From Leucobacter sp. cx-42 (GTDB lineage: Bacteria > Actinomycetota > Actinomycetes > Actinomycetales > Microbacteriaceae): a stretch of DNA of 64,000 nucleotides. The position numbers and the translations under genes are program-made. The stretch is taken from contig NZ_JACVMU010000005.1 of NCBI RefSeq assembly GCF_014529985.1, positions 1-64,000 on the forward strand, given 5' to 3'. The notes under the pieces were generated by a model that did no database searches, was not told the DNA's origin, and was given only the letters and a program-made list of their open reading frames with translations. Positions 1-64,000 of the stretch are shown here, one piece after another. Numbering within the stretch: position 1 is the stretch's first letter; each line of letters opens with the position of its first letter.

Positions 1-44
1 CCCCGCCCGGTTTCGCGGTTGGGTATACTTTTATTCCCGGCCGT

Positions 45-79
45 GGGGGGGGGGCGCGCCCCCCCCCCCCCCCCCCCCC
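45..79. repeat. G10-CGCG-C21 homopolymer palindrome
   Basis: A run of 10 G, then CGCG, then 21 C forms a near-perfect GC palindrome just after the stop of the minus-strand membrane protein gene. It could be a very strong terminator stem, but such homopolymers at a sequence edge are often sequencing or assembly artefacts. Confidence 0.5.
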
Positions 80-97
80 ACCACTGTGCGCTGTGGA

Positions 98-1162
98 CTA
101 GGCCGCGATCTTCCGCGCTGCCTTGCGGGCGTGAATCAGCGTACCAATCAGAATGAGCAGCATGCCCGCGACAGCCCAGATCGCCAAGGTCCACCACTGC
201 CCGGACGTAGCCGCCTCGGGGAAGTAGTTGATCGACTTGATGAGGTTCACTAGCGTGCCAGTGGGCATGTGCGAGCCGATAGTGGCCATCGTGCCGGGAA
301 GGAACTCAGAGGGAACCATGACGCCGCCCCAAGGCGTGCCAATCAGCATCACCAAGATGACGCCGAGGCCGGCTCCGGCTTTGCCCAGGAGGGATCCGAA
401 TCCGGAAATTGCGCCGGAGATGGCGAGCGCCGCACCCCCGAGCGCGAGGGCGTTCAGCCAGTAGCTGCCGGGAAGCAGATCGAACCACGGGCCGAGCACG
501 GCTGCGCCCACGAGGCCAACGCCGATCGCACCAACCGAGATCGTGATGATGCGGTGCGCGGGGCGCCGAACCATGAAGATCGAGAGCATGCCGCCCATCA
601 TGCCGCCGATGAGCGCGGGGAGCATGGAGAGGTTACCGGCGAAGGCGTTTCCGCCACCGACCACATCGGTGACCGTGACGGGGAGCGGACCGTTCTCCTT
701 CATGCCGGCTGCGACCTGGCCAAGCATCTGCGTCACCTGGGCGTTGCCTGCTGACGCGGTCATAAACTCCACGCCGTCAGCGCCGATCGCGATGCCACCG
801 AGCACCTCGCGCTCAGCGATCGCCTGTTCCACCGCCGCGCGGTCGTCGAGTTCGGTGAAGAGGAAGAGATCTTCCTGCTGCGCCGTGAGCGCCTGCTCGA
901 TCTGCGCGACCTGAGCTTCGGGGCCTGCGATCGCGAGCGAAATATCTTTCGGGGCCATCTGGCTCATGGGCCAGAGGAACGCGGAAGCAAAGAGTCCGCA
1001 GACGACGGCAACAAGGAGACCCGGCATGAGGGCCTTTAACCATTCGGGTCGCGCAGGCTTGCTGCGATTGGGAGCAGCCGCCTTGGGCGTAGTAGATGTT
1101 TGCGCCGCTTCGGGATTCTGCACCGGGTTTACGCCAGGCGCTTCGAGGTTGGCTTCAGCCAT
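98..1162 (-). CDS. ABC-2/YhgE-like multi-pass membrane protein
   Basis: Encodes 354 aa. One membrane segment lies near residues 45-65, then an extracytoplasmic region of about 120 residues, then about five further membrane segments, ending in a short basic tail. This is the layout of YhgE/Pip and ABC-2-type permease-like proteins, which often sit beside TetR regulators and are linked to export or stress tolerance; the substrate cannot be told. I chose the ATG at 1162 because GAGGA lies 8 bases upstream; the longer open frame runs back through the tetR gene and is not credible. It diverges from the tetR gene, with tandem operators between, so it is probably repressed by that regulator. Confidence 0.75.
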   Translation of the reverse strand: MAEANLEAPGVNPVQNPEAAQTSTTPKAAAPNRSKPARPEWLKALMPGLLVAVVCGLFASAFLWPMSQMAPKDISLAIAGPEAQVAQIEQALTAQQEDLFLFTELDDRAAVEQAIAEREVLGGIAIGADGVEFMTASAGNAQVTQMLGQVAAGMKENGPLPVTVTDVVGGGNAFAGNLSMLPALIGGMMGGMLSIFMVRRPAHRIITISVGAIGVGLVGAAVLGPWFDLLPGSYWLNALALGGAALAISGAISGFGSLLGKAGAGLGVILVMLIGTPWGGVMVPSEFLPGTMATIGSHMPTGTLVNLIKSINYFPEAATSGQWWTLAIWAVAGMLLILIGTLIHARKAARKIAA

Positions 1163-1213
1163 TTTCTGATTCCTCAACTGTTGTGCGAGTTTTGTGAACT
1201 GTTTCACTATAAA

Positions 1214-1249
1214 CTCAACAGCCGTTGAATTCAACATACGTTGAATTCG
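1214..1249. promoter_or_regulatory. Tandem TetR-type operators
   Basis: Two copies of CAACANNCGTTGAATT stand 16 bp apart. Each contains CAAC-N4-GTTG (1216-1227 and 1232-1243), and the second is a perfect TTCAAC-ATAC-GTTGAA palindrome (1230-1245). They lie between the divergent membrane protein and tetR genes, as expected for autoregulated TetR pairs. Confidence 0.75.
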
Positions 1250-1274
1250 TTTTGACCGGCGATAGACTGAGGTC

Positions 1275-1916
1275 ATGACCGAGACCTCGCCCGAGCAGCC
1301 AGCGAAGCGCCCCAGCGGCCGCCGCACCGGAAACGCATCGACCCGCGAAGCGCTCCTCAAAGCAGCAGTCGAGACCTTTGCCGAGAACGGCTTCGAGGGC
1401 TCAACGCTGCGCGCGATCACTGCAAAAGCGGGCGTAGATGTCGCACTCGTCAGCCACTTTTTCGGAAACAAACAGGGCCTCTTTGACGAGGCCGTACTGC
1501 GCCAGAGTGAGCAAAACCTGCAGCGAGTGATCAGCTTCACGCCGGGCGATGAGCCAGCACAACAGCTCCTCGAGATCTACCTCGACATGTGGGAAAACCC
1601 CGCAACAGCGCTCACCGTGCGTGCACTGTTCCGGGCGGCCTTCGAATCAGAAGACAACCGCGCCCGACTGCAGGCACTCATCTCAGAGACACTCAAGTCG
1701 GGGCTTCAGCTCATGGCAGAGCAGCGTGGGCCAGCCGCACTCGCCCAGCTCGAACAAGACCCCGCACTCGTTTCCGTGCGCACCCAGCTGCTCGGCGCAC
1801 ACCTGCTGGGAATCGGCATCAGCCGCTACATCATGCAGATCTCGCCGCTCGCCGACCTCTCCCGCGAAGAACTCCTCGCGCAGCTGGTTCCTGTCATTGA
1901 GGCGTACTTACCGTAA
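1275..1916 (+). CDS. TetR/AcrR-family transcriptional regulator
   Basis: Encodes 213 aa. After a basic N-terminal tail, residues about 22-70 carry the TetR helix-turn-helix (STREALLKAAVETFAENGF, then TLRAITAKAGVDVALVSHFF). The rest is a helical ligand-binding domain with a TetR_C-like region. TetR proteins are dimeric repressors released by small ligands. The tandem palindromes directly upstream, shared with the divergent membrane protein gene, are its likely operators. The inducer cannot be predicted. Confidence 0.9.
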   Translation: MTETSPEQPAKRPSGRRTGNASTREALLKAAVETFAENGFEGSTLRAITAKAGVDVALVSHFFGNKQGLFDEAVLRQSEQNLQRVISFTPGDEPAQQLLEIYLDMWENPATALTVRALFRAAFESEDNRARLQALISETLKSGLQLMAEQRGPAALAQLEQDPALVSVRTQLLGAHLLGIGISRYIMQISPLADLSREELLAQLVPVIEAYLP

Positions 1917-2081
1917 CCACGCGGAGGCGGGCTGGTCGGGCGCCGCGATGTGTCGAGTGAACCCCGCGAGATGGGCCTGTTCTGTCGAAAACACCAGTTT
2001 CTTCGCACAGAAAGGGGCCACCTCGAGAGAAAGGGCCAGTTTCGCGGAGTTGACGCGCGAAAGCCCGAGGGAAGGCAAAGC

Positions 2082-2126
2082 GAAAGCCCCCGACTCAAGT
2101 AGTCAGACTACGAGTCGGGGGCTTTC
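2082..2126 (-). terminator. Terminator originally downstream of tRNA-Ser
   Basis: A 15-bp perfect stem (GAAAGCCCCCGACTC with its complement) encloses a smaller GTAGTC/GACTAC stem. It sits just outside the left element boundary. In tRNA orientation it follows a TACCCTCCGCCA sequence, so before integration it probably ended the tRNA-Ser transcript. Confidence 0.65.
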
Positions 2127-2130
2127 ACTG

Positions 2131-2140
2131 GCGGAGGGTA
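2131..2140. other. Left attachment site (attL)
   Basis: GCGGAGGGTA matches the tRNA-Ser 3' end exactly. In tRNA orientation it reads TACCCTCCGC, followed on the chromosome side by CAGTG and a GC-rich terminator. The 10-bp identity is short for a core site; imperfect similarity continues outward (AAAGCCCCC on both sides). Confidence 0.6.
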
Positions 2141-2214
2141 TCGGTTTTCGACCGAAGCCCCATACTTCCCTTTATTCACATCGAAAAATAGTTTCAATGC
2201 CTCAGGCAAAGCGT

Positions 2215-2241
2215 AAAAGTATAGTTGGAAGTATAGTTAGG
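2215..2241. repeat. Candidate left integrase arm-type sites
   Basis: Two direct copies of AAGTATAGTT follow one another (2216-2225 and 2229-2238). The same word recurs at the right end of the element (27767-27792), as expected for arm-type binding sites of a lambda-like integrase. Confidence 0.5.
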
Positions 2242-2271
2242 AACTTTCGTCTACCGCTCTCCTCGACCGTC

Positions 2272-5118
2272 TTATCGCCGTCGTTTACGCGGCTCAAGTT
2301 CAGCCAAGAATCCGCCCGTTAGTTGGGAATATTGGTGGAACAGCTCTTCAAGCACCCGTTCATCAGTGGCATTGGCTCGGAGACCGAGAGCATTCAGAGT
2401 TGCTTTATCAAGACGGGCATGTGCTTTACGGAGCTTCGTCGGCATCGAGAGCCTGTCATACAGGTCACCGAGCGAAGCTTCTGGGAACTCCGCACGAGCC
2501 TCAATGACAGCCTCAGCACTAGCGGCGATTTCCTCTTTCGCCGCGTCGTCAGCCTGGGGGAATGGGAAGTTATTGTAAGTAATCGTGTTCGAGATTCTCG
2601 GGTCTGACTTAATCCGTCCCGAGACGGCATGCGTCCACACGTTGAATGGCCGGGACATCAGCCAACCGAAGGTAAGCATCGAACCGTCAGGTATGACGGA
2701 GAGTGCGTTATTGATGATGACTTCAGCGGGCATTAGACCCATCGGAATATAGTCACGGTTCTCTGAAGTGTGGAGCGGGACCGCTATGTAGTCACTTTCA
2801 GGCTGTCGAATTTCTTGAAACTCGGAGGCCCGTTTGGCATCTTCAACCGTTTTTGCTTTGGATGAGTCTAGACGCATCTCCCGCACCGCTGTGATGCGTT
2901 CCCGCAAGACCGTTGAGTTCTTTAAGTCAGAAGGGCTCGCCTCCACAAGCCACAAGCAATATCGTTCTGTTCCTTCTATCAGTTCCTTCGCCCCGATTAT
3001 TCTGCGGAGGTATTTCGCGGCGATGAAATCACTTTCGCGAATGCTTTCAGCATCTGTGATGGAAATGTTTGAGAGATGCTTGCCGTCGGTGGGTTTACTC
3101 CCGTAATCCATTTCTTGAATCTGAGGGTTCAACGGTTTCCTTCGCACACTAATGAGCACGTTCTCTGCGTTGAGTAGATACGCGTTGATATTTTTTACGG
3201 TTTCAAGTTCTGGCTCAGATTTTGGTGTTTCGTATGTCCATAGCTGTCGTGATGCGGATTTTGGGAGTGATGAGAATCCGATGATGACTGCGTGAACTGA
3301 TGCGACCTTGCCGCCTTCGTTCCACCATGCGAACGACCGGTGGGCGAAGTCAATTCCGAGGCCCATTTTGTAGAGCTCGCCCCAAAGAATGGGTGGCTGT
3401 TGGCCTTGGGTGATTGAGTTCGTCGACACAAAGGCAGCTCGTGCCTTTATGTTGCGGATGTATTTTCCGGCGAGATAGAACCAAGATGCCACATAGTCGA
3501 GATTTCCAAGGCCTTTTACGTTGCCCCACACGAGCTTCTGGTCGACACTCTGTTCAGCGTTTAAGTCTGTTGCTGCCACAAATGGGGGGTTTCCCATGAT
3601 GATGGTGTTGTCATCAATTGGGCATACTTCGTCCCATGCCGTTCGTAGGCTGTTGCCACAAACAATATTGGCACTCTCTTTAAGTGGAAAACGGTTGATT
3701 GGTTCGCCTATTACCTCTGCGAGGGCGAGGTTTGCTTGACGGTCTGCGAGGAACATCGCGACTGTTGCGATTTGCGAGGACCACTCTTCGTATTCGATTC
3801 CGTGAAACTGTGTGAGTTTGACGCGAACGCCATACTCTGCCGTTCCCGCGAGTCCGACGTTTCCTTGACCGCCACGAATTTCCTGAATTCGTGCCACCAT
3901 TTTCAACTCAAGTTCGCGGAGTCTCTTATAGGTAACAATGAGGAAGTTGCCTGAGCCACATGCTGGGTCAAGATAGTTCTTCTGGCCGAGTTCTGTTCGG
4001 AGTGCTTCGAGTTTCTTCGGGTCGTCCCATGCTTTCCGCATGCGTGATGTGTAGTCGTCAAGGAAGAGTGGGCGAATAACCTTCAGAATGTTTGCTTCTG
4101 AAGTGTAGTGTTCGCCAAGTGCGTGACGATCTTCTTTGCTCTTGACGGTTTGGAACATCGCCCCGAAAATAGCGGGTGAGATGGTTGACCAATCGTATCG
4201 GCACGCGTCGAGGAGAGCTTCACGCATTTCTCGGTTGAAGTAGAAGGTTTTGAGTCGCTCATGGAAAAGCCCGCCGTTAACCCATGGGAATAGCGATATT
4301 CGCTGAGGGAGAGAAGGTGGCCGCTGTGAGGTTTCGCTGTCGAGCGTCTCGAATAGTTCCTGTAGCCAAGGTCCGAGGTCTGAGCCGTCTTCTCTGCTGT
4401 CTTCGACAATTTCCTCAAAAGCTCTCGGTTTGTGCCACATTTGGGTATCATCGCCGAATAAGAGGAAGAGGATGCGAACGAGGAATACCGAAAGCTGGTG
4501 ACCTTCGTGTCCTTCTTTCTCAAATGCCGCGTATAAGTTCGCCATTTTCTGGACTGCGTGCTTGTCAGCTTGAGTTTCGTTAATCGCGGCACGGTGCGAG
4601 TAGTCACGGAACACGGCATTGACGCGATCCAAGTTTTTCGTCAAGTCACCGATGGGGAACTCAACTGTTTCATCGAGGAGAATGTTGACGATTCGGATTC
4701 GAGCGAAGTCTGAAACGATAACGTAAGGGCTTCTTAGTTTGGCGTCGAGAAGCATCATGTAGCCACGTGCTTGCTTTTCGGCCGCGTCTAAGCTTTTACC
4801 TGCTGACTTGTGCTCGATGAGGGCAACACCACCCCATAACACGTCAATGAACTGGACCGATTGAGTCGCATGATTCTTCACGGCATGCTCAAATTCGATG
4901 CCTGCGTTCATAAGATCACTGACTCCAACTACCTTATGGAAAAAGTCAGACCAAAAAGACTGTGCTTGTTGTTTCTCTTGGGTAATGGCTGCCCATTTGT
5001 CAGAGAAATGCTTCGCTGCGAGCCTCTGCTCGGCTATATCCAAACCCATAGCCCGAGCATATCGAGCAAATTCAGGCGAAGCACCCAAGAGATCAGTTAC
5101 GACTATTCGGCTACGCAC
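2272..5118 (-). CDS. MmeI-like type IIL restriction-modification protein
   Basis: Encodes up to 948 aa, matching the usual 900-950 aa of MmeI-type single-chain enzymes that both cut and methylate DNA. The N-terminal part has a PD-(D/E)XK nuclease signature (Asp92, then IEHKS with Glu102 and Lys104). The central methyltransferase has motif I LDPACGSGNF (about residues 382-391) and motif IV NPPF (about 506-509), typical of N6-adenine methylation. The C-terminal third would hold the target-recognition domain. An alternative ATG at 5049 would drop 23 residues. It is the first gene inside attL, a common place for defence cargo. No separate nuclease or specificity gene is present or needed. The target sequence cannot be predicted. 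Confidence 0.85.
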   Translation of the reverse strand: MRSRIVVTDLLGASPEFARYARAMGLDIAEQRLAAKHFSDKWAAITQEKQQAQSFWSDFFHKVVGVSDLMNAGIEFEHAVKNHATQSVQFIDVLWGGVALIEHKSAGKSLDAAEKQARGYMMLLDAKLRSPYVIVSDFARIRIVNILLDETVEFPIGDLTKNLDRVNAVFRDYSHRAAINETQADKHAVQKMANLYAAFEKEGHEGHQLSVFLVRILFLLFGDDTQMWHKPRAFEEIVEDSREDGSDLGPWLQELFETLDSETSQRPPSLPQRISLFPWVNGGLFHERLKTFYFNREMREALLDACRYDWSTISPAIFGAMFQTVKSKEDRHALGEHYTSEANILKVIRPLFLDDYTSRMRKAWDDPKKLEALRTELGQKNYLDPACGSGNFLIVTYKRLRELELKMVARIQEIRGGQGNVGLAGTAEYGVRVKLTQFHGIEYEEWSSQIATVAMFLADRQANLALAEVIGEPINRFPLKESANIVCGNSLRTAWDEVCPIDDNTIIMGNPPFVAATDLNAEQSVDQKLVWGNVKGLGNLDYVASWFYLAGKYIRNIKARAAFVSTNSITQGQQPPILWGELYKMGLGIDFAHRSFAWWNEGGKVASVHAVIIGFSSLPKSASRQLWTYETPKSEPELETVKNINAYLLNAENVLISVRRKPLNPQIQEMDYGSKPTDGKHLSNISITDAESIRESDFIAAKYLRRIIGAKELIEGTERYCLWLVEASPSDLKNSTVLRERITAVREMRLDSSKAKTVEDAKRASEFQEIRQPESDYIAVPLHTSENRDYIPMGLMPAEVIINNALSVIPDGSMLTFGWLMSRPFNVWTHAVSGRIKSDPRISNTITYNNFPFPQADDAAKEEIAASAEAVIEARAEFPEASLGDLYDRLSMPTKLRKAHARLDKATLNALGLRANATDERVLEELFHQYSQLTGGFLAELEPRKRRR

Positions 5119-5265
5119 CCGTTGTTTACCCCCACAGGAACGAAATATCCTCTCTACCGAGGCAGCGATTCGTTACCAAAAGGTGCTTTCTATGCGATCC
5201 CCTAGAGAAGTCCATTTGGGATACATTTGTCATCTAATGGTGGTATCTCTCAGACAAAGGACATC

Positions 5266-6804
5266 ATGAAGACAAGAAAAGGCCTTTTGCTCACCCTCGG
5301 AGGAATTTCCCTTACAGCGGCATTGACGTTGAGTGGATGCGGTGCCGTTGAGGGAGCACTTGAAGCCATTCAGGGAGACCAAGTCGAGGGGGCACTCAGC
5401 ACAGAAGCACCTGAGCCTGTCTGGAGAGCGGAAATTCAACATGCCACGCCTCAGGTCGCAATTTCCCAAAACGCCAACGTGGCAGTGACCTACTTCATTA
5501 AGGACGAAGCACTCATGCTTGGCGGCTTCGACCTGAAAGATGGAAGCGAGCTATGGGCTTACCCGGCGAACACCGGGTCACAAACTAATAGCTATCCGCT
5601 CAAGATTCGGACGCTCGTGGACAATGGAGAATCTTTTGTTCTGAACATACTTGATCCCGTCGACGGTCCTGCTGACGATTCTGGCCGTTTCGACCGGTCG
5701 CACCCATTACAGATAATTAACATCGCCTCCGGCGAAGTCGCAGCCACGACCGAACCGGAGTATTGGGTAGGGACCTGGGCGACAGTTTGCCTCGACGAGA
5801 AGAAGGCTTGCGTTCCGGCAAGGAACGGTGATGTTGTCTCGACGCTCAGCGTCTCCTCACGGGGAGAGGTGTCTGTAGACGAAGCTGTGTCGGTGTTCCC
5901 GGGCTATGCCTTTATTGACCGCGTTGATGACGACGGAACGTTCATCGGCGAGACGAAGGAGGGCGTCCCAACTTTTGGTCTCTTCCGGGACAACGAGATC
6001 AAGTGGAGCAGGCCAATATCAGATCTCGGGGTTTCCGATCTGCGGCGATCAGACAGCCGTGTCGGGTATGAAGATCTCAACATTGTGACAAGCTTTTTCA
6101 ATAAGGATGGAACAGAAGTAGTCGGCCAAGGGGAATCCGATGTGCTCACCATTGCTAGCCGCATGATTGACGTAGCTCCGATGAAGGACAGCGTCGGACA
6201 CTTCTCGACGCTTGCTCTTGACACTAAGACAGGTGAGACTCTCTGGGAAGCCGAAGGAACTCCCTGCTTAAACGGCGTCGCTGTCATGTGTAGCGGCGAA
6301 TCCACTATTCAGGAGAAGCAGGGTCGTTGGGATTACCTTCCTTCCACCCAAGCCGTATGGCGATTCGAGCCTATGACCGGAAAGAAAATCTGGGAAACGG
6401 AGGTTGAAAAGCTGACCCTTCTTGACAACGAAGGGTGGGAAGTCCCTCGCGGAAGCTCCATACAGGTCATCGCTGTCGGTAATGATCATAAGCTCATCGA
6501 TCTGGAGGACGGCACCCTTTCAGCACCGACCGCCGAACAAGTGTTCCGCTGTGAAGTCTCGGGGCCGGACTATAAAGCTTACGAACGCTCAATTCCCGCG
6601 GAAGGAAAGATTACTTGGACGGGTAACAAAAGCACAGTGGGATGTGGTGTAGAAAGCAACGATATCCCCGTTAGTGGATTCTCGAAAGCGGTCGCTGTCA
6701 CAGGTTCGCCACGTCCCTTTGATGCTTCTGAAGATTGGGATGTTTGGGATAAGCAGGTTCGAGTAGTTTCCACCATGGATGGACTTGTCGCTTACGAGTT
6801 CTGA
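5266..6804 (+). CDS. Lipoprotein with PQQ-like beta-propeller
   Basis: Encodes 512 aa. A lipoprotein signal ends in LTLSGC at about residue 24, so the mature protein should be lipid-anchored outside the cell. The body has repeated blades with phrases such as LKDGSELWAYP, TKTGETLWEAEG and MTGKKIWETEVE, the PQQ/YWTD-like propeller pattern. I chose the ATG at 5266 because AAAGGA lies just upstream. It diverges from the restriction-modification gene and is one of only two clear plus-strand genes in the element. Its function is unknown; a binding or assembly role at the surface is possible. Confidence 0.8.
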   Translation: MKTRKGLLLTLGGISLTAALTLSGCGAVEGALEAIQGDQVEGALSTEAPEPVWRAEIQHATPQVAISQNANVAVTYFIKDEALMLGGFDLKDGSELWAYPANTGSQTNSYPLKIRTLVDNGESFVLNILDPVDGPADDSGRFDRSHPLQIINIASGEVAATTEPEYWVGTWATVCLDEKKACVPARNGDVVSTLSVSSRGEVSVDEAVSVFPGYAFIDRVDDDGTFIGETKEGVPTFGLFRDNEIKWSRPISDLGVSDLRRSDSRVGYEDLNIVTSFFNKDGTEVVGQGESDVLTIASRMIDVAPMKDSVGHFSTLALDTKTGETLWEAEGTPCLNGVAVMCSGESTIQEKQGRWDYLPSTQAVWRFEPMTGKKIWETEVEKLTLLDNEGWEVPRGSSIQVIAVGNDHKLIDLEDGTLSAPTAEQVFRCEVSGPDYKAYERSIPAEGKITWTGNKSTVGCGVESNDIPVSGFSKAVAVTGSPRPFDASEDWDVWDKQVRVVSTMDGLVAYEF

Positions 6805-6855
6805 CACGGGAACTCACGAGCCACGTTTTCACGACGGTTCAGCGGTTCACAGTCT

Positions 6856-6894
6856 AGGGCCGGTCACCTTCAGTTGTTTGAGGTGACCGGCCCT
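6856..6894. terminator. Bidirectional terminator hairpin
   Basis: A 13-bp perfect stem, AGGGCCGGTCACC with its complement, around a 13-nt loop. It lies between the plus-strand lipoprotein gene and the converging minus-strand genes. Confidence 0.8.
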
Positions 6895-7012
6895 TTGGCT
6901 GTCCGTAGTTCTTGAGGCTGAGATTGTCAGATGTTTTTCTTCAGACTGACGACAATTCCTCTGTCGCACGAATAGCTCTTACCTGATACTTACCCACACA
7001 CGGGGCATGTGT

Positions 7013-7375
7013 TCACGCCTGAGATCCGTGTTCTTTTTCTGTTGAAGAACTGAACCTTCCGGGACATGGCTCGGCTACTTTCGCAGCCCAAAAATCGGTG
7101 ATGATCAAGACGTCATTGTCGGTGTATTCCGCCTCGCTCTGATCAAGAAGCTCTTTAATACCCTCGGATAGCTCGCTTACCTCGTCGGAACACCTTTCAC
7201 ACACAGCCCCGCCGTGGGAAGGCGGTTCTTCTTCAGCCTCGAAGAATGCCATATACAGGTCATCCATCCGTGTGTCGATGAAGTCTTGTGCCTTTTCACA
7301 CAGGAACGCGTCAATAAGACCCCCGGAGAGGCTGTCCGTGCGAGCGGCCGCGATGAGTTCATTCAATTCGGTCAT
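7013..7375 (-). CDS. Small acidic protein of unknown function
   Basis: Encodes 120 aa from the ATG at 7375; a TTG at 7402 would add nine residues. It is acidic and helical, with a CERC pair mid-protein that could bind metal with a later Cys. I recognise no family. It follows the second tyrosine recombinase gene on the same strand with a gap of about 45 bases, so the two are probably co-transcribed. Confidence 0.5.
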   Translation of the reverse strand: MTELNELIAAARTDSLSGGLIDAFLCEKAQDFIDTRMDDLYMAFFEAEEEPPSHGGAVCERCSDEVSELSEGIKELLDQSEAEYTDNDVLIITDFWAAKVAEPCPGRFSSSTEKEHGSQA

Positions 7376-7420
7376 ACGGATAATCGTCCGGGTTTCAGAC
7401 AATCCACGTCAAGGCAACCG

Positions 7421-8449
7421 TCAAGCCAAATATTCAGCCTGACCAAACGCTTCAATTTCGGTCCGGTCGTAACCCCTGAGGATGCTCAATGATTGGTGCT
7501 GAGAAACGCGAGCAATACGTTCGGCGGGAATGCTCTTTTGTGAGCTGAGCGTAATAAAGGTTGACCGAAGCGAGTGCGAAGAGAAGGCTTCCGAGCCGGT
7601 GCGTGAAACAATTTGTGCGGAGACAAGGGTGTCTCTCAGTAGCTTGGTGATGGATACGGCAGGGTGTTTCATCTCGGTGTGCTTGACCTGTTCGCCCCTC
7701 ATGACCGGGAAGAGCGGGAACTCAGGGTTCGCCTCACGAGTGATGCCTTGAGCTTCAAGAACGCTCAACCACGCGTCAAGAGCCTTCACGGGGCAGATTC
7801 GAGAAGAAGGTGCGGCTTTTACCGGAATATCAACCCCGTTCGCCGTTTGGTCGGTTTTTGAGAAACGGACCCGGAGAAGCAAACCGTCATAAGTGCGGGT
7901 TCGATTTACGTCCTTAAGCTTCAGCTCACTGATGGAACTGGCTCGTAATGCGGCGGCAATGCCAACGGCAATGAGTGCTCGGTCGCGAACAGCCCGTGGA
8001 CGCGAGTCGTCTCTCAAGTGAGCGTGAACCTGATGGAGCTGTTCAACCGTGAAGGCGTGAGCTTTATGCGGGGTCTCTTCACGTGCGTGACGACGAGTAA
8101 GGCCCGCCAAGAACTGAGAGACAAGCTCACCGTTAAGAAGCCCGAGAGCAAGCGGCGAGCGGCGAGAAGCATCGAATTTTAGTGCCGAGACAGTCTTGTT
8201 GATCGTTGAGAGAGTGACCCTCTCATCCTTTCGTTCTTGAAGGTAGCTCAACAGCTGTTGTGTGAAGAGTGAAGCATCAAGCTGACCCTCTTCGCCTTCA
8301 GGGTAGAGTGCCCACCCTTTTTCACTGAACCGAGACTGAAGGGTTGTTAAGGCTTGGGTATAAGCGAGCTGAGTAGAAGGAGCGACGCTCGCATCAAGAG
8401 TGCGAAGAACTTCTGACAAGTTGTTGATGGGTGCGACTTCAGTGTTCAC
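7421..8449 (-). CDS. Tyrosine recombinase (second, internal)
   Basis: Encodes 342 aa from a GTG with AAAGGGG upstream. It has an N-terminal SAM-like core-binding half and a C-terminal catalytic half: Arg in AALRASS (about 166), HSLR (about 290) and Tyr in LRGYDR (about 327). The usual second His is replaced by His/Gln in SQHQS. It is shorter than the integrase at the tRNA end and unlike it in sequence. It lies next to the rep gene, so it may resolve multimers or act on internal repeats. An adjacent HTH or excisionase is not seen. Confidence 0.85.
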   Translation of the reverse strand: MNTEVAPINNLSEVLRTLDASVAPSTQLAYTQALTTLQSRFSEKGWALYPEGEEGQLDASLFTQQLLSYLQERKDERVTLSTINKTVSALKFDASRRSPLALGLLNGELVSQFLAGLTRRHAREETPHKAHAFTVEQLHQVHAHLRDDSRPRAVRDRALIAVGIAAALRASSISELKLKDVNRTRTYDGLLLRVRFSKTDQTANGVDIPVKAAPSSRICPVKALDAWLSVLEAQGITREANPEFPLFPVMRGEQVKHTEMKHPAVSITKLLRDTLVSAQIVSRTGSEAFSSHSLRSTFITLSSQKSIPAERIARVSQHQSLSILRGYDRTEIEAFGQAEYLA

Positions 8450-8497
8450 GGTGGACCCCTTTCGATGATGATTTCATCTTCCCTTGGACCACCGACA

Positions 8498-8541
8498 AAA
8501 CTTAAAGAATGAAACTTAAAGAAGGACAGTTCTTTAAGTTT
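8498..8541. repeat. Iterated AAACTTAAAGAA sites downstream of rep
   Basis: Two direct copies (about 8498-8509 and 8512-8523) are followed by a perfect inverted copy TTCTTTAAGTTT (8530-8541). They lie between the rep stop and the recombinase start, close to a GTCGGTGGTCC motif. They may be a terminator, a recombinase operator or part of an origin. Confidence 0.5.
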
Positions 8542-8576
8542 GTGCCGTCGCTCAGCTCACGGAAGAGCGTTGCGGG

Positions 8577-9908
8577 TCAGCATGTGTTCAGGGGGAGGTG
8601 TTGAACGTTCAAGCTTGAAAACAGTTCGCTCAGGTGAACGGCGGGGCTTGAACTCGTCGCGGCTTCCTGAAGAAGAAACATCAGCTCGGGCGTCGTCTTC
8701 TTCACTTCAAGCCATTCCTTAGGGTCAACCACCGCTAATGGCTCTACGGAAACAGCTCGCCTACTCGCTTTCTTAGAAGCCCGAAATTCCTTCACGCGGT
8801 ATCGCTGTAGAAGGCTCGGCGTTACGCGGTAGAGATGGATACCCGAGAAGAGAGCTTCGAGGTTTTTCCACAGGGAAACAGCCCCAACCGGAACCGGAAG
8901 CCCTTGAGCATGAGCTTTTGCGGCGTCAATAAGTGGGGCGAAGAGGCTTCTACCCTGAGTTCTCTCGGACCCGTCATTTGTTTTCTCAGACAAGCTTCCT
9001 TTGGGGAGGTAAGAGCTGAGGCGGGTGGCTGCGTTTTCGGAAGGAACTACGGAGACAAGCTGTTGGTGCTTGAGCCGCGAAGTGAACCCATGCTTCGCCA
9101 ACACCCTACTCCACCGGCCATGAAGGGAGTCCTTTAAGGCTGTCACTCGCGGGTCAGCGTCAGGTATTACTTCTTCAGTGAAGAGAAGGAAATGAGCATG
9201 AAGGTTAGCTCTTATTTTCTTCCAACCAAGTTTTGGGTGGGGGTAAAGCGTCACCTCAAGACTTGAGACACGACCAAGAACACCAAGCTTTGAGGCTTCA
9301 CGAACCCATACATTTCCCACGAATGTTCGCATCAAGGCTTCGCGAACGGCTTTCAGCTGTGTGGAGAGGGTCCAATCCTCCCAAGTGTTAGCTTCTACCT
9401 CGTGAGTATATTTCTCTTGGAGCTGAGCAATCAGATGCCGCCGTTCTTGATTTGACGCAAGTGGCATATTTTTTATCTCTTGATACTCCGGGAGAGAGCG
9501 GACCGCGATAGCAGAATTTGAGAACCCACGCGGCGAAGAGATGAAATCACTCTTTAGAGTAAGAGTTCCAAATAGAAGGCCACCGCCCGTCTCAAAGTGT
9601 TGAGTCAGCATGTGCTTCAACTCTTCAGAGTTTTGAGCTGAAGCGGAAGCGACACCTTTTGGGCAAGTAGTAGGAGAACACTTCTGAGTTCTCGACGCGG
9701 CAATAAATGAGGCTCTTGGAGTCGTGATTTTTTTAATCACTTGACCTCCGCTCTGTTGCCCCATCACCGGAGCTGAACCACAATATCTCCCCCCAACCGT
9801 TCCTGCTTTCAGGTTGAAGAATTGGTGTAGCTCTTCACGGGAGAGGCTCACTTCCTCCAATGATGATGCGGATGATGCGTTGTGCTCTGAGGCGTTGAGG
9901 GTGGACAA
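8577..9908 (-). CDS. Rolling-circle replication initiator (Rep)
   Basis: Encodes up to 443 aa. It carries the three HUH Rep motifs in order: motif 1-like FGTLTLK, the metal-binding NLHAHFLLF (HxH, about residue 234) and SSYLPKG, a YxxK motif with the nicking Tyr (about 298). This fits the pIJ101/RepSA-type Rep of actinobacterial plasmids and AICEs, which nicks a double-strand origin to start rolling-circle replication of the excised circle. The listed start is TTG at 9908; a later start is possible because the first 90 residues are low in recognisable motifs, though they include a KCSPTTCP segment. The nick site was not identified. Confidence 0.85.
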   Translation of the reverse strand: MSTLNASEHNASSASSLEEVSLSREELHQFFNLKAGTVGGRYCGSAPVMGQQSGGQVIKKITTPRASFIAASRTQKCSPTTCPKGVASASAQNSEELKHMLTQHFETGGGLLFGTLTLKSDFISSPRGFSNSAIAVRSLPEYQEIKNMPLASNQERRHLIAQLQEKYTHEVEANTWEDWTLSTQLKAVREALMRTFVGNVWVREASKLGVLGRVSSLEVTLYPHPKLGWKKIRANLHAHFLLFTEEVIPDADPRVTALKDSLHGRWSRVLAKHGFTSRLKHQQLVSVVPSENAATRLSSYLPKGSLSEKTNDGSERTQGRSLFAPLIDAAKAHAQGLPVPVGAVSLWKNLEALFSGIHLYRVTPSLLQRYRVKEFRASKKASRRAVSVEPLAVVDPKEWLEVKKTTPELMFLLQEAATSSSPAVHLSELFSSLNVQHLPLNTC

Positions 9909-10001
9909 ATGGACAGCTTTCTTCGGTATTTAGGGTGAGTTCTCCAATCAGGTCAGGAGCGGACAGAGGGAGGTGGTGGGCGTTATAAGGTCAAGTGACA
10001 G

Positions 10002-10445
10002 TTATTCAGTCGGAATTCCCTTGTTACGGCGGCGGGTGCGAATCTCGCTTTCACTGAACCACGTCTCAGTAACAACTTTCAGCGTTCGCGAACCTTCCAT
10101 AATGGTGATTTCCGGAAGGTCCGAGAGAGTTTCACGAACGTGTGCGAGAGCTTCAGCAATCTCTTCCAAAGTCACTGAGCGAGGAGAATTCGGCTGTGAC
10201 GGGGCGGTCAGTAGAGCGTCAGCGAACCGGAGATATGCGACAGGTTTTCCGGAGTTCCTGAATGACTCAGACGAGCGGACGGCGGTTTCGCTGTTATACC
10301 AAGTGCGGACACCACTCAGGATGAAACCGCGTTCAGCGAAGAACGCTTCAACCTCGGTTTTTATGCGTCGGATGTTGATGATGACCTTCGGGGGTGTAGA
10401 CGAAGTGATGAGCGAATTATCGCTTGTGAGTGTGGGATTGGGCAT
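10002..10445 (-). CDS. Small protein of unknown function
   Basis: Encodes 147 aa with a good GAAAGGA ribosome site. It is charged and mixed alpha/beta, with no signal peptide. It sits just upstream of rep on the same strand, so a role in replication control or Rep partnership is possible. Its leader has the recurrent CCGATATT motif (10495-10502 in reverse) and a GACCTC/GAGGTC inverted repeat. I do not recognise the family. Confidence 0.65.
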   Translation of the reverse strand: MPNPTLTSDNSLITSSTPPKVIINIRRIKTEVEAFFAERGFILSGVRTWYNSETAVRSSESFRNSGKPVAYLRFADALLTAPSQPNSPRSVTLEEIAEALAHVRETLSDLPEITIMEGSRTLKVVTETWFSESEIRTRRRNKGIPTE

Positions 10446-10530
10446 GGGAGTATTCCTTTCTTATAGAGACCTCGAAGTGAGGTCGTCACCTTCTAATATC
10501 GGCAGCTGAAGTCGAAGCATGTGGGCTGTA

Positions 10531-11919
10531 TTAGTCGTCACGCGACACCGCCCTGAGCACTGAAACTTCAGGTGAGTGTGAACTGCCGCAGGAAGCTTGG
10601 TCACTCGCCCAAACGGTTACAGGAGAGCTATTAATGGTGTCCTGTTGTTGAACCCGGAAGTCGCCGGTGAAGCGGTTCTTAGCGGTGAAACTGAAAGGGT
10701 GACCGGGGTCACTCGCCCAATGGAAACGAAGAGTGGACGGCTTCTTCGCTTCCCATTTGTCCCATTTCCATGAGGCGTCAAAAAACTGATTCTTCGAGTT
10801 CGGGTCACGGTTCTGTGGGTTCAGGGGCGTTGCCCCGTCAGTGAGCGAGACTCGCACTTCCTCGCCACGGACAGCTTTGACAGCTTCACCGGTGATTTTT
10901 AGGGCCGGAAAAACAACCGTTACAGGGTCACCGTTCCGCATGACCGTCAACGGGCCACTTTGTCCCGCCACCTTGATTTTCCCTTCGACTCCGCATTCCC
11001 ACAGTGAGGAAACACAGTCAGCCGGACGGAATTTCGCACCCGCTCGTAAACCCTCTTTTAGGGGCGGTATTGAGTCACACGCGTAGGTGTATGGAGTCAG
11101 GATGGTGTCATAGCCCGACTGTCCGCAGTCCCACCGTGGAGTGTGCTCAACCCAAGACGGGTAACCCCATTTTTCACAGCCCCGGTAGTCGAGTCGCCAT
11201 TGAAGGGAGTAATAGCCGTAGAGGGGGTCGCCGCTTGGTTTTGTGCCTGTGCGAGCGGTAAAGCTTGGTGTCCATGACCCCGCCCATTTTTCAGGAGAAG
11301 AGAGGTTGACACCTCGCGACACATACCCTGTTGTCGAGGTGACGGTTCCTTCACCAAGTGTTTGAGCGGTGACTGTAGAGAGGGAATGTCGGAAGTCGCC
11401 TTGACCACCGGTATAGATTTTCGCGACTGATTTTCGCGACTCGACTACCGGGTCGCTCGGGTAAACGCATCGCTCCCCAATCAGCTTTATGGTGGGGTTT
11501 CCAAGGCTGTTCCACCCATTTTTATATATCTGAACCCAACCGACAGGGGAACGGTCGGGAAGGGGTGGGCAGATGTTCTTCCATGGAACTTTCCCGCAGC
11601 TTGTCGCCGTTGTGGGGAAACTGATGCTTGAAGTGTTTCCGTAGAAGCCACAGGGAACAAATTGGGTTTCGATTGTAGGGTCCACCACCCCACCGTTACT
11701 TGACGGCGGCGACGCTACGATATCTGAACCGTCGGATTCAACGGTTGAATTTGTTGGAGCCGTGGAAGAAACGGAGCAAGACGGAGCGGGTCCACATTCA
11801 ACCGCGAACGCGGGAGCGGAGATAAACAACAAAGAAGCGAAGACGGTCGTGCTGAGCGACAGGAGGGCGAAGGCGAGGACCCTCTTCAGCGGGGTAGAAG
11901 TGAAACAGTATTTGAGCAT
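10531..11919 (-). CDS. Secreted cysteine-containing protein, unknown
   Basis: Encodes 462 aa with an N-terminal signal peptide (hydrophobic stretch about residues 14-38, cleavage near PAFA). The mature part has about a dozen Cys, many aromatic residues and Thr/Ser-rich loops, and looks like an extracellular beta-rich protein. No LPxTG-like tail or catalytic motif is visible. It follows the small lipoprotein gene by 32 bases and is probably co-transcribed with it. The pair may be the element's surface or transfer-related secreted proteins; function unknown. Confidence 0.7.
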   Translation of the reverse strand: MLKYCFTSTPLKRVLAFALLSLSTTVFASLLFISAPAFAVECGPAPSCSVSSTAPTNSTVESDGSDIVASPPSSNGGVVDPTIETQFVPCGFYGNTSSISFPTTATSCGKVPWKNICPPLPDRSPVGWVQIYKNGWNSLGNPTIKLIGERCVYPSDPVVESRKSVAKIYTGGQGDFRHSLSTVTAQTLGEGTVTSTTGYVSRGVNLSSPEKWAGSWTPSFTARTGTKPSGDPLYGYYSLQWRLDYRGCEKWGYPSWVEHTPRWDCGQSGYDTILTPYTYACDSIPPLKEGLRAGAKFRPADCVSSLWECGVEGKIKVAGQSGPLTVMRNGDPVTVVFPALKITGEAVKAVRGEEVRVSLTDGATPLNPQNRDPNSKNQFFDASWKWDKWEAKKPSTLRFHWASDPGHPFSFTAKNRFTGDFRVQQQDTINSSPVTVWASDQASCGSSHSPEVSVLRAVSRDD

Positions 11920-11951
11920 TGACGGGTGGACATGAGCGAGAGGTTTTTCTC

Positions 11952-12359
11952 TTAGTTGATGTCGATTCCTTCCTCTTCAAGCATCCGAAGAAGGTCATCT
12001 GACGCGGGATAACCGCACGTCAAGAGGACCCATTCCCCGGTGTCGAGCTTTACAGCATCGGTGCTGTTCGCGGGCACAATCGCAGTGTTGATGCTTGTCG
12101 CTTGACCCACTTCGGGGTCTTCAGCACAGGTATGTTCAACACCCCCAATCGTGAGAGTTGAGACACCTTCGGGAAGCTCATAACGTTCCTGAATGACGTC
12201 TTCTGTAGGAGTCTCTGTGGGAGCAACAGACGATGATGATGCCGGGTCGTCGGAGGTCTTCTCGGCGGGAGAAGACACAGTGCTACAACCCGCGAGCACT
12301 AGTGCTGTGAAGACAGTTAGCGTAGCCACGCTGATTGTCTTCGGCGTAGGGAGGTTCAT
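11952..12359 (-). CDS. Small lipoprotein
   Basis: Encodes 135 aa. The signal peptide ends in the lipobox LVLAGC (Cys25), followed by a Ser/Thr/Pro/Glu-rich linker and a small domain with two Cys that may form a disulfide. Its leader has an AAGAAGGAAC ribosome site and a CACTATG motif shared with the leader of the gene ending at 23380. A CCGATACT motif lies about 95 bases upstream. Function unknown. Confidence 0.75.
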   Translation of the reverse strand: MNLPTPKTISVATLTVFTALVLAGCSTVSSPAEKTSDDPASSSSVAPTETPTEDVIQERYELPEGVSTLTIGGVEHTCAEDPEVGQATSINTAIVPANSTDAVKLDTGEWVLLTCGYPASDDLLRMLEEEGIDIN

Positions 12360-12483
12360 AAAGGTTCCTTCTTTCTTGTATTTCCATAGTGACGCAAACG
12401 GGCGACAATTTGGTCGAAACGGCGATTTTGGGGCGTCTCAACTTTGAGTATCGGTAGAAACAGCCCCTCCAACGCCGGGTGGC

Positions 12484-13998
12484 TTAAAGCTTCACGCCCT
12501 CAGGGATAACATATTCAGCTTCATCCGCCGCGTTAGGTGTATACATCGACCGAATCTCTTCGATGAGGTCGTCAGAGGTGTAGAAGAATCGCATCATCGA
12601 GAAGGCGTTCGTTTTGGCGTCAAAGCTATATGCGAGACCCGCCGTTTTATAGTTGTTCGCTGAGCTTGGATTTTCAATCGCTTCAGGGTGGACACCTGAC
12701 GCTGAGAGTTCAGCGGCATCCATACCGAAGAGCGTGGAAGCGTCAGCTTGTTTAGAAAGCCTCAAAGCAGTTTTCGAGAGGAAGTTGTCACGAAGAACCA
12801 TGGACTCTTTCGTTACTTCCTGTCCATAGGCATACACGAAGATACCTTTGCTTCGGCCCTTGACAAGGATATTACGGAGCAAACGAATCGTCTCTTTGTC
12901 AGCTTCCTGAAGCATCGCTAGCACTTCATCAATGACAAGTAGCAGGAGGGGAGCTTGGGTCGAAGGAGTGAAGCTTCGGCCTTTCAGCTTCAAGATACGG
13001 TCTTCCATACGGCGTGAGACTTCACGGATGGTTCCCGCAATTTCATTTCCGTCTACAGCGACTCGCCATGAGCGATTTTCCTCTTCAACTTCGGTGAGGA
13101 AGAGAGCATCTGAGTAGCGTTCCAACTCGGTGAATTTCGGGTCAACACCATAAATCTCAACGAGGCCCTGAAGAAAGAATGATTCCTCACCCTCAGGAGC
13201 GAGCAGGTAGTGGTTCAGGACCGCGTTTACAGCGGAACCCTTACCTGAGCCTGAAGTGCCGACGAACAGGCTCTGTGACAGTGGCATATGGACCACCTCA
13301 GCTTCAGCGTTGAGTCCAACAGCGATATTTGCCCAAGACCGGTCTTCCATGGGGTAGTTCTTATAGAATTCCGCAGCGTCTAATGGGGCGGAGAAGAGTG
13401 GGTTGTTAGCGGTGCTTGGAGTAATGATGACACGGTGAAGCCCGCCTTCCGAGAAAGACGAATCTTTCCGAATTTCAGCCCACCCGAGTTCGTGTTGAAT
13501 GTCACTCATGAGTTTCTGTAGTTTTTGTGGGTCAGCGAGAACGCGGAACGTAATCAAGTAACTCTCAATCGACGTGTCTTTTTTCGTGGCATCCACAATG
13601 AAGCTCTTCACGACACGGGAGCGGGTTCTCTCGTCAACAGCTTTAGTTTCAGGGTTTGTGAAATCACGCTCAGGAGCATAGAAATCCTTCAAGTGAGAGG
13701 AATTTGCGAGAGCGGCAACAATCGCTTTCACTTCCCCGCTGTGCGAGCGTTCCTTGAGCTTGAAGCCAAGGAAGATAGGGAGTGAAACCACACCTATAAG
13801 AAGGGTGATTCCGCCCAAGAACCCAAAGAAGCCTGAGTTAATGAGCTTCAGTGAGAAGGGTAAAACAACAGCGAAACCGAGGACGGCTGAAGCTACAACG
13901 GGGGCCACCCGAAAGAGCTTCACAATCCCCTTCACGACGTGCTTCAAGAAGAGTATTAATAGCCCGCCTAAGGCGAGAGCGATTGGGATAAATGGCAT
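12484..13998 (-). CDS. FtsK/TraB-like DNA translocase
   Basis: Encodes 504 aa. Two or three membrane segments lie in the first 90 residues; then comes an FtsK/SpoIIIE-type motor with Walker A VGTSGSGKGS (about 245) and Walker B LLLVIDEVLAM (about 353). This is the architecture of AICE Tra proteins, which move double-stranded DNA between mycelia or cells as a hexameric pump, instead of a type IV secretion system. The ATG at 13998 has AAAGG upstream. Its leader is almost identical to that of the ribbon-helix-helix-like gene at 19582, which points to joint control of transfer functions. No C-terminal winged-helix gamma domain was recognised. Confidence 0.85.
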   Translation of the reverse strand: MPFIPIALALGGLLILFLKHVVKGIVKLFRVAPVVASAVLGFAVVLPFSLKLINSGFFGFLGGITLLIGVVSLPIFLGFKLKERSHSGEVKAIVAALANSSHLKDFYAPERDFTNPETKAVDERTRSRVVKSFIVDATKKDTSIESYLITFRVLADPQKLQKLMSDIQHELGWAEIRKDSSFSEGGLHRVIITPSTANNPLFSAPLDAAEFYKNYPMEDRSWANIAVGLNAEAEVVHMPLSQSLFVGTSGSGKGSAVNAVLNHYLLAPEGEESFFLQGLVEIYGVDPKFTELERYSDALFLTEVEEENRSWRVAVDGNEIAGTIREVSRRMEDRILKLKGRSFTPSTQAPLLLLVIDEVLAMLQEADKETIRLLRNILVKGRSKGIFVYAYGQEVTKESMVLRDNFLSKTALRLSKQADASTLFGMDAAELSASGVHPEAIENPSSANNYKTAGLAYSFDAKTNAFSMMRFFYTSDDLIEEIRSMYTPNAADEAEYVIPEGVKL

Positions 13999-14050
13999 GA
14001 TTGACCTTTCTGTAGTGACCGCCGATTTAACGGTCACCCTTAGATATCGG
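13999..14050 (-). promoter_or_regulatory. Leader with CCGATATC motif and GTGACCG inverted repeat
   Basis: In gene orientation the leader has CCGATATCTAAGG, then GTGACCG and CGGTCAC as an inverted repeat, then AGAAAGG before the ATG. The plus-strand leader at 19531-19581 has the same order and nearly the same bases. Confidence 0.6.
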
Positions 14051-14092
14051 TCGTTTTCCAAGGTGGCGTCCAAATTTGAGACGCCACTCGAC

Positions 14093-14299
14093 TTAACCCT
14101 CGCGGCTCTTCAGAGTGGGTGGAGATTTAATAGCGTCGAGGATGCTCTTCACCTGTTCTTGCTCAGACACAGCTGTAGTGACACCGGTGTGAATATCTTC
14201 TACGCCCCCGTCGTTGGCCCACCCAAGAAGGGAACTCACGACGAGTAGAAGAGCGGTGGCGGTGATGGTGATTTTGTTAAGAATAATTCGTGCGAACAT
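14093..14299 (-). CDS. Small membrane or secreted protein
   Basis: Encodes 68 aa with one hydrophobic segment (about residues 8-27), then a short acidic and polar tail. AAAGGAAAAACA directly before the ATG is a strong ribosome site, and the leader has the CCGTTAG motif (14350-14355 in reverse). It lies just upstream of the translocase gene, so it may be a small transfer partner; function unknown. Confidence 0.65.
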   Translation of the reverse strand: MFARIILNKITITATALLLVVSSLLGWANDGGVEDIHTGVTTAVSEQEQVKSILDAIKSPPTLKSREG

Positions 14300-14396
14300 T
14301 GTTTTTCCTTTGGTATTTAAGTCTCGATTTGAGGCTTCTACTTAATAGCTAACGGATGATTTTTTCGCGGCGAACATTTTCTGTCGTTTCTTGGTT

Positions 14397-14423
14397 TTTG
14401 TCTCTCACTGTTTCCGTAGAAAC
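14397..14423. repeat. Degenerate copy of dispersed GTCYC/TTTCCGTA repeat
   Basis: Reads TTTGTCTCTCACT followed by GTTTCCGTAGAAAC. It resembles the repeat copies at 21448, 22580, 24010 and 25260 and likewise lies between a terminator and the next promoter. Confidence 0.4.
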
Positions 14424-14425
14424 AA

Positions 14426-14470
14426 TGTTGGGCCTACGCCGGTGACTCTCTTACCGGCGTAGGCCCAACA
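14426..14470 (-). terminator. 18-bp perfect terminator stem
   Basis: TGTTGGGCCTACGCCGGT and its exact complement around a 9-nt loop, directly after the stop of the coiled-coil gene. Confidence 0.85.
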
Positions 14471-14485
14471 GGTTAGAGAAGCTAG

Positions 14486-15238
14486 CTAGAACTTTCTTAG
14501 CTTCTTCTTCCTCACGACAGGCGGAGGCGAGGGTCGAGCTTCTGATACCTGAGCTTGGGCTTGGATAGTTTTCCGGCGGGCTTCTAAGAACTCTTTCTCA
14601 GCATGCTTCTTGGAAGAGGGCGAAGAACGCGTGATGCTAGGAGGCGGAAGTTTCTCATGTTTCCGTGAAGAGGGTGTTTTGTTTACAGTATTGGTGTCGG
14701 AGGCGGCAGACTTCCCGGCGACAAGCTCACGCTTCGCAATAGCGAGAATTTTTGCTTCCTTCTCGCCGTATTCTTCCGAAGCTTGTTCACGAAGAAGCTC
14801 CATCAACTCGACCCGAGCCTGATTTAACTCGGGCAGTTTCCCGGAGGCTCTGTAAGCCGGGAGAGCCTGTTTCGCTCTCACGAGGCTGTGAAGAATCTTG
14901 AACCCCTCAGGTGAGCGAGCCTTCAGAGCTTCCACGTCAGAAACAGTTTCTGTAGCTAGTAAAAGAGCTTCGCTCGGAACCGCTTTCTGTTCTTCTTCAG
15001 CTTGTTTTAAGAGAGCTTTAGAGGAGGGGTATCGGGAAATCGCATTTTCAAGGGCTTCAAGCTTTCGCTTCTCTAAGACCGCATGAGCGGTCGTTAGCCG
15101 ACGAGAGATTTTAGGGGGAAGCTCACCTTCCTCATATGAAGAGGCAAGCTGTTGAGCTGTTTTCAAGGCACCTTCGGCCTTCTTCAGCTCAACTTGAGCG
15201 TGAGTGTAACAACGGAGAGCGGGTTTTTTTTGACACAT
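14486..15238 (-). CDS. MCxxK...RCxxH-motif coiled-coil protein
   Basis: Encodes 250 aa. It opens with MCQKKPALRCYTH, the same MC-K-RC-H pattern that starts the protein at 19582; Cys/Cys/His spacing suggests a small metal site. The rest is helical and coiled-coil-like, then a Ser/Pro/Lys-rich tail ending in RKKKLRKF, which suggests nucleic-acid binding. The ATG at 15238 follows CGAAGGAAAAA. Upstream is the CCGATATTTACGG motif. It may be a DNA-processing accessory protein of the element; no enzyme domain seen. Confidence 0.7.
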   Translation of the reverse strand: MCQKKPALRCYTHAQVELKKAEGALKTAQQLASSYEEGELPPKISRRLTTAHAVLEKRKLEALENAISRYPSSKALLKQAEEEQKAVPSEALLLATETVSDVEALKARSPEGFKILHSLVRAKQALPAYRASGKLPELNQARVELMELLREQASEEYGEKEAKILAIAKRELVAGKSAASDTNTVNKTPSSRKHEKLPPPSITRSSPSSKKHAEKEFLEARRKTIQAQAQVSEARPSPPPVVRKKKLRKF

Positions 15239-15320
15239 GGTTTTTCCTTCGAGGTAGATGAGCCGGAGATGACTCACCCGTAAATATCGGCATCTCATGG
15301 CGGAACGTGTCAGAGCGTCT

Positions 15321-16064
15321 TTAACGACAATGAAGAGGGATGAGTTCCCAAGCATCGTCAGTGCTGAGGAGCATTGGCTTCTCTTTAGTGGACGGACGAA
15401 TCTCTTCGCCGTGTGGTGGAACAATCCACCAATAAACCTCTAACCCCGTCATTTTTTTGGTTTCTTTAACCTTCGAGAACAGGCGACGGCGGTCAGCTTG
15501 AAGTTGAGGGTTTGAGGGGCCACCCCTAAAAAAGGAAACCGGTTTCACTTGAATGAAGTAGCTCTCTAAACCTTCTACCCAAGAGAGGGCGAAAAGGTCA
15601 GCTCCATAGCGAGCGTCGGCTTCAGAAGTAAGAAACTCCACTTCCTCATACCCGCACATGAAAGCGTTAATGAAGGCTCGGATAGCATCTTCGTCTTGAT
15701 AGCCGGTAAAGGTTCGGTCACAGAGGAAAACAGCGGTGAGGAGGAATGCGGTGGCGAGAGGTGAGTGGCGACCATCAACAGACTCAAGGCCCATCTCAAC
15801 GAGTCCTTCAGCACAGAATCGCATGTGGTCTTCCTTCGCTTCAAGATAAGCAAAGAGCAAATCATCGGCAGAGAGAGGGAGAGTCTTCTTGAAAAAGTCG
15901 CCCATACTTCCGGCACGGTGAGGGGTTTGGTTTCGGAAGTCGGGCCGGGAGTTCCATAAGGTTCTCTCAACATGACGGTATTGAGTCGCGAGTGAACGGC
16001 GATATTCAGCGGGGTAAAGCTCGTAGAGACGGCGAATTTGTTCAGTCGTTGGGGTGATAGTCAT
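15321..16064 (-). CDS. Unknown protein with nuclease-like QVK motif
   Basis: Encodes 247 aa from the ATG at 16064 (GAAGGA upstream). Residues about 145-190 read EEVEFLTSEADARYGADLF and then YFIQVKPVSF. An acidic residue, a GAD and a QxK on consecutive strands resembles the degenerate PD-(D/E/Q)XK nuclease core. Without structure prediction this is only a suggestion. The N-terminal 140 residues are helical. It is followed by the coiled-coil gene 82 bases on, which has its own promoter motif. Confidence 0.65.
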   Translation of the reverse strand: MTITPTTEQIRRLYELYPAEYRRSLATQYRHVERTLWNSRPDFRNQTPHRAGSMGDFFKKTLPLSADDLLFAYLEAKEDHMRFCAEGLVEMGLESVDGRHSPLATAFLLTAVFLCDRTFTGYQDEDAIRAFINAFMCGYEEVEFLTSEADARYGADLFALSWVEGLESYFIQVKPVSFFRGGPSNPQLQADRRRLFSKVKETKKMTGLEVYWWIVPPHGEEIRPSTKEKPMLLSTDDAWELIPLHCR

Positions 16065-16152
16065 GGGTGTTGTTTCCTTCACCCTTGAATATCGGCAGTT
16101 TTCTCGAAGTGAGACTCAAAATATTTTCAAGCCACAAAAGCTTGGGGAACTG

Positions 16153-16189
16153 AGTGACCCCTTCCGGGAATACCTCGGAAGGGGTCACT
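16153..16189 (-). terminator. Terminator of the surface protein gene
   Basis: Perfect 14-bp stem of AGTGACCCCTTCCG and its complement, just downstream of the stop at 16204. Confidence 0.75.
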
Positions 16190-16203
16190 TAGGGTGAGTG
16201 GAC

Positions 16204-17592
16204 TTATTCGCCCGCACCTTCTTCGCGGCGAAGAATTCTCGTTAGTAGTAAGCCACCACCAAAGAGTGACAGCAATCCGCTCGCGGCAAGGAATGAAATA
16301 TACGAATCACTACCTGTCTGAACTAAACGCTCGGCGGTGGAAGGGTGTTCTTCAGGGCTTGGCGTGTCAAAAGTCCACTTCCTTGTGACGCCGTAGTCGT
16401 CGTCGTCAATGCTTGGGCCGGAAGGAACTTTGGTGATTCCCTTGTCAGGCTCTTCTACCGTTGGTTCTTCCGTGGTTGGAGGGGTCTTATCTTCAGGCTC
16501 TTCTACCGTTGGTTCTTCCGTTACCGGAGGTGTTTCCACCGAGCAGTCTGAAACCCCGTCATTTGGAAGCCTCAGAGGGCCTCGTTCGTCAGCGGGGCAG
16601 ACAGCGGCAAAGTAGCGTTCAAGAAGGAATGGCATTTTTATGTAGCCGGTTTCTTGGTCAACTATTAGGTCCGCGTCACCAACCACGACTGAACCCTGAG
16701 GACTCTTGACATAAACAGCGAAGTCGTTGAAGTTCACGCCGAGCCGGAAGTCACGGGTTTTCGTTGACTTCCACTCGCCCGGAACGCCGGTTGGTTCCCA
16801 CCCCTCACCAATAACTTCGTATGAGACCCCCGGATTGGAAGCATCAAGCTGAAGGTAAGCGGAGGCTGTCAGCAAGCCTTCGGGAGTGATGCTGTCACTC
16901 TCGAAACGGATGTCCGGGTGAGCTATGCGAATCTCTGAAGGCTCGTAAGTGAGCCACCATGTGTGGGTCTTCTGACCGGTCTCGAAAATATAGCCTTCGT
17001 CTGCGACCGCATCAATCCTGAAGAGCGAATATTTCATTCCGGTTGGAGTATAATCCGTGGAGTGCTCTACGAGCTTCCATGTGAAGTCGAGTTCTTCCTG
17101 CGGGAACTCAATATCGTCTTGAGTGAACCCATGAACTGACGGAGCTGAGGGGCGAGGAATCGGCGTCAGCATAGCTTCGCTTGGGTATGAACCTTCAAGC
17201 GTGAAGAATATTTCGGTTTCGCCGTTCTCGAAAATGAAGCCGTCAAGAGGCGTGGCCGTCACAAAAAAGGTATATGAGATTTCACCGTGGCGAGCTGAAG
17301 AGAGAGAATTCGTGAGTGTGTAGCTGACACCCTCACTCTCAGGGAAGACAACTTCAGCACCTCGTGGCCCCTCAATTACTGACGGTTCTTGAGCGAAGGT
17401 GACGGTCAGTTCAGGTGACTCTACAGCATCTTGAACAACCTCTTCCGCACCCTCGGGTTCAACGGTGGTCTCTTCCACGACGGCGGGTTCGGCGGGTGGT
17501 GGCGTGTCTAAAGCAAAAGCTGTTGTGACCGGTGTGCTGACAAGCAGAGCCGTCAAAGTTAGAGCTGTGGTGGATGTAGTGATGAATTTCAT
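16204..17592 (-). CDS. Sortase-anchored surface protein
   Basis: Encodes 462 aa. A signal peptide ends near FALDTP (about residue 29), followed by a Pro/Glu/Val-rich stretch, beta-rich repeats, and a Thr/Glu/Pro wall-spanning repeat (two near-identical TTEEPTVEEP units). The C-terminus has LVQTGSDS, a hydrophobic segment and RILRREEGAGE, the order of a sortase signal. I saw no sortase gene in the element, so a host sortase would be used. The leader has the CCGATATTTACGG motif (17639-17647 in reverse) and a TGAGC/GCTCA repeat. It may aid contact with recipients; this is inference. Confidence 0.8.
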   Translation of the reverse strand: MKFITTSTTALTLTALLVSTPVTTAFALDTPPPAEPAVVEETTVEPEGAEEVVQDAVESPELTVTFAQEPSVIEGPRGAEVVFPESEGVSYTLTNSLSSARHGEISYTFFVTATPLDGFIFENGETEIFFTLEGSYPSEAMLTPIPRPSAPSVHGFTQDDIEFPQEELDFTWKLVEHSTDYTPTGMKYSLFRIDAVADEGYIFETGQKTHTWWLTYEPSEIRIAHPDIRFESDSITPEGLLTASAYLQLDASNPGVSYEVIGEGWEPTGVPGEWKSTKTRDFRLGVNFNDFAVYVKSPQGSVVVGDADLIVDQETGYIKMPFLLERYFAAVCPADERGPLRLPNDGVSDCSVETPPVTEEPTVEEPEDKTPPTTEEPTVEEPDKGITKVPSGPSIDDDDYGVTRKWTFDTPSPEEHPSTAERLVQTGSDSYISFLAASGLLSLFGGGLLLTRILRREEGAGE

Positions 17593-17684
17593 GGGGTTCC
17601 TTCTTTCTAGGTATTTACTGAGCGTTTGGCTCACCGTAAATATCGGCTAATCGAAGGGATTTGAGCATCTTAATTTCAGACACA

Positions 17685-17724
17685 AAACCACCCCATTACT
17701 CAGTAGTGAGTAATGGGGTGGTTT
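17685..17724 (-). terminator. Terminator of the M50-like protein gene
   Basis: Perfect 18-bp stem, AAACCACCCCATTACTCA with its complement, around a 4-nt loop just downstream of the stop at 17746. Confidence 0.85.
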
Positions 17725-17745
17725 AAGAGCGGGGCTGAAGGTGAT

Positions 17746-18615
17746 TTAACCCGTGAGGACGAAAAGCACCCGAGCCACCACGGCGAGAGCCAAGGGGACG
17801 GAGAAACAGAAGACTACGAACCACCGAAGCGGCGTTCCACCAAGACTTTCGCTCAAGACGAAAAAATCCCCACCATGTTGACGGTGAGTGAAAATTGTTT
17901 TCCCGCCGCTAAGGGTTAAAAAAATACCGAGCGAGAAGGCAACCGGCCCGGCAAGAAAAGGAAAAAAGAACAACCCAACTACCGCGACTGTCGCCACAAT
18001 GAGAAAACCAAGTGAACGGAGGGAGTCACCTTTCCACACGGTGAAAAGATGATTCCAAAGCCCAATGAGGCTGACGGCGTAAATAGCGACAATGATGAGG
18101 GCGGCGGCCGCCGGGCCGGGAGCTGTTCCACCTGTCATAAGCTCAGGCGGGGCGATTAAAAGAACAACACCCCCGAGCCACAGAGCGAGAGTTAGGAAAA
18201 TTCGAGCGGCGGGAAAAAATATGAAAAGCGTGGAGAGGGCCACAAAAATACCAAGAAGAACAAAAAGAATAAACGGGGTGTTCACTTTAGGGGTGACACT
18301 CAGAACAATAAGAGTCGGGCCGAGAGCAATTGGGCCTAGATACCCGCCAAAAGCGGTCACAATCGCGGCAATCCGAGAGTCCGTCGTCGTGAGACCAAAG
18401 ACTTCGGCTTCAGCCTCACGACGAAGAGTAATCCTTAAAGGAAGCGTTCCACCCACGGTGAGGGCGGCGAGCGAATGGCTCACTTCATGGACGATAGTCT
18501 CTACAACCTCAGGGAGACGCCTGAGTCGAGCGTTAAAAACTACTGCTGCTACGGCGAGGATGCCAAAAAGAGCATAAAGGATGACGGTAATAGGGGTGCT
18601 TAGTTCAAGATTCAT
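17746..18615 (-). CDS. M50-like membrane metalloprotease
   Basis: Encodes 289 aa with about seven hydrophobic segments. VETIVHEVSHSLAAL (about residues 39-53) carries the HExxH zinc motif inside a membrane helix, and FGGYLGP follows near residue 90, as in M50B site-2-protease relatives. Such enzymes cut substrates within the membrane. A second Asp-containing LDG-type motif is not clear, so activity is uncertain. The ATG at 18615 follows AAGGACCCC. The leader has CCGATACCTC and a TGAGG/CCTCA repeat. A substrate might be one of the element's membrane or signal-bearing proteins. Confidence 0.75.
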   Translation of the reverse strand: MNLELSTPITVILYALFGILAVAAVVFNARLRRLPEVVETIVHEVSHSLAALTVGGTLPLRITLRREAEAEVFGLTTTDSRIAAIVTAFGGYLGPIALGPTLIVLSVTPKVNTPFILFVLLGIFVALSTLFIFFPAARIFLTLALWLGGVVLLIAPPELMTGGTAPGPAAAALIIVAIYAVSLIGLWNHLFTVWKGDSLRSLGFLIVATVAVVGLFFFPFLAGPVAFSLGIFLTLSGGKTIFTHRQHGGDFFVLSESLGGTPLRWFVVFCFSVPLALAVVARVLFVLTG

Positions 18616-18755
18616 GTGGGGTCCTTCAGTATGAATTGAGGGGCCTGAATGGACACCTCATATAGAGGTATCGGTTCGTTTCGGGTGAACCAAGCAGAAT
18701 TAATGGAGGGGACGGAGATTTCTCTCACATCCCTTCACCAATCGAACCTGAAGGG

Positions 18756-19091
18756 TCAACGCCTACGGGCGAAAAGACCTCCACGTTTCTGAGTTCGCTC
18801 TTCTTGAAGCTGAGCCTTCAATTTCTCTACTTCGAGCTTCAACGCTTCAACAGCCTGTTCCGCCTTCTGAAGCGGTGAGAGTTCCAACGTGGATACTTTC
18901 TCAGCCGAGAGCCACCCGAGCTGAATCAAGACCACCACCGGGATACTCCACCCTGAGGATGTAATTTCGACGCCGAGCTGTTCAAGACGCGTTCGGTTGT
19001 AGCGGAAGCGACCTTCCGAGAAACCGGTTGCGGTCGCGGCTTGGGCGAGCGAGAGGGAAAGATTTTCAGTGGTGAGAGCAGTGACAGTCAT
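18756..19091 (-). CDS. Small HTH and coiled-coil DNA-binding protein
   Basis: Encodes 111 aa from the ATG at 19091 (GAAAGGAAC upstream). Residues about 10-60 (LSLAQAATATGFSEGRFRYNRTRLEQLGV) look like a MerR/excisionase-type winged helix that picks a promoter or att site. Residues about 68-100 form a Leu/Glu/Lys coiled coil, and the tail is basic (GGLFARRR). It is a candidate excisionase or regulator. The upstream region carries the GTCGGTGGTCC motif also seen before the second recombinase. Confidence 0.7.
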   Translation of the reverse strand: MTVTALTTENLSLSLAQAATATGFSEGRFRYNRTRLEQLGVEITSSGWSIPVVVLIQLGWLSAEKVSTLELSPLQKAEQAVEALKLEVEKLKAQLQEERTQKRGGLFARRR

Positions 19092-19191
19092 GAGCGGGTT
19101 CCTTTCAGAAGAGGAGAGTCCTTTGTAGGGGGTGGGTGTAGTTTCTCCCGGACCACCGACACTCACATAAGGCATCGTTTTGCCTCCCATT

Positions 19192-19581
19192 GCTAAACCT
19201 TATGCCTCCAAAGTCTCACAATGAGGCCGCAAACGCCCCCTAACGCCACTCTCAGGGGGTTTTGCGGCACGTATGGACCATTGGGTGCCCTAGATGATTT
19301 AATGCCCTCAGATGCGATTTTTTCTCATTTTTGCTGACAGAAGCATTTTTAACCCCTCCCCTACAAAAACACCCCTCAGCCTGAGGACTCATGAACAGGC
19401 GTTGAACCCCTCCCCTTCAGAATCAACGTATCGACGGAATTAGAGGGGACGAAAACGGAGAAGCTCTCTCATTTCTCGTCCCCTTAATTCCGTATACAAA
19501 ATCAACGGAATTACAGTCGGGACAAATTGGCCGATAACTAAGGTGACCGTCACTCGGCGGTCACTACAGAAAGGAACACAA
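19192..19581. other. Structured non-coding region, candidate origin or oriT
   Basis: No gene is supported here. The region holds a 43-nt hairpin (19226-19268, GCCGC/GCGGC and CCCCC/GGGGG arms), direct repeats AACCCCTCCCCT (19351 and 19405), and a 17-bp bulged inverted repeat (19435-19452 with 19476-19492, containing CGGAATTA and GGGGACGA). A third CGGAATTA/GGGAC copy lies near 19505-19522. It separates divergent genes for two DNA-binding proteins, as replication or transfer origins often do. Confidence 0.55.
19531..19581 (+). promoter_or_regulatory. Leader with CCGATAAC motif and GTGACCG inverted repeat
   Basis: CCGATAACTAAGG, then TGACCG and CGGTCA as an inverted repeat, then AGAAAGGAAC before the ATG. 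It is a near copy of the translocase gene leader on the other strand (13999-14050). Confidence 0.6.
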
Positions 19582-20463
19582 ATGTGTCGGTCAAAACAGC
19601 AGGGTGGACAAAGATGCCTCCCGCACTTGAAAGAAAAGCTCGGCCCCGCAGAGAGAAAAAGCGAGAGAGCGGTAGCCATGCTTGAACGAATCGAGCAGCA
19701 GCTTATGGACGACTCTTCACTCTCACCTCGCCAAAAGGAGAGGCTCGAAGAGAAGAAACAGGAAGCCAAAGCTTCGGTTGAGGGAGCACAATCATGGCTC
19801 AAAGAGCTGAAGAACCTGATAGAAGTGCGGGAAGCAGTTAAAGCAGAAAGGGAGCAGCGAGCAGCAGACAAACTCCAAGAAAAGGCTGACGCAGTTCAGG
19901 AGAGAGAAGAACACGGGCGGCGGAAAGCAGCGAACAGCGGTCAGACAAAACGCCCGTCACAGCGACTCGCCCTTACGGAGCTTGAGCTTGGCGACCTGAA
20001 GGCAGAAGCGAAAGCATCAGGCATGACGGCTACCGCATTCGTGGCGGGGCTGTTTAGCTCACCCCCTTCATACCGAAACGTCAGAGCTGAAGACGAAAAC
20101 GCGGGGCTATACAACCTCACAAGCGGTGAAGGTAGCGGAAAAGTGGGCAGAAAACCGGTGAGTAATAGAGCTTCCGTCGAGAACTCTCCAAATATCTCAA
20201 TGCGGGGAGAAGCTCTACTTCGAGCTGAAGCGGAGGCGAGAGTCTTCAAGCTCAGCCTCAGCGACCTCATCCGGAAAAGAATCATGAGGCAGGACCCCCG
20301 CGAACGCGGGCGTCACCTCGGAAAAATCTCTCAAGAAATAGCGGTGGCGGAATTCATCCAAAGCGAGAAAGCGTTAAAGAATGAAGCGACTGTTGAAGAC
20401 ATCGAAGCACACTACGAAGCTCTCATTCAGGAGGAGATGGAGGTCCTTCGCCAAGAGAAATGA
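19582..20463 (+). CDS. MCxxK...RCxxH protein with ribbon-helix-helix-like segments
   Basis: Encodes 293 aa from the ATG at 19582. It begins MCRSKQQGGQRCLPH, a Cys/Cys/His motif found at the start of several actinobacterial mobile-element proteins. Residues about 20-125 are a long charged coiled coil. Then two stretches resemble ribbon-helix-helix DNA-binding units: RLALTELELGDLKAEAKASG (about 142-161) and ALLRAEAEARVFKLSLSDLI (about 220-240). This fits a relaxosome or partition accessory protein. It shares its leader with the translocase gene and lies beside the structured region, so it may bind there. No relaxase catalytic motif is present. Confidence 0.75.
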   Translation: MCRSKQQGGQRCLPHLKEKLGPAERKSERAVAMLERIEQQLMDDSSLSPRQKERLEEKKQEAKASVEGAQSWLKELKNLIEVREAVKAEREQRAADKLQEKADAVQEREEHGRRKAANSGQTKRPSQRLALTELELGDLKAEAKASGMTATAFVAGLFSSPPSYRNVRAEDENAGLYNLTSGEGSGKVGRKPVSNRASVENSPNISMRGEALLRAEAEARVFKLSLSDLIRKRIMRQDPRERGRHLGKISQEIAVAEFIQSEKALKNEATVEDIEAHYEALIQEEMEVLRQEK

Positions 20464-20483
20464 GGCCCTCTTGTCTCAACACA

Positions 20484-20526
20484 GAAGAACCCCTACACCT
20501 AAAGTTACAAGGTGTAGGGGTTCTTC
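20484..20526. terminator. Bidirectional terminator
   Basis: A 16-bp stem (GAAGAACCCCTACACC and complement) between convergent genes. Confidence 0.85.
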
Positions 20527-20538
20527 TTTATGAGGCAG

Positions 20539-21306
20539 CTACTTCTCGACGGTCGAGAGTAGCTTCACGGCATCGAGCACGACAGCCTCAGAAACCACTA
20601 AATCTCGCAGCTCGGCGTCGTTGAGTTCACTCGCGGCCTTCAGCAGCTGAAGCGTCTCACTCAAATTCTCGACCTCCGGAAGAGCGATAGGGTCAGGATG
20701 CGGCCCTGTGCCTTGAGGGGCTTGTGCGAAGACGGCGTGAACAGCAGCAACGCCCGCAAATTCTTTCGCTGAAGCGGAAATTATTTCAAGCGATATTAGG
20801 TGGTCACCTTCTGAAGTAAGGTCCACACCGTCTACCTGAAATTCCTTCGACGCGTTTTCGACCGTCGAGTTGAGGTCAGCGAACGCTTCAGAGCCTTCGA
20901 CTATCACCATGCGACACTCAGGGTTGCCCCACGAAACGCTCTCGCCGCCTCCCGCTACCTGTGTGTGTGAGGTTTTCAGAGCATACAGGCTTTCAAGAGA
21001 CGGAGAGGAGGTGAGGTAAGTCATTCCATCTCCCTTCAAGCACGCGAACCGAGGAGCGTTCGTGAAGTCTTGGCGGACGGTGATGAGAGCTTCGATAGGT
21101 TTTTCTTCCACAACGGCGGGTTCGGCGGGTGGTGGCGTGACTTGTGCCGGGGTTGGAAGAGTTCTTAAAGCTAAAAAGAGAGCCAAAATGGTCAGAAGAA
21201 AAACGACAGCTACGGCGAAGAGAAGTCTCTTAATTGAAGTTTTCCTTGGCTCGCCCGGTGCGGAGTTTGGCGGCAGAGGCGGGAAATTAGGTGTTGGGGC
21301 AGTCAT
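20539..21306 (-). CDS. Single-pass membrane-anchored protein, unknown
   Basis: Encodes 255 aa from the ATG at 21306 (AAAGGAACC upstream). A short Pro-rich cytoplasmic N-terminus is followed by one membrane segment (about residues 27-48, LLFAVAVVFLLTILALFLAL), then a Pro-rich linker and an extracellular domain with two Cys. The linker PPPAEPAVVEE is identical to one in the element's surface protein (16204-17592), and about 35 bases of DNA are nearly the same, so a segment was duplicated or exchanged. Function unknown. Confidence 0.7.
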   Translation of the reverse strand: MTAPTPNFPPLPPNSAPGEPRKTSIKRLLFAVAVVFLLTILALFLALRTLPTPAQVTPPPAEPAVVEEKPIEALITVRQDFTNAPRFACLKGDGMTYLTSSPSLESLYALKTSHTQVAGGGESVSWGNPECRMVIVEGSEAFADLNSTVENASKEFQVDGVDLTSEGDHLISLEIISASAKEFAGVAAVHAVFAQAPQGTGPHPDPIALPEVENLSETLQLLKAASELNDAELRDLVVSEAVVLDAVKLLSTVEK

Positions 21307-21370
21307 GAGAGGGTTCCTTTTCGATAGAGATGATTGCCTCTCAAAGAGAGAGGCAACCGTAAATATCGGC
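21307..21370 (-). promoter_or_regulatory. Leader with CCGATATTTACGG motif and 9-bp hairpin
   Basis: The clearest example of the element's shared leader. In gene orientation: GCCGATATTTACGG, then TTGCCTCTC and GAGAGGCAA as a perfect inverted repeat with a 5-nt loop, then AAAGGAACC and the ATG. Similar motif-hairpin-ribosome-site orders precede most element genes. Confidence 0.6.
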
Positions 21371-21447
21371 ACTTCCTCGTGAGGCGGGTGAAAGCGGGCG
21401 GGGCACCCTCTTCGCCTTAGAGCAGCCCGGTCGAGAAAGCCTCTACT

Positions 21448-21471
21448 TTTGTCCCTACGCATTTCCGTATA
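21448..21471. repeat. Dispersed GTCCC/TTTCCGTATA repeat, copy 2
   Basis: TTTGTCCC-N5-ATTTCCGTATAAAT, followed by GAGACAAAA. It is nearly identical to the copy at 22580 and lies between a terminator and the next gene's promoter. Confidence 0.6.
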
Positions 21472-21486
21472 AATCACTTGAGACAA

Positions 21487-21534
21487 AAAGAACCCCCTCT
21501 CAAGATGCTGTCAGACCTTGAGAGGGGGTTCTTT
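21487..21534 (-). terminator. 18-bp perfect terminator stem
   Basis: AAAGAACCCCCTCTCAAG and its exact complement around a 12-nt loop, downstream of the genes at 21586-22456. Confidence 0.85.
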
Positions 21535-21585
21535 ATACCGAAGGACGGAGAAGCTCTATAGCGTCTCCACCCTTCAATATCGGCA

Positions 21586-21825
21586 TTATTTGGGGGTGCG
21601 GGACTTCAGTATTTCCTCCGCGAGAAAATGAAGCTCATGGAAGTTGTCGCTCGCTACACGCTCAAGAAGCTCACGTGGGCACCTCGGATTCTCCAAGACC
21701 GCTTCAAGGACTGTCATGAAAGAAGTTGAGTAACCCAAGTAGCGAAGAGCGTCTTTGGAAGCGGTCGGACTCTCAGCTATTTCAAGCTGTTCTATGAGGT
21801 CGAGTTGATGGATTGGTTTAGTCAT
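21586..21825 (-). CDS. Small repeat-fold (LRV-like) protein
   Basis: Encodes 79 aa from the ATG at 21825, with GGTAGGAG upstream and only 10 bases after the previous gene, so the two are an operon. Phrases such as AVLENPRCPRELLERVASDN match the leucine-rich-repeat-variant pattern of short helical repeats. It may bind its neighbour's product. Just after the stop lies another CCGATATT motif. Confidence 0.65.
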   Translation of the reverse strand: MTKPIHQLDLIEQLEIAESPTASKDALRYLGYSTSFMTVLEAVLENPRCPRELLERVASDNFHELHFLAEEILKSRTPK

Positions 21826-21835
21826 TCTCCTACCC

Positions 21836-22456
21836 TCACGCCGCTTCGCCGTAGGCTTCAAGCACCGAAGCAATTTCCGGTGAAATATGGGAACGGAGGC
21901 CAAGCGTTTGCTCCTCCGTGAGAGTCCACCCCTCAGGAAGAGTGAATCGCCCATCCTCAATCAGCAGTTCAAGAAGTTCGCAGAAGCGAGGGTGCTCGGC
22001 TATGTAGTGGAGCACGGATTTATCTCTCCGGTCTGAAAGCTCTCTCTCGGCCACCACCTTTAGGGCGGCGAGGCCACAGTTGGAGTGTCTCACAATGACT
22101 CGGCTAGCGGTGACGCCTTCAAGCCTTTGAGCTATAACGGTGAGGGCACCTTGCGGGGTTCTCTCGTTTGTGAGCAGGTGGAAGAACGTGAAAATACTTG
22201 TGTCCTCACGCTTAGCGAGGGTGAGCAGGTTCACTTCGTCGGTTTTCCGTGAGCGGGCGATTAGCATCTCTTGAGCCTCAGTCAAAGCTTGAAGAGGGTG
22301 AAGTCTCCATTCAGGAAGAGCGAGAGCCTCCTCGACCGTTCTTGGTTCCACCGTTTGGTAGCCGGTGTAGCCTTCACTTCCGCATTCCTCAGAATCCCAC
22401 TCAACAATCGTTGAGAGTTCTTGAGGGGTGAAGTTCGGGGTGATGATGTTTCTCAT
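21836..22456 (-). CDS. LRV/HEAT-like helical repeat protein
   Basis: Encodes 206 aa from the ATG at 22456 (CGAAGGAGA upstream). Its repeated helical phrases (TVIAQRLEGVTASRVIVRHSN, YIAEHPRFCELLELLIEDG) resemble leucine-rich repeat variants. It is one of several similar small proteins between 21.6 and 25.3 kb. The leader has the CCGTTAGGTATTA motif and a GCCGCTTT/AAAGCGGC repeat. Function unknown; protein-protein binding is the usual role of this fold. Confidence 0.65.
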   Translation of the reverse strand: MRNIITPNFTPQELSTIVEWDSEECGSEGYTGYQTVEPRTVEEALALPEWRLHPLQALTEAQEMLIARSRKTDEVNLLTLAKREDTSIFTFFHLLTNERTPQGALTVIAQRLEGVTASRVIVRHSNCGLAALKVVAERELSDRRDKSVLHYIAEHPRFCELLELLIEDGRFTLPEGWTLTEEQTLGLRSHISPEIASVLEAYGEAA

Positions 22457-22579
22457 TGTGTCTCCTTCGAGGTAGTAATTAACCGCCGCTTTTCTGAGAG
22501 CGGAAAGCGGCTTAATTAATACCTAACGGGGCGTCTCAGAAAGAGGCACAAAGAAGGACTTTTTAGGTTTTCGGGTGTA

Positions 22580-22603
22580 TTTGTCCCCACATATTTCCGT
22601 ATA
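22580..22603. repeat. Dispersed GTCCC/TTTCCGTATA repeat, copy 3
   Basis: TTTGTCCCCACAT then ATTTCCGTATA, followed by AATCAAGTGAGACAAAA. It differs from copy 2 at only a few bases over about 38. Confidence 0.6.
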
Positions 22604-22627
22604 AATCAAGTGAGACAAAACACAAAA

Positions 22628-22657
22628 CCGCCCCACTCAATTGTTCAAGTGGGGCGG
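22628..22657 (-). terminator. Terminator hairpin
   Basis: CCGCCCCACT and its complement, closed further by CAA/TTG pairs, downstream of the gene ending at 22701. Confidence 0.75.
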
Positions 22658-22700
22658 CGGGGAAGCCTAGATTATGTGAGGGGTTTAATCTATGCCTCTT

Positions 22701-23207
22701 CTACGCTTGTGGCTCAGCATAAAACGATTCAATTACAGCGTCGTAACATTCGCACTCGCCTCCGCATTCATCGAGTTCACTATGAAGCCATTTGTCAAGA
22801 TTCTCGACGAGATACTCGCTCAAAGCATTAGAAATTAACCTGTCATTCTCGACACCCTCAGCGAGGAGCTGGGTGGTGGTCTGAATTCCTTGAGTCATAT
22901 GGGTAGAGTTTGGGTGGATGCCGAGGTCATACATGGCATTTGGTGAAAGGTCACTTCTCTTCGCGATAGCTTCCCGAATAGCCTTACTCTCGGGTGTGTA
23001 AGGGGCGGCGGTCTTGAGAAGATACTTCAAGGACTCATTTGGAAAGGTTTCGTCTGAAATCTTCAGCAAGAAAGTTTCTGAAGAGCAAAGGTCCCCCCTT
23101 CGTAAGAACGCCTCTACCGAGGTCGGAGCGTAGCCTACCTCTTCGAGGAGTTGGAATGCGAAGAAGAGGTCGATGGTTTCATCGCTGAGCATTTCGTTTA
23201 TTGTCAT
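22701..23207 (-). CDS. Small acidic helical protein, unknown
   Basis: Encodes 168 aa from the ATG at 23207 (AAAGGAAAACAC upstream). It is helical, with one LRV-like phrase (EAIAKRSDLSPNAMYDLGIHPN). A Cys-rich acidic segment near the C-terminus (LDECGGECECYD) recalls the similar CGCEEHEEEGVDC segment of the next gene upstream, so the two may be related or share a metal-binding trait. The leader has a CCGTTAGATATAT motif. Confidence 0.65.
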   Translation of the reverse strand: MTINEMLSDETIDLFFAFQLLEEVGYAPTSVEAFLRRGDLCSSETFLLKISDETFPNESLKYLLKTAAPYTPESKAIREAIAKRSDLSPNAMYDLGIHPNSTHMTQGIQTTTQLLAEGVENDRLISNALSEYLVENLDKWLHSELDECGGECECYDAVIESFYAEPQA

Positions 23208-23379
23208 TGTGTTTTCCTTTGGTATTTAGTTTTGGTGGACTCCTCTCGATTCGATTGGTTGTCTGTTATATATCTAACGGCGTGTCTCACTACGAGACAC
23301 AAAAACGTTCTTTTGAGGTTTTCGGGACAAAGATACGGCTTCACTCAATCGTCGAGCGGAGCCTCTCCCGCGAAGGGCT

Positions 23380-23820
23380 TCACCGAACGATGGAATTGAA
23401 GATGAAATCGAACGCTTCCTCACTCAAATCGAGGTAGTCGAAATATCCACTCCTTGCTTCAATCTCACCCCAAATTGCCTCTACAGCGTCTTCATGAACC
23501 TCTTCATCACCACGGCAGTCCACGCCCTCCTCCTCGTGCTCCTCACAGCCACAGCTTCCGCTTTCCCACTCACCCAAGATGTAGTAGTAATAATCGTGAA
23601 ACGCATATTCAACGACGAAGTAGGGGGGATTTTCAGCCGAGTCCAAGCCAAGCTCAACTTCCTTCAGCATCACAAATACAGCTTCACAGACAACCTCACG
23701 AGGCAGCTTGTAAAGAACGTCGAGGGTATCAAAGTATGAGTATGAGAACGGGTCAATGTATTCTCTTTTTACTGTGGCGATGAGGTCGCGAACGGCTTTA
23801 TTAGTTGTTAATGCTTTCAA
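23380..23820 (-). CDS. Small acidic Cys-containing protein, unknown
   Basis: Encodes 146 aa from a TTG at 23820 with AAAGGAAAAAA upstream. It is strongly acidic, with an aromatic run (FHDYYYYILGEWES) and a Cys/His/Glu segment (GSCGCEEHEEEGVDC) that might bind metal. I recognise no family. A CACTATGAAATAG motif lies about 100 bases upstream. Confidence 0.6.
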   Translation of the reverse strand: MKALTTNKAVRDLIATVKREYIDPFSYSYFDTLDVLYKLPREVVCEAVFVMLKEVELGLDSAENPPYFVVEYAFHDYYYYILGEWESGSCGCEEHEEEGVDCRGDEEVHEDAVEAIWGEIEARSGYFDYLDLSEEAFDFIFNSIVR

Positions 23821-24009
23821 TTTTTTCCTTTTCTATTTCTGTGTGTATGAACTCCCTTCGCTCGGGATTTCGGATTTGAGGGGCCGGTTTGACCCTTCTA
23901 TTTCATAGTGACAGGTTTCGAGAATCCTCACGTTAAAACAGCGTTTTTGAGGCCTTTCGAGAAAACGCTTTTTCCAAGAACCGCAGAATCATGCGGTTTT
24001 GTCTCGGAT

Positions 24010-24045
24010 TTGTCCCTAGCGTTTATACGGAATTGAGGCCGGGAC
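24010..24045. repeat. Dispersed GTCCC/TTTCCGTATA repeat, copy 4 (inverted)
   Basis: Reads TTTGTCCCTAGCG, TTTATACGGAATTGAGG, CCGGGAC. On the minus strand it matches CGTCCC-N8-ATTCCGTATAAA-N-GACAAA. The 339-base gap holding it also contains the next gene's promoter region and a terminator but no supported gene. Confidence 0.5.
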
Positions 24046-24106
24046 GGAAGCGGAGAAGAGAACGACCGGGCCGCGAAGAAGCTCCATCGCGGCTCTATAG
24101 CCCACT

Positions 24107-24154
24107 AACGCGTGAGCGGTGTAGAAGTTCAATCCTCTACACCGCTCACGCGTT
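24107..24154 (-). terminator. 18-bp perfect terminator stem
   Basis: AACGCGTGAGCGGTGTAG and its exact complement around a 12-nt loop, directly after the stop at 24160. Confidence 0.85.
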
Positions 24155-24159
24155 CGGGG

Positions 24160-24609
24160 TTAGGCGTCTGTTGGTTGAACCCATCCCACGATTTCGACCC
24201 CTTCGGGCCATGCCCACAAGTCAGGCATAAAGTTCAATAAGTCCAAGGCGTTGGCGGCTTCAAGGTTTGGAGTTACCCCGCAGCGGAGGAGCATGCTCAT
24301 GAGGGCGTTGTGGTAGTCCGGCCTTTTCTGTGCCGCAGCTCGGACAGCTTCAGATTCATCAAGGGAGAGAGCGACAAGAACGTCCGCATCTAAAGCGGGC
24401 CGGGCAGCGACAGTCAGTCGCACGTCAACGCTTCGGTCTTGAGCGAGGAGCAGGAGGTTTTCACGAGTCAGCCCCGCGTTCCCGGCGAGCATCATCATCA
24501 CTTCAGGTTCATCACCGATGAGAGCGTTTTGTTGTTCGCTCGTGAGAGTGGCTTGAGCGGCTGCTTCGATGCGGTCTTCAAGGTTGGTCGAGCTAATAAG
24601 AGTATTCAT
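24160..24609 (-). CDS. LRV-like repeat protein
   Basis: Encodes 149 aa. The phrases MMLAGNAGLTRENLLLLAQD, VDVRLTVAARPALDADVLVA and SEAVRAAAQKRPDY are textbook leucine-rich-repeat-variant units. I chose the ATG at 24609 because a TATAAT box with an upstream TTGAGT (16-bp spacing) lies at about 24646-24651; earlier ATGs would overlap that promoter. The promoter includes the GTGTCGGTGGT word also found before the second recombinase and the HTH gene. Function unknown. Confidence 0.7.
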   Translation of the reverse strand: MNTLISSTNLEDRIEAAAQATLTSEQQNALIGDEPEVMMMLAGNAGLTRENLLLLAQDRSVDVRLTVAARPALDADVLVALSLDESEAVRAAAQKRPDYHNALMSMLLRCGVTPNLEAANALDLLNFMPDLWAWPEGVEIVGWVQPTDA

Positions 24610-24670
24610 GATGGGATTCCATCCCTGTGCGTGTAACGGGTTGCTCATTATAGGCATCCACCACCGACAC

Positions 24671-25255
24671 TCAACCTTCGAGTGTTCTCGCTTGAACGCA
24701 CCTGTCTACCCATGGGGAGCAATCGTCTTCGGGGTGGTCGCATTCGCCAAGCCCGTTTTCGAGTCGCCATAGTCGGTCCATAGTTTCCGGGGTGGCGAGG
24801 TTTTCCGGCAGGTGCGGGCGAGAAGAAGGCATCGCACCTGTGAGGGCGTGGTGGGTGAGGAACGCTGTCGCTTGGTCGGCTTCGGTTTCACCATAGCGGG
24901 TCACCGTTTCGAGCATGTAGGTGGAGGCGTGAGCTGAGGCGAGGGCGGCTTCCCGCACTGTTTCGTCTTCATCACTCATGAGCGGGTAGAGCGTTTCAGT
25001 ATCTCGTGAGCATGTCGCTACACGAAGCCTCACAGCGGGGAAATCGTGTTGTGCGAGAGCTTGTTGAGTTTCTCTGCTGACGACGGGGTTTCTGAGGGCG
25101 GTTTCAATAAGCTCAAGAAGGGCCGGGGGGTATTCGTCTTCATTGAGCTTTGTAGTCCACACGCCACTGTTTCGGAGAACATTGTCGAGTGCTTCGGGAG
25201 AAGACGCTTCACGAGCATAGGCCGTGTGTGGGTGTAAGTCCGAAGCCATATTCAT
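24671..25255 (-). CDS. LRV/HEAT-like repeat protein
   Basis: Encodes 194 aa. Helical repeats include LIETALRNPVVSRETQQALA, PAVRLRVATCSRDTETLYPL and ETVREAALASAHASTYMLET, close in style to the next gene downstream. A dispersed repeat copy lies only a few bases before the ATG, so that repeat may hold its promoter. An ATG at 25249 is an alternative. Function unknown. Confidence 0.7.
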   Translation of the reverse strand: MNMASDLHPHTAYAREASSPEALDNVLRNSGVWTTKLNEDEYPPALLELIETALRNPVVSRETQQALAQHDFPAVRLRVATCSRDTETLYPLMSDEDETVREAALASAHASTYMLETVTRYGETEADQATAFLTHHALTGAMPSSRPHLPENLATPETMDRLWRLENGLGECDHPEDDCSPWVDRCVQARTLEG

Positions 25256-25259
25256 CCCG

Positions 25260-25285
25260 TTTCTGTCCTCAAACGTTTCCGTATA
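25260..25285. repeat. Dispersed GTCCC/TTTCCGTATA repeat, copy 5
   Basis: TTTCTGTCCTCAAAC then GTTTCCGTATATTT. It lies directly before the start of the repeat-protein gene and after the terminator of the next one. Confidence 0.5.
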
Positions 25286-25298
25286 TTTCTTTCAGAAT

Positions 25299-25340
25299 AC
25301 TGAAGCGGCCAAGAATCTGTGTGTTCTTAGCCGCTTCAGT
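25299..25340 (-). terminator. Terminator hairpin
   Basis: A 17-bp stem with one mismatch, starting ACTGAAGCGGC, downstream of the stop at 25358. Confidence 0.8.
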
Positions 25341-25357
25341 TTCAGTTCTTGGCGGGG

Positions 25358-25648
25358 CTACCCGGCGAAGGTTGAAAGGGTGCCGTCATCATAAAGCTCA
25401 ATACGCTGCGTAACCCCGGAAGGGTCACGCACCTCGTAAAAATCCTTCGTCACGGTGAGGCTCGGAAGCTCGGCATCTGAAGAGGTATAACTCAGCACCT
25501 CACCCCCAAAGGCGGCATACACCGAAGCGTAGTGAGAGGTGTCGATGTCTGACACAGACTCATATCCCCAAGCGGGAGAGGTATCGACCGGGATAGGTGT
25601 GGTGGTGAGTAGAGCAGTGGTGAGTAGAGCAGTGGTGAGTGTGAACAT
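25358..25648 (-). CDS. Small secreted protein
   Basis: Encodes 96 aa from the ATG at 25648 (AGAAAGGAAG upstream). The signal peptide contains a 15-bp tandem repeat giving TALLTTALLT, so slippage could change its length. The mature part is a small beta-rich domain without Cys. The leader has CCGATAACTAAG. Function unknown. Confidence 0.7.
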   Translation of the reverse strand: MFTLTTALLTTALLTTTPIPVDTSPAWGYESVSDIDTSHYASVYAAFGGEVLSYTSSDAELPSLTVTKDFYEVRDPSGVTQRIELYDDGTLSTFAG

Positions 25649-25757
25649 AATTCTTCCTTTCTGTTGTGAGATGGGTTCATCACTCTTAGTTATCGGTCGC
25701 TCACTTTGAGATTTGCGATTTGGTGACGCTCGCGTTCTACCGGTTTGTGTTGGGACG

Positions 25758-25987
25758 CTTCCACACCCCCATACATAGGGCGGAACTCGACAGGAAACCG
25801 CTCACAGATTCAGGCAGGAACGTTTCAGGCAGACAGGAACTTGTCGCGGACAGGAACTCGAACGCGAACCGAAGGGAAGCGTGAAGAGTGGATGGTCGTG
25901 GCGAGTGGATGGTCGGCTGAAACGTGGATGCTCGAATCGGTGAGCGGTGGACGGTCGAGTGGAGTCTCATGTATGGGGGTGTGGAAG
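25758..25987. repeat. 230-bp imperfect palindrome with GGA internal loops
   Basis: Perfect 19-bp outer arms, CTTCCACACCCCCATACAT (25758-25776) and its complement (25969-25987), enclose about 190 bases that also fold back. ACTCGAC/GTCGAGT, ACCGCTCAC/GTGAGCGGT, GATTC/GAATC and ACGTTTCAG/CTGAAACGT pair in nested order. At the breaks between paired blocks the trinucleotide GGA tends to face GGA on the other arm. It lies between the integrase terminator and a small secreted protein gene; overlapping open frames are by-products. A single-strand origin or a structured RNA is possible. Confidence 0.75.
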
Positions 25988-26160
25988 CCTGGGTATGTAG
26001 ACTTTTCACCTTTTCCTTTCGACCTTTTGAGCACATCTCTTAAGAGCGTTGAAGACCGGGTGGAAGTAGTTGCTGAAACGTGGGTTGAGTGAGGGTAGAG
26101 GGGTATAAGCATGAGGGTGGAATCTCAGAGTGAGAGTTAAAAATATCCGTTAGGAATACC

Positions 26161-26204
26161 AAGAACCCCCTGAGGCTGACTGGCGAAGGTCGCTGGGGGT
26201 TCTT
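26161..26204 (-). terminator. Integrase gene terminator
   Basis: AAGAACCCCC and GGGGGTTCTT arms, just downstream of the integrase stop at 26222. Confidence 0.8.
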
Positions 26205-26221
26205 GAGGGAAGGTTTCAGCG

Positions 26222-27742
26222 TTAGATGCGGAGTGAGGACTCGGCCTGGCTGACGATGCGTCTCAGGTCATCCTGTGAGCGGTGGCGGTAGACGTTGTGG
26301 GCACTCACGGTCGAGTGACCAAGGATGAGTTTCGCGTCTTCCACCGATGTTCCCTGTTTTGCGAGGTAGGTGGCACAGATATGTCGGGTCGCGTGTTGTG
26401 GGAGTGTTTCAGGAATGAGTTCTTTCTTCTGTTTGCCAAGAAGAGCATTGGTGTTGCGGAGAAGAGCATGCCAAGCGGCGTTGTCACTCTTTTGAGTGGT
26501 GGGACGCCCGGTCTTTGTGGGGAACACGAGGACCCCCATCTTGTCCACGCCTTTTTGGATGTAGGGCTGTGGAATGAAGGATGCCTGTTTCCGGAGCGTT
26601 TTGAGCTGTTTGAGGTGAGCTTTCGCTATGAGGGTTAAGGCTGGTGGGAGCGGGATGATTCTCACGCCGCCGTGTTTTGAGCGGCTGGTCTTTGTGGAGT
26701 CATCAATGAAGTATTTCCCGGTGCGGAGTTTTTGTGGGCAGCGGTGAGCGAATTTCTCCCCGCATGGGAACACTCGTGCTTCACCCTTCTCACCACAGCC
26801 GTGAAGATGCCGGTCGAGAGCGAGGACTTGTTGAACGACGACTTTGCCGGTGCCGTTTCGGTCGAACACGAAACAGTCGTCGGTCAGCCCGAGGACCTCT
26901 GACTGGCGAAGGCCAAGCTGTGTGGCAAGAAGCCACCTGAGTTCTTCTTGAGTGGTGGGACAGGTCGAGCGAAGATGCTCGATAAGAAAATTCCCCCATT
27001 CGGCTTTGACGTCGAGTTCTTTATGGATGAGGCGTGGAGTTTCGAGGTCTTCGACGGGATTACTCGTGACAATTTCTTGAGCCTTCGCATACTTGAAGAG
27101 CAGGCTCAGGAGGTTTTTGACGCTTCTGATGGTTTTCGCCCCGAGCGTGGGAAGGGTAGCGAGGTAAGCCTCGTATTCCATTCCTGCGTGTTTGGCTCGC
27201 TCTTTCATCCGAACCTTCCCCACGCGTCCAAGGGAAGCGGGAGTATTCGGGAGGGTGTCGTTTAAGAGCTTCGTGAGGACTCGCACCGTGACTTGCTTCA
27301 CAGGGATATGGCCAAGATGCGGACCGATATGGCTGTTGATGATGCCGACGTAGGCGTCGAGGGTGGATTGGGCGAGGGTGCCCGTTCGCACTTTGGTGAG
27401 GCGGTCTTTCTTCCACATGTCTACGAGTTCGAGCATGGTGATGGATTGGGCTTGGAGTTCTGGGTCTCGGATTTCTTCGTCGAGGCGTCGTTGAAGTGAA
27501 GGGTCCGACCATCCTTGTGAGGCGACGAATTCGGCGTAGGCGAAGTTTCGTCGCACGAGGGCTAAGTCAGCGGTCTTCCCGTATTTGACGATGGATTTGA
27601 CGGGTTTTTGGGTGACGGGGTGTCGGACTGTGATGGATGCGGCCCATCCAATGGTGCTGCCGTCTGCTCGTTTTCGGAGGTAGACGCTTCCTTCTCCGTC
27701 GCGGCGGCGTTTAGGTCCGCGATGTAGGGGTGTTGATTCCAT
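26222..27742 (-). CDS. Tyrosine integrase of the element
   Basis: Encodes 506 aa. The N-terminus has an arm-binding AP2-like domain (GEGSVYLRKRADGSTIGWAA), then a core-binding SAM-like domain, then the catalytic domain: Arg in LGLRQSEVLGL (about 279), HATRH (about 451), LILGHST and Tyr in NVYRH (about 484). It would cut and rejoin DNA at the tRNA-Ser site. It is the gene nearest the tRNA, as usual for tRNA-targeting elements. Paired AGTATAGTT words just before its start and at the far end are candidate arm sites, so its own promoter may be under integrase control. Length is ordinary for AICE integrases. Confidence 0.93.
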   Translation of the reverse strand: MESTPLHRGPKRRRDGEGSVYLRKRADGSTIGWAASITVRHPVTQKPVKSIVKYGKTADLALVRRNFAYAEFVASQGWSDPSLQRRLDEEIRDPELQAQSITMLELVDMWKKDRLTKVRTGTLAQSTLDAYVGIINSHIGPHLGHIPVKQVTVRVLTKLLNDTLPNTPASLGRVGKVRMKERAKHAGMEYEAYLATLPTLGAKTIRSVKNLLSLLFKYAKAQEIVTSNPVEDLETPRLIHKELDVKAEWGNFLIEHLRSTCPTTQEELRWLLATQLGLRQSEVLGLTDDCFVFDRNGTGKVVVQQVLALDRHLHGCGEKGEARVFPCGEKFAHRCPQKLRTGKYFIDDSTKTSRSKHGGVRIIPLPPALTLIAKAHLKQLKTLRKQASFIPQPYIQKGVDKMGVLVFPTKTGRPTTQKSDNAAWHALLRNTNALLGKQKKELIPETLPQHATRHICATYLAKQGTSVEDAKLILGHSTVSAHNVYRHRSQDDLRRIVSQAESSLRI

Positions 27743-27766
27743 TGGGGAGTTCCTTGGGATGGGCGA

Positions 27767-27792
27767 AAAGTATAGTTAGTTATATAGTTACA
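27767..27792. repeat. Candidate right integrase arm-type sites
   Basis: AAAGTATAGTTAG followed by TATATAGTTA, matching the paired words at 2215-2241. Confidence 0.5.
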
Positions 27793-27867
27793 GGCTTCCG
27801 ACTGGGATGGAAGTGCTGGGTGGTGGTTGGGTGCGAAATTGTTGATTTCATCAGGGATTTAGATACG

Positions 27868-27899
27868 AAAAAGCCCCCTACCGAAGTAGGGGGCTTTTT
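27868..27899 (-). terminator. Terminator after tRNA-Ser, element-derived
   Basis: AAAAAGCCCCCTAC and GTAGGGGGCTTTTT arms directly follow the tRNA 3' end. It lies inside the element, so the element carries a substitute terminator for the tRNA it splits. Confidence 0.75.
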
Positions 27900-27904
27900 G
27901 CTGA

Positions 27905-27914
27905 GCGGAGGGTA
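27905..27914. other. Right attachment site (attR)
   Basis: GCGGAGGGTA at the tRNA-Ser 3' end repeats the left boundary. In tRNA orientation it is followed by TCAGC rather than the CAGTG found at the left. Confidence 0.65.
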
Positions 27915-27993
27915 GGAGATTTGAACTCCTGAGACGGGATCACCGCCTGCTTGTTTTCAAGACAAGTTCCTTCGGCCGCTCGGACAACCCTCC
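27906..27993 (-). tRNA. tRNA-Ser(UGA)
   Basis: 88 nt on the minus strand. The acceptor stem GGAGGGT pairs with ACCCTCC, the anticodon loop is CTTGAAAA with anticodon TGA, a long variable arm marks a class II tRNA, and the T-loop is TTCAAAT. The discriminator is G. CCA is not encoded here, while the left boundary copy is followed by CCA. Confidence 0.95.
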
Positions 27994-28016
27994 GCGAACG
28001 AGCTTAGCAAAACTTT

Positions 28017-28883
28017 TTAGCCGAGCAGAACCGGGAAACGCTCACGAAGCGCAAGAAGTAGCCCGTCGTCGAAGACCGAGGCCGTCGTACGAGTCGCGGC
28101 GTTACGCACCTCTTCGCATGCCTGCCCCATCGCGACGCCCTCACCGAGGCGGCCTGCCCAGCGCAGCATTTCGATGTCGTTGCGTCCGTCACCAGCCGCA
28201 AAAACGTTGCCCTGACTGACATCCATGCGCTCGCGCACGACCTCGAGCGCGCTCGCCTTGGTCACGCCTGCGGGCGCAATGTCCAGCCATGACGTCGTGC
28301 CAACGACGTAGGAGACGTGGGTGAGACCGAGCGATTCGACGGTCTCGAAGAACTTTTCCACGTTCGCGTTCGGCGACACGACAACGACGCGCGAGGCGTT
28401 GACGTGCAGCAGGTCTTCAAAGGCGACCTGCTTCTGCTCCGAGGGTAGTGTCCCCGCGGGGATCTGCTCGGTGTAGAGAAACCCGCCATCGGCGAGTTCG
28501 ACCGCGTAGCGGGCGTTGAACAAGTGGGGGCGGATCCGCAACAGCGCATCAGTCGGATCAAACGCCTCGACGATCTCACGGCGGTACGCACGCGTCGCGA
28601 GTGGATCGCGCTTAAGCGTCACCGCACCGTTTGCCGCGATGACCCACTCTGCCGCGATGCCGAGACGCTCGACAATCGGCAGGGTGGCGTCCACCGAGCG
28701 CCCAGTCGCAACGACGACCAGGTGCCCGGCGTTATGGAGGGTGCGGATCGCCTCAAGCAGATCCTCTGAGATGTGACCCTCTGATGGGTTGTCATCTGCG
28801 CCAGGCATCTCGTGCCCGAGGACGGTGCCGTCGAGGTCGAGCGCAATGAGGTGTCGTTCGTCTGAGCGAAGCGATGCCGCCAA
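28017..28883 (-). CDS. HAD-superfamily (Cof-like) phosphatase
   Basis: Encodes 288 aa. It has the HAD nucleophile motif ALDLDGTVLG near residue 16, VVATGRS as motif II, and AAGDGRNDIEML near residue 230 as motif IV. The large C2 cap between them is typical of Cof-type phosphatases that act on sugar phosphates or cofactor intermediates. The start at 28883 overlaps nothing; only 9 bases separate it from serS upstream, so both are likely co-transcribed. Confidence 0.88.
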   Translation of the reverse strand: MAASLRSDERHLIALDLDGTVLGHEMPGADDNPSEGHISEDLLEAIRTLHNAGHLVVVATGRSVDATLPIVERLGIAAEWVIAANGAVTLKRDPLATRAYRREIVEAFDPTDALLRIRPHLFNARYAVELADGGFLYTEQIPAGTLPSEQKQVAFEDLLHVNASRVVVVSPNANVEKFFETVESLGLTHVSYVVGTTSWLDIAPAGVTKASALEVVRERMDVSQGNVFAAGDGRNDIEMLRWAGRLGEGVAMGQACEEVRNAATRTTASVFDDGLLLALRERFPVLLG

Positions 28884-28892
28884 AGATTCCTC

Positions 28893-30185
28893 CTACTTGG
28901 TGTCTCCCGAGGTTGCTGCGCCTGCGGTGGGCTCGAGTACTTCGAGGCCACCGAGGTACGGGCGAAGCACCTCAGGAACAGTCACGCTGCCGTCAGCGCG
29001 CTGGTGAGTTTCAAGGATCGCTACGATCCAGCGAGTGGTCGCGAGCGTGCCGTTCAGGGTCGCGACGTGCGCGGTCTTGCCGGTCTCGGTGCGGTAGCGC
29101 GTCGAGAGGCGGCGTGCCTGGTAGCTGGTGCAGTTACTCGTCGAGGTGAGCTCGCGGAACGTGCCCTGGGTCGGAACCCATGCCTCAATGTCGAACTTCC
29201 GAGCCGCGCTCGAGCCGAGGTCGCCAGCGGCAACGTCGATGACCCGGTAGGTGAGGCCGAGCGCCTGCAGCATCTCCTCCTGCAACGCGACGAGGCGGTC
29301 GTGTTCCGTCTCTGCGTCCTTCGGATCGATGTAGACGAACATCTCCAGCTTGTTGAACTGGTGCACGCGCAGGATGCCGCGGGTGTCCTTGCCGTGCGAG
29401 CCAGCCTCGCTGCGGTAGCAGGTCGACCAGCCGGCGTAGCGGAGGGGGCCGCCCTCAAGATCAATGATCTCGTCTGCGTGGTAGCCAGCGAGCGCGACCT
29501 CGCTCGTGCCGGTCAGGTACAGGTCCTGGTTCGGCAGGTGGTAGACCTCGTCAGCGTGCTCACCGAGGAAGCCGGTGCCCTGCATGATCTCGGGCTTCAC
29601 CAGCGTCGGAGTGATGAGCGGCGTGAAGCCGTGCGAGAGTGCACGGTCAAGCGCGAGGTTCATGAGCGCGATCTCGAGGCGAGCGCCCACACCGCGCAGG
29701 AAGTAGAAGCGAGCGCCCGACACCTTTGCGCCGCGCTGCATGTCGATCGCACCGAGCATCTCACCGAGCTCAAGGTGGTCACGGGGCTCGAAATCGAAGG
29801 TGGGAACCTCACCAACGGTGCGGAGCGTCACGAAGTTCTCTTCGCCGCCCTCGGGAACACCGTCGATCACGAGGTTCTCAATTGCCAGTGCCGCCTTCTC
29901 GAAGACCTCAGCGGCCTCCTTCGAGCGGGCATCAGCGGCCTTGACCTTGCCAGCGAATTCCTTCGCCTCGGCAGCAGCGGCAGGCTTGTCTTCCTTTGCT
30001 GCGGTCTTGACCTTGGCACTGACATCTTTCTGAGCAGCGCGGAGGCTCTCAAACTCTGCCAGTGCGGCGCGACGGGCAATATCTGCCTCGATGGCACGAT
30101 CAACCACCGACTCGTCGTTGCCACGCGCTCGCTGGGAGCGCTTAACGGTCTCGGGATCGTTGCGGAGAAGTACGGGATCGATCAC
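28893..30185 (-). CDS. serS: Seryl-tRNA synthetase
   Basis: Encodes 430 aa, the normal length. It charges tRNA-Ser with serine in the cytoplasm. The N-terminal antiparallel coiled coil (about residues 25-105) holds the tRNA long arm. The class II core has motif 2 ([19 protein letters not shown]) and motif 3 ([19 protein letters not shown]). I chose GTG at 30185, giving [15 protein letters not shown], the standard SerRS opening; the longer open frame adds an unlikely tail. It lies near, but is not linked in expression to, the split tRNA-Ser gene. Confidence 0.96.
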
Positions 30186-30253
30186 ACCCCCAAGCTTAGA
30201 GCCTGCAGCCGGGCATCTGCTTGAAAGATGCACAACCTACTACTCTTATAGCC

Positions 30254-31252
30254 ATGTCGAGCGAGCAGAACGAGCCCATCCCTCACGCAGCAGTGGTGTA
30301 TCAGCCGTTCAAAACCGATGTCGACGCGTTGCGGATCGCCGTGTCGATCGCCGAGACCGACGCAGGCTGGGGTCCGACGCAGTGGTACGAGACCGCGAAG
30401 GAAGATGCGGGCACGAGCGCGGCCCAGCGCGCCATCAACGAGGGCGCCGCTGTTGTGCTTGGTGCGGGCGGCGACGGCACGATCCGCGCCCTGGCCGAGG
30501 GAATGCGTGGGACCGGGGTCCCGCTCACGATCGTTCCACAGGGCACCGGCAACCTCCTCGCGCGCAACCTGGGTGCGCCGCTTGATGACATACAGAATGT
30601 CGTGCGGGCGGCATTCCAGGGCGCGGATCGCCCCATCGATCTTGGTGTCCTCAACATCGTCCGGCCGGACGAGTCTGAGGAGGAACATGTCTTCCTCGTG
30701 CTTGCGGGCATGGGTCTCGACGCGCGAACCATCTCGGTGACGAATCCGAAGCTGAAGAAGAAGGTCGGCTGGCTCGCGTATGTGAGCGCCGGTCTGCGCA
30801 CCATGGTCAAGGAGAAGCCGCTCGAGGTGCATTACTCACTCGATCAGGGTGCGGTGAAGTCGCTTCGCGTATTCACGGTGATGATCGGTAACTGCGGCCT
30901 GTTGCCAGGCGGCGTACACCTCATTCCCGACGCAAAGCTCGACGACGGCCTGCTCGATGTCATCGTGTTGAAGCCGCTCGGCCCGTTCAGCTGGTTGAGC
31001 ATCTGGCGCAAGATCGGCCTCGAAAACGGCGTGCTCTCGAAGAGCCGCTTCGGTCGCCGCTTCATCGACCTCGGCCGTGGCCGTCGTGCGGTGACGTATT
31101 CGTTGGCGCGGAAGTACGCGCTGTCGGTTCCGCACCCCGAGCCGGTACAGCTTGACGGTGATGACTTCGGTCTGGCCGTGCAGGTGAGCGGATCGGTTGA
31201 CCCGCGCTCACTCGTGCTGCGTGTTGATCCCGAGTGGGTGCCCGAGGGCTAG
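30254..31252 (+). CDS. Diacylglycerol kinase-family lipid kinase
   Basis: Encodes 332 aa. LGAGGDGTIRALAEG (about residues 72-86) and VPQGTGNLLARNLG (about 97-110) are the nucleotide-binding motifs of the diacylglycerol/sphingosine kinase family. The C-terminal beta-sandwich (YSLARKYALSVPHPEPVQLDGDDFG) carries the family DGE-like site. It would phosphorylate diacylglycerol or a related lipid at the membrane. It diverges from serS and is the last normal chromosomal gene before the RiPP cluster. Confidence 0.9.
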   Translation: MSSEQNEPIPHAAVVYQPFKTDVDALRIAVSIAETDAGWGPTQWYETAKEDAGTSAAQRAINEGAAVVLGAGGDGTIRALAEGMRGTGVPLTIVPQGTGNLLARNLGAPLDDIQNVVRAAFQGADRPIDLGVLNIVRPDESEEEHVFLVLAGMGLDARTISVTNPKLKKKVGWLAYVSAGLRTMVKEKPLEVHYSLDQGAVKSLRVFTVMIGNCGLLPGGVHLIPDAKLDDGLLDVIVLKPLGPFSWLSIWRKIGLENGVLSKSRFGRRFIDLGRGRRAVTYSLARKYALSVPHPEPVQLDGDDFGLAVQVSGSVDPRSLVLRVDPEWVPEG

Positions 31253-31271
31253 GTTACGGAACCGAATCAAG

Positions 31272-31934
31272 CTAAGCACGAAGCCGCATCGACAGCGCTT
31301 CTAAGTCGTGCGTCTGCTCAGAGGACGACGACCCGTCATGAGTGGAAGAACAAGTACTGCAATTATTCACAGGAACAACTGAGAACTCCTCGATGTGGGT
31401 GTAGGCCAAGCCAGCTTTAAACACACGCGGCCAAGAATCAGAATTCCCAGCAGGTTCGAGGTCAGCAGCTCCGTCAAGGTTTTCCAGCGCTCTCGCCAGT
31501 AGTTCTCGCGCCAGCAGGACATGCGAAGGAAGATGGCCGAAGGCTTCCCGAGTAAATCCCATATTGAGCTTCCTTGTTGTCTCAATGAAATCGTCGGTTT
31601 GAGTCAATGCTTTGTGCTGCCACTGTCTTGTATGGAAACACCAGAAGCATCCATCAGTGCCCACCGTGCGAAGGGGACCGACTCGGAGATGCCTCGCTTC
31701 GAGCACAATTGCGCAGTAGGCCCGTCGCGAAGGCACACATGTTTCATTAATAAAACGCTCAGCGTCCAGAATCGAGACTCCACTAATCGGCACAATCACA
31801 CTCTCCCGGCGCCAGGTCTCCGGGAACCAGATTTGTTCCCACAAATGAACCTCGACATTGAAACTGTCTTTGAGAAGCTCTGCCACTTCTTCGCCGAAAC
31901 GGTCTCGCACGAAAACATCAATTCTCATTTTCAC
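31272..31934 (-). CDS. Short E1/F-like partner of the cyclodehydratase
   Basis: Encodes 220 aa from a GTG at 31934 with AGGAG 7 bases upstream; it follows the YcaO gene by 10 bases. The middle reads ARHLRVGPLRTVGTDGCFWC and the tail VPVNNCSTCSS, two Cys pairs like the zinc site of ocin-ThiF/TOMM partner proteins. The conserved phrase LEARHLRVGP is typical of that family. It lacks a recognisable nucleotide-binding half, so it is a short or split version. It probably binds the precursor or YcaO to allow azoline formation. A second protein of this class is fused to a dehydrogenase at 39960. Confidence 0.75.
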   Translation of the reverse strand: MKMRIDVFVRDRFGEEVAELLKDSFNVEVHLWEQIWFPETWRRESVIVPISGVSILDAERFINETCVPSRRAYCAIVLEARHLRVGPLRTVGTDGCFWCFHTRQWQHKALTQTDDFIETTRKLNMGFTREAFGHLPSHVLLARELLARALENLDGAADLEPAGNSDSWPRVFKAGLAYTHIEEFSVVPVNNCSTCSSTHDGSSSSEQTHDLEALSMRLRA

Positions 31935-31944
31935 AAGCGAACTC

Positions 31945-33267
31945 CTATGCAAATGGCTGAGGGTACGGGTTAATTTCCTCATATGGACGTTTCCCGAAAC
32001 CCATACGATCCGGCGCATCGTAGAGGCGTTCATGAGCAAGGAAGCGTGCGGAATGAACGAATGACAGCGGCATCAACTGCGGGACAATAGCCTTCACAAC
32101 ATGTATTCCGGCCGCCTTCGCTTCCCTCGTTGTAATGTCTGCGACCACAACCTCCATTTCGGCTTGCGCCAGACGAGAGAGCACAAATCTCAATTTCTCA
32201 ATCGCAGAAGGAAACTCGTACACGGGTAGATCGTTGAGACGTACCTTCTCCACATCTCTTGTTTCACTCAGAAGGAAATCAAAGACATGAGCTTTCGACT
32301 CATGACCCATGTAGAGCGCTCCGTCGTACACCGTTGTAAACTCATCAGGTTTTTGGGGTGGAGTTTGGTTCCCGCTCAGGCCTAGTTGCGAAGCAGCTAA
32401 TTCCCGAAAGATCTTTAGGATCGATGTACGAGGATTTAGATTCGCATCGCACATCACCACCGTTCGCAGAGACTTACTCCGCTCATTTACTTCGACGCAA
32501 TACACCGTAGGAATTCCTAGATTGGTTGTGGCATCAAAAAAGTGAAGCATTCTGCCTCGTTCACGCGCCTTGTTCAGCGACCGTTCAATTTCTCTGTCCT
32601 GCCCCTCTAAGTCAATCTCCGGAAGCGTAAGACGTTGCAACCAAACCAACGAAATTGCGTCTCGTTCCACCACCTCGAGAATCCCGTTTAGGACTGCGGC
32701 TTCCAAAGTCGAATGCGCTGCAGCTCCCGTAGAGATAGGCAATGTGAAGCATTCATCTGGGGTAAGAGGCGGGACGTTCAGCCAAACCAGCACCGCTGGC
32801 ACCCAAGTTGACACGCCTTTTGTGAACGACCAGGCCTTTGCCCACCGGATTGTTGAGTCGGACTCGTAAGAACGAACTGGGCAGAACACGGATGCCATTT
32901 CGTTGGGCGTGCAGGTAGGAAGCGTTGCCATATCTAGAACATGACCATCCAGCTCATTAGCGGTAGCCCAACGCAAGCCAATCGGAACTGCACAATTTGC
33001 ATGCCTTTCAATTGCTTCCACCGTCGCTATTCCCCTGGCAAGTTCTGAATCGAGCCCGCCTCCAGAACCACCAACATCCAATGACCTCGTGTTGGAAACA
33101 AAGCCGCGCACATTTGTTGTCCCGGCCCCGAGATCACCGAGACTTGCACCAAACACTTGATATGGATAGCCAGTTGGAGAAATTCGGTCAACGCTAGCAA
33201 CGAGTCCTCCTTGCGCTGACACGATCTTGAGTACACGCTCAAAGTCGGTTTGGGTCAAAGGTCTCAA
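31945..33267 (-). CDS. YcaO-domain cyclodehydratase
   Basis: Encodes about 440 aa from a TTG at 33267 that overlaps the permease stop (TTGA); the open frame upstream lies inside the permease gene. It has the YcaO nucleotide-binding pattern with GTTNVRGFVSNT, ARGIATVEAIERHA, and AVLNGILEVVERDAISLVW. It ends in NPYPQPFA, a PxPxP tail known to matter in azoline-forming YcaO enzymes. YcaO proteins use ATP to turn Cys, Ser or Thr of a precursor peptide into thiazoline or oxazoline. Genes on both sides are RiPP export and maturation genes, so its substrate is almost certainly the small precursor at 35651. Confidence 0.92.
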   Translation of the reverse strand: MRPLTQTDFERVLKIVSAQGGLVASVDRISPTGYPYQVFGASLGDLGAGTTNVRGFVSNTRSLDVGGSGGGLDSELARGIATVEAIERHANCAVPIGLRWATANELDGHVLDMATLPTCTPNEMASVFCPVRSYESDSTIRWAKAWSFTKGVSTWVPAVLVWLNVPPLTPDECFTLPISTGAAAHSTLEAAVLNGILEVVERDAISLVWLQRLTLPEIDLEGQDREIERSLNKARERGRMLHFFDATTNLGIPTVYCVEVNERSKSLRTVVMCDANLNPRTSILKIFRELAASQLGLSGNQTPPQKPDEFTTVYDGALYMGHESKAHVFDFLLSETRDVEKVRLNDLPVYEFPSAIEKLRFVLSRLAQAEMEVVVADITTREAKAAGIHVVKAIVPQLMPLSFVHSARFLAHERLYDAPDRMGFGKRPYEEINPYPQPFA

Positions 33268-34295
33268 CGCTCTCGATCGTCCCAAACGAATAGCCGAGCT
33301 GAAAGCATGGCTGCGCAGATCGCAGTTCCACCCATTAGCCCCCAATACAAAGCGAACTGGCCCGGATTCAAAGCCTCGCTTGTCAAATCGGCCGAGGCAA
33401 CTCTCGTGTACCAAGTCGTTGGCAAAGCATTCATGGCCCACGTCAACCAGATCGGCAGCAATTGCGGCGGAAGAACCTGACCTGACGCCAAAATCGCAGT
33501 CACGGGGAGTATCGCGGCTACATTATTCACAGTTTCTGCTCGCCGTGACCGCGCCGCAACCAAATATGCAAGCGCAAAAAACACGGTCAGCCCTAACGTC
33601 ATTGACAGTAGGAGCCGTGGCAGCTGAGTCCCCTGTGCATAGCCAGCAATGGCGGCCACGCCGAAGATGGTTCCAATGACGACCAAGCCATAGATCAGGC
33701 GAATCGGAGTTTGGGCCAGAATAAAGGTCAGCTTGCTCACTGGCGTTGTCCCGAGCAGCCTAAGCGAACCGTTCTCACGCATTCGAGTAAGCGGGACAGA
33801 AGTTCCCATAAATGCGATTGCCATCAGCCCAAGCGCTGACAGCGCAGGCAGATTAGTGCGGAGAAGGTCTATATATGGGTCGCCTAGGTCATCCTGCACT
33901 GTGAGTTTCTCAGCTGGAACACCAATGCTCTCAATCACAGCGATGATTGGAATCCATATCGGTTTTTCTACGCTACTCAGCAAGATAGTCATGTTGCCCT
34001 GTGCTTCTTGCACCGTGACATTGGCTCGGCCGAGGTCTTGCGCTATTTCAATTCCTGCAGCGCGAAACGCGGTCTCAAGTTCAACAGCGCTAGGTACGGT
34101 TTCTCCAATGGCGACAACAGGGTCCACCCGTTTGCTCACATTGATCGTGTAGTTCAAGCCAAGTATTAACAACAAGAAGAACACAAACATGAACAGTATT
34201 GAGAACGAACCTTTTTTGTCTCGATAAAGATCCTTTGCGCTCGCAGTAGCGAGCTCAACAAATGCTGAGCGCGGCGCATAAGCGTTTTTAACCAT
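33264..34295 (-). CDS. ABC-2-type permease of the RiPP exporter
   Basis: Encodes 343 aa. One N-terminal membrane segment (about 33-53), a large outer domain of about 120 residues, and five more membrane segments. This is the ABC-2 permease layout with an extracytoplasmic domain after the first helix. It overlaps the ATPase gene by 8 bases and the YcaO start by 4, so all are translationally coupled. It probably exports the mature peptide and may give self-protection. Confidence 0.85.
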   Translation of the reverse strand: MVKNAYAPRSAFVELATASAKDLYRDKKGSFSILFMFVFFLLLILGLNYTINVSKRVDPVVAIGETVPSAVELETAFRAAGIEIAQDLGRANVTVQEAQGNMTILLSSVEKPIWIPIIAVIESIGVPAEKLTVQDDLGDPYIDLLRTNLPALSALGLMAIAFMGTSVPLTRMRENGSLRLLGTTPVSKLTFILAQTPIRLIYGLVVIGTIFGVAAIAGYAQGTQLPRLLLSMTLGLTVFFALAYLVAARSRRAETVNNVAAILPVTAILASGQVLPPQLLPIWLTWAMNALPTTWYTRVASADLTSEALNPGQFALYWGLMGGTAICAAMLSARLFVWDDRER

Positions 34296-35259
34296 GGTCT
34301 TCCTTAGCGTTGTCGCCCGCAGGTAGGTCTTGAACTATCGAAAGGTAAAAATCTTCAAGGCTTGGAGTTTCAATTCGAAATTTCCTTCCCCGAACCTGAC
34401 TGTCACGAACCAAGCTCTGAAGAAGACCGTCCGGGTCTGCGGACTCAACCTGTACGCTCCAGCTTTCTCCGACATTCTTAGCGCTCACTGAATTCGCGCC
34501 AAAGAGCTCGTACACCTTTGTAAGCGCCTGCCTCGTGGCAACTTCAAAAAGCAATTTAGAATGCGTTTTTGCGCTTTCGATGAGACTTTTTGGTGAACCA
34601 TCCGCTTTGATCTGTCCGTTCACCAGGATCACGACACGATCGCATGCTTGCGCAGCCTCACTCATGTCATGAGTAGACACAAGCACTGTCGTACCTGATT
34701 CGCCAAGCTCCTTAATGAGAGCAACAAGCTGTAGCTTCGCTTCTGGGTCAAGGCCGGCAGAAGGCTCGTCCAAGATCACCAGTTTGGGTTTACCGATGAT
34801 GGCTACGCCAAAGAGCAGTCGACGCCGCTGCCCTCCTGACAAGTTTTCTACTCGGGAGTCTTCCTGGGCGTTTAATCCAATTTTCGCGATCATTTCAAAC
34901 ACATCACAAGGATCTGCATGAAATGAAGCATGAAGCCGGAGCGTTTCACGTACCGTGAGTGCTCCAAATACATTTGCCGTTTGCGGCTGGATGGAGACTA
35001 GCCTTGTCATTAATCGGCGTTCTTCGGAAGGGTTTAGCCCCAACACCTTCACTGACCCTTCAGTGACCTTCCGAAGTCCCGCAACGATTTCCAAAAGCGT
35101 AGATTTGCCTGCACCGTTCGGGCCGAGTACCCCCACCACTGTCTCCTGTTCGATACTGCATTGCAAGCGGTTGAGGACAGTCCGGTCTCCGTAAGTCTTG
35201 ACTAGAGACTCGAGCACGACAGCTGGCGCTATATCTGTCGCAGACATAATGGTTGTCAT
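34288..35259 (-). CDS. ABC transporter ATPase of the RiPP exporter
   Basis: Encodes 323 aa from the ATG at 35259 with GAGGAG 6 bases upstream. It has Walker A GPNGAGKST (about 51), signature LSGGQRRR (about 142), Walker B LVILDEPSAGLD and a switch His in VSTHDMS. The C-terminal extension past residue 230 resembles drug- and bacteriocin-export ATPases. It is the first gene of a four-gene minus-strand operon that diverges from the precursor gene. Confidence 0.92.
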   Translation of the reverse strand: MTTIMSATDIAPAVVLESLVKTYGDRTVLNRLQCSIEQETVVGVLGPNGAGKSTLLEIVAGLRKVTEGSVKVLGLNPSEERRLMTRLVSIQPQTANVFGALTVRETLRLHASFHADPCDVFEMIAKIGLNAQEDSRVENLSGGQRRRLLFGVAIIGKPKLVILDEPSAGLDPEAKLQLVALIKELGESGTTVLVSTHDMSEAAQACDRVVILVNGQIKADGSPKSLIESAKTHSKLLFEVATRQALTKVYELFGANSVSAKNVGESWSVQVESADPDGLLQSLVRDSQVRGRKFRIETPSLEDFYLSIVQDLPAGDNAKEDHG

Positions 35260-35650
35260 GCCAACTCCTCACATTTTCGGACGCGTTTAGGCATTCGGGT
35301 CATGCCAGTTGGACCAATAGAGAAACCCAACTGACTCTGACTTCAACGTAGGTATTACAGAGTCTCGGCAGCAATCGGTTGGTGCGCGTTGTTCTCTCAT
35401 TGCCGAAAACTGACGATAGAGGCAACCAGCTCACTGATTGGTTCTTACAGGTGTAAGGTCGACGGCCGCTATGACGAGATGTGTACGTGTTTCGCGACAG
35501 AGCGCTGCATAAATCGATTTGCCATTGAATTTTCGGGGCCCAGAAATTAGCTTCTAAAAACGGTCATCGCTTCCACCTAATTGATGTCCGGATCATCTGC
35601 GGCGTTGATGCTAATTCAATGCTTCGGCGAATAGTTTAAGGAGTCAAATC
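35260..35650. promoter_or_regulatory. Divergent promoter region of the RiPP cluster
   Basis: 391 bases without a supported gene, AT-richer than the chromosome. It separates the exporter/YcaO operon from the precursor operon, so both promoters must lie here or within the exporter gene. Scattered TTGGTT/AACCAG words occur, but no clear paired operator or regulator gene was found nearby. Confidence 0.5.
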
Positions 35651-35809
35651 ATGACTGAAAATGAGTTGGTATCGGTTGAAGAGCTGTCTATCGAAGATCT
35701 CCCCAACACCGTGTCTCCCGGGGTTAGCAGTGCGGGTACGTTCTCCACATTCTCATGCGCCACAGGCTCAGCTGCAACAGGAAGCTGCCTGAGTACCTGG
35801 CGGGCATGA
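35651..35809 (+). CDS. Precursor peptide of an azole/dehydroamino-acid RiPP
   Basis: Encodes 52 aa, too short for usual gene callers. AAGGAG lies 7 bases before the ATG. The leader is acidic (ENELVSVEELSIEDLPN), a typical recognition sequence for RRE-bearing enzymes. The C-terminal part TFSTFSCATGSAATGSCLST, then WRA, has two Cys and many Ser/Thr, ready for thiazoles, oxazoles and dehydroalanines. It resembles the goadsporin core as I remember it (a T-x-S-T-x-x-C start and a late Gly/Ser-Cys). The cleavage point is unknown, perhaps near VSSAG. The WRA end is unusual and could be trimmed. The M50 protease gene follows after 56 bases. Confidence 0.85.
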   Translation: MTENELVSVEELSIEDLPNTVSPGVSSAGTFSTFSCATGSAATGSCLSTWRA

Positions 35810-35865
35810 TTCAATATCTTTCGCGAAGGCCCCGATAGACCGACTTCGACTTGCAATCTTGCCCA

Positions 35866-36930
35866 ATGAAATGGATCGAGGTGCCTTTTCTTCAACTGAA
35901 GACCGGTATTGAGATCATTGTTGGTGCTGAAGGACGTCTCTACATAGAGGTGCCAGGCGAAACCTATCTTTCCCTGAGCAAGCCCAGTATCGGCCTTTTG
36001 GAGATACTTAAAGACGGTGTCAGCGGTCAAGAACTCTTTAACCGTTTTGGCGTGTTAGAGGTAAGTAGCGAGGGAAAGAGACTCGCAGATCTACTTGAGA
36101 TTCTGCAAGACTATTCGTTGCTCAACCTTTCCCCTAATGATGAACGTCTGCGAAGGCGTCAAAAGGTCCATACCACTCTAGGGCTTGATTTCTTCAAGCG
36201 GATTCCCATCCGTAATGCACATTTTCTCGCGCGATTTGGGCAATCCGCTTCCGATGTCCCGCGCGTCTATTTGTGGGTCTGCATTTGTGTTTTGGCCGTT
36301 GCCACTTTCTTCGCTTGCGCAAACGTCTCACCGCCAGCTGCTCCGCCGCAAGTTCAGCAGCTCCTAGTAATCGCCCCCTTGCTACTACTCCAATTGGCAA
36401 TTCATGAAGCATTCCACGCATTCGCCATGGGGTACTTCGGACTCCCTGTGACAGACGTAGGCATTGGCCTGATGTTCTACGTCATACCAACAGGGTACGT
36501 AGATCGGTCGGCAGCGGTCCTCCTCCCTTCCAGAGCAGATAGAGCGCTAGTTTCTGCGGCCGGGCCGGCAGTGGATCTCGTGGCACTGACTGTGGTTGGA
36601 GCCACGAGGGAGTTCAGTAATGAACCATGGGTCGCCCTTTGGACTTGGCTTCAGATATTCCAGTTAGGAGCATTGGCAGTGAACCTCAACCCACTTTCAC
36701 GCAGCGATGGGTATTACATGTTAGAAGCCTTGACAGGCCATACAAACCTCAGAACGCACGCGCTAAGACTCATCTTCCATGACATAACTAGAATTCCTCC
36801 GCCAAATTATCTAGTTGGTGTCAGTAAACAGCGACATTTCGCGTACTACCTCTACGTCGTTTCAATTCTGCTCTACGCCGCCTTCAGCTTCACTCTCGTT
36901 ATCACGGCGGTGTTATATGCCAGCGGCTAA
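35866..36930 (+). CDS. M50-family membrane protease of the RiPP cluster
   Basis: Encodes 354 aa from the ATG at 35866; a TTG at 35851 would add five residues, and neither has a clear ribosome site. The first 90 residues resemble a PqqD/RRE-like winged helix (YIEVPGETYLSLSKPSIGLL). Several membrane segments follow, with LAIHEAFHAFAMGYFG (HExxH, about residue 183) and NPLSRSDGYYMLEALTG, the second M50 motif with its metal-binding Asp. Such peptide-linked zinc proteases occur in RiPP clusters. Its likely role is leader removal or precursor-linked export. It overlaps the next gene by 14 bases. Confidence 0.82.
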   Translation: MKWIEVPFLQLKTGIEIIVGAEGRLYIEVPGETYLSLSKPSIGLLEILKDGVSGQELFNRFGVLEVSSEGKRLADLLEILQDYSLLNLSPNDERLRRRQKVHTTLGLDFFKRIPIRNAHFLARFGQSASDVPRVYLWVCICVLAVATFFACANVSPPAAPPQVQQLLVIAPLLLLQLAIHEAFHAFAMGYFGLPVTDVGIGLMFYVIPTGYVDRSAAVLLPSRADRALVSAAGPAVDLVALTVVGATREFSNEPWVALWTWLQIFQLGALAVNLNPLSRSDGYYMLEALTGHTNLRTHALRLIFHDITRIPPPNYLVGVSKQRHFAYYLYVVSILLYAAFSFTLVITAVLYASG

Positions 36931-39232
36931 GCCTGCACTAGGTCCCACCGTCATGAGGAAAGCCTCGTTGCCGCTGAACGCCTTGGACTTCGTCCAAGCC
37001 GAAACAGTCCAATCCCTTGATGATGTAGCTGCAGCAGAGGAGTCCCTCTTGGCGTCCAGCTCGACTTTGTCCTCTCGGATATTCTCGGTTGTCCCAGGGA
37101 GCAACCCTCAAGTTCGTCGTGAGTTGCTCTCTCTCCGCCGCAAGACAAAGAGTCGTTTCAGCCCCTCCACCAGTGAGATCGAAACTGCCACACGCACGGG
37201 CCTGCGATCGGTCCTTGAGAGTTTCTTGCGCGACCTTAATAGATGGAATGCGTCTACTGAAGCTCTATCGCGTGCAATCAGGAAAGATGAGCAAGAGGTC
37301 CGGTCGTCGCTTATCCGCTCGTTAAGGTCTTCATCCGTAAGCGACGCATTGGCTGTCACCTCCGACAGTTTCGCATGCAAATTACAATTCGCGCCGCTCC
37401 GCCCAGGGCAGAGTTCTACTCGCTCAGCGATCAACTACGTAGTTCGCGCAACCTTGAAACCCACACCGCTTTCAAGCTTCGCCCACGCTTCATACCCAGG
37501 TGCAAAGCTTGGAAAGCGGACCCAACTTGCGCCGCACGTAGACACAGCGTTGATTTCTGCTCTTGTAGAACGATTCGGTGCATCTTTATGCCCAGCTTTG
37601 TCCGTCATACGTCACAAGAAACTGAATTCTCAGCTCTTTGGACTCACGGAATCAGTATCCGCACAATCCTCGCTAATCACAACCAGCCTCAAGAACATCA
37701 CCTGTCATGAAGCGGAGGTCATGTCATACGTATCCAATCAGGCGGCAAGCGATATGCTCAGCGATTTCAGAATTAGAAGGCTCTTCGAAGCGGGTCTCCT
37801 CAGAACCAGTTTCAAACAGCTAACAGGTCATTTGACTCATTTAGACAAAAATACTCGGGCGGATGTAGAAGAGATCATTCGCATGAGAAATATAGTGCAC
37901 GTGACCGCAAGGAAGCTTTCCACCTTCACCGGCTTTCGGAAGAAAGCTGAGCTTTCTTTGATACGGAATCAGATTGGTTCACTCTTCCAAAAACTAGCGT
38001 TCCCAGCACCACGTGGCCCGTTTATTCACGAATCAAGCGTCATCGAATGGCGCCCCTCGAAGTCCGGGAAAGATTCAGCGGTCGCTACAAGCCTTGTAGC
38101 GGTCGCGAAGGAGCTGGGAAAACAAGTCTTTCTCTCCAGTGCATACGAGCTTCTGGCTAAACGGCTGCAAGGCTACGGCGGGCGATTGAATCTAGAGGCT
38201 TTCCTCTGGGCGACTTTGGCTGACCAAACCTTCATGCGCCAGTTACACCAAGCATGGGCATCGAACAGCGTTGGGCGCCCGATGCATCAAGTGCAAATTA
38301 GCGGCAGCGTGCCCTCACCCGCAGCAATCCTCAGTTACCAGCATTCGAGTAGCAGCAACGTACTCATCCTGAACAATGTTTTCCCAGCCGACTACGGTCT
38401 ACTTGCGAGGTATTACATCGACTCTGACAAAGCCAACAGGGATGCGCTTTCAAAAGCTCGCACGGAACTAACCGCATTCTCAGAACAGCAATTCTCAACA
38501 GGCGTGACCGTGTTGTCATTTCTTCCAATTGCGAATTCTTCGCCGCTTCACGCCTCTATGCCAACGCCTTCGAATTGTTTCACTTTATGCTCTTCCACTC
38601 ATGAGAATGGCCAGTTGACCGCCAGTGACCTGTTCATACACTGGGATGCATTCTCAAACACCATCCAGCTGTCCAGATCCGACCATTCAAAAATCGGAAT
38701 CTCTTATTGGGGTGTAACGCCGCAATGGACGCATGACGACCTAACAAGGGTTCTGCTCAGCATTGCTAACCCTTGGGCGAACTACCACCCTGCCGCGCTT
38801 AGGGGGAACCCTCTCATCCGCACAACCCAGTCGATGGGAGTTCATGGTTCTTCACACCCGCGTCAGACTCTCGGAAACATTGTGCTTCGTAGACGCTCAT
38901 GGACATTGAATCTCTCAGATTTTCCAGACCTCGGAGGTCACGAAACAAACGTAAGCCAGCTTCTAGCCGTAGAAAAATGGCGCGTTCGCCATCAGCTACC
39001 CACCGAAGCCTTCGTCTATCTGCCTACGAAGAGTCTGTCCGATCTTGGCCAGCACAAACCATTTTGGGTCTCGCTGCGGTCTCTTTACTCAATCCATCAC
39101 TTCTGTCAGATGGTTCGCAATGTTTCAGACGTCTGGTTTGAAGAGGTCTTGCCAGAAAGAGGGAAAGGATCTACACGTTATACGGAAGAACGACTCACTC
39201 TGATTCAAATTGCTAGGGCGGAGACCAATTGA
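36917..39232 (+). CDS. LanB-type dehydratase, glutamylation protein
   Basis: Encodes 771 aa from the ATG at 36917, inside the end of the M50 gene; an ATG at 36953 is also possible. Its length and N-terminus (RKASLPLNALDF) fit the stand-alone glutamylation half of split LanB dehydratases, which uses glutamyl-tRNA to activate Ser/Thr side chains of the precursor. YVVRATLKPTPLSSFAHASY is a recognisable Lant_dehydr_N stretch. The elimination half is the next gene, coupled by a TTGA overlap. Split LanB proteins are known from thiopeptide and goadsporin clusters. Confidence 0.85.
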   Translation: MPAAKPALGPTVMRKASLPLNALDFVQAETVQSLDDVAAAEESLLASSSTLSSRIFSVVPGSNPQVRRELLSLRRKTKSRFSPSTSEIETATRTGLRSVLESFLRDLNRWNASTEALSRAIRKDEQEVRSSLIRSLRSSSVSDALAVTSDSFACKLQFAPLRPGQSSTRSAINYVVRATLKPTPLSSFAHASYPGAKLGKRTQLAPHVDTALISALVERFGASLCPALSVIRHKKLNSQLFGLTESVSAQSSLITTSLKNITCHEAEVMSYVSNQAASDMLSDFRIRRLFEAGLLRTSFKQLTGHLTHLDKNTRADVEEIIRMRNIVHVTARKLSTFTGFRKKAELSLIRNQIGSLFQKLAFPAPRGPFIHESSVIEWRPSKSGKDSAVATSLVAVAKELGKQVFLSSAYELLAKRLQGYGGRLNLEAFLWATLADQTFMRQLHQAWASNSVGRPMHQVQISGSVPSPAAILSYQHSSSSNVLILNNVFPADYGLLARYYIDSDKANRDALSKARTELTAFSEQQFSTGVTVLSFLPIANSSPLHASMPTPSNCFTLCSSTHENGQLTASDLFIHWDAFSNTIQLSRSDHSKIGISYWGVTPQWTHDDLTRVLLSIANPWANYHPAALRGNPLIRTTQSMGVHGSSHPRQTLGNIVLRRRSWTLNLSDFPDLGGHETNVSQLLAVEKWRVRHQLPTEAFVYLPTKSLSDLGQHKPFWVSLRSLYSIHHFCQMVRNVSDVWFEEVLPERGKGSTRYTEERLTLIQIARAETN

Positions 39233-39963
39233 GCTGGCTCTTCCTAAAGATCTACCCTGCGTCCCCTTCAGAGTTGTCTTCACTATTAGGAGTTCTAGGT
39301 CCCCTAGTCCTGGCCCACATTAGAAATCCAAATCTACAGATCACGAGATGGTTTTTCTTACGGTACGCGGACTTCGACGGGGTTCATCTACGGTTCCGGT
39401 TCAGTTCTTCAGATTTAAGAAGCCTTGATAACTTGTATCGCCTACTCAAATCTGATTGCGCCAGGCTAGGCGCGTCAGCCCAATCAGACGTGTATGAGCG
39501 AGAAGTCTCTAAGTGGAGTTCGACATACATAGATTCCGCTGAAAAGGCGTTCCAGAGCACAAGCATGGCCGTATTGCAGCTACTTTCTATGCCTAAAGCA
39601 GAATCTCTCCGGCAAAAACAACTCATGTTGCGCGCCTACTTCGAAGCGACAAAGTTCGCTTGGTCACCTACCAACGAGATCTGGCAAGGCTTCTGCCAAA
39701 CCCATCAAGAGTGGTGGGGCGCACGCAATCCTCTTCCTGTTGTTGGGAAAACGCCAGCATTCTTCTCGCAGCAAGCGGCAACGTCCTGGATTCCGCACGC
39801 TGTGATGCTCTCACAATTAGAAGATGTCCTCCCCAGACCACCGAGTTACTACTTCCATCATCATCTCCACCTCATTGCAAACCGGCTAGGGCTAATTCCA
39901 ATTGAAGAGGCTGCCGTCGCTTTCTCCGCAAGACACAGAACTCCCAAGGAGGGAGCCAAATGA
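39229..39963 (+). CDS. LanB-type elimination (SpaB_C) protein
   Basis: Encodes 244 aa from a TTG at 39229. WFFLRYADFDGVHLRFRF (about residues 42-59), YEREVSKW and HHHLHLIANRLG near the C-terminus are SpaB_C marks; they include the Arg and His residues needed to remove glutamate and leave Dha/Dhb. Pyridine synthases of thiopeptides share the fold, but usually diverge at the HxxxNR motif, which is kept here. It is the only SpaB_C protein in the cluster, so I favour elimination and a linear product. It overlaps the fusion gene by ATGA. Confidence 0.83.
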   Translation: MSWLFLKIYPASPSELSSLLGVLGPLVLAHIRNPNLQITRWFFLRYADFDGVHLRFRFSSSDLRSLDNLYRLLKSDCARLGASAQSDVYEREVSKWSSTYIDSAEKAFQSTSMAVLQLLSMPKAESLRQKQLMLRAYFEATKFAWSPTNEIWQGFCQTHQEWWGARNPLPVVGKTPAFFSQQAATSWIPHAVMLSQLEDVLPRPPSYYFHHHLHLIANRLGLIPIEEAAVAFSARHRTPKEGAK

Positions 39964-41558
39964 ATTCAGTACCGTCCGCTGCGGTCTCATCGCAAGAAGA
40001 CCCGCAAATGCAGTTACCGACTTTCCCAGCAATTTGCCCCGGGTTGCCGACGACCTGTGTGGACAATACGCTGGTAGTTGACGGCTTGCTCTCACGACGT
40101 TCCATCAGTGGAGAGATCATCCGCTCTTTAGGTTCCAAGGTCTTCAGTGTGTTAGACGGCGCCACACACATCGCGGAGCTCCCGAAGCTACTCAATCTGA
40201 GCGCTGCCTCGTGTCACGAATTCCTCTTCCAGCTTTTCACTGCGGGTTTACTCCTCGACGGCGAACTCGGGGAGTGGGAAAGCGACCCACTGCTGAGCTT
40301 TCTACACCGAGCCACCGATCAAACGCGGAAGAACAGTTCTGGAACAATTGGCCTTTCGAACCTCACAAACGCAAAGATCGCGATCCTCAGCCAAGATCCC
40401 ACGCTCAAAGCAACGCTCGAGAACAGGCTAGTTTCTGGCTATGGGGTGTCGATCGTCCACAATTGGGTCGCTGTCACTCGCGTTGATCTACTGGTGATGC
40501 TCCTCACCAATAGTTCGGCTAAGGACTCGAATTGGAATGATGCCATTCGCGACGCACATGAACAAGGGATTCCGATCCTCCCGGTGCATTTCGGTAATAG
40601 TGAGGCGTTGATCGGACCGTCATCGTCGTTTGACTATGGTCCTTGCCCAATGTGCGGCGGACACACATGGGACTATTCATTTCCTAGTGAAAAGTACCAG
40701 CCCCTCCTACTCGGGCTGGTCGAGCAGCAAATCTCACTTCTGGTCGCCGGCGTTGGAGCCGCGCAAAGTGAAAACAACGGAATTCATATTCACGGTTCAC
40801 CGTTCAAGACTGATGCCGTCGTTGCCGTTCCGGAGCCCGGGTGCACCATCTGCCAAGTTGCTCCTTCCACAGCGAGCAACCCTATTTGGAGCTATATTTT
40901 CGAGTCGAGCGTTGCTATTCCACCAGCTCGTGCCCGACGCCCGCGGGGGCATCAAAAGCACTATGAGCCGAGTAACGCTTTACTCCAAGTGGAGCAGCGA
41001 ACCCCTGTCCATGGCTCCCCCGAAGTACTGCTTCCTCATCATTTGATTCGAGATGTGCATCTTTTCAAAGGTCTAAACGTGGACTCTCTTGCGATCCTCT
41101 TGGAATACTCGTTCGGGATCAATCGAACTCGGTCGTCAGCCGAGAACGCTATCCGCAGATGGGCTCCAAGCGGCGGGAATCTTGGCTCGCCCCAGGCATA
41201 TCTCCGAGTTGCAGGCTTTCAAGATTTGCCTAATGGAAGGTACTTCTATAACGCTCTGAACCATTCTCTTGTCCCGATCATGGACACCAACAGTTGCGGC
41301 TCAACTGAGCTAGAGATCCTCATATCGGGAGAAATTTCCAGGACCTGGAAAAAATACGGAAACTTCGGCTATCGAATAGTGCATTTCGATACAGGTATCG
41401 CAATTAGCCATCTCACAACGATCGCTAGCGCTTTCGGGCTTGCCGTGAAGAACGCCCAGGCATGGGAAGATCAGCATCTTGCTGACGAGTACGCACTCGA
41501 TAGGAACTCTCAGGTTGTTACTGCACAGATGGACTTCAGAGAGGACCCCAAAGAATGA
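39960..41558 (+). CDS. RRE/E1-like and SagB-type dehydrogenase fusion
   Basis: Encodes 532 aa. Residues about 20-110 look like an RRE winged helix (CVDNTLVVDGLLSRRS, VFSVLDGATHIAELPKLL). Residues about 120-290 are a reduced ocin-ThiF-like part with zinc-type pairs GPCPMCG and PGCTICQ. Residues about 360-520 match SagB-type FMN dehydrogenases (RRWAPSGGNLGSPQAYLRV, TWKKYGNFGYRIVHFDTG with the Lys-Tyr pair). It should bind the leader and oxidise azolines to azoles. This fusion type is known from goadsporin-like clusters. Both neighbours overlap it by ATGA. Confidence 0.85.
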   Translation: MNSVPSAAVSSQEDPQMQLPTFPAICPGLPTTCVDNTLVVDGLLSRRSISGEIIRSLGSKVFSVLDGATHIAELPKLLNLSAASCHEFLFQLFTAGLLLDGELGEWESDPLLSFLHRATDQTRKNSSGTIGLSNLTNAKIAILSQDPTLKATLENRLVSGYGVSIVHNWVAVTRVDLLVMLLTNSSAKDSNWNDAIRDAHEQGIPILPVHFGNSEALIGPSSSFDYGPCPMCGGHTWDYSFPSEKYQPLLLGLVEQQISLLVAGVGAAQSENNGIHIHGSPFKTDAVVAVPEPGCTICQVAPSTASNPIWSYIFESSVAIPPARARRPRGHQKHYEPSNALLQVEQRTPVHGSPEVLLPHHLIRDVHLFKGLNVDSLAILLEYSFGINRTRSSAENAIRRWAPSGGNLGSPQAYLRVAGFQDLPNGRYFYNALNHSLVPIMDTNSCGSTELEILISGEISRTWKKYGNFGYRIVHFDTGIAISHLTTIASAFGLAVKNAQAWEDQHLADEYALDRNSQVVTAQMDFREDPKE

Positions 41559-42232
41559 AGACATCGCTAGACCTATATCTGGGGCTCTCTGCTTCAGTTG
41601 AAGCTGCTTCCTTGGAAATCGTAGATCTACTTCAGCGCCAGCCCTCAACCGATGCTGCCGGTAATAGCGCGTCCGGCTTTCAACTAAGTGCTCTGCAAAG
41701 CCGTCGAGCAGTCAAACGTTTCACCACTAGTACGATAAAGCAGAGCCTGCTCACGACCATTTCGCAACGGGTCCAACAGCTCGACCAAAACCTATGGCCC
41801 CGACAGGCAATAGAAGTTCCACTTCAAAGCTTTGTGATTGCGCGGAACGTTGAAAATGCAAGTCCGGGAATCTATAAGATCGATGTATCAGGACTCGAAT
41901 TGGCAACAGAGCACCGTAGCATTGACGTCCAAGAGTTCGTGTTGCAGCCGGAATTTGCAAGTGCTGCCGCGATTGTATTCCTCATTGGCTCTTTAAAGTC
42001 CGCGCACGAACTAGACGGAGATCATGGCTACCGGCTGTTGCTTGAGCGGTCTGGGGCTGCTGCGGAGGTTGCGTGGATGTCCGCGGTCGAAAACGGCGTT
42101 TCTGGCTCAATATTTGCGGGTTTAGTTCCGTCTACACTCAAACAGCTACTGGGTGTTGACGGATTCAAACGCGTCCAAACTATCGCGATCGCGATCGGCT
42201 ACCCAACAGAGGAACGCTCCGCAGCGACGTAA
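41555..42232 (+). CDS. Second nitroreductase-like dehydrogenase
   Basis: Encodes 225 aa, starting within the stop of the fusion gene. SRRAVKRFTTSTI (about residues 49-61) and AAEVAWMSAVENGVSGSIF (about 171-189) are nitroreductase/SagB-like, but no Lys-Tyr pair like that of the fusion is clear. It may form a heterodimer with the SagB domain or act on a second residue class. It ends the plus-strand operon, 14 bases before the convergent pheA stop. Confidence 0.78.
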   Translation: MKTSLDLYLGLSASVEAASLEIVDLLQRQPSTDAAGNSASGFQLSALQSRRAVKRFTTSTIKQSLLTTISQRVQQLDQNLWPRQAIEVPLQSFVIARNVENASPGIYKIDVSGLELATEHRSIDVQEFVLQPEFASAAAIVFLIGSLKSAHELDGDHGYRLLLERSGAAAEVAWMSAVENGVSGSIFAGLVPSTLKQLLGVDGFKRVQTIAIAIGYPTEERSAAT

Positions 42233-42246
42233 ACAATGTGTTGATT

Positions 42247-43200
42247 CTACGCGCGTGACCCGTCGACGACGTCGCTCAGCCAGTCGCGAGCCTCGCGGAA
42301 CGAGTCATCGCTGTGCCCTGCGGCGTATGACGCCGACAGGCGGTCTGCGCGCGGGTACGAGCCGAGGAATACGACTCGGGGGCTGAAACGCTTCACGCCG
42401 AGGATCGCGTCTGCGACGCGCTCGTCCTTCACGTGGCCCTCTGCGTCGATGACGAAGCGGTAGCGGCCCATGCGGTCGCCGATGGGGCGTGAGGCGAGCA
42501 GGGTGAGGTTGATGCCGCGGGTCGCGAACTGCTCGAGCAGCAGCAGCAGGGCACCCGACTTGTCTTCGGGCAGCTCGACGATGAGCGAGGTTTTGTCGGT
42601 GCCGGTCGGCTCTGCGACAGGCAGCACGCTGCTGACGAGCACAAAGCGGGTCTGCGCGTCGGGGTTCTCAGCGAGACCAGACGCGAGCACCTCAACGTCG
42701 TAATGGTCTTCGATGCCGGGCGGTGCGATCGCCGCGTCAATATCGGCGTTCGATTCAAAGAGGTCGACAACCGCCTGCACGTTCGAGGGCGCGGGGATGT
42801 GCTGGTGTGCAGGCACGTGCTCATCGAGCCATGCGCGGCACTGCCCGTAGGCGACGGGGTGGCCGCTCACGACGCGCACGTCTTCGAGCTTCGTGCCGGG
42901 TCGCACGACGAGCACGAAGTTCACCGAGACGAGGTACTCGCCGATGATGCGCAGGCCCGGGATGGTTGCGAGCGCGTCTTGTGCAACGGTGACGCCACCG
43001 TCGATCGAATTCTCGATCGCGATCATCGCTGCGTCGCTCTCGCCGCTCACGACGTCTTGCAGTGCCTCACCGAGGTTGGCGACCGGGTTCCAGTTCTGGC
43101 CGACCGCTTCTGGCACCTGCTTGAGGGCAGCCTCGGTAAACGTGCCGGCCGGACCGAGGTACGAGTAACGACGGAGGGGCACAGCGTTGTTCGAGGACAT
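42247..43200 (-). CDS. pheA: Prephenate dehydratase
   Basis: Encodes 317 aa. It converts prephenate to phenylpyruvate in phenylalanine synthesis. The periplasmic-binding-like catalytic part starts YLGPAGTFTEAAL and has the Thr-rich ESDAAMIAIENSIDG loop. The C-terminal ACT domain (SLIVELPEDKSGALLLLLEQFA and SRPIGDRMGRYRF) senses phenylalanine. I chose ATG at 43200 (MSSNNAVP), as upstream residues read into the pgm gene end. It lies 10 bases after pgm on the same strand. Confidence 0.94.
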   Translation of the reverse strand: MSSNNAVPLRRYSYLGPAGTFTEAALKQVPEAVGQNWNPVANLGEALQDVVSGESDAAMIAIENSIDGGVTVAQDALATIPGLRIIGEYLVSVNFVLVVRPGTKLEDVRVVSGHPVAYGQCRAWLDEHVPAHQHIPAPSNVQAVVDLFESNADIDAAIAPPGIEDHYDVEVLASGLAENPDAQTRFVLVSSVLPVAEPTGTDKTSLIVELPEDKSGALLLLLEQFATRGINLTLLASRPIGDRMGRYRFVIDAEGHVKDERVADAILGVKRFSPRVVFLGSYPRADRLSASYAAGHSDDSFREARDWLSDVVDGSRA

Positions 43201-43210
43201 GCTCACCAGC

Positions 43211-44845
43211 TTATTCCCCCAGCACGCGACCCACGAGTGCCTGCGCCGCCTGCTGCACCTCAGCGAGGTGTTCCGCGCCGCGGAACGACTCTGCATAAAT
43301 CTTCATGACGTCTTCGGTACCCGACGGCCGCGCGGCAAACCAGGCGTGCTCGGTCTGCACCTTCAAACCACCAATACCCGCGCCGTTGCCCGGCGCTTCG
43401 GTGAGCACAGCGACAATCGGGTCCCCCGCGAGCTCGGTGGCGGTGACGTCGTCGGCACTCAGAGCGGCGAGCTTCGCCTTCTGCGCAGGCGTCGCCGCAG
43501 CGTCGATGCGAGCGTAGGCGGGAGCACCGAAGCGCGTTTCAAGCGCCGCGTAATGCTCTGACGGCGACTTGCCAGACACCGCAAGAATCTCGGCCGCGAG
43601 CAGCGCGAGCAGGATCCCGTCCTTGTCAGTGCTCCAGGGGGTGCCGTCGAAGCGTAGGAACGATGCGCCAGCGCTCTCTTCGCCACCGAAGACGACCGTA
43701 CCGTCTGACAGCCCAGGAACGAACCACTTGAAGCCGACGGGTACCTCGAGCAGCTGACGCTCGTGTGCCGCGACGACGCGGTCGATCATCGCAGACGACA
43801 CCAGGGTCTTACCGATGCCGGCGGCGGTCGACCACTCGGGACGGTGCCCAAGCAGGTAGTCAATCGAGACTGCGAGGAAGTGGTTCGGGTTCATGAGGCC
43901 AGCGTCACGGGTCACAATGCCGTGGCGATCGGCGTCAGCGTCGTTACCGGTCACGATTGCGTAGTCGTTGCGGAACGCCTCCACCGTCGACATGACGTGC
44001 GCCGACGAGGGATCCATACGAATCTTGCCGTCCCAGTCGAGGTGCAGGAAAGCCCACTGCGGGTCAACGCCTGGGCCAAGCACGGTGAGGTTCAGGTCGT
44101 ACCGTTCAGCAATCGCGCCCCAGTATGCCTGGCTCGCGCCGCCGAGCGGGTGCGCGGCAATCGCAATGCCAGCATCGCGGATCGCAGCCATGTTGATCGC
44201 CTCGCCGAGGCTCTCGACGTACGCGCCGAGGTAGTCGTAGGTCGACACCGCGTCAGCGTCGCCGCGCGTGATGTCAGTGCCTGCTTCGAGGAGTTCATTC
44301 GCTCGCCCCGCGATCCACCCGGTGGCGTCGGTGTCTGCCGGGCCGCCGTGGGGCGGGTTGTATTTGAAGCCACCGTCAGCTGGCGGGTTGTGGCTGGGCG
44401 TCACGACAATGCCGTCAGCGCGCGCGGGATCGTCGGCCGCGAGGTCGCGGTTGTGGGTGAGGATCGCGTGGCTGAGCGCCGGGGTCGGGACGAACGTCGC
44501 GTCCCCCTCGCCAGCGGGAACAATCACGTGCACACCAGCAGCGACGAGCACCTCGCGCGCGGTCGTCTCGGCGACCGCCGAGAGGGCGTGCGTGTCAGCT
44601 CCGATGTAGAGCGGACCGGTGATGCCCTGCTCAGCGCGATACTCGGCAATCGCGAGGCTGATCGCCGCGATGTGCGCCTCATTGAACGACGCCTTCAGCG
44701 CCGAGCCGCGGTGGCCAGAGGTGCCAAACGCGACGCGCTGCGTCGCCACAGCGGGGTCGGGCACCACATCAAAGTACGCAGCTCGCAGCGCCTCAACGTC
44801 GATGAGGTCTTCTGCGATGGGCGCTTCGCCAGCTCGTGCATGCAT
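43211..44845 (-). CDS. pgm: Phosphoglucomutase (alpha-D-glucose specific)
   Basis: Encodes 544 aa, normal for the Pgm family. It interconverts glucose 1-phosphate and glucose 6-phosphate. AFGTSGHRGSAL carries the phosphorylated Ser (about residue 43), VTGNDADADRHG the metal-binding DxDxDR, and VFGGEESAGASF the sugar loop. It begins with MHARAGEAP at 44845; a plausible operon with pheA follows. No sign of damage. Confidence 0.95.
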   Translation of the reverse strand: MHARAGEAPIAEDLIDVEALRAAYFDVVPDPAVATQRVAFGTSGHRGSALKASFNEAHIAAISLAIAEYRAEQGITGPLYIGADTHALSAVAETTAREVLVAAGVHVIVPAGEGDATFVPTPALSHAILTHNRDLAADDPARADGIVVTPSHNPPADGGFKYNPPHGGPADTDATGWIAGRANELLEAGTDITRGDADAVSTYDYLGAYVESLGEAINMAAIRDAGIAIAAHPLGGASQAYWGAIAERYDLNLTVLGPGVDPQWAFLHLDWDGKIRMDPSSAHVMSTVEAFRNDYAIVTGNDADADRHGIVTRDAGLMNPNHFLAVSIDYLLGHRPEWSTAAGIGKTLVSSAMIDRVVAAHERQLLEVPVGFKWFVPGLSDGTVVFGGEESAGASFLRFDGTPWSTDKDGILLALLAAEILAVSGKSPSEHYAALETRFGAPAYARIDAAATPAQKAKLAALSADDVTATELAGDPIVAVLTEAPGNGAGIGGLKVQTEHAWFAARPSGTEDVMKIYAESFRGAEHLAEVQQAAQALVGRVLGE

Positions 44846-44963
44846 GGCTTAAGTCTGCCAGCCGCCGCTGACATCACGGTTCAGACGACTCGGCGAGGCG
44901 AACACAGGCCTGAACGCGTCCGTGTTTGCCAACCGTTCACCTTTCCGGCGTAATGTAAACACT

Positions 44964-45752
44964 ATGAACACGCAGGCATCGCACCGCGAGAACATCGAAT
45001 GCTGGCTGACCGACATGGATGGCGTGCTCGTCCATGAACAGGCCGCAATTCCCGGCGCCGCAGAGCTCCTTCAGCACTGGCGCGACACTGAGCAGCCCTA
45101 CCTGGTGCTCACCAACAACTCAATCTTCACCGCGCGCGACCTCTCCGCTCGCCTCGCAGCTTCGGGCATCGATGTCCCGGAAGACCGCATCTGGACGAGC
45201 GCGCTCGCGACCGCAGCGTTCCTCAAGCAGCAGAAGCCAGGCGGATCCGCCTTCGTCATCGGCGAGGCAGGCATCTTGACTGCGCTGCACGACGCGGGCT
45301 ACATCATGACGGAAACTGATCCGGACTTCGTGGTGGTCGGCGAGACCCGCAACTACTCGTTTGATGCGATCACGAAGGCGATCCGCCTCATCAATAACGG
45401 CGCACGGTTCATCGCAACCAACCCAGATGCGACCGGGCCGAGCCCCGAGGGCCCGCTGCCCGCGACGGGCGCAATAACTGCACTCATCACCAAAGCAACC
45501 GGCAAGGAGCCCTACATCGTGGGCAAGCCGAACCCGATGATGTTCCGATCCGCGCTCAATAAGATTGGCGCGCACTCACACAACACCGCGATGATCGGCG
45601 ACCGGATGGACACCGATATCGTCGCGGGCATGGAGGCCGGACTCCACACGGTCTTGGTGATGACCGGCATCTCGGATCCCGCGGAGATTGAGAAGTTCCC
45701 GTTCCGCCCTGATGAGGTGCTGAATTCGGTGGCGGATCTCCTAGTCCGCTGA
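44964..45752 (+). CDS. HAD-IIA (NagD-like) phosphatase
   Basis: Encodes 262 aa from the ATG at 44964. WLTDMDGVLVHE (about residue 14) is the nucleophile motif, VLTNNS motif II, VGKPNP motif III and MIGDRMDTDI motif IV. The C2-type cap between motifs II and III makes it HAD-IIA. It probably hydrolyses a small phosphate ester such as a sugar phosphate or nucleotide. Its end overlaps the convergent next gene by 12 bases. Confidence 0.9.
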   Translation: MNTQASHRENIECWLTDMDGVLVHEQAAIPGAAELLQHWRDTEQPYLVLTNNSIFTARDLSARLAASGIDVPEDRIWTSALATAAFLKQQKPGGSAFVIGEAGILTALHDAGYIMTETDPDFVVVGETRNYSFDAITKAIRLINNGARFIATNPDATGPSPEGPLPATGAITALITKATGKEPYIVGKPNPMMFRSALNKIGAHSHNTAMIGDRMDTDIVAGMEAGLHTVLVMTGISDPAEIEKFPFRPDEVLNSVADLLVR

Positions 45753-46358
45753 ATACACCCGGTAGTCGAGGGACTCAGCGAGTGCAACCAACCGGTCGTA
45801 GCTCTCGGCCGGGACGATAAAGAGGTGGTAGCTGTCGCTCTCGGTATCGAGGATGGCGAGCGCGAATCCTGACATCTCGCAGAGGTTCGAGATCGCGCTC
45901 AGCGCGGTCATCGTGTCGTCAGCGGTGCCCGTCTCTTCAATTGCGATCTCGGCGGTGGTGAGGGGGTAGCCGAGCTTCTCGAGCGCAGCATCAAGCTGCG
46001 CAGTGATCTCTTCTGGCGCCTCTTTCCAGTCGATGTATGCACCGTACTCGAACGGGGTCTCGTACCCGACGAGCCAGTACGCAAAGATGTCACGGATCTC
46101 CTCGGATCCGAGCTCCTCGTCTGCTTCGTAGCCGAAGTCAGCCAGCCACTCGCGGTGCTGCGCACTGAACGCCGCGGGGTCGGTCGCGAGCAGAGTGATG
46201 TCTGTGGCGACCTTGGCGTCACCGTTTGAGATGATCGCCGCCATTTCGATAAGCGGCGAATAGTCGATGGGTGCAGCCGCAGACGGTGATGCCCCGGCCG
46301 CCTGAGGCTCCTGTGCAATTCCAGGCTTTTGCTTCTTGAAGAGGTCGAAGAATCCCAT
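45741..46358 (-). CDS. DUF6630-like protein
   Basis: Encodes 205 aa. After a short basic and Ala/Pro-rich N-terminus (MGFFDLFKKQK) comes an acidic mixed alpha/beta domain with YWLVGYETPFEYGAYIDWKE, which I associate with the DUF6630 family. No catalytic motif is apparent. It is convergent with the HAD gene. Function unknown. Confidence 0.7.
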   Translation of the reverse strand: MGFFDLFKKQKPGIAQEPQAAGASPSAAAPIDYSPLIEMAAIISNGDAKVATDITLLATDPAAFSAQHREWLADFGYEADEELGSEEIRDIFAYWLVGYETPFEYGAYIDWKEAPEEITAQLDAALEKLGYPLTTAEIAIEETGTADDTMTALSAISNLCEMSGFALAILDTESDSYHLFIVPAESYDRLVALAESLDYRVYSAD

Positions 46359-46400
46359 GCGTTCACCCTATGCGGGAGGATGACGCTTAGCCAGACGCAA

Positions 46401-46437
46401 AACACGGGGCTCGTGCGGGATGCACGGGCCCCGTGTT
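46401..46437 (-). terminator. Terminator of surface protein gene 1
   Basis: AACACGGGG and CCCCGTGTT outer arms around a second small CGTGC/GCACG stem, downstream of the stop at 46473. Confidence 0.8.
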
Positions 46438-46472
46438 CAGACGGGTACTGCGTCAGTCGCGGCGAGCGCTAC

Positions 46473-49028
46473 TTACTTGCTGAGGCGACGTGCGCGACGC
46501 ATGGTCAACACGCTCGCGCCGCCGAGCAGCATGGTCGCTGCGAGTGCGATGAGCCAGCTGTTCTCAGCCCCACCGGTGTTCGCGAGTGCGGGCGCATTAG
46601 TGGCCGCCACGACCGTTGCGGGCCGCTTGTTCACGATCCCGACGGGCGTGCTCTGGAAGTCGTCCGTGCCGTCCATCGGGGTGCAGGGACCCTCGTGATC
46701 GCCGGGCACCTCGGTGTCAGGATCGATCGGGGTCGAGGGCAGCTCGGGTTCTTCCGGAATCTCTACATCAGGGTTTTCGCCACCGGGATTAATGTCAGAG
46801 CGGCACTTCTCAATGAAGGTGGTCAGCCGCACTGCGTCACGTTCGACCTTTGTGTTCAGCAGCGTGACAACGTAGTCACCGTCGACAACTGACGAGAAGG
46901 CAATGCCTTCCGCTGTGGCGGAGGCGACAAACGTGTCGTGCTCCTGTTCGGTGCCCTCGTGCGAAACGGTGTACCGGTACTCGTGGCCGATCTGCAGGTT
47001 CGAGAAGTTGATCATGATGCGGCCGGACAGGGTTCCATCGGTGCACGCACCGGGATCTGCGGTGAGTACGGGCGGGGTGTACTCCTCGAATTCATCATCA
47101 ATCTCGGCGAACGTGCAACCGTTGAAGGTGACCTGCGCGGTGAGAACCTCGTTGGCAGAGTCAGCGGGCGTGAGCGTCAGCGTGAAATCGCCAGGCTCAG
47201 TCGAGTGCAGGGTGAATCCAACCGCGTCGCCGCCACCGATGATTGCGCCGTTCGCCGCGACGTTCACGGCGTCGCCGGCAGCGTCAGCTGCGGTCAACGT
47301 GTAGGTTTCACCGCGCACAAGACCATTGGCGGTCAGCGACCCGGTGCTGCCAGCAACGAGTGCAGTTTCGACGGTCGTGCCGTCAGGAAGCTCCAGCGCA
47401 ACGCACTCCTGGTTGAGCACGATCGAGGTGAGTGCGGGCTGAATCGGGGTTGCACATACGGGTACCGAAACCGCGGCAGAACTCGATGCGCCATCAACGG
47501 TGACCTGCACCGTGTATGAGCCAGCGCCCGGGACTGGAACCGTCATGTCGCCATTCTCAGTCACGGCGACAGTGTCGACCTCACCAGCAGCGTTGCTCAC
47601 AACAACGGTGCCAGCAGCACCTGCAGCAATGTTGCCAACAGTCACTCGCAGCGAAGCCTCACGGTCAGCAGCAGCGGTCAAGCAATCAGCGTCAGCAACA
47701 ACCGACACGGTCGGAACGGGCTTCACTGGGGTCGCGCACTGCGCGATCTCGACAGCGCTCGACGCGATGAAGCTGCCGGCAGTGATCGTGACCGTGTAGG
47801 TGCCAGCGCCGGGAACGAGCACGGTCGAGTCACCGTTGCGCACATCACTGAGCGTTGCGGTGAAACCGTTCGGCCCGCTGACCGACAGGTTGGTGACGCG
47901 TCCCTCAGGCACCTGTGACAGTGTTGCGGTGATCTTCGCCTGGCGCGCACCGTTGGCTGCGAGGCAGTCTGCGTTGCCGAGTACGGTCAGCTCGGGGTTC
48001 ACCACGGGGATGCCGGGCTCGATGACCGACGCACACACAGCGACCACGATCGAGGTCGTCGACACGGTCTTGCCAGCAACGATCAGCTGCGCTGAGTACG
48101 TGCCAGCACCGGGAACCTCGACGGTGATCTCACCGTCTCGCAAGCCGGTCACGGTCTTGCTGAACGTGTTCGGCCCGGTCACAGTGAGCTGTGCAGCGGG
48201 GCCGCCGGTGATCTCGCTGAGCGTTACGCGGATCGTTGCCTGACGGCTCGAAATCGGTGCGGTGCAGTCTGCGTCGGCTGCATAGCTAGCCTTCGGGGCG
48301 AGCACGACAGGCGGCTCTGCCTTGCCGTCGCACTTTGCACCGAATACTGCCTGGCCCTTTGCATCCCAGTTCAGGCCTGCAAAGCTCACCGGCTTCTTCT
48401 TGTAGGTACCGGAGAACGGCGGAATGATGTCTTTCCCGTGGAAACCGTGACCGTTCTTCGCAATGGAACCGTCCTTGGTATCCAAGAACGAATTGATGCT
48501 GACCTCGTTCAAGACGTACGGGTTCTTGGCGCTCGACGTCGCGTGGCAGAGCGAGATCTTCTTGATCTCGCCGTCATTACCGCTGTTGCCGTTGTTCCCG
48601 CCGAAGGTAGCTGGCGACGACGCGGGGGTGTCGACCGAGCGCGACACTGCGCGCGCAGCGGGAGCGTCTGCCGCCGGCGTCTGCGCCGCGGCCTGATCTG
48701 TTTCGGAAGCCGCGGGAGCCGCGATGTCAGCATCCGTTGCTGCCTCAGCGGCTTCCTCCACCGCGGGCTCCGCCACGAGAGCCGCAACCGCGGATTCCTC
48801 AGCTGCGGGAGCCGCAGCCGGAGCTTCCTCGGTCGCAGGCGCCTCGGCTGGCGCAGTCTCAACGATCTGCTCCGCGGTCGTCGCAGCGATGTCGTCGAGC
48901 GCGTATGCGCTCACGGTCCCCGGACCGACGATGAGCGCCGCTGCTGCCACGATCGCTATGGCACCCTTGCGGAGTGACCGCAGTGCGCCCTTCTGGCTGT
49001 TATCCCCCTTGGATACGGCCTTACCCAT
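46473..49028 (-). CDS. LAxTG-anchored surface protein 1
   Basis: Encodes 851 aa from the ATG at 49028 (AAGGGGA upstream). A signal peptide ends near SAYALDD (about residue 40), followed by an Ala/Glu/Pro-rich low-complexity stretch. A domain starting SLCHATSS and containing HGFHGKDIIPPF recurs in actinobacterial surface proteins. Then come three Ig-like repeats of about 80 residues, each with a Cys pair and a VPGAGTY phrase, and a C-terminal domain. The tail has LANTGG, a membrane helix and RRARRLSK, a class E sortase signal. It is probably a cell-wall adhesin, paired with the regulator gene just upstream. Confidence 0.88.
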   Translation of the reverse strand: MGKAVSKGDNSQKGALRSLRKGAIAIVAAAALIVGPGTVSAYALDDIAATTAEQIVETAPAEAPATEEAPAAAPAAEESAVAALVAEPAVEEAAEAATDADIAAPAASETDQAAAQTPAADAPAARAVSRSVDTPASSPATFGGNNGNSGNDGEIKKISLCHATSSAKNPYVLNEVSINSFLDTKDGSIAKNGHGFHGKDIIPPFSGTYKKKPVSFAGLNWDAKGQAVFGAKCDGKAEPPVVLAPKASYAADADCTAPISSRQATIRVTLSEITGGPAAQLTVTGPNTFSKTVTGLRDGEITVEVPGAGTYSAQLIVAGKTVSTTSIVVAVCASVIEPGIPVVNPELTVLGNADCLAANGARQAKITATLSQVPEGRVTNLSVSGPNGFTATLSDVRNGDSTVLVPGAGTYTVTITAGSFIASSAVEIAQCATPVKPVPTVSVVADADCLTAAADREASLRVTVGNIAAGAAGTVVVSNAAGEVDTVAVTENGDMTVPVPGAGSYTVQVTVDGASSSAAVSVPVCATPIQPALTSIVLNQECVALELPDGTTVETALVAGSTGSLTANGLVRGETYTLTAADAAGDAVNVAANGAIIGGGDAVGFTLHSTEPGDFTLTLTPADSANEVLTAQVTFNGCTFAEIDDEFEEYTPPVLTADPGACTDGTLSGRIMINFSNLQIGHEYRYTVSHEGTEQEHDTFVASATAEGIAFSSVVDGDYVVTLLNTKVERDAVRLTTFIEKCRSDINPGGENPDVEIPEEPELPSTPIDPDTEVPGDHEGPCTPMDGTDDFQSTPVGIVNKRPATVVAATNAPALANTGGAENSWLIALAATMLLGGASVLTMRRARRLSK

Positions 49029-49179
49029 ACACATTCCCCTTGAACACGGCCACGCCAGATGCCGCGGTCAATTTCGGGCATCAGCGCATGAAATTGGCCA
49101 ATCGTAGGATTGAGATTAGGTCGGGCACACAGGCCTTCACATCGGGAAAATTTACGTATCTTTCAGAAAAAATACCTGT

Positions 49180-51813
49180 TTAGTCTGCAAATCCGCGCCG
49201 TTCGCGCGCTGCCCACGCCCCGAGCTCGTCTCGGTTGGTGACACCGAGCTTCGTGAACACTCGCGCAAGGTGCGTTTCGACGGTGCGCGCAGAGATGTGC
49301 AGGCGATCCGCGATGAACTTACTGGAGTATCCAAGTGCCGCAAGCGACATCACTTCGCGCTCTCGCACGGTGAGTTCGACGGTTGCGGGCGCCGGCGGCG
49401 GGAGGTGCACGCCGAGGCCAGCGAGCATCCGTTCCTCGGTTTCGCCCATTTGTCCCCGAGCATTTGGGTGCGGATCAGCAAAGCTCTTCATATGTGCAAT
49501 GACTGCGTGCGCTTTTGGCGATTGAATATGCACGGCAAGCCAGGTTGCGCGGTCGAGATCAGCGATAGTCACCTGGCCGCGTGCGCACACCGCAACGTGC
49601 AGTGCGTGCAGCTCGATCTCGTGCAGGTTTTCGCCGCGCGCCCAATCGAGCGTTTTCCTTGCCTGTTGTTCGAGGTCTGGCATGTGCAGCCACTGCTTGG
49701 TGCGCAGCGTCAGCAGTTGGACGAAGCCGTCCAACGCGCGGCTGATGCCGCGTGACTGCACCGAGGCACCCTGGAGCGATTGCAACGCGAGCGCACGATC
49801 GCCAAGTGCAGCCGCAGCAAGGGCGCGGATCGCATACGCCAACGGCAGCATGCCGTAGCTGTCGTAGGTGCTGAGGCCGTTGAGCAGCCGTTCCGCTGCG
49901 CCGGATGCGACGCTCCAATCTCCCTCTTCAATCGCGATCAGCGCGTTGCCCGCTTCCAGCACGACTGGCGTCTCACCTGGCGCACGCCCTTCGAACTCAA
50001 CGATGGCTTCATGCGCTGCAACAAGATCGCCGCTGTAGATCAGGCCGAACATCCAGGCACACGAAATCAGCAGCGACGTCTCTGGCTCACTTGCTGGCCC
50101 AAAGGAGTGCAGGTTTCGCACGACGGAAATTTCGGCAAGGGCCTGGCCAGGCTTGCCCATCTGCGTGAGAATCATTGCGCGGATCGCGCTGCCGAGCGCC
50201 CCCGACCACATGTCGTCGTGACTCGCGAGGTAGTCGTCTGGCAGGACGATGTCGACCGCTTCGGACAGCCGTCCGATCCAGGCCAGCACCAGCGTGCGCA
50301 CGCTGCGCAGATAGCCGTCAAGTTCGGGGCTGTACCCACCGTGGCTTGCATCGAGCGCATCGAGTTCTGCAAGGATGTCCTCTTCCGGACGCCCCTCTGT
50401 CACGTGCCAGAGCAGGAGCTCCACGCGAATATGTGCGAGTGAAACGACCGGGATTTCGTCGAGATTCTCTGCCCGCGCCAATACTCCAGCTGCGCCCGAA
50501 ATCGCCCGTTCAAGGCCGACCTCATCGCCCTCGTACCGCGCGATACTCACGGCCACGTCGGCGCTCATGACAATCTGCGCTGGCGTCGCTTCTGGGCTTG
50601 CGATGACATGCTGCGCGAGCCTGAATCTCATGCTCGTATCGTCGCTTCGCTTCAGATACTCAAACGCAGCCCAGATCCATGCAAACGGAAGCTCTTTACC
50701 GGCTGAGATCCCGAGCAGCACCAAACGCAACAGCCGGTCCGGTTGATACAACGGATCAAGATGCGCCAAATCATCTCGCACCGCTGCGAATGCGCGGTCG
50801 AAAATCTCGTGCCGGGTGTTCGGCAGAATTGTCTGCCGAATCGACTCCCCCATCATCGGGTGTCCGATGATCAGCTCAGTATCGATACGCGACTGACGGC
50901 GTGAGATGACGAAATCTCGTTCCATGAGCGTACGCAGTGCGCGCGCATCGAGCGCACGCAGAATCGCAGGTTCGGAGACAGGCTCCAGCAGTGCAATCTC
51001 CTGGAGCACGTCCCATTCCGTTGGGTCGCAAATTCCTTCGATAGCTTCGGCGAGTTCACGGGGCGCGGATCCGTCAAACGACGTCGTCCAAGCCCCGTCC
51101 CGCGAGCGACGAATGCGTCCTTTCCCTTCGGCTTCAAGGGCGAGCATCGAGAGCAGGTAGGTGTTACCCCGAGCTGTTGTGTGCCATCGGCGCAGGGTCG
51201 AAGGCACAATGTTGCGCACGCCGAGGAGACCCGAAAGGAGACGATCCGCCTCCGAGAGGGTCAGTGGCTTGATCGCGATCCGCACGAGCTTGGTGTTCGT
51301 TGTCCACTGACTCAGGGCGCCGGTCACGCGTGCGGCAGAACCAATCACCGAGATGCCGGGCATGCTGTGCAGGAACATGAGCGTCGCGAGGTCGCGCGGG
51401 CGGTACATGTCAACGTTTGGCGCGATGAACAGAATGCGGTCGCGGTGTTCCGCCGCGGCCTGTTCCTTGAGCGCAGCACCAACCGTCTCGGCGCGATAGG
51501 ACGGGTCTTCGCCCTCGATCGCGTGGTCAGGGAACGCCGTACCGAACACCGACATGAGTCCCCCGCGCGGAGGCGTCGGCAGCTTCACGACGAGCGTCGG
51601 ATTTTCCTCGCGAGACGCCACAATGTCAGCAGCTTCTTCTGCGAGCACGGTCCTGCCGCTTCCGGCTTCTCCCACCAGCACCACAAAGGTATTGGGGTCG
51701 TTCAGCTCATCAAGCAGTCGACCCAGACGCTCCGGTGCGACCTCTGCCGCACCCACCAAACGACTTGAACCCAGTACGGCCTCGTGTGTGCCGTAGGGAT
51801 AATCCGAGCGCAT
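49180..51813 (-). CDS. Large LuxR-family ATPase regulator 1
   Basis: Encodes 877 aa. An N-terminal ATPase has Walker A GEAGSGRTVLAEEA (about residues 45-58) and a Walker B-like RILFIAPNVD. A long helical TPR-like middle follows. The C-terminal 65 residues are a LuxR helix-turn-helix (LTVREREVMSLAALGYSSKF, then HISARTVETHLARVFTKLGV). This is the LAL/MalT-like architecture, in which signal binding drives transcription. It lies 151 bases before surface protein 1 on the same strand and is the likely controller of that gene. Confidence 0.88.
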   Translation of the reverse strand: MRSDYPYGTHEAVLGSSRLVGAAEVAPERLGRLLDELNDPNTFVVLVGEAGSGRTVLAEEAADIVASREENPTLVVKLPTPPRGGLMSVFGTAFPDHAIEGEDPSYRAETVGAALKEQAAAEHRDRILFIAPNVDMYRPRDLATLMFLHSMPGISVIGSAARVTGALSQWTTNTKLVRIAIKPLTLSEADRLLSGLLGVRNIVPSTLRRWHTTARGNTYLLSMLALEAEGKGRIRRSRDGAWTTSFDGSAPRELAEAIEGICDPTEWDVLQEIALLEPVSEPAILRALDARALRTLMERDFVISRRQSRIDTELIIGHPMMGESIRQTILPNTRHEIFDRAFAAVRDDLAHLDPLYQPDRLLRLVLLGISAGKELPFAWIWAAFEYLKRSDDTSMRFRLAQHVIASPEATPAQIVMSADVAVSIARYEGDEVGLERAISGAAGVLARAENLDEIPVVSLAHIRVELLLWHVTEGRPEEDILAELDALDASHGGYSPELDGYLRSVRTLVLAWIGRLSEAVDIVLPDDYLASHDDMWSGALGSAIRAMILTQMGKPGQALAEISVVRNLHSFGPASEPETSLLISCAWMFGLIYSGDLVAAHEAIVEFEGRAPGETPVVLEAGNALIAIEEGDWSVASGAAERLLNGLSTYDSYGMLPLAYAIRALAAAALGDRALALQSLQGASVQSRGISRALDGFVQLLTLRTKQWLHMPDLEQQARKTLDWARGENLHEIELHALHVAVCARGQVTIADLDRATWLAVHIQSPKAHAVIAHMKSFADPHPNARGQMGETEERMLAGLGVHLPPPAPATVELTVREREVMSLAALGYSSKFIADRLHISARTVETHLARVFTKLGVTNRDELGAWAARERRGFAD

Positions 51814-52158
51814 TCCGCACCCTCCAAACGCAATACTTCCTGAGAATAAGCGTTACACGCATATTCTTCCCCGGAAAGAAGATAATTCACATTTGTCGCC
51901 AAAGCACTCATAAGTTGGCATTTGGCGAGTAGTCGCCATAGCTTTCAAACAGTCAACAAACAGTGTTAGCGTGCGCCGCCAACTGGAAGCGCGTTGCCTG
52001 CTCGATGGCGACTGCGTAAAAACTACGTATGTCGCTTAACTGAGGGCTTCGCGCATTCGCCCCTGCGCCAACCTCGACGCAGACGCAGACGCAGACGCAG
52101 GTGAACCCGAGCTCTCGCCCGGGTTCACCTACCCTCACCTAGTTCGAGTCAGTCTCAG
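51814..52158. promoter_or_regulatory. Intergenic region upstream of regulator 1
   Basis: No gene is supported. It has a GGCGA-GTAG-TCGCC palindrome (51924-51937) with another TCGCCA nearby, a GACGCA simple repeat of about four units (52075-52099), and the terminator of surface protein 2. The palindrome is a candidate operator. Confidence 0.45.
52099..52130 (-). terminator. Terminator of surface protein gene 2
   Basis: AGGTGAACCCG and its complement around a 10-nt loop, just after the stop at 52159. Confidence 0.8.
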
Positions 52159-54570
52159 CTACCGTCGACCGTGAGGCCGGTAGTCATTGCCCTTCGACCG
52201 GTACCCGGCGAGGACAGTGATGCCACCGATCAGAGCGACTGCTCCAGCCATTGCAGCCCACATGGTCCCAGCCTCACCACCGGTCACCGCGAGGGTGGCT
52301 GGTGTAGTGGTGACCTGCGTCTTCGGTGTGGGATGGGTCACCTTGACCACCGGTGTCACCGGTACTGGCTTCGTGGGCGGATCGACGGGAGGCTCAACCG
52401 GCGGCTCCGTGTCACAGGCCGCGACCGTTGCATCTGCGCTGATCACAATGTCGGGGAGCTCCTGGTTTTGCAGCACGACCGTGTAGGTTCCTGCCGCGGT
52501 GAGCGGCACGTTCCTCGTCGCGGTCTTGCCGTCTGCCACGAACGTTGTCAGCACTGGTTCGTCGCCGGTGCGGGTTACGGTGAAGTTGTACTCGTTCGCG
52601 TTGATGAGCTTGGCGAGCGAGACTTCGAGGACCGATTCCGCATCTTCCGAGAAGCACACGGTGCCGATACCGATGGTCGGGTCTTCGTAATCATCCTCCT
52701 CAGGGTCGACGTCCTTGATCTCACAACCGGTGAAGGTGAAGGCGGTCGACATCGTCGCTACTTCGTCGCCCTCGGCAATGAGTTCGAGCGTGAAGTCACC
52801 CGTCGCGTTTCCAAGAATTGCGAGCGTTGCCGTTGCCTGGCCACCTACGACCGGTCCCACAATTGCTGGGATCGGCGTCCCGTTCGAGTCCCGCACGAGG
52901 GCGATGTAGTTCTCGCCTTCGGTGAGCCCGGTGAGCTGGAAGGCCCCGGACGATCCGCTTCGCACCGTGCCAACCACACACTGCAGTGTGACAGTGGTCG
53001 GGTCTGCCTCAGCCGGCGGCTCTTCGTCACAGAGCTCGATGGTGACGTCAAGCGAGCTCACGACTTCGTCGCCAAGCATGAGCGTCAGGTGGTACTCGCC
53101 GGAGTCACCCAGCGTGAAGGTTGTCGTGCCATCACCCAGGCCGGTCAGGCTCTTAGTGAAGCCGTTCGGGCCGGTGACCTCAATGCTCACACCAGCGCGG
53201 CTGTTGACCTTGCTGACAAGCACTGCGAGCACTTCTTGCGTGGACACCTCGGCATCGATGCACTCAGGCGTTGCCGACAGCACCATCGCTGGCGGATCGA
53301 CTACTGGTGGAACCTCATTACAGTCGTTCTCGAAGATCGCTTGACCGTCAGCGTCCCAGTTCTGGCCGACGACGGTGATTTCTTCACCATCAACAGTGAA
53401 GGTGAAGTCATTGAAGATTGACTGTGGGTTGGCTGTCGCGTAGCCGCCTGCGAACTCCTCGCCAGTGACGGTGCGCTTTTCCCATCCGGCCTCGTCCGAG
53501 ATGAAGTGACAGACCTGAGTTTCACCGACGTAGACGGGCGGCTCTTCTTCACAGGCTTCGAAGGTCAGCTCCATCGAGCTGACGGTCACGCCTGCGAGCT
53601 TCAAAATCAGGCCGTACTCACCTGGCGAACCAAGCGCGAACGAGGTGACTCCGTCACCGAGGTTGTTCAGCGTCTTCGTGAAGCCGTTGGGGCCGTTCAC
53701 CTCAATGCTGACACCGGCACGTCCCTGTACCTTGCTCACCAGCACAGCAAGCATCTCCTGCGTGGTCACATCAGCGTCGATGCACTCAGGTGTTGCCGAC
53801 AGCACCATCGCTGGCGGTTCTACCTCTGGGGGAAGCTCCTGGCAGCCATTCGCCAGAATCGCCTGGCCAGCAGCGTCCCAGTTGAGGCCCGGATAAGTCA
53901 ACGTCTGGTGCCCCTGCTTCACCGTGAACGGGGGAATGATGTCTCGGTTGCCCTGATGGGAAGTGTGCCCCTGGGAAATAATGCTGTTTGCGTTCGAAGT
54001 CAGCGGCTTCGCCCACCCCTTTTCCTGGCCTCGCCAATGACAGAACGTGATGTTGGCATCGTTGCCACCACCGCCGGTCTTTGCCGTTGCGGGAACCTGG
54101 GTCTGCGTCTCAGCAGGCGCAGCGGTTCTGGCCGCACTCGACCGTGTTGCCGGGGCAGCAGTATCGGTGCCTGCGTCATCTGCGTTGTCCGTTGCCGGTG
54201 CAGCCGGCTCGTCAACTGGGGCAGGCGCCTCCTCGGCGGGCGCAGCAGGCTCCACAGGCGCTGCAGGTTCAGGCTCAGGTACCGGTTCCGGGGCTGGTTC
54301 TGCCGCGGGTGCCGGCTCAGGCTCAGCCTCCGCAGGCGCGTCAGTAGCGGGTGCCGCAGCCGGTGCAGCTTCTGGCGCTGCATTCCCTGCGTCAGCTCCC
54401 GCAGCCTGCCCCGCGACGGCCTGATCCGCCCCCTCATCAACCGCGTATGCGGCGAGCGCTCCTGGCCCAAATGCCAGCGCGCCAGCGCCGATCAAGGCGA
54501 TGATGCTGCGTCGCAGCGTTCGCCAGGTGACCCTTCTTCGTGCGTCCCGTTCGTGTCGTCGAGCGCTCAT
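52159..54570 (-). CDS. LAxTG-anchored surface protein 2
   Basis: Encodes 803 aa from the ATG at 54570 with GGAGGGAAAG upstream. A basic signal peptide ends near AAYAVDE. A long Ala/Pro/Glu-rich stretch follows, then two CH-x(n)-GLNWDAAGQA-type domains, two near-identical Ig-like repeats (MVLSATPECIDA and VSIEVNGPNGFTK type), and further beta domains. The tail LAVTGGEAG, membrane helix and basic end form a sortase signal. It is a diverged duplicate of surface protein 1; the repeats inside it are more alike than the two proteins are. Confidence 0.88.
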   Translation of the reverse strand: MSARRHERDARRRVTWRTLRRSIIALIGAGALAFGPGALAAYAVDEGADQAVAGQAAGADAGNAAPEAAPAAAPATDAPAEAEPEPAPAAEPAPEPVPEPEPAAPVEPAAPAEEAPAPVDEPAAPATDNADDAGTDTAAPATRSSAARTAAPAETQTQVPATAKTGGGGNDANITFCHWRGQEKGWAKPLTSNANSIISQGHTSHQGNRDIIPPFTVKQGHQTLTYPGLNWDAAGQAILANGCQELPPEVEPPAMVLSATPECIDADVTTQEMLAVLVSKVQGRAGVSIEVNGPNGFTKTLNNLGDGVTSFALGSPGEYGLILKLAGVTVSSMELTFEACEEEPPVYVGETQVCHFISDEAGWEKRTVTGEEFAGGYATANPQSIFNDFTFTVDGEEITVVGQNWDADGQAIFENDCNEVPPVVDPPAMVLSATPECIDAEVSTQEVLAVLVSKVNSRAGVSIEVTGPNGFTKSLTGLGDGTTTFTLGDSGEYHLTLMLGDEVVSSLDVTIELCDEEPPAEADPTTVTLQCVVGTVRSGSSGAFQLTGLTEGENYIALVRDSNGTPIPAIVGPVVGGQATATLAILGNATGDFTLELIAEGDEVATMSTAFTFTGCEIKDVDPEEDDYEDPTIGIGTVCFSEDAESVLEVSLAKLINANEYNFTVTRTGDEPVLTTFVADGKTATRNVPLTAAGTYTVVLQNQELPDIVISADATVAACDTEPPVEPPVDPPTKPVPVTPVVKVTHPTPKTQVTTTPATLAVTGGEAGTMWAAMAGAVALIGGITVLAGYRSKGNDYRPHGRR

Positions 54571-54702
54571 GATCTTTCCCTCCACAGGACCGAGCACAAG
54601 GTCTCAGTCGTGTCGGGAGCCTGCGCATGATTTCGGTCATCCGTGGAAGGAGGTTACGTATCAGGCTGTCTCGAAAACATCGTGGCAAACCACGTATATT
54701 GC

Positions 54703-57333
54703 CTAGCTGTCGCGGCGCCACCGTTCTCTGGATGCCCACGCGCTCAGCTCGTCGCGGCTCGTGACTCCGAGTTTCTGGAACACACGCGCGAGGTGCGTCT
54801 CGACGGTTCGGAGGGCGATGTAGAGGCGATCCGCGATGAATCTGTTGGAGTAGCCCAGCGAAGCGAGCATCATAATCTCGCGCTCGCGTGCGGTGAGGTC
54901 AGACGTCGGAGGCGGCGGGAGGTGCACACCGAGGCTCGCAAGCCGCCGCTCCTCTGCTTCGTCAACGCGCACTGGCCCGTCATCCCGATGCGCGAAACAG
55001 CGCATGTGCGCGAGCATCGCATCACCCTTCGCTGTCCCCACGACATCAGCGAGCAAGCTGGCACGCGCAATCTCCTCGCTGGTCGCCATGCGTCGTTCGC
55101 ACACCGCAACGTGCAAGGCCTGCAGCTCGGTGTCAGGGAGCTGCTGCTCGCGCGCCCACTCTGCGGCTTGGCTTGCTTGAACGGCAACGAGCGGATCTCG
55201 CACCCACTGACGAGCGCGGAGCAAGAGGATCCGTGAGATGCCGCCTACCGCACGGCCGAGCCCGTTCGATGTCTTTTCTGCGAGGGTGATCGAACGCTCG
55301 GCAAGGTTGTGATCGCCGAGCGCTGCCGCAGCGAACGCCCGCATCGCGTACACGACGGGGAGCACTCCGTACACGTCCCGCTCGTTGATCCCATCGATCA
55401 GGCGTTCTGCCTCGCCGAGGGCGACGTTCCACCGTCCCTCTTCGAGTGCGATGAGCGCCGCACAGCCACCGAGCAGCACGAGAAACTCTCCCGACCGCAG
55501 CGCGCGTTCTTCCATGTCTGCGAGTGCTTCGTGGGCAAGTTCAACGTCACTGTTCGCGACCAGGGCGAGCACCCACGCGAATGACACCAGCTGTGTCAGT
55601 TCAGTGTGGCTGGTGAGTCCGACGCCGTGCAGCACGCGGATCGCCGTCACCTCATCGACCGCGGCTGCTGCCTCACCGCGTTGGGTCAAGATGAGGGCGC
55701 GGATCGTGCTGCCGAGTGCGCCTGCCCCCTCTGAGTCTCCGTCATGCGCATCATCGGGTTGCTCGGTGGCGGCGAAGGCTTCCCGCAACCTGCCAGTGCA
55801 CGCAAGCATGAGTGCCCGCATGCCTCGCACATACTTCGTCCCCTCGCCGGCCCCCGCTCGAGATCGGGACTCGACTTCCGAGAGCACTTCGAAGGCCCGA
55901 GTCGGCTCTGCGTCGTGCATGAGGTGCCACAGTGCGAGCTCCGTGCCGACATGAGTCGCGACGGTGAGGGACAGGCCGGAGGTTTCGTCGCCCTCTGCGA
56001 GCGCCGCTTCGGCGGCACCTACCGCAGAGGCGTAGGCGTCGAGGTCACCTGCAAGCCGAGCGACGCTGATCACCACGAACGCACACTCAATGCGCTGTTC
56101 TGCCGTTGACTGCGAGCACGCTATGACTTCCTGCGCGATCCGCATCTTCAGCATGAGTTCGCCACTGTACTTCGTCGATTGGAACGCAGACCACAGCCAC
56201 GCGATCGGCACTTCCCGTTCCACCGCAAGCGCCAGCATCACCAACCGCAGCATGCGCGCTGGTGACTGCAACAGATCGTACTTTCCGTACTCCTGCTCCA
56301 GGGTGTCGAGCGTCTCGTCGAAGACCTCGTACCTGCGCTGGGGCAAGATCATTGCGCGGATCGAATCCGCGAGCATCGGATGGGCGATCTCAATAGCGTT
56401 TCCCGCTTGGTGGTGCGAACTCGATGCCACAAACCCGTATTCAATGAGCGCCTTGAGCGGCGCCGCCGGCATCCGCCGCAGCAGTGCCATCTCGGACAGG
56501 GGTTCGAGCAGGGAAATGTATTCGAGCAGCGCCCATTCGTCGGGATCGCACACCCCGGCGATGGACTCTCCCAGGCCACGCAACGGCGCCTGAGTATTCT
56601 CGTTCACCCATGCGCCGTCACGGGAGTAGTGGATGCGACCCTGGTACTCCGCCTCGATCGCAAGCATCGACAGCAGGTAGGCGTTGCCGCGCGACACCGC
56701 GTGCCAGCGGCGCAACGTCGACGGCACGATGTGTGGCACGGCGAGCAGCTGCGCCAGCATGCGGTCGGTTTCTTCCACCGTGAGCGGCGGCACAGGCAGC
56801 CGTACGAGATTGGTTCCGGCAGTCCACCGGTTCAGCGGGCCGGTCAACCGTGAGGCTGTCGCGATGAGCCGCACGTACGGGAGCCGCTGCAGCAGCATGA
56901 GCGTTGCAATATCGATCGGCAGCGCAAAGTCGATGTTCGGCGCAATGATCAGGAGGGGCTCGCCCTCGGCGACACCGCCCAGTTCCTGCAGTGCCGCAGC
57001 AATGCGGTCAGCCCGCACTGCGGGGTCGTCATCCCCGAGATCTACCTCGGGAAACGCGATACTGAACACTGACACGTAGCCTGCGCGAGCGGGTGGCGGG
57101 AGCTCGACCACTCGCCACGGGTGTTCGGCCAGCGTGGCAAACATCTCTGCAACGTCTTGGGCAAGGCGGAGCCGGCCGCTCCCCTGCGACCCCAGCAGAA
57201 GCACGCTCGCATTGGGCCGCGCAATCTCATCGTGCAGTCGCTGCACACGGTCGGGCGCGATGACCGCCGCGGAAATCATTGGCGGGAAGCGGCTCTCTGC
57301 CGCACCGCCAGCTTGGAAGTGCTGTTCACGCAT
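54703..57333 (-). CDS. Large LuxR-family ATPase regulator 2
   Basis: Encodes 876 aa from the ATG at 57333 with AGGGGGG upstream; the longer open frame lacks support. The plan matches regulator 1: an ATPase with a GSQGSGRLRLAQDV loop (Walker A partly lost, no GKT/S), a helical middle, and a C-terminal LuxR HTH (LTAREREIMMLASLGYSNRF). The weak Walker A hints at reduced ATP use. It is 132 bases upstream of surface protein 2, the same order as in the other module, so the pair arose by tandem duplication. Confidence 0.86.
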   Translation of the reverse strand: MREQHFQAGGAAESRFPPMISAAVIAPDRVQRLHDEIARPNASVLLLGSQGSGRLRLAQDVAEMFATLAEHPWRVVELPPPARAGYVSVFSIAFPEVDLGDDDPAVRADRIAAALQELGGVAEGEPLLIIAPNIDFALPIDIATLMLLQRLPYVRLIATASRLTGPLNRWTAGTNLVRLPVPPLTVEETDRMLAQLLAVPHIVPSTLRRWHAVSRGNAYLLSMLAIEAEYQGRIHYSRDGAWVNENTQAPLRGLGESIAGVCDPDEWALLEYISLLEPLSEMALLRRMPAAPLKALIEYGFVASSSHHQAGNAIEIAHPMLADSIRAMILPQRRYEVFDETLDTLEQEYGKYDLLQSPARMLRLVMLALAVEREVPIAWLWSAFQSTKYSGELMLKMRIAQEVIACSQSTAEQRIECAFVVISVARLAGDLDAYASAVGAAEAALAEGDETSGLSLTVATHVGTELALWHLMHDAEPTRAFEVLSEVESRSRAGAGEGTKYVRGMRALMLACTGRLREAFAATEQPDDAHDGDSEGAGALGSTIRALILTQRGEAAAAVDEVTAIRVLHGVGLTSHTELTQLVSFAWVLALVANSDVELAHEALADMEERALRSGEFLVLLGGCAALIALEEGRWNVALGEAERLIDGINERDVYGVLPVVYAMRAFAAAALGDHNLAERSITLAEKTSNGLGRAVGGISRILLLRARQWVRDPLVAVQASQAAEWAREQQLPDTELQALHVAVCERRMATSEEIARASLLADVVGTAKGDAMLAHMRCFAHRDDGPVRVDEAEERRLASLGVHLPPPPTSDLTAREREIMMLASLGYSNRFIADRLYIALRTVETHLARVFQKLGVTSRDELSAWASRERWRRDS

Positions 57334-57480
57334 TTTGTCCCCCCTACGAAACGCGCTTGGTGGTTCACAAGGGTTACACAGAGCGCTCAAAACACACAGA
57401 TGTAGTCCAACGCCTGTAGATACAACACGTGTAAACCGCAGAAACTGCGAAGAAGTTGCGTGAAATCCACAGAAAACAAC

Positions 57481-57525
57481 AGGGCGGACAAGCCGCTGCA
57501 TCACACGCAACGCCTTGTCCGCCCT
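57481..57525 (-). terminator. Terminator of the GntR-ggt-TauE operon
   Basis: AGGGCGGACAAG and its perfect complement around a 21-nt loop, after the stop at 57567. Confidence 0.8.
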
Positions 57526-57566
57526 GGTTCGTGGCAGCTCAGCTGCCCACAATTCGGCTCACCCGA

Positions 57567-58361
57567 TTACTTCTGCTTCCGCCCCTTCAGCGCCTTCGTT
57601 GCCATCTGAATAATGACAATGACGAGCAGCGCGGAGAACGCGATGTTCGACCACATCGGAGTGATGTACGTGGCAACGATCGAGCCAAGCGGTGAGCAGA
57701 CACTTGCCGCAATACCGAGCGGCACCGCAGCGCGCAGGTCAACATTCTTGCGACGGAAGTTGCCAATCGTGCCCGAGATCGAACCGGGGATCAGCATGAT
57801 GAGCGAGGTGCCCTTTGCGACGAGGTCGTTCGCGCCGAAGAAGAACATCAGCACGGGCACAACGATCACGCCGCCACCAACACCGAGCAGACCCGACAGA
57901 ATGCCGGTCACGAAGCCCACCACGATGAGCGCTGCGCCGCTGATGAGCGTGATGGTGACCTCAGAGTCACGCGACGGAACAATGAACCACAGACTCACCA
58001 CAACGAGCACGAGGAAGCCCATGAAGATCCAGCGCAGCACACCGGTCGGGATCCGCTGCAGCAGGTAACTGCCGAGCTGCGCGCCACCGATGATACCGAT
58101 CGCAAGCAGCAGCGCCGCGATCCAGTCCACGTGCCCCTGCACCGCATAGGTAATGCCACCAACGATTGCCGCCGGCAGGATCGTAGCAACCGACGTACCC
58201 GCCGCGAGCTTCTGCTGGTACCCGAGCACGAGCACGAGCAACGGCACGAGCACGATACCGCCACCGATACCGAACAGACCCGAGAGCATGCCGGTCAGTG
58301 CACCGAGGAGGAGCAGGATAAATACGGGCTGACGCTTATGAGCGACGTCAAAGTTAGTCAT
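57567..58361 (-). CDS. TauE/SafE-family membrane exporter
   Basis: Encodes 264 aa with about eight membrane segments and the family repeat: GLFGIGGGIVLVPLLV near residue 28 and GLLGVGGGVIVVPVLM near residue 161. TauE/SafE proteins are thought to export sulfite, sulfoacetate or related anions. It follows the gamma-glutamyltransferase gene by 25 bases, so it may expel sulfur waste from glutathione or cysteine breakdown. That role is an inference. Confidence 0.88.
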   Translation of the reverse strand: MTNFDVAHKRQPVFILLLLGALTGMLSGLFGIGGGIVLVPLLVLVLGYQQKLAAGTSVATILPAAIVGGITYAVQGHVDWIAALLLAIGIIGGAQLGSYLLQRIPTGVLRWIFMGFLVLVVVSLWFIVPSRDSEVTITLISGAALIVVGFVTGILSGLLGVGGGVIVVPVLMFFFGANDLVAKGTSLIMLIPGSISGTIGNFRRKNVDLRAAVPLGIAASVCSPLGSIVATYITPMWSNIAFSALLVIVIIQMATKALKGRKQK

Positions 58362-58386
58362 TGATTTCGATCTTCTTCTCTATCGG

Positions 58387-59928
58387 TTAGGCAGGAACGA
58401 CGATTGCGGATCCATCAGAGCGCGGATCGCTCGCGGCCGTATAGCCGGTTGCGATGCCTGCACTGCGATCAACGCGGATCACGTTCGAGTGCCCAAGGTC
58501 CTCGTCGTATGGTCGCACCACGTTGAGCGCGAAGCCAGCGGCTTCGATCGCCTCACGGGCAACCAGCGGGACGTCTTCTTCAATGGTGACGCGTACGGGC
58601 GCATCGCCAATAACCTCATCCACCATCCAACGCGGTGCATGGGTTGCCGTGCTGGGATCCGCGCCCTCGATCATGCGCTGCAGCAGCTGGGTATGAATCT
58701 GCGGCTGTGCCGCGCCACCCATGGTTGCGGGAACGTAGGCGATCTCTTCGCCATCAAGCACGAGCACCGGCATAAGCGTGTGGCGCGGGCGCTTGCCCGG
58801 CTCGAACGCGTTAGGCGATGCAGGGTCGAGGGAGAACGAGGTGCCGCGGTTCTGGAAAATGATGCCGGTGTCGGGCTCAAGAATGTATGAGCCGAAGTCC
58901 CAGAACACGGAGTTGATGAACGAGACTGCCCAGCCGTCGGCGCTGATCGCCGAGAAGCCGACCGTATCGCCGCTTGCCTTTGCCTCGCCGCGGAGCGGAC
59001 CCGCGGGGGCTTCAGCAGCAACGAGCTCGGCGCCGGTTGCGCCACCGAAGGTCGGGTCCGAGAGCGAGGCGGTGCGCACGAGATTGGCCTCGTAGAACGC
59101 ACGCGACAGCTCACCTGCACCTGCGCCAAGGGGATCCGCGATGCCAGCGGTGATCTCGTTCAGCGCACGCAGGAGCATGAAGCCCGAGGTGTTCGGCGGG
59201 CCAGTGAGCACGCGGAGGCCATTGAACTCGGTCTCAATCGGCTCGCCCCAGAAGGGACGGTAGCCCGCGGCATCCTCGGCGGTAATCTTCGAGCCGCGCG
59301 CAGCAAGGCCTGCGATCCAGCGCTGCGCGAGTTCACCCTCGTAAAACTCGTCCGCACCGTTCGCGGCGAGCTGCGTGAGCGATGCCGCGAGTGCGGGCTG
59401 CGTGAGCGTTTCACCCTCGGCGAGCGGGTCGCCGTTCGGGTAGAAGATGGCGCGCGCGCCGGGATCCTGATCAAGTGTCCCCTGCGCATCGCTCAGCGCG
59501 CGTGCGACCGAGCGCGAGTTAGGGAAGCCCTGCTCAGCGTGGCGGATCGCGGGAGCGAGATGATCCGCCCACTCGCGGGTCGCGCCGAGCTCGTGCAGTG
59601 CCTGCCAGCCACGAATGCCACCTGGCACCGTGATGGTATCGACGCCACGCAGCGGGAGTGCCTCGCCGTGCTTCTCGCGCAGTGCCTCGAGCGTCTGGCC
59701 GCTCGGCGCGGTGCCGGTCGCGTTAAGGAATCGGACCTGACCGTCTGGGCTGCGCACGATCGCAACCAGGTCACCACCGAGGGCAACGTTGTTCGGGTAG
59801 ACCACGCAGAGCGTAGCCGCCGCGGCAATTGCCGCATCGATTGCGTTGCCGCCCGCCTCGAGTACGGCAGCGCCGGCCTCGGTTGCGAGGTGGTGTGACG
59901 CTGAGATGGCTCCCTTAGGCATCGTCAT
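58387..59928 (-). CDS. ggt: Gamma-glutamyltransferase-family hydrolase
   Basis: Encodes 513 aa. The family starts with MPKGAISASHHLATEAGAAVLEAGGNAIDAA, and the autoprocessing site is GDTVGFSAISADG with the nucleophile Thr near residue 320. NRGTSFSLDP, GKRPRHTLMPV and MGGAAQPQ follow in the expected order. It would cleave gamma-glutamyl bonds, as in glutathione or its conjugates. No signal peptide is evident, so it probably acts in the cytoplasm. An ATG two codons in is an alternative start. It is preceded by the GntR gene (16 bases) and followed by TauE/SafE. Confidence 0.9.
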   Translation of the reverse strand: MTMPKGAISASHHLATEAGAAVLEAGGNAIDAAIAAAATLCVVYPNNVALGGDLVAIVRSPDGQVRFLNATGTAPSGQTLEALREKHGEALPLRGVDTITVPGGIRGWQALHELGATREWADHLAPAIRHAEQGFPNSRSVARALSDAQGTLDQDPGARAIFYPNGDPLAEGETLTQPALAASLTQLAANGADEFYEGELAQRWIAGLAARGSKITAEDAAGYRPFWGEPIETEFNGLRVLTGPPNTSGFMLLRALNEITAGIADPLGAGAGELSRAFYEANLVRTASLSDPTFGGATGAELVAAEAPAGPLRGEAKASGDTVGFSAISADGWAVSFINSVFWDFGSYILEPDTGIIFQNRGTSFSLDPASPNAFEPGKRPRHTLMPVLVLDGEEIAYVPATMGGAAQPQIHTQLLQRMIEGADPSTATHAPRWMVDEVIGDAPVRVTIEEDVPLVAREAIEAAGFALNVVRPYDEDLGHSNVIRVDRSAGIATGYTAASDPRSDGSAIVVPA

Positions 59929-59944
59929 GGTCCGTGATTCCTAT

Positions 59945-60655
59945 CTATTCGTCGCGCCCGGCAAGGGCGATCTGGTGCGCAATATCGAGTACGTGGTCGC
60001 GTGCCGCCTGTTCAGCAGCATCGCCGTTTCCGGCCTCGATTGCCTCAAAGATGAGGCGGTGCGCACGGCTTGAAGCGCTGCGTCGGTCGCTCGTTTGGTA
60101 CCGCTTGGCACGGCTCGGAGCGATCTGCTGCGCAAGCTGCTCATTGATGAGGGCAAGCAGCGGGTTATGCGTGTACTGCGCAATGGTCTGGTGGAACGCC
60201 CGGTCGAGCTCTGCGTAGCGCTCGTTCGAGGTTTCCTTCTCCATCGCCTCCACGAGTTCGCGCAGCTGCGCGATATCGCGCGGCTTGGCGCGACCGGCGG
60301 TCAGGCGCGCGATCGGCGGCTCCAGAATTGCACGCAATTCCATAATGTCGCGGATCTCAGGATCAGCTGCGGCTACGGCAGCGCCGATGCTCTCTGCCAT
60401 GGGTGACTGCTCGCCAGGACTCAGCACGATTGTGCCGCGACCAGGCTTTCGGTCGATCAGCCCGCGGTTCTCGAGCTCGCGAAGTGCTTCGCGAATCGAG
60501 ACTCGCGAGACTCCCAGATGCTCTGCGAGTTCGCGTTCGGGTGGCAGCCGATCTCCCGGGGCGAGTTCGCCGTCGAGGATGAGCCGTTCGAGATCAACCG
60601 AAAGGCGATCTGGCAGTGAGAGCGTCGTTGCTCGCGAAATGCTTGTCCAGTCCAT
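59945..60655 (-). CDS. GntR-family (FadR-type) regulator
   Basis: Encodes 236 aa from the ATG at 60655 with AAGGAGGGG upstream. The winged helix-turn-helix (about residues 15-78: PGDRLPPERELAEHLGVSRVSIREALRELE and onward) and an FCD ligand domain with metal-type residues identify the FadR subfamily. These repressors bind TGGTC-N-GACCA-like palindromes and are released by small acids. The 17-bp palindrome AGTTGGTCAGACCAACT lies upstream of its gene and again before the POT transporter. Confidence 0.92.
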   Translation of the reverse strand: MDWTSISRATTLSLPDRLSVDLERLILDGELAPGDRLPPERELAEHLGVSRVSIREALRELENRGLIDRKPGRGTIVLSPGEQSPMAESIGAAVAAADPEIRDIMELRAILEPPIARLTAGRAKPRDIAQLRELVEAMEKETSNERYAELDRAFHQTIAQYTHNPLLALINEQLAQQIAPSRAKRYQTSDRRSASSRAHRLIFEAIEAGNGDAAEQAARDHVLDIAHQIALAGRDE

Positions 60656-60771
60656 CGCCCCTCCTTCTGTTCGTGTGTGGAATGTGCCGCGAAACCGCTG
60701 CACCGTAACTCTGGCAGATGCGGCATTGACTTACGTAAGAGTGAGCGGGTATCTTCACATATTAATTGATT

Positions 60772-60788
60772 AGTTGGTCAGACCAACT
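60772..60788. promoter_or_regulatory. GntR (FadR-type) operator, copy 1
   Basis: AGTTGGTC-A-GACCAACT is a perfect 17-bp palindrome between the divergent GntR and ABC transporter operons. Its centre matches the TGGTC-N-GACCA consensus known for FadR-subfamily regulators. Confidence 0.8.
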
Positions 60789-60855
60789 GTCAATGATCCT
60801 AGGTTCGTAGCTCGTGCTCCGCAAGCTACAACACAACTGAATCGGAGAAATCAAA

Positions 60856-61725
60856 GTGGCTTTCCCCTCAATCCTTAAGCGTGGCGCTGCAATCGGCGCC
60901 CTCACCATCGCGTCGGCGCTCACCCTCACCCTCACGGCGTGTGGCGGAGCACCGGCGGCGGAAGAGTCGACCAGCGACGCAGTCGTCCAACCGCCCGCGA
61001 TCATCACCGCCGGCAACCTGACGGTCTGCACCGGTGATTCACCTCCCAACATCTTCTACGACGAGAACAACGAGCTGCAGGGCGTCGAGATCGACATCGC
61101 GAACGGCCTCGCTGCTGAACTTGGTGTGAAGACGAAGCTTGAGGAGTACAACTTCTCGGGTCTCATCCCCGCGCTCCAGGCAAAGCAGTGTGACGTCATT
61201 ATGGGCTCGCTGTACATCAAGCCTGAGCGCGAGGAAATCGCAAACTTCGTACCATACCTCTTCTCGGGCACCGGTGCTGGCGTCACCAAGGAGAACCCCA
61301 AGAAGGTCACCGGCTTTGATCAGTCGCTCTGTGGCATTCGCGTCATCGGCATCAGCGGTGCAACCGGCGGCGACTCAGCAACCAAGCTCTCGGAAGAGTG
61401 CGTCGACAACGGCAAGCCCGCAATCGACCTCACGCTCGTCGACGATGCAGCAGCTGCTGTGCAGCAGGTGCTTGCCAACCAGGTAGACGCGTTCGTTGAC
61501 ACCTCGGAGATCATGAGCTTCTACGAGACCCAGTCAGAGGGCGACTTCGTCATGATCGGCGACCCCTTCGGCAAGATCCGCATCGGTGCAGCAACGCTCA
61601 AGAGCAACACCGAACTCAATGACGCGCTCGACACCGCATTCACCGCAATGGTTGACAGCGGAAAGTACAAGGAAATCCTCACCACCTGGGGCGTCGCGGC
61701 CAACGACATCACACTCGGCGAATAA
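60856..61725 (+). CDS. Polar amino-acid ABC substrate-binding lipoprotein
   Basis: Encodes 289 aa from a GTG at 60856 after CGGAGAAATCAAA. The signal peptide ends in the lipobox LTLTAC (Cys29), so it is membrane-anchored. The body is a cluster 3 (HisJ/GlnH-type) binding protein, with GVEIDIANGLAAELG and MGSLYIKPEREEIANFV. It would bind an amino acid such as Glu, Gln or Cys derivatives; the exact ligand is not clear. It leads the operon with the permease and ATPase. Confidence 0.92.
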   Translation: MAFPSILKRGAAIGALTIASALTLTLTACGGAPAAEESTSDAVVQPPAIITAGNLTVCTGDSPPNIFYDENNELQGVEIDIANGLAAELGVKTKLEEYNFSGLIPALQAKQCDVIMGSLYIKPEREEIANFVPYLFSGTGAGVTKENPKKVTGFDQSLCGIRVIGISGATGGDSATKLSEECVDNGKPAIDLTLVDDAAAAVQQVLANQVDAFVDTSEIMSFYETQSEGDFVMIGDPFGKIRIGAATLKSNTELNDALDTAFTAMVDSGKYKEILTTWGVAANDITLGE

Positions 61726-61789
61726 GTAATTCGGTGCGGGTGGGGCCCAGCCTCACCCGCACCACCTTCAACGAAGAAGACGGAACACC

Positions 61790-62595
61790 ATGAAATTTGA
61801 CTGGGCATACTTCTGGCAGAGCCTGTTCTCGCCAAGCGAGAGCTTCCTCAATGGCCTCGCACTCACCATCCTCATCTCGGTCGTCGCGATGGCGCTCGCG
61901 CTCATCCTTGGCCTCCTCATCGCCCTCATGGGCCGCAGCCGCTTTGTGGTGCTGCGACTCATCTCGAGCCTGTATGTCTGGATCATTCGCGGCACCCCAC
62001 TCCTCGTGCAGCTGGTGATCCTCTACACCGGCCTCGCTGCAGCAAACATCTTTAGATTTGAAGATGTCTCAGTCGGATTCCTCATCAAGGGCGCCGTCCA
62101 GGCCGCGATCATTGGCCTCATGCTCAATGAGAGCGCCTACATCTCGGAGATCGTCCGCGGCGGCCTCGAGTCGATCGAGAAGGGCCAGACCGAGGCAGCA
62201 CTGTCGCTCGGCATGACTCCGATGGGCGCCATGCGGTGGATCATTGTGCCGCAGGCGATCCGCGTCATGGTTCCGCCGCTCGGCAACTCTTTCAACGGCC
62301 TCATGAAGAGCACGTCAGTGCTCTCGATCATCGGCGTTGCCGAGATGTTCCAGGTTGGTGGCACGATGGCTTCCTCGACCTTCAAGGCGTTCGAGATCTA
62401 CATCGTCGTCGCGCTGTACTACTTGCTCCTCACGACAATTTGGACGTTCATCCAGACGTGGATTGAGAACAGCCTCAACGCACGTGCCGGCCTCCCGAAG
62501 GCACCCTCGGTCTGGAAGCGCTTGTTCGACTTCCGCGTGAAACGTGACAGCACCGCACCCAAGTCTCCCCTCTCTGTCCAGGAAGGAGCAGCAGC

Positions 62596-62599
<4 letters not shown>
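61790..62599 (+). CDS. Polar amino-acid ABC permease
   Basis: Encodes 269 aa with five membrane segments, including [12 protein letters not shown] and the EAA loop [20 protein letters not shown]. It is the membrane partner of the binding protein, forming a channel with the ATPase. A single permease gene suggests a homodimer. The ATPase start overlaps its stop by ATGA. Confidence 0.92.
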
Positions 62600-63399
<800 letters not shown>

Positions 63400-63411
63400 C
63401 CAGCTCTCACG

Positions 63412-63454
63412 GTGCGGGCGCGGGGTCATTTCGACCTCGCGCCCGCACTTTTTT
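63412..63454 (+). terminator. Terminator of the ABC operon
   Basis: A 16-bp stem (GTGCGGGCGCGGGGTC with near-perfect complement) followed by six T. Confidence 0.88.
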
Positions 63455-63540
63455 ACGTGTGGGGCGGATCCGCTCGCGCGTCTTTGCGACTCAAATTGAC
63501 CTCCGCCAGCCAACCCTGTAAGTTCACTTATTGATTAAGC

Positions 63541-63557
63541 AGTTGGTCAGACCAACT
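63541..63557. promoter_or_regulatory. GntR (FadR-type) operator, copy 2
   Basis: The same 17-bp AGTTGGTC-A-GACCAACT palindrome as at 60772, about 95 bases before the POT gene. The flanks are also alike (a TTGATTA word on the left). Confidence 0.8.
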
Positions 63558-63651
63558 AATCAACTTGCTTGCACCGGTCGCAACTTCCATTGCGATCGGC
63601 CAGACAGCGGATCGCAACCAACCGATCCGCCAAGTTCATCTCGGAGTATCA

Positions 63652-64000
63652 ATGACGAACCCCCAGTCCGGCGGCGCGAAGACCGCGCCCCACACGAAGG
63701 CACCCGACACCGCCACCGTTGGCGTCACCCGTGCCCTCAACGTCGTCTCCCGCGACGCCAAGCCGAGCGGCCTGCTCACGCTCTCGGGCGTGGAAATGTG
63801 GGAGCGCTTCAGCTTCTACGGCCTGCAGGTGCTGCTCGCGTACTACCTCTACTACTCGCTCAGCGATGGCGGCCTCGGCCTCCCCCAGCCCGTCGCACTC
63901 GGCATCGCAGGTTCGTACGGCGGCCTCGTCTACATCTCGCAGATCATCGGCGCCTGGGTTGCCGACCGCGTGCTCGCTCCGAAGTACGTCGTGCTCGTTG
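63652..64000 (+). CDS. POT-family peptide transporter (partial)
   Basis: The first 116 codons of a gene running past the window end. After a Thr/Pro/Lys-rich start, GVEMWERFSFYGLQVLLAYY is the proton-dependent oligopeptide transporter signature; a second membrane segment follows. It should import di- or tripeptides with protons. It has its own copy of the GntR operator, linking it to the ggt and ABC operons. Confidence 0.9.
   Translation, partial: MTNPQSGGAKTAPHTKAPDTATVGVTRALNVVSRDAKPSGLLTLSGVEMWERFSFYGLQVLLAYYLYYSLSDGGLGLPQPVALGIAGSYGGLVYISQIIGAWVADRVLAPKYVVLV

Follow-up and report, generated by a model that had tools for sequence, protein, structure and literature searches.

The window, that is, the whole stretch of 64,000 nucleotides analysed here, comes from the soil-type bacterium Leucobacter sp. 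cx-42 (family Microbacteriaceae). An intact RiPP cluster, an 11-kilobase set of ten genes, occupies positions 31252 to 42246 between dagK and pheA. Its features are as follows.

31252..42246, no strand: apparently acquired insert, filled by the cluster almost stop to stop
31272..32039, minus: C protein, E1-like cyclodehydratase partner; likely start ATG 31928
31945..33441, minus: D protein, YcaO azoline-forming cyclodehydratase; TIGR03604 294.7 bits (cut-off 219)
33264..34295, minus: ABC-2 exporter permease; PF12698 and PF01061 over cut-off
34288..35259, minus: ABC exporter ATPase, DrrA-like; PF00005 98.4 bits
35260..35650, no strand: intergenic region between two divergent gene groups; no gene assigned
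35651..35809, plus: precursor peptide, 52 aa; NF033482 34.4 bits (cut-off 25); AAGGAG ribosome site
35866..36930, plus: M50 intramembrane-type metalloprotease with RRE-like N-terminal domain; PF02163 31.7 bits (cut-off 27.2)
36917..39232, plus: LanB N-part, predicted tRNA-Glu-dependent Ser/Thr glutamylation enzyme; PF04738 29.9 bits (cut-off 28)
39229..39963, plus: SpaB_C, predicted glutamate-elimination enzyme; PF14028 88.6 bits (cut-off 24.4); TTG start
39960..41558, plus: fusion of RRE-like leader-binding, E1-like and SagB azoline dehydrogenase parts; TIGR03605 79.2 bits (cut-off 78.4)
41555..42232, plus: second nitroreductase-like protein; PF00881 27.8 bits (cut-off 23.5)

All the genes named by the first-pass annotation are present with open frames; however, it counted one polypeptide twice: the RRE-like, E1-like and SagB fusion at 39960-41558 is both one of its two E1-like partners and one of its two dehydrogenases. 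The borders of the insert can be drawn from a sister species (G1060, locus L116), in which about 25 bp replaces it between dagK and pheA, and which matches the flanks 27885-31251 and 42247-47983 at 95.0% and 91.1%, respectively. The insert is, as had been claimed, AT-richer than its flanks (GC 51.7% versus 64.0% and 63.1%), and it separates genes that are usually close: among 48 other genus members with both genes on one contig, the dagK-pheA gap is below 500 bp in 32, 1.5-3.5 kb in 15 and 10 kb in one. No genes other than those of the cluster were recognised inside the insert, and no direct or inverted exact repeat of at least nine bases is common to its outer 300 bases. From the empty site and the GC contrast, the cluster appears to have been gained by transfer, as the earlier reading had it, and to have arrived as a complete set. 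The empty site marks the limits of the gene set with unusual clarity, and it is thus a fair guess that these ten genes suffice for production.

A contig scan with the single fusion sequence returned no relative; with an alignment of fusion proteins, the best 80 of 91 loci were retained. Orthologues of all nine proteins were grouped in Planobispora, Planomonospora, Streptosporangium and Curtobacterium loci, among others. The seven core enzymes (YcaO, C, fusion, nitroreductase, M50, LanB-N and SpaB_C) occur together in 53 of 84 analysed loci, namely the window and 52 others, referred to below as full loci. Six Actinoplanes loci have M50 and no LanB within the fetched stretch, with Cys/Gly-rich cores instead. 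L031, a duplicate of L066, is counted in this gene-set count, in the count of precursors with at least seven triplets and in the survey of the [4+2] profile and the HxxxNR motif, and was dropped from the 70-locus LanB comparison. The tree omits L031, L032, L091 and L113, and its deep branches are poorly supported (0.315 above the node of the window pair); in alignment A4, row L037 is out of frame and was ignored. Judged from these sequences, the gene set belongs to a wider M50-containing azole/Dha family, defined here. No paper on linear azole peptides with M50, YcaO and dehydroalanine was found, and the literature listings gave no description of such a family, which is no proof of absence. 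The same listings agree with the earlier statement that no such product is described from Microbacteriaceae, but homologous clusters lie in at least four other genomes of that family (L036, L063, L122 and L123).

For azole formation, a YcaO protein over cut-off and an E1-like partner with paired CxxC were both found. The YcaO protein is the sole YcaO match in the genome. Because its longest frame runs into the permease gene, translation probably starts near 33260; the C-terminus of the protein is PYPQPFA, and a PxPxP end occurs in 34 of the 53 full loci. Started at ATG 31928, the C protein begins MRIDVFVRDRFG, resembling MRELHIITLGDFG of relatives. It scores 24.6 bits with TIGR03882, under the cut-off of 36.9, and carries two CxxC pairs (CFWC and CSTC), a pairing found in 53/53 full loci; in an hhalign comparison, it matches the fusion's E1 part with probability 99. 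In profile searches against solved structures, the N-part of the fusion matches TruD, LynD and MusD, and the C-part matches CyaGox and McbC. The SagB dehydrogenase domain forms the C-end of the fusion, where K465-Y466 is invariant in ten aligned sequences. The second nitroreductase-like protein is a possible dehydrogenase partner, a role that is a guess because the catalytic K-Y pair is absent from it in an eight-sequence alignment.

The exporter ATPase has TIGR01188 as its best NCBIfam match, under cut-off, and family profiles found no peptidase domain in either the ATPase or the permease. The M50 protein, whose longest frame begins at TTG 35851, is predicted to be the leader peptidase. Its best NCBIfam match is daptide_HExxH (90 bits, under the cut-off of 300), and its motifs HEAFH and NPLSRSDG recur in 53/53 and 51/53 full loci, respectively. 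The predicted structure (AF2 pLDDT 86.4) has SpoIVFB as its best fold match (E 4.5e-3). The RRE-like reading of its N-domain comes from one profile comparison, with the N-domain of the fusion (hhalign probability 95.6), and from fold matches, none of which reaches E 0.001. The longest frame of the LanB N-part begins at TTG 36815; among solved structures, its best sequence match is 9jhq, annotated 'Goadsporin biosynthetic protein' (E 9.2e-22), followed by 6ec7 (E 2.9e-7).

Could the cluster then be decayed or silent, yielding no product? The DNA is recently gained, with a GC content unlike that of the host, family profiles found no regulator in the insert, several genes start with TTG or GTG, and no ribosome site is evident before the M50, LanB, YcaO and C starts among the ten inspected. 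However, all ten frames are open, the other six starts, including that of the precursor, are preceded by ribosome sites, and the HExxH, HxxxNR, PxPxP and paired CxxC motifs are retained, as is the K-Y pair in the fusion. We regard a cluster without product as unlikely, although it is the strongest of the rival explanations.

The precursor at 35651-35809 is the sole precursor match in the genome and is 52% identical to that of a Curtobacterium locus. A chance open reading frame was ruled out by the AAGGAG ribosome site and by NF033482, whose score over cut-off makes the peptide more than such a frame. NF033482 is named 'thiocillin family RiPP' in NCBIfam; each of the six further precursors tried against it, every one from an M50 locus, also matched, and consequently it cannot separate the linear kind from thiopeptides. 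The core, GV[SSA][GTF][STF][SCA]T[GSA][ATG][SCL][STW]RA, parses as 4+1+4 triplets, with eight azole triplets that all fit X1-(S/T/C)-X2; five are Ser-first, Ser at that position being converted to dehydroalanine in goadsporin, and the two Cys both stand at triplet centres. The parse predicts a product with eight azoles and at most five Dha, for which the calculated fully modified [M+H]+ is 2364.888 if the core begins at SSA and retains RA, 2463.956 if it begins at VSSA and 2520.977 if it begins at GVSSA.

At least seven triplets were found in 185 of 194 precursors from M50 loci (95%), the other nine having fewer, versus 9.5% of shuffles and none of 17 precursors from M50-free loci. A stricter rule yields the eight triplets of the window in 0.04-0.12% of shuffles; under the looser rule, the signal of this precursor alone is weak (p about 0.02). 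A strict two-sided parse was failed by 53 of 187 precursors from loci with M50 and LanB. The pattern recurs across over 50 related loci, of which most are actinobacterial. X1 is S, G, T or A in 1095 of 1155 family triplets, and X2 is acidic in one of 1155. These statistics agree with the goadsporin enzymes, for which an excerpt of PMC5303826 states that X1 is not E, R, Y or W, that X2 is not acidic, and that Dha forms only where an azole comes next.

The first-pass annotation had called the cluster goadsporin-like. The likeness holds for the LanB protein, whose best solved match is a goadsporin protein, and for the shared X1-(S/T/C)-X2 core logic; membership is not supported, and the genes fall in the wider M50 family instead. 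GodI is an extra SRP54-type immunity gene of the goadsporin cluster. Only two SRP54-family matches occur in the whole genome, adjacent on one contig; they fit the normal ffh and ftsY (names inferred from size and adjacency), which leaves no GodI-like copy. The nine proteins of the insert include no fused cyclodehydratase, no GNAT N-acetyltransferase (GodH) and no peptidase-ABC protein (GodB). With these four features missing, strict membership was rejected, and it is quite improbable that the cluster is a genuine goadsporin homologue whose product targets the signal recognition particle.

A thiopeptide would contain a pyridine macrocycle, in which the Ser of an SC motif is joined to a Ser ten residues on. 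The name of the matching precursor model points that way, and YcaO, C, fusion and nitroreductase are common to the berninamycin-type loci. However, the SpaB_C protein, the sole PF14028 match in the genome, carries HLIANR, an instance of the HxxxNR motif found in 69/69 related SpaB_C proteins (the window's counted), and its predicted structure (AF2 pLDDT 85.6) has NisB, MibB and MadB as nearest folds. It is of the elimination type by motif, profile and fold, so that its placing among pyridine synthases, against which it was checked, failed. NF045556 gave no pyridine-synthase match in the genome; its low scores mean little, since three of four elimination-type proteins tested from outside this branch also reach 28-38 bits. 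A [4+2] profile, built from three pyridine-synthase-like proteins, did not match the SpaB_C of the window. It matched in each of 14 distinct loci with LanB and without M50, the three seeds among them, and in 0/62 M50 loci. Among the 70 LanB loci compared, M50 is present in 56, a pyridine synthase in 14 and both in none; the 14 synthase loci form one clade, and the exclusion may therefore be one evolutionary event. Streptomyces sp. CWH03 has a second YcaO/LanB cluster, outside the 70, on a different contig from its locus L076; it may be an exception, since a LanB and an M50-like match occur there along with a frame resembling SpaB_C. That frame scores 93.5 bits with the pyridine-synthase model (cut-off 325) and 90.9 with TIGR03891, and is not matched by the [4+2] profile. 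Under the strict triplet rule, the 17 precursors of non-M50 loci score at most 3, and that of the window scores 8. On the missing synthase, the SpaB_C type and the triplet core, a thiopeptide product was rejected as very improbable.

The weakest rival, a class I lanthipeptide whose cysteines would close Dha into thioether rings, is hardly credible: the split LanB and the two core Cys would suit it, but none of the nine insert proteins is LanC-like by family profiles, the cluster has YcaO and SagB, and the goadsporin rule puts each Cys at an azole site; it was rejected.

The product is probably linear, as the first-pass annotation had preferred, since there is one SpaB_C, of the elimination type, and no pyridine-synthase match in the genome; we infer linearity from the absence of a cyclising enzyme. 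It is highly probable, in our judgement, that the insert came by horizontal transfer and carries the complete gene cluster of a single linear RiPP with azoles and dehydroalanines. From the gene content we infer each chemical step, the cleavage site, export and any bioactivity as follows. The RRE-like domain of the fusion would bind the 52-aa precursor via its leader, and YcaO with its E1-like partner would cyclise the central Ser, Thr or Cys in the eight core triplets. Oxidation of the cyclised residues to azoles would fall to the fusion's SagB part, possibly helped by the second nitroreductase. The split LanB would then glutamylate Ser immediately before an azole, and SpaB_C would eliminate the glutamate to give dehydroalanine. 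No pyridine synthase would act afterwards, so the chain would remain open; the M50 membrane protease would cut off the leader, and the ABC transporter would export the peptide, which may be bioactive.

A broader reading may be offered tentatively, and we hold it at somewhat less than even. In the M50 family, the core would be read in a code of three residues (small, then azole-forming Ser/Thr/Cys, then one with a free side chain), most often as 5+1+4, with first-position Ser read as Dha, and the chemistry would be set by the way the leader is released. A linear peptide would result from an M50 protease equipped with a leader-binding domain of its own, while the [4+2] enzyme of the sister lineage would expel the leader via pyridine ring closure, and evolution would switch from linear azole peptides to thiopeptides, or back, by exchanging these two modules. 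As part of the same tentative reading, the window would hold a compact version of the linear system, with one precursor and a 4+1+4 core, that reached its new host whole, and the structures of nearly two hundred cores would be readable from DNA. If this is right, azole and Dha positions become predictable from DNA for a whole, mostly undescribed peptide family, and the relation of linear azole peptides to thiopeptides becomes a question of one module, protease or pyridine synthase.

Among known systems, the berninamycin-type loci (L066, L075, L058, L078 and others), named for the product that we take the L066 core to encode, have homologous YcaO, C, fusion, second nitroreductase and split LanB. 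In these loci, the pyridine-synthase-like protein is present and M50 absent, opposite to the window, and the cores, for example SCTTTSVSTSSSSSSS in L066, depart from triplets. On the azole positions given in the next sentence, the goadsporin core can be split manually into triplets that leave a single residue over, and a script parsed the core differently, misplacing C8. Those positions are T2, T5, C8 and S15 (PMC5303826, excerpt). Goadsporin, from Streptomyces sp. TP-A0584, is a linear azole and Dha chain made with a split LanB under the X1-(S/T/C)-X2 rule, with GodB, an ABC protein with a peptidase domain, and the acetyltransferase GodH (PMC5303826, excerpt). The window shares the split LanB and the rule, its product being predicted; GodB and GodH are not among its nine proteins, and separate C and D genes stand against the fused E1-YcaO of the GodD type (PMC4603692, excerpt). 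In place of GodB, GodH, the fused cyclodehydratase and GodI, the window has the M50 protease and the RRE-E1-SagB fusion. In dehydrazoles such as carnazolamide, Ser is dehydrated only before an azole, the placing predicted for the window, but their enzyme is of the LanM type (DUF4135) and their leader is proteusin-like (PMC10676384, excerpt); no DUF4135 match was found among the nine proteins of the insert.

Locus L076 of Streptomyces sp. CWH03, the spongiicolazolicin strain, has the same D-C-fusion-nitroreductase-M50-LanB-SpaB_C set as the window, and is the likely, if not proven, source of the spongiicolazolicins; the second YcaO/LanB cluster of that strain is another candidate. It has four precursors, which parse into window-type triplets, compared with one in the window; in three of the four, the stretch that begins with the first triplet and runs to the C-terminus is exactly 28 residues long, and spongiicolazolicins A and B have 29 and 28 residues, respectively (PMC8838263, excerpt). 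The window differs in its gene order and in its 4+1+4 core, which lacks the SCP motif. Nostatin has Dha-azole-X tripeptide blocks, which have been likened to spongiicolazolicins and goadsporin (PMC11583998, excerpt). The nearest relative is the locus of Curtobacterium sp. HSID17257 (L036), sister to the window in the tree (support 1.0), with one precursor, a 4+1+4 core and the same gene set. However, its fusion is only 32% identical to that of the window, its GC content (69%) is like that of its surroundings, unlike the insert, a tRNA-Ser(cga) lies some 330 bases upstream, and its exporter-YcaO-C half is not inverted.

All nine protein genes that the first-pass annotation placed at 31272-42232, and with them the precursor gene, are present with open frames, and they form two divergent groups:

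31272-35259, leftward: ABC ATPase, ABC permease, YcaO protein and E1-like cyclodehydratase partner (C protein)
35651-42232, rightward: precursor, M50 protease, LanB N-part, SpaB_C protein, fusion protein and nitroreductase
39960-41558, rightward: the fusion, a single protein that unites RRE-like, E1-like and SagB dehydrogenase domains

Among solved structures, the family profile of the fusion hits the cyclodehydratases TruD, LynD and MusD over its N-part, and CyaGox and McbC over its C-part. The precursor reaches the cut-off of NF033482 (NCBIfam) and is the only precursor-type match in the genome.

The precursor core consists of eight triplets X1-(S/T/C)-X2, four on either side of one spacer, in which the middle residue is Ser, Thr or Cys and the last residue is none of these. 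At least seven triplets were found in 185 of the 194 precursors of loci with an M50 protease gene (M50 loci), compared with 9.5% of shuffled cores, and in 0 of the 17 precursors of loci without this gene. Under a stricter rule, the window parse is reached by 0.04-0.12% of shuffles, according to the stretch chosen, and 134 of 187 precursors could be parsed on both sides of the spacer (89 as 5+1+4 and eight as 4+1+4). X1 is Ser, Gly, Thr or Ala in 1095 of the 1155 triplets of these strictly parsed precursors, and X2 is acidic in one. These preferences fit what is described for goadsporin, where GodD/E require X1-(S/T/C)-X2 and accept neither E, R, Y or W as X1 nor an acidic residue as X2, and where the dehydroalanine (Dha) sites S4 and S14 depend on the azoles at T5 and S15 (PMC5303826). 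By the goadsporin rule, the window core is predicted to offer eight sites for azoles and five for Dha.

Searching whole genomes, together with a single scan of contigs, yielded 80 named loci and some further ones. Profiles derived from the genes of the window detected all seven core enzymes in 53 of 84 analysed loci, including those of Planobispora, Planomonospora, Streptosporangium, Streptomyces, Actinomyces, Nesterenkonia, Paeniglutamicibacter, Patulibacter and two Bacillus loci. The nearest relative is Curtobacterium sp. HSID17257, which is sister to the window in the tree (support 1.0) and whose precursor is 52% identical. The 56 loci with both M50 and LanB have 3.3 precursors on average, and 16 of them, including these two, have a single one. 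The M50-LanB-YcaO cluster of Bacillus is found in Bacillus atrophaeus (L088), where five precursors parse into triplets, and in Bacillus sp. N13C7 (L089). Six Actinoplanes loci (L046, L047, L052, L057, L060, L105) carry YcaO, C protein, fusion, nitroreductase and M50, and LanB was not found within the stretch fetched for them; precursor matches at such loci are Cys/Gly-rich repeats with His or Arg, recalling microcin B17. On the 8.6 kb contig of a Corynebacterium MAG (L055), YcaO, C protein, fusion and nitroreductase were found, and precursor, M50 and LanB were not.

The cluster lies in an insert between dagK and pheA, which are separated by 10,995 bp in the window versus about 25 bp in a sister species (G1060), with 97% and 99% identity for the two genes, respectively, and 95% and 91% for the flanks of the insert. 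The GC content is 51.7% in the insert, and 64.0% and 63.1% in its flanks. Of the 48 other members of the genus in which a single contig carries both genes, 32 have a gap below 500 bp, 15 a gap of 1.5-3.5 kb and one a gap of 10 kb; this spread indicates a site that is tight in most members yet accepts other DNA. The gap of about 10 kb in G1042 (L117, 3335-13182) holds a sigma-factor-like gene and a gene for a 2472-residue repetitive surface-protein-like product. No integrase gene was recognised in the insert, and no exact repeat of at least 9 bases is common to its outer 300 bases. In the family sample, which we take to be Microbacteriaceae from a match of G255 to [Zimmermannella] faecalis, a member of that family, a SpaB_C match occurs in 4 of 398 genomes, one being that of the window; nine further genomes of the genus are listed in the sample, all without such a match. 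The three others with a match have the full M50 cluster (L122, L123 and G255, the last taken as L063). Elsewhere in the window lies a 25.8 kb element (2113-27912, 52.1% GC) that is absent from the sister species and ends at tRNA-Ser(tga). It carries genes for a type IIG restriction-methyltransferase (2272-5118) and a tyrosine integrase (26222-27742), and one more gene of integrase-like type (7421-8449).

Could the product instead be a thiopeptide macrocycle, closed by a pyridine synthase ([4+2] enzyme)? The genome encodes one SpaB_C protein, which does not match the pyridine-synthase model, and all 69 SpaB_C proteins of the family, a number in which one locus figures twice, have the HxxxNR motif. 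A [4+2] profile, built from three pyridine-synthase-like proteins, matched in all 14 distinct loci with LanB and without M50, three of which supplied its seeds, and in no M50 locus, the window included. In the fold search, the structure model of the window protein (39229-39963; pLDDT 85.6) is closest to NisB, MibB and MadB (ranks 1-8, TM 0.60-0.71), followed by two [4+2]-type enzymes, TsrL among them (TM 0.50 and 0.58). Of 70 LanB loci, 56 have M50 and 14 have the pyridine synthase, with none having both or neither. It should be noted that the 14 synthase loci form one clade in the tree, and therefore this exclusion may reflect a single event. A berninamycin-type thiopeptide locus (L066, 12510-16491) adjoins genes for elongation factor Tu, an EF-G-like and a small ribosomal protein-like product.

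From their families, the proteins are predicted to bind the leader, form the azoles, carry out glutamylation and elimination, remove the leader and export the product. An hhalign comparison relates the N-domain of the M50 protein to the RRE-like domain found in the fusion (probability 95.6), and the M50 protein may therefore recognise the same leader. SpoIVFB ranked first in its fold search, yet no match reached E 0.001 or better. Epipeptides and pearlins are among other RiPPs described as cut or released by M50 proteases (PMC10885120). A goadsporin-like target is not supported, because the genome has no extra SRP54-type gene, and the exporter would be the sole obvious self-protection.

Linear azole- and Dha-containing peptides that depend on YcaO and split LanB belong to a kind already known, represented by goadsporin and the spongiicolazolicins (PMC10676384), the latter produced by CWH03 (PMC8838263). 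CWH03 carries the gene set of the window, with four triplet precursors (L076). It also has a second YcaO/LanB cluster (L124 and L125, second contig), where YcaO is matched three times and a SagB protein, an M50-like match and a SpaB_C-like frame are present as well. The frame gives scores with the elimination model and also with the pyridine-synthase model; no convincing triplet precursor was found in this cluster. The second cluster, outside the 70 loci, may be an exception to the exclusion of M50 and pyridine synthase. We rate the window cluster as a variant of the known linear azole/Dha kind. If the likely link between this CWH03 gene set and the spongiicolazolicins holds, the window peptide would be a further member of the spongiicolazolicin kind.
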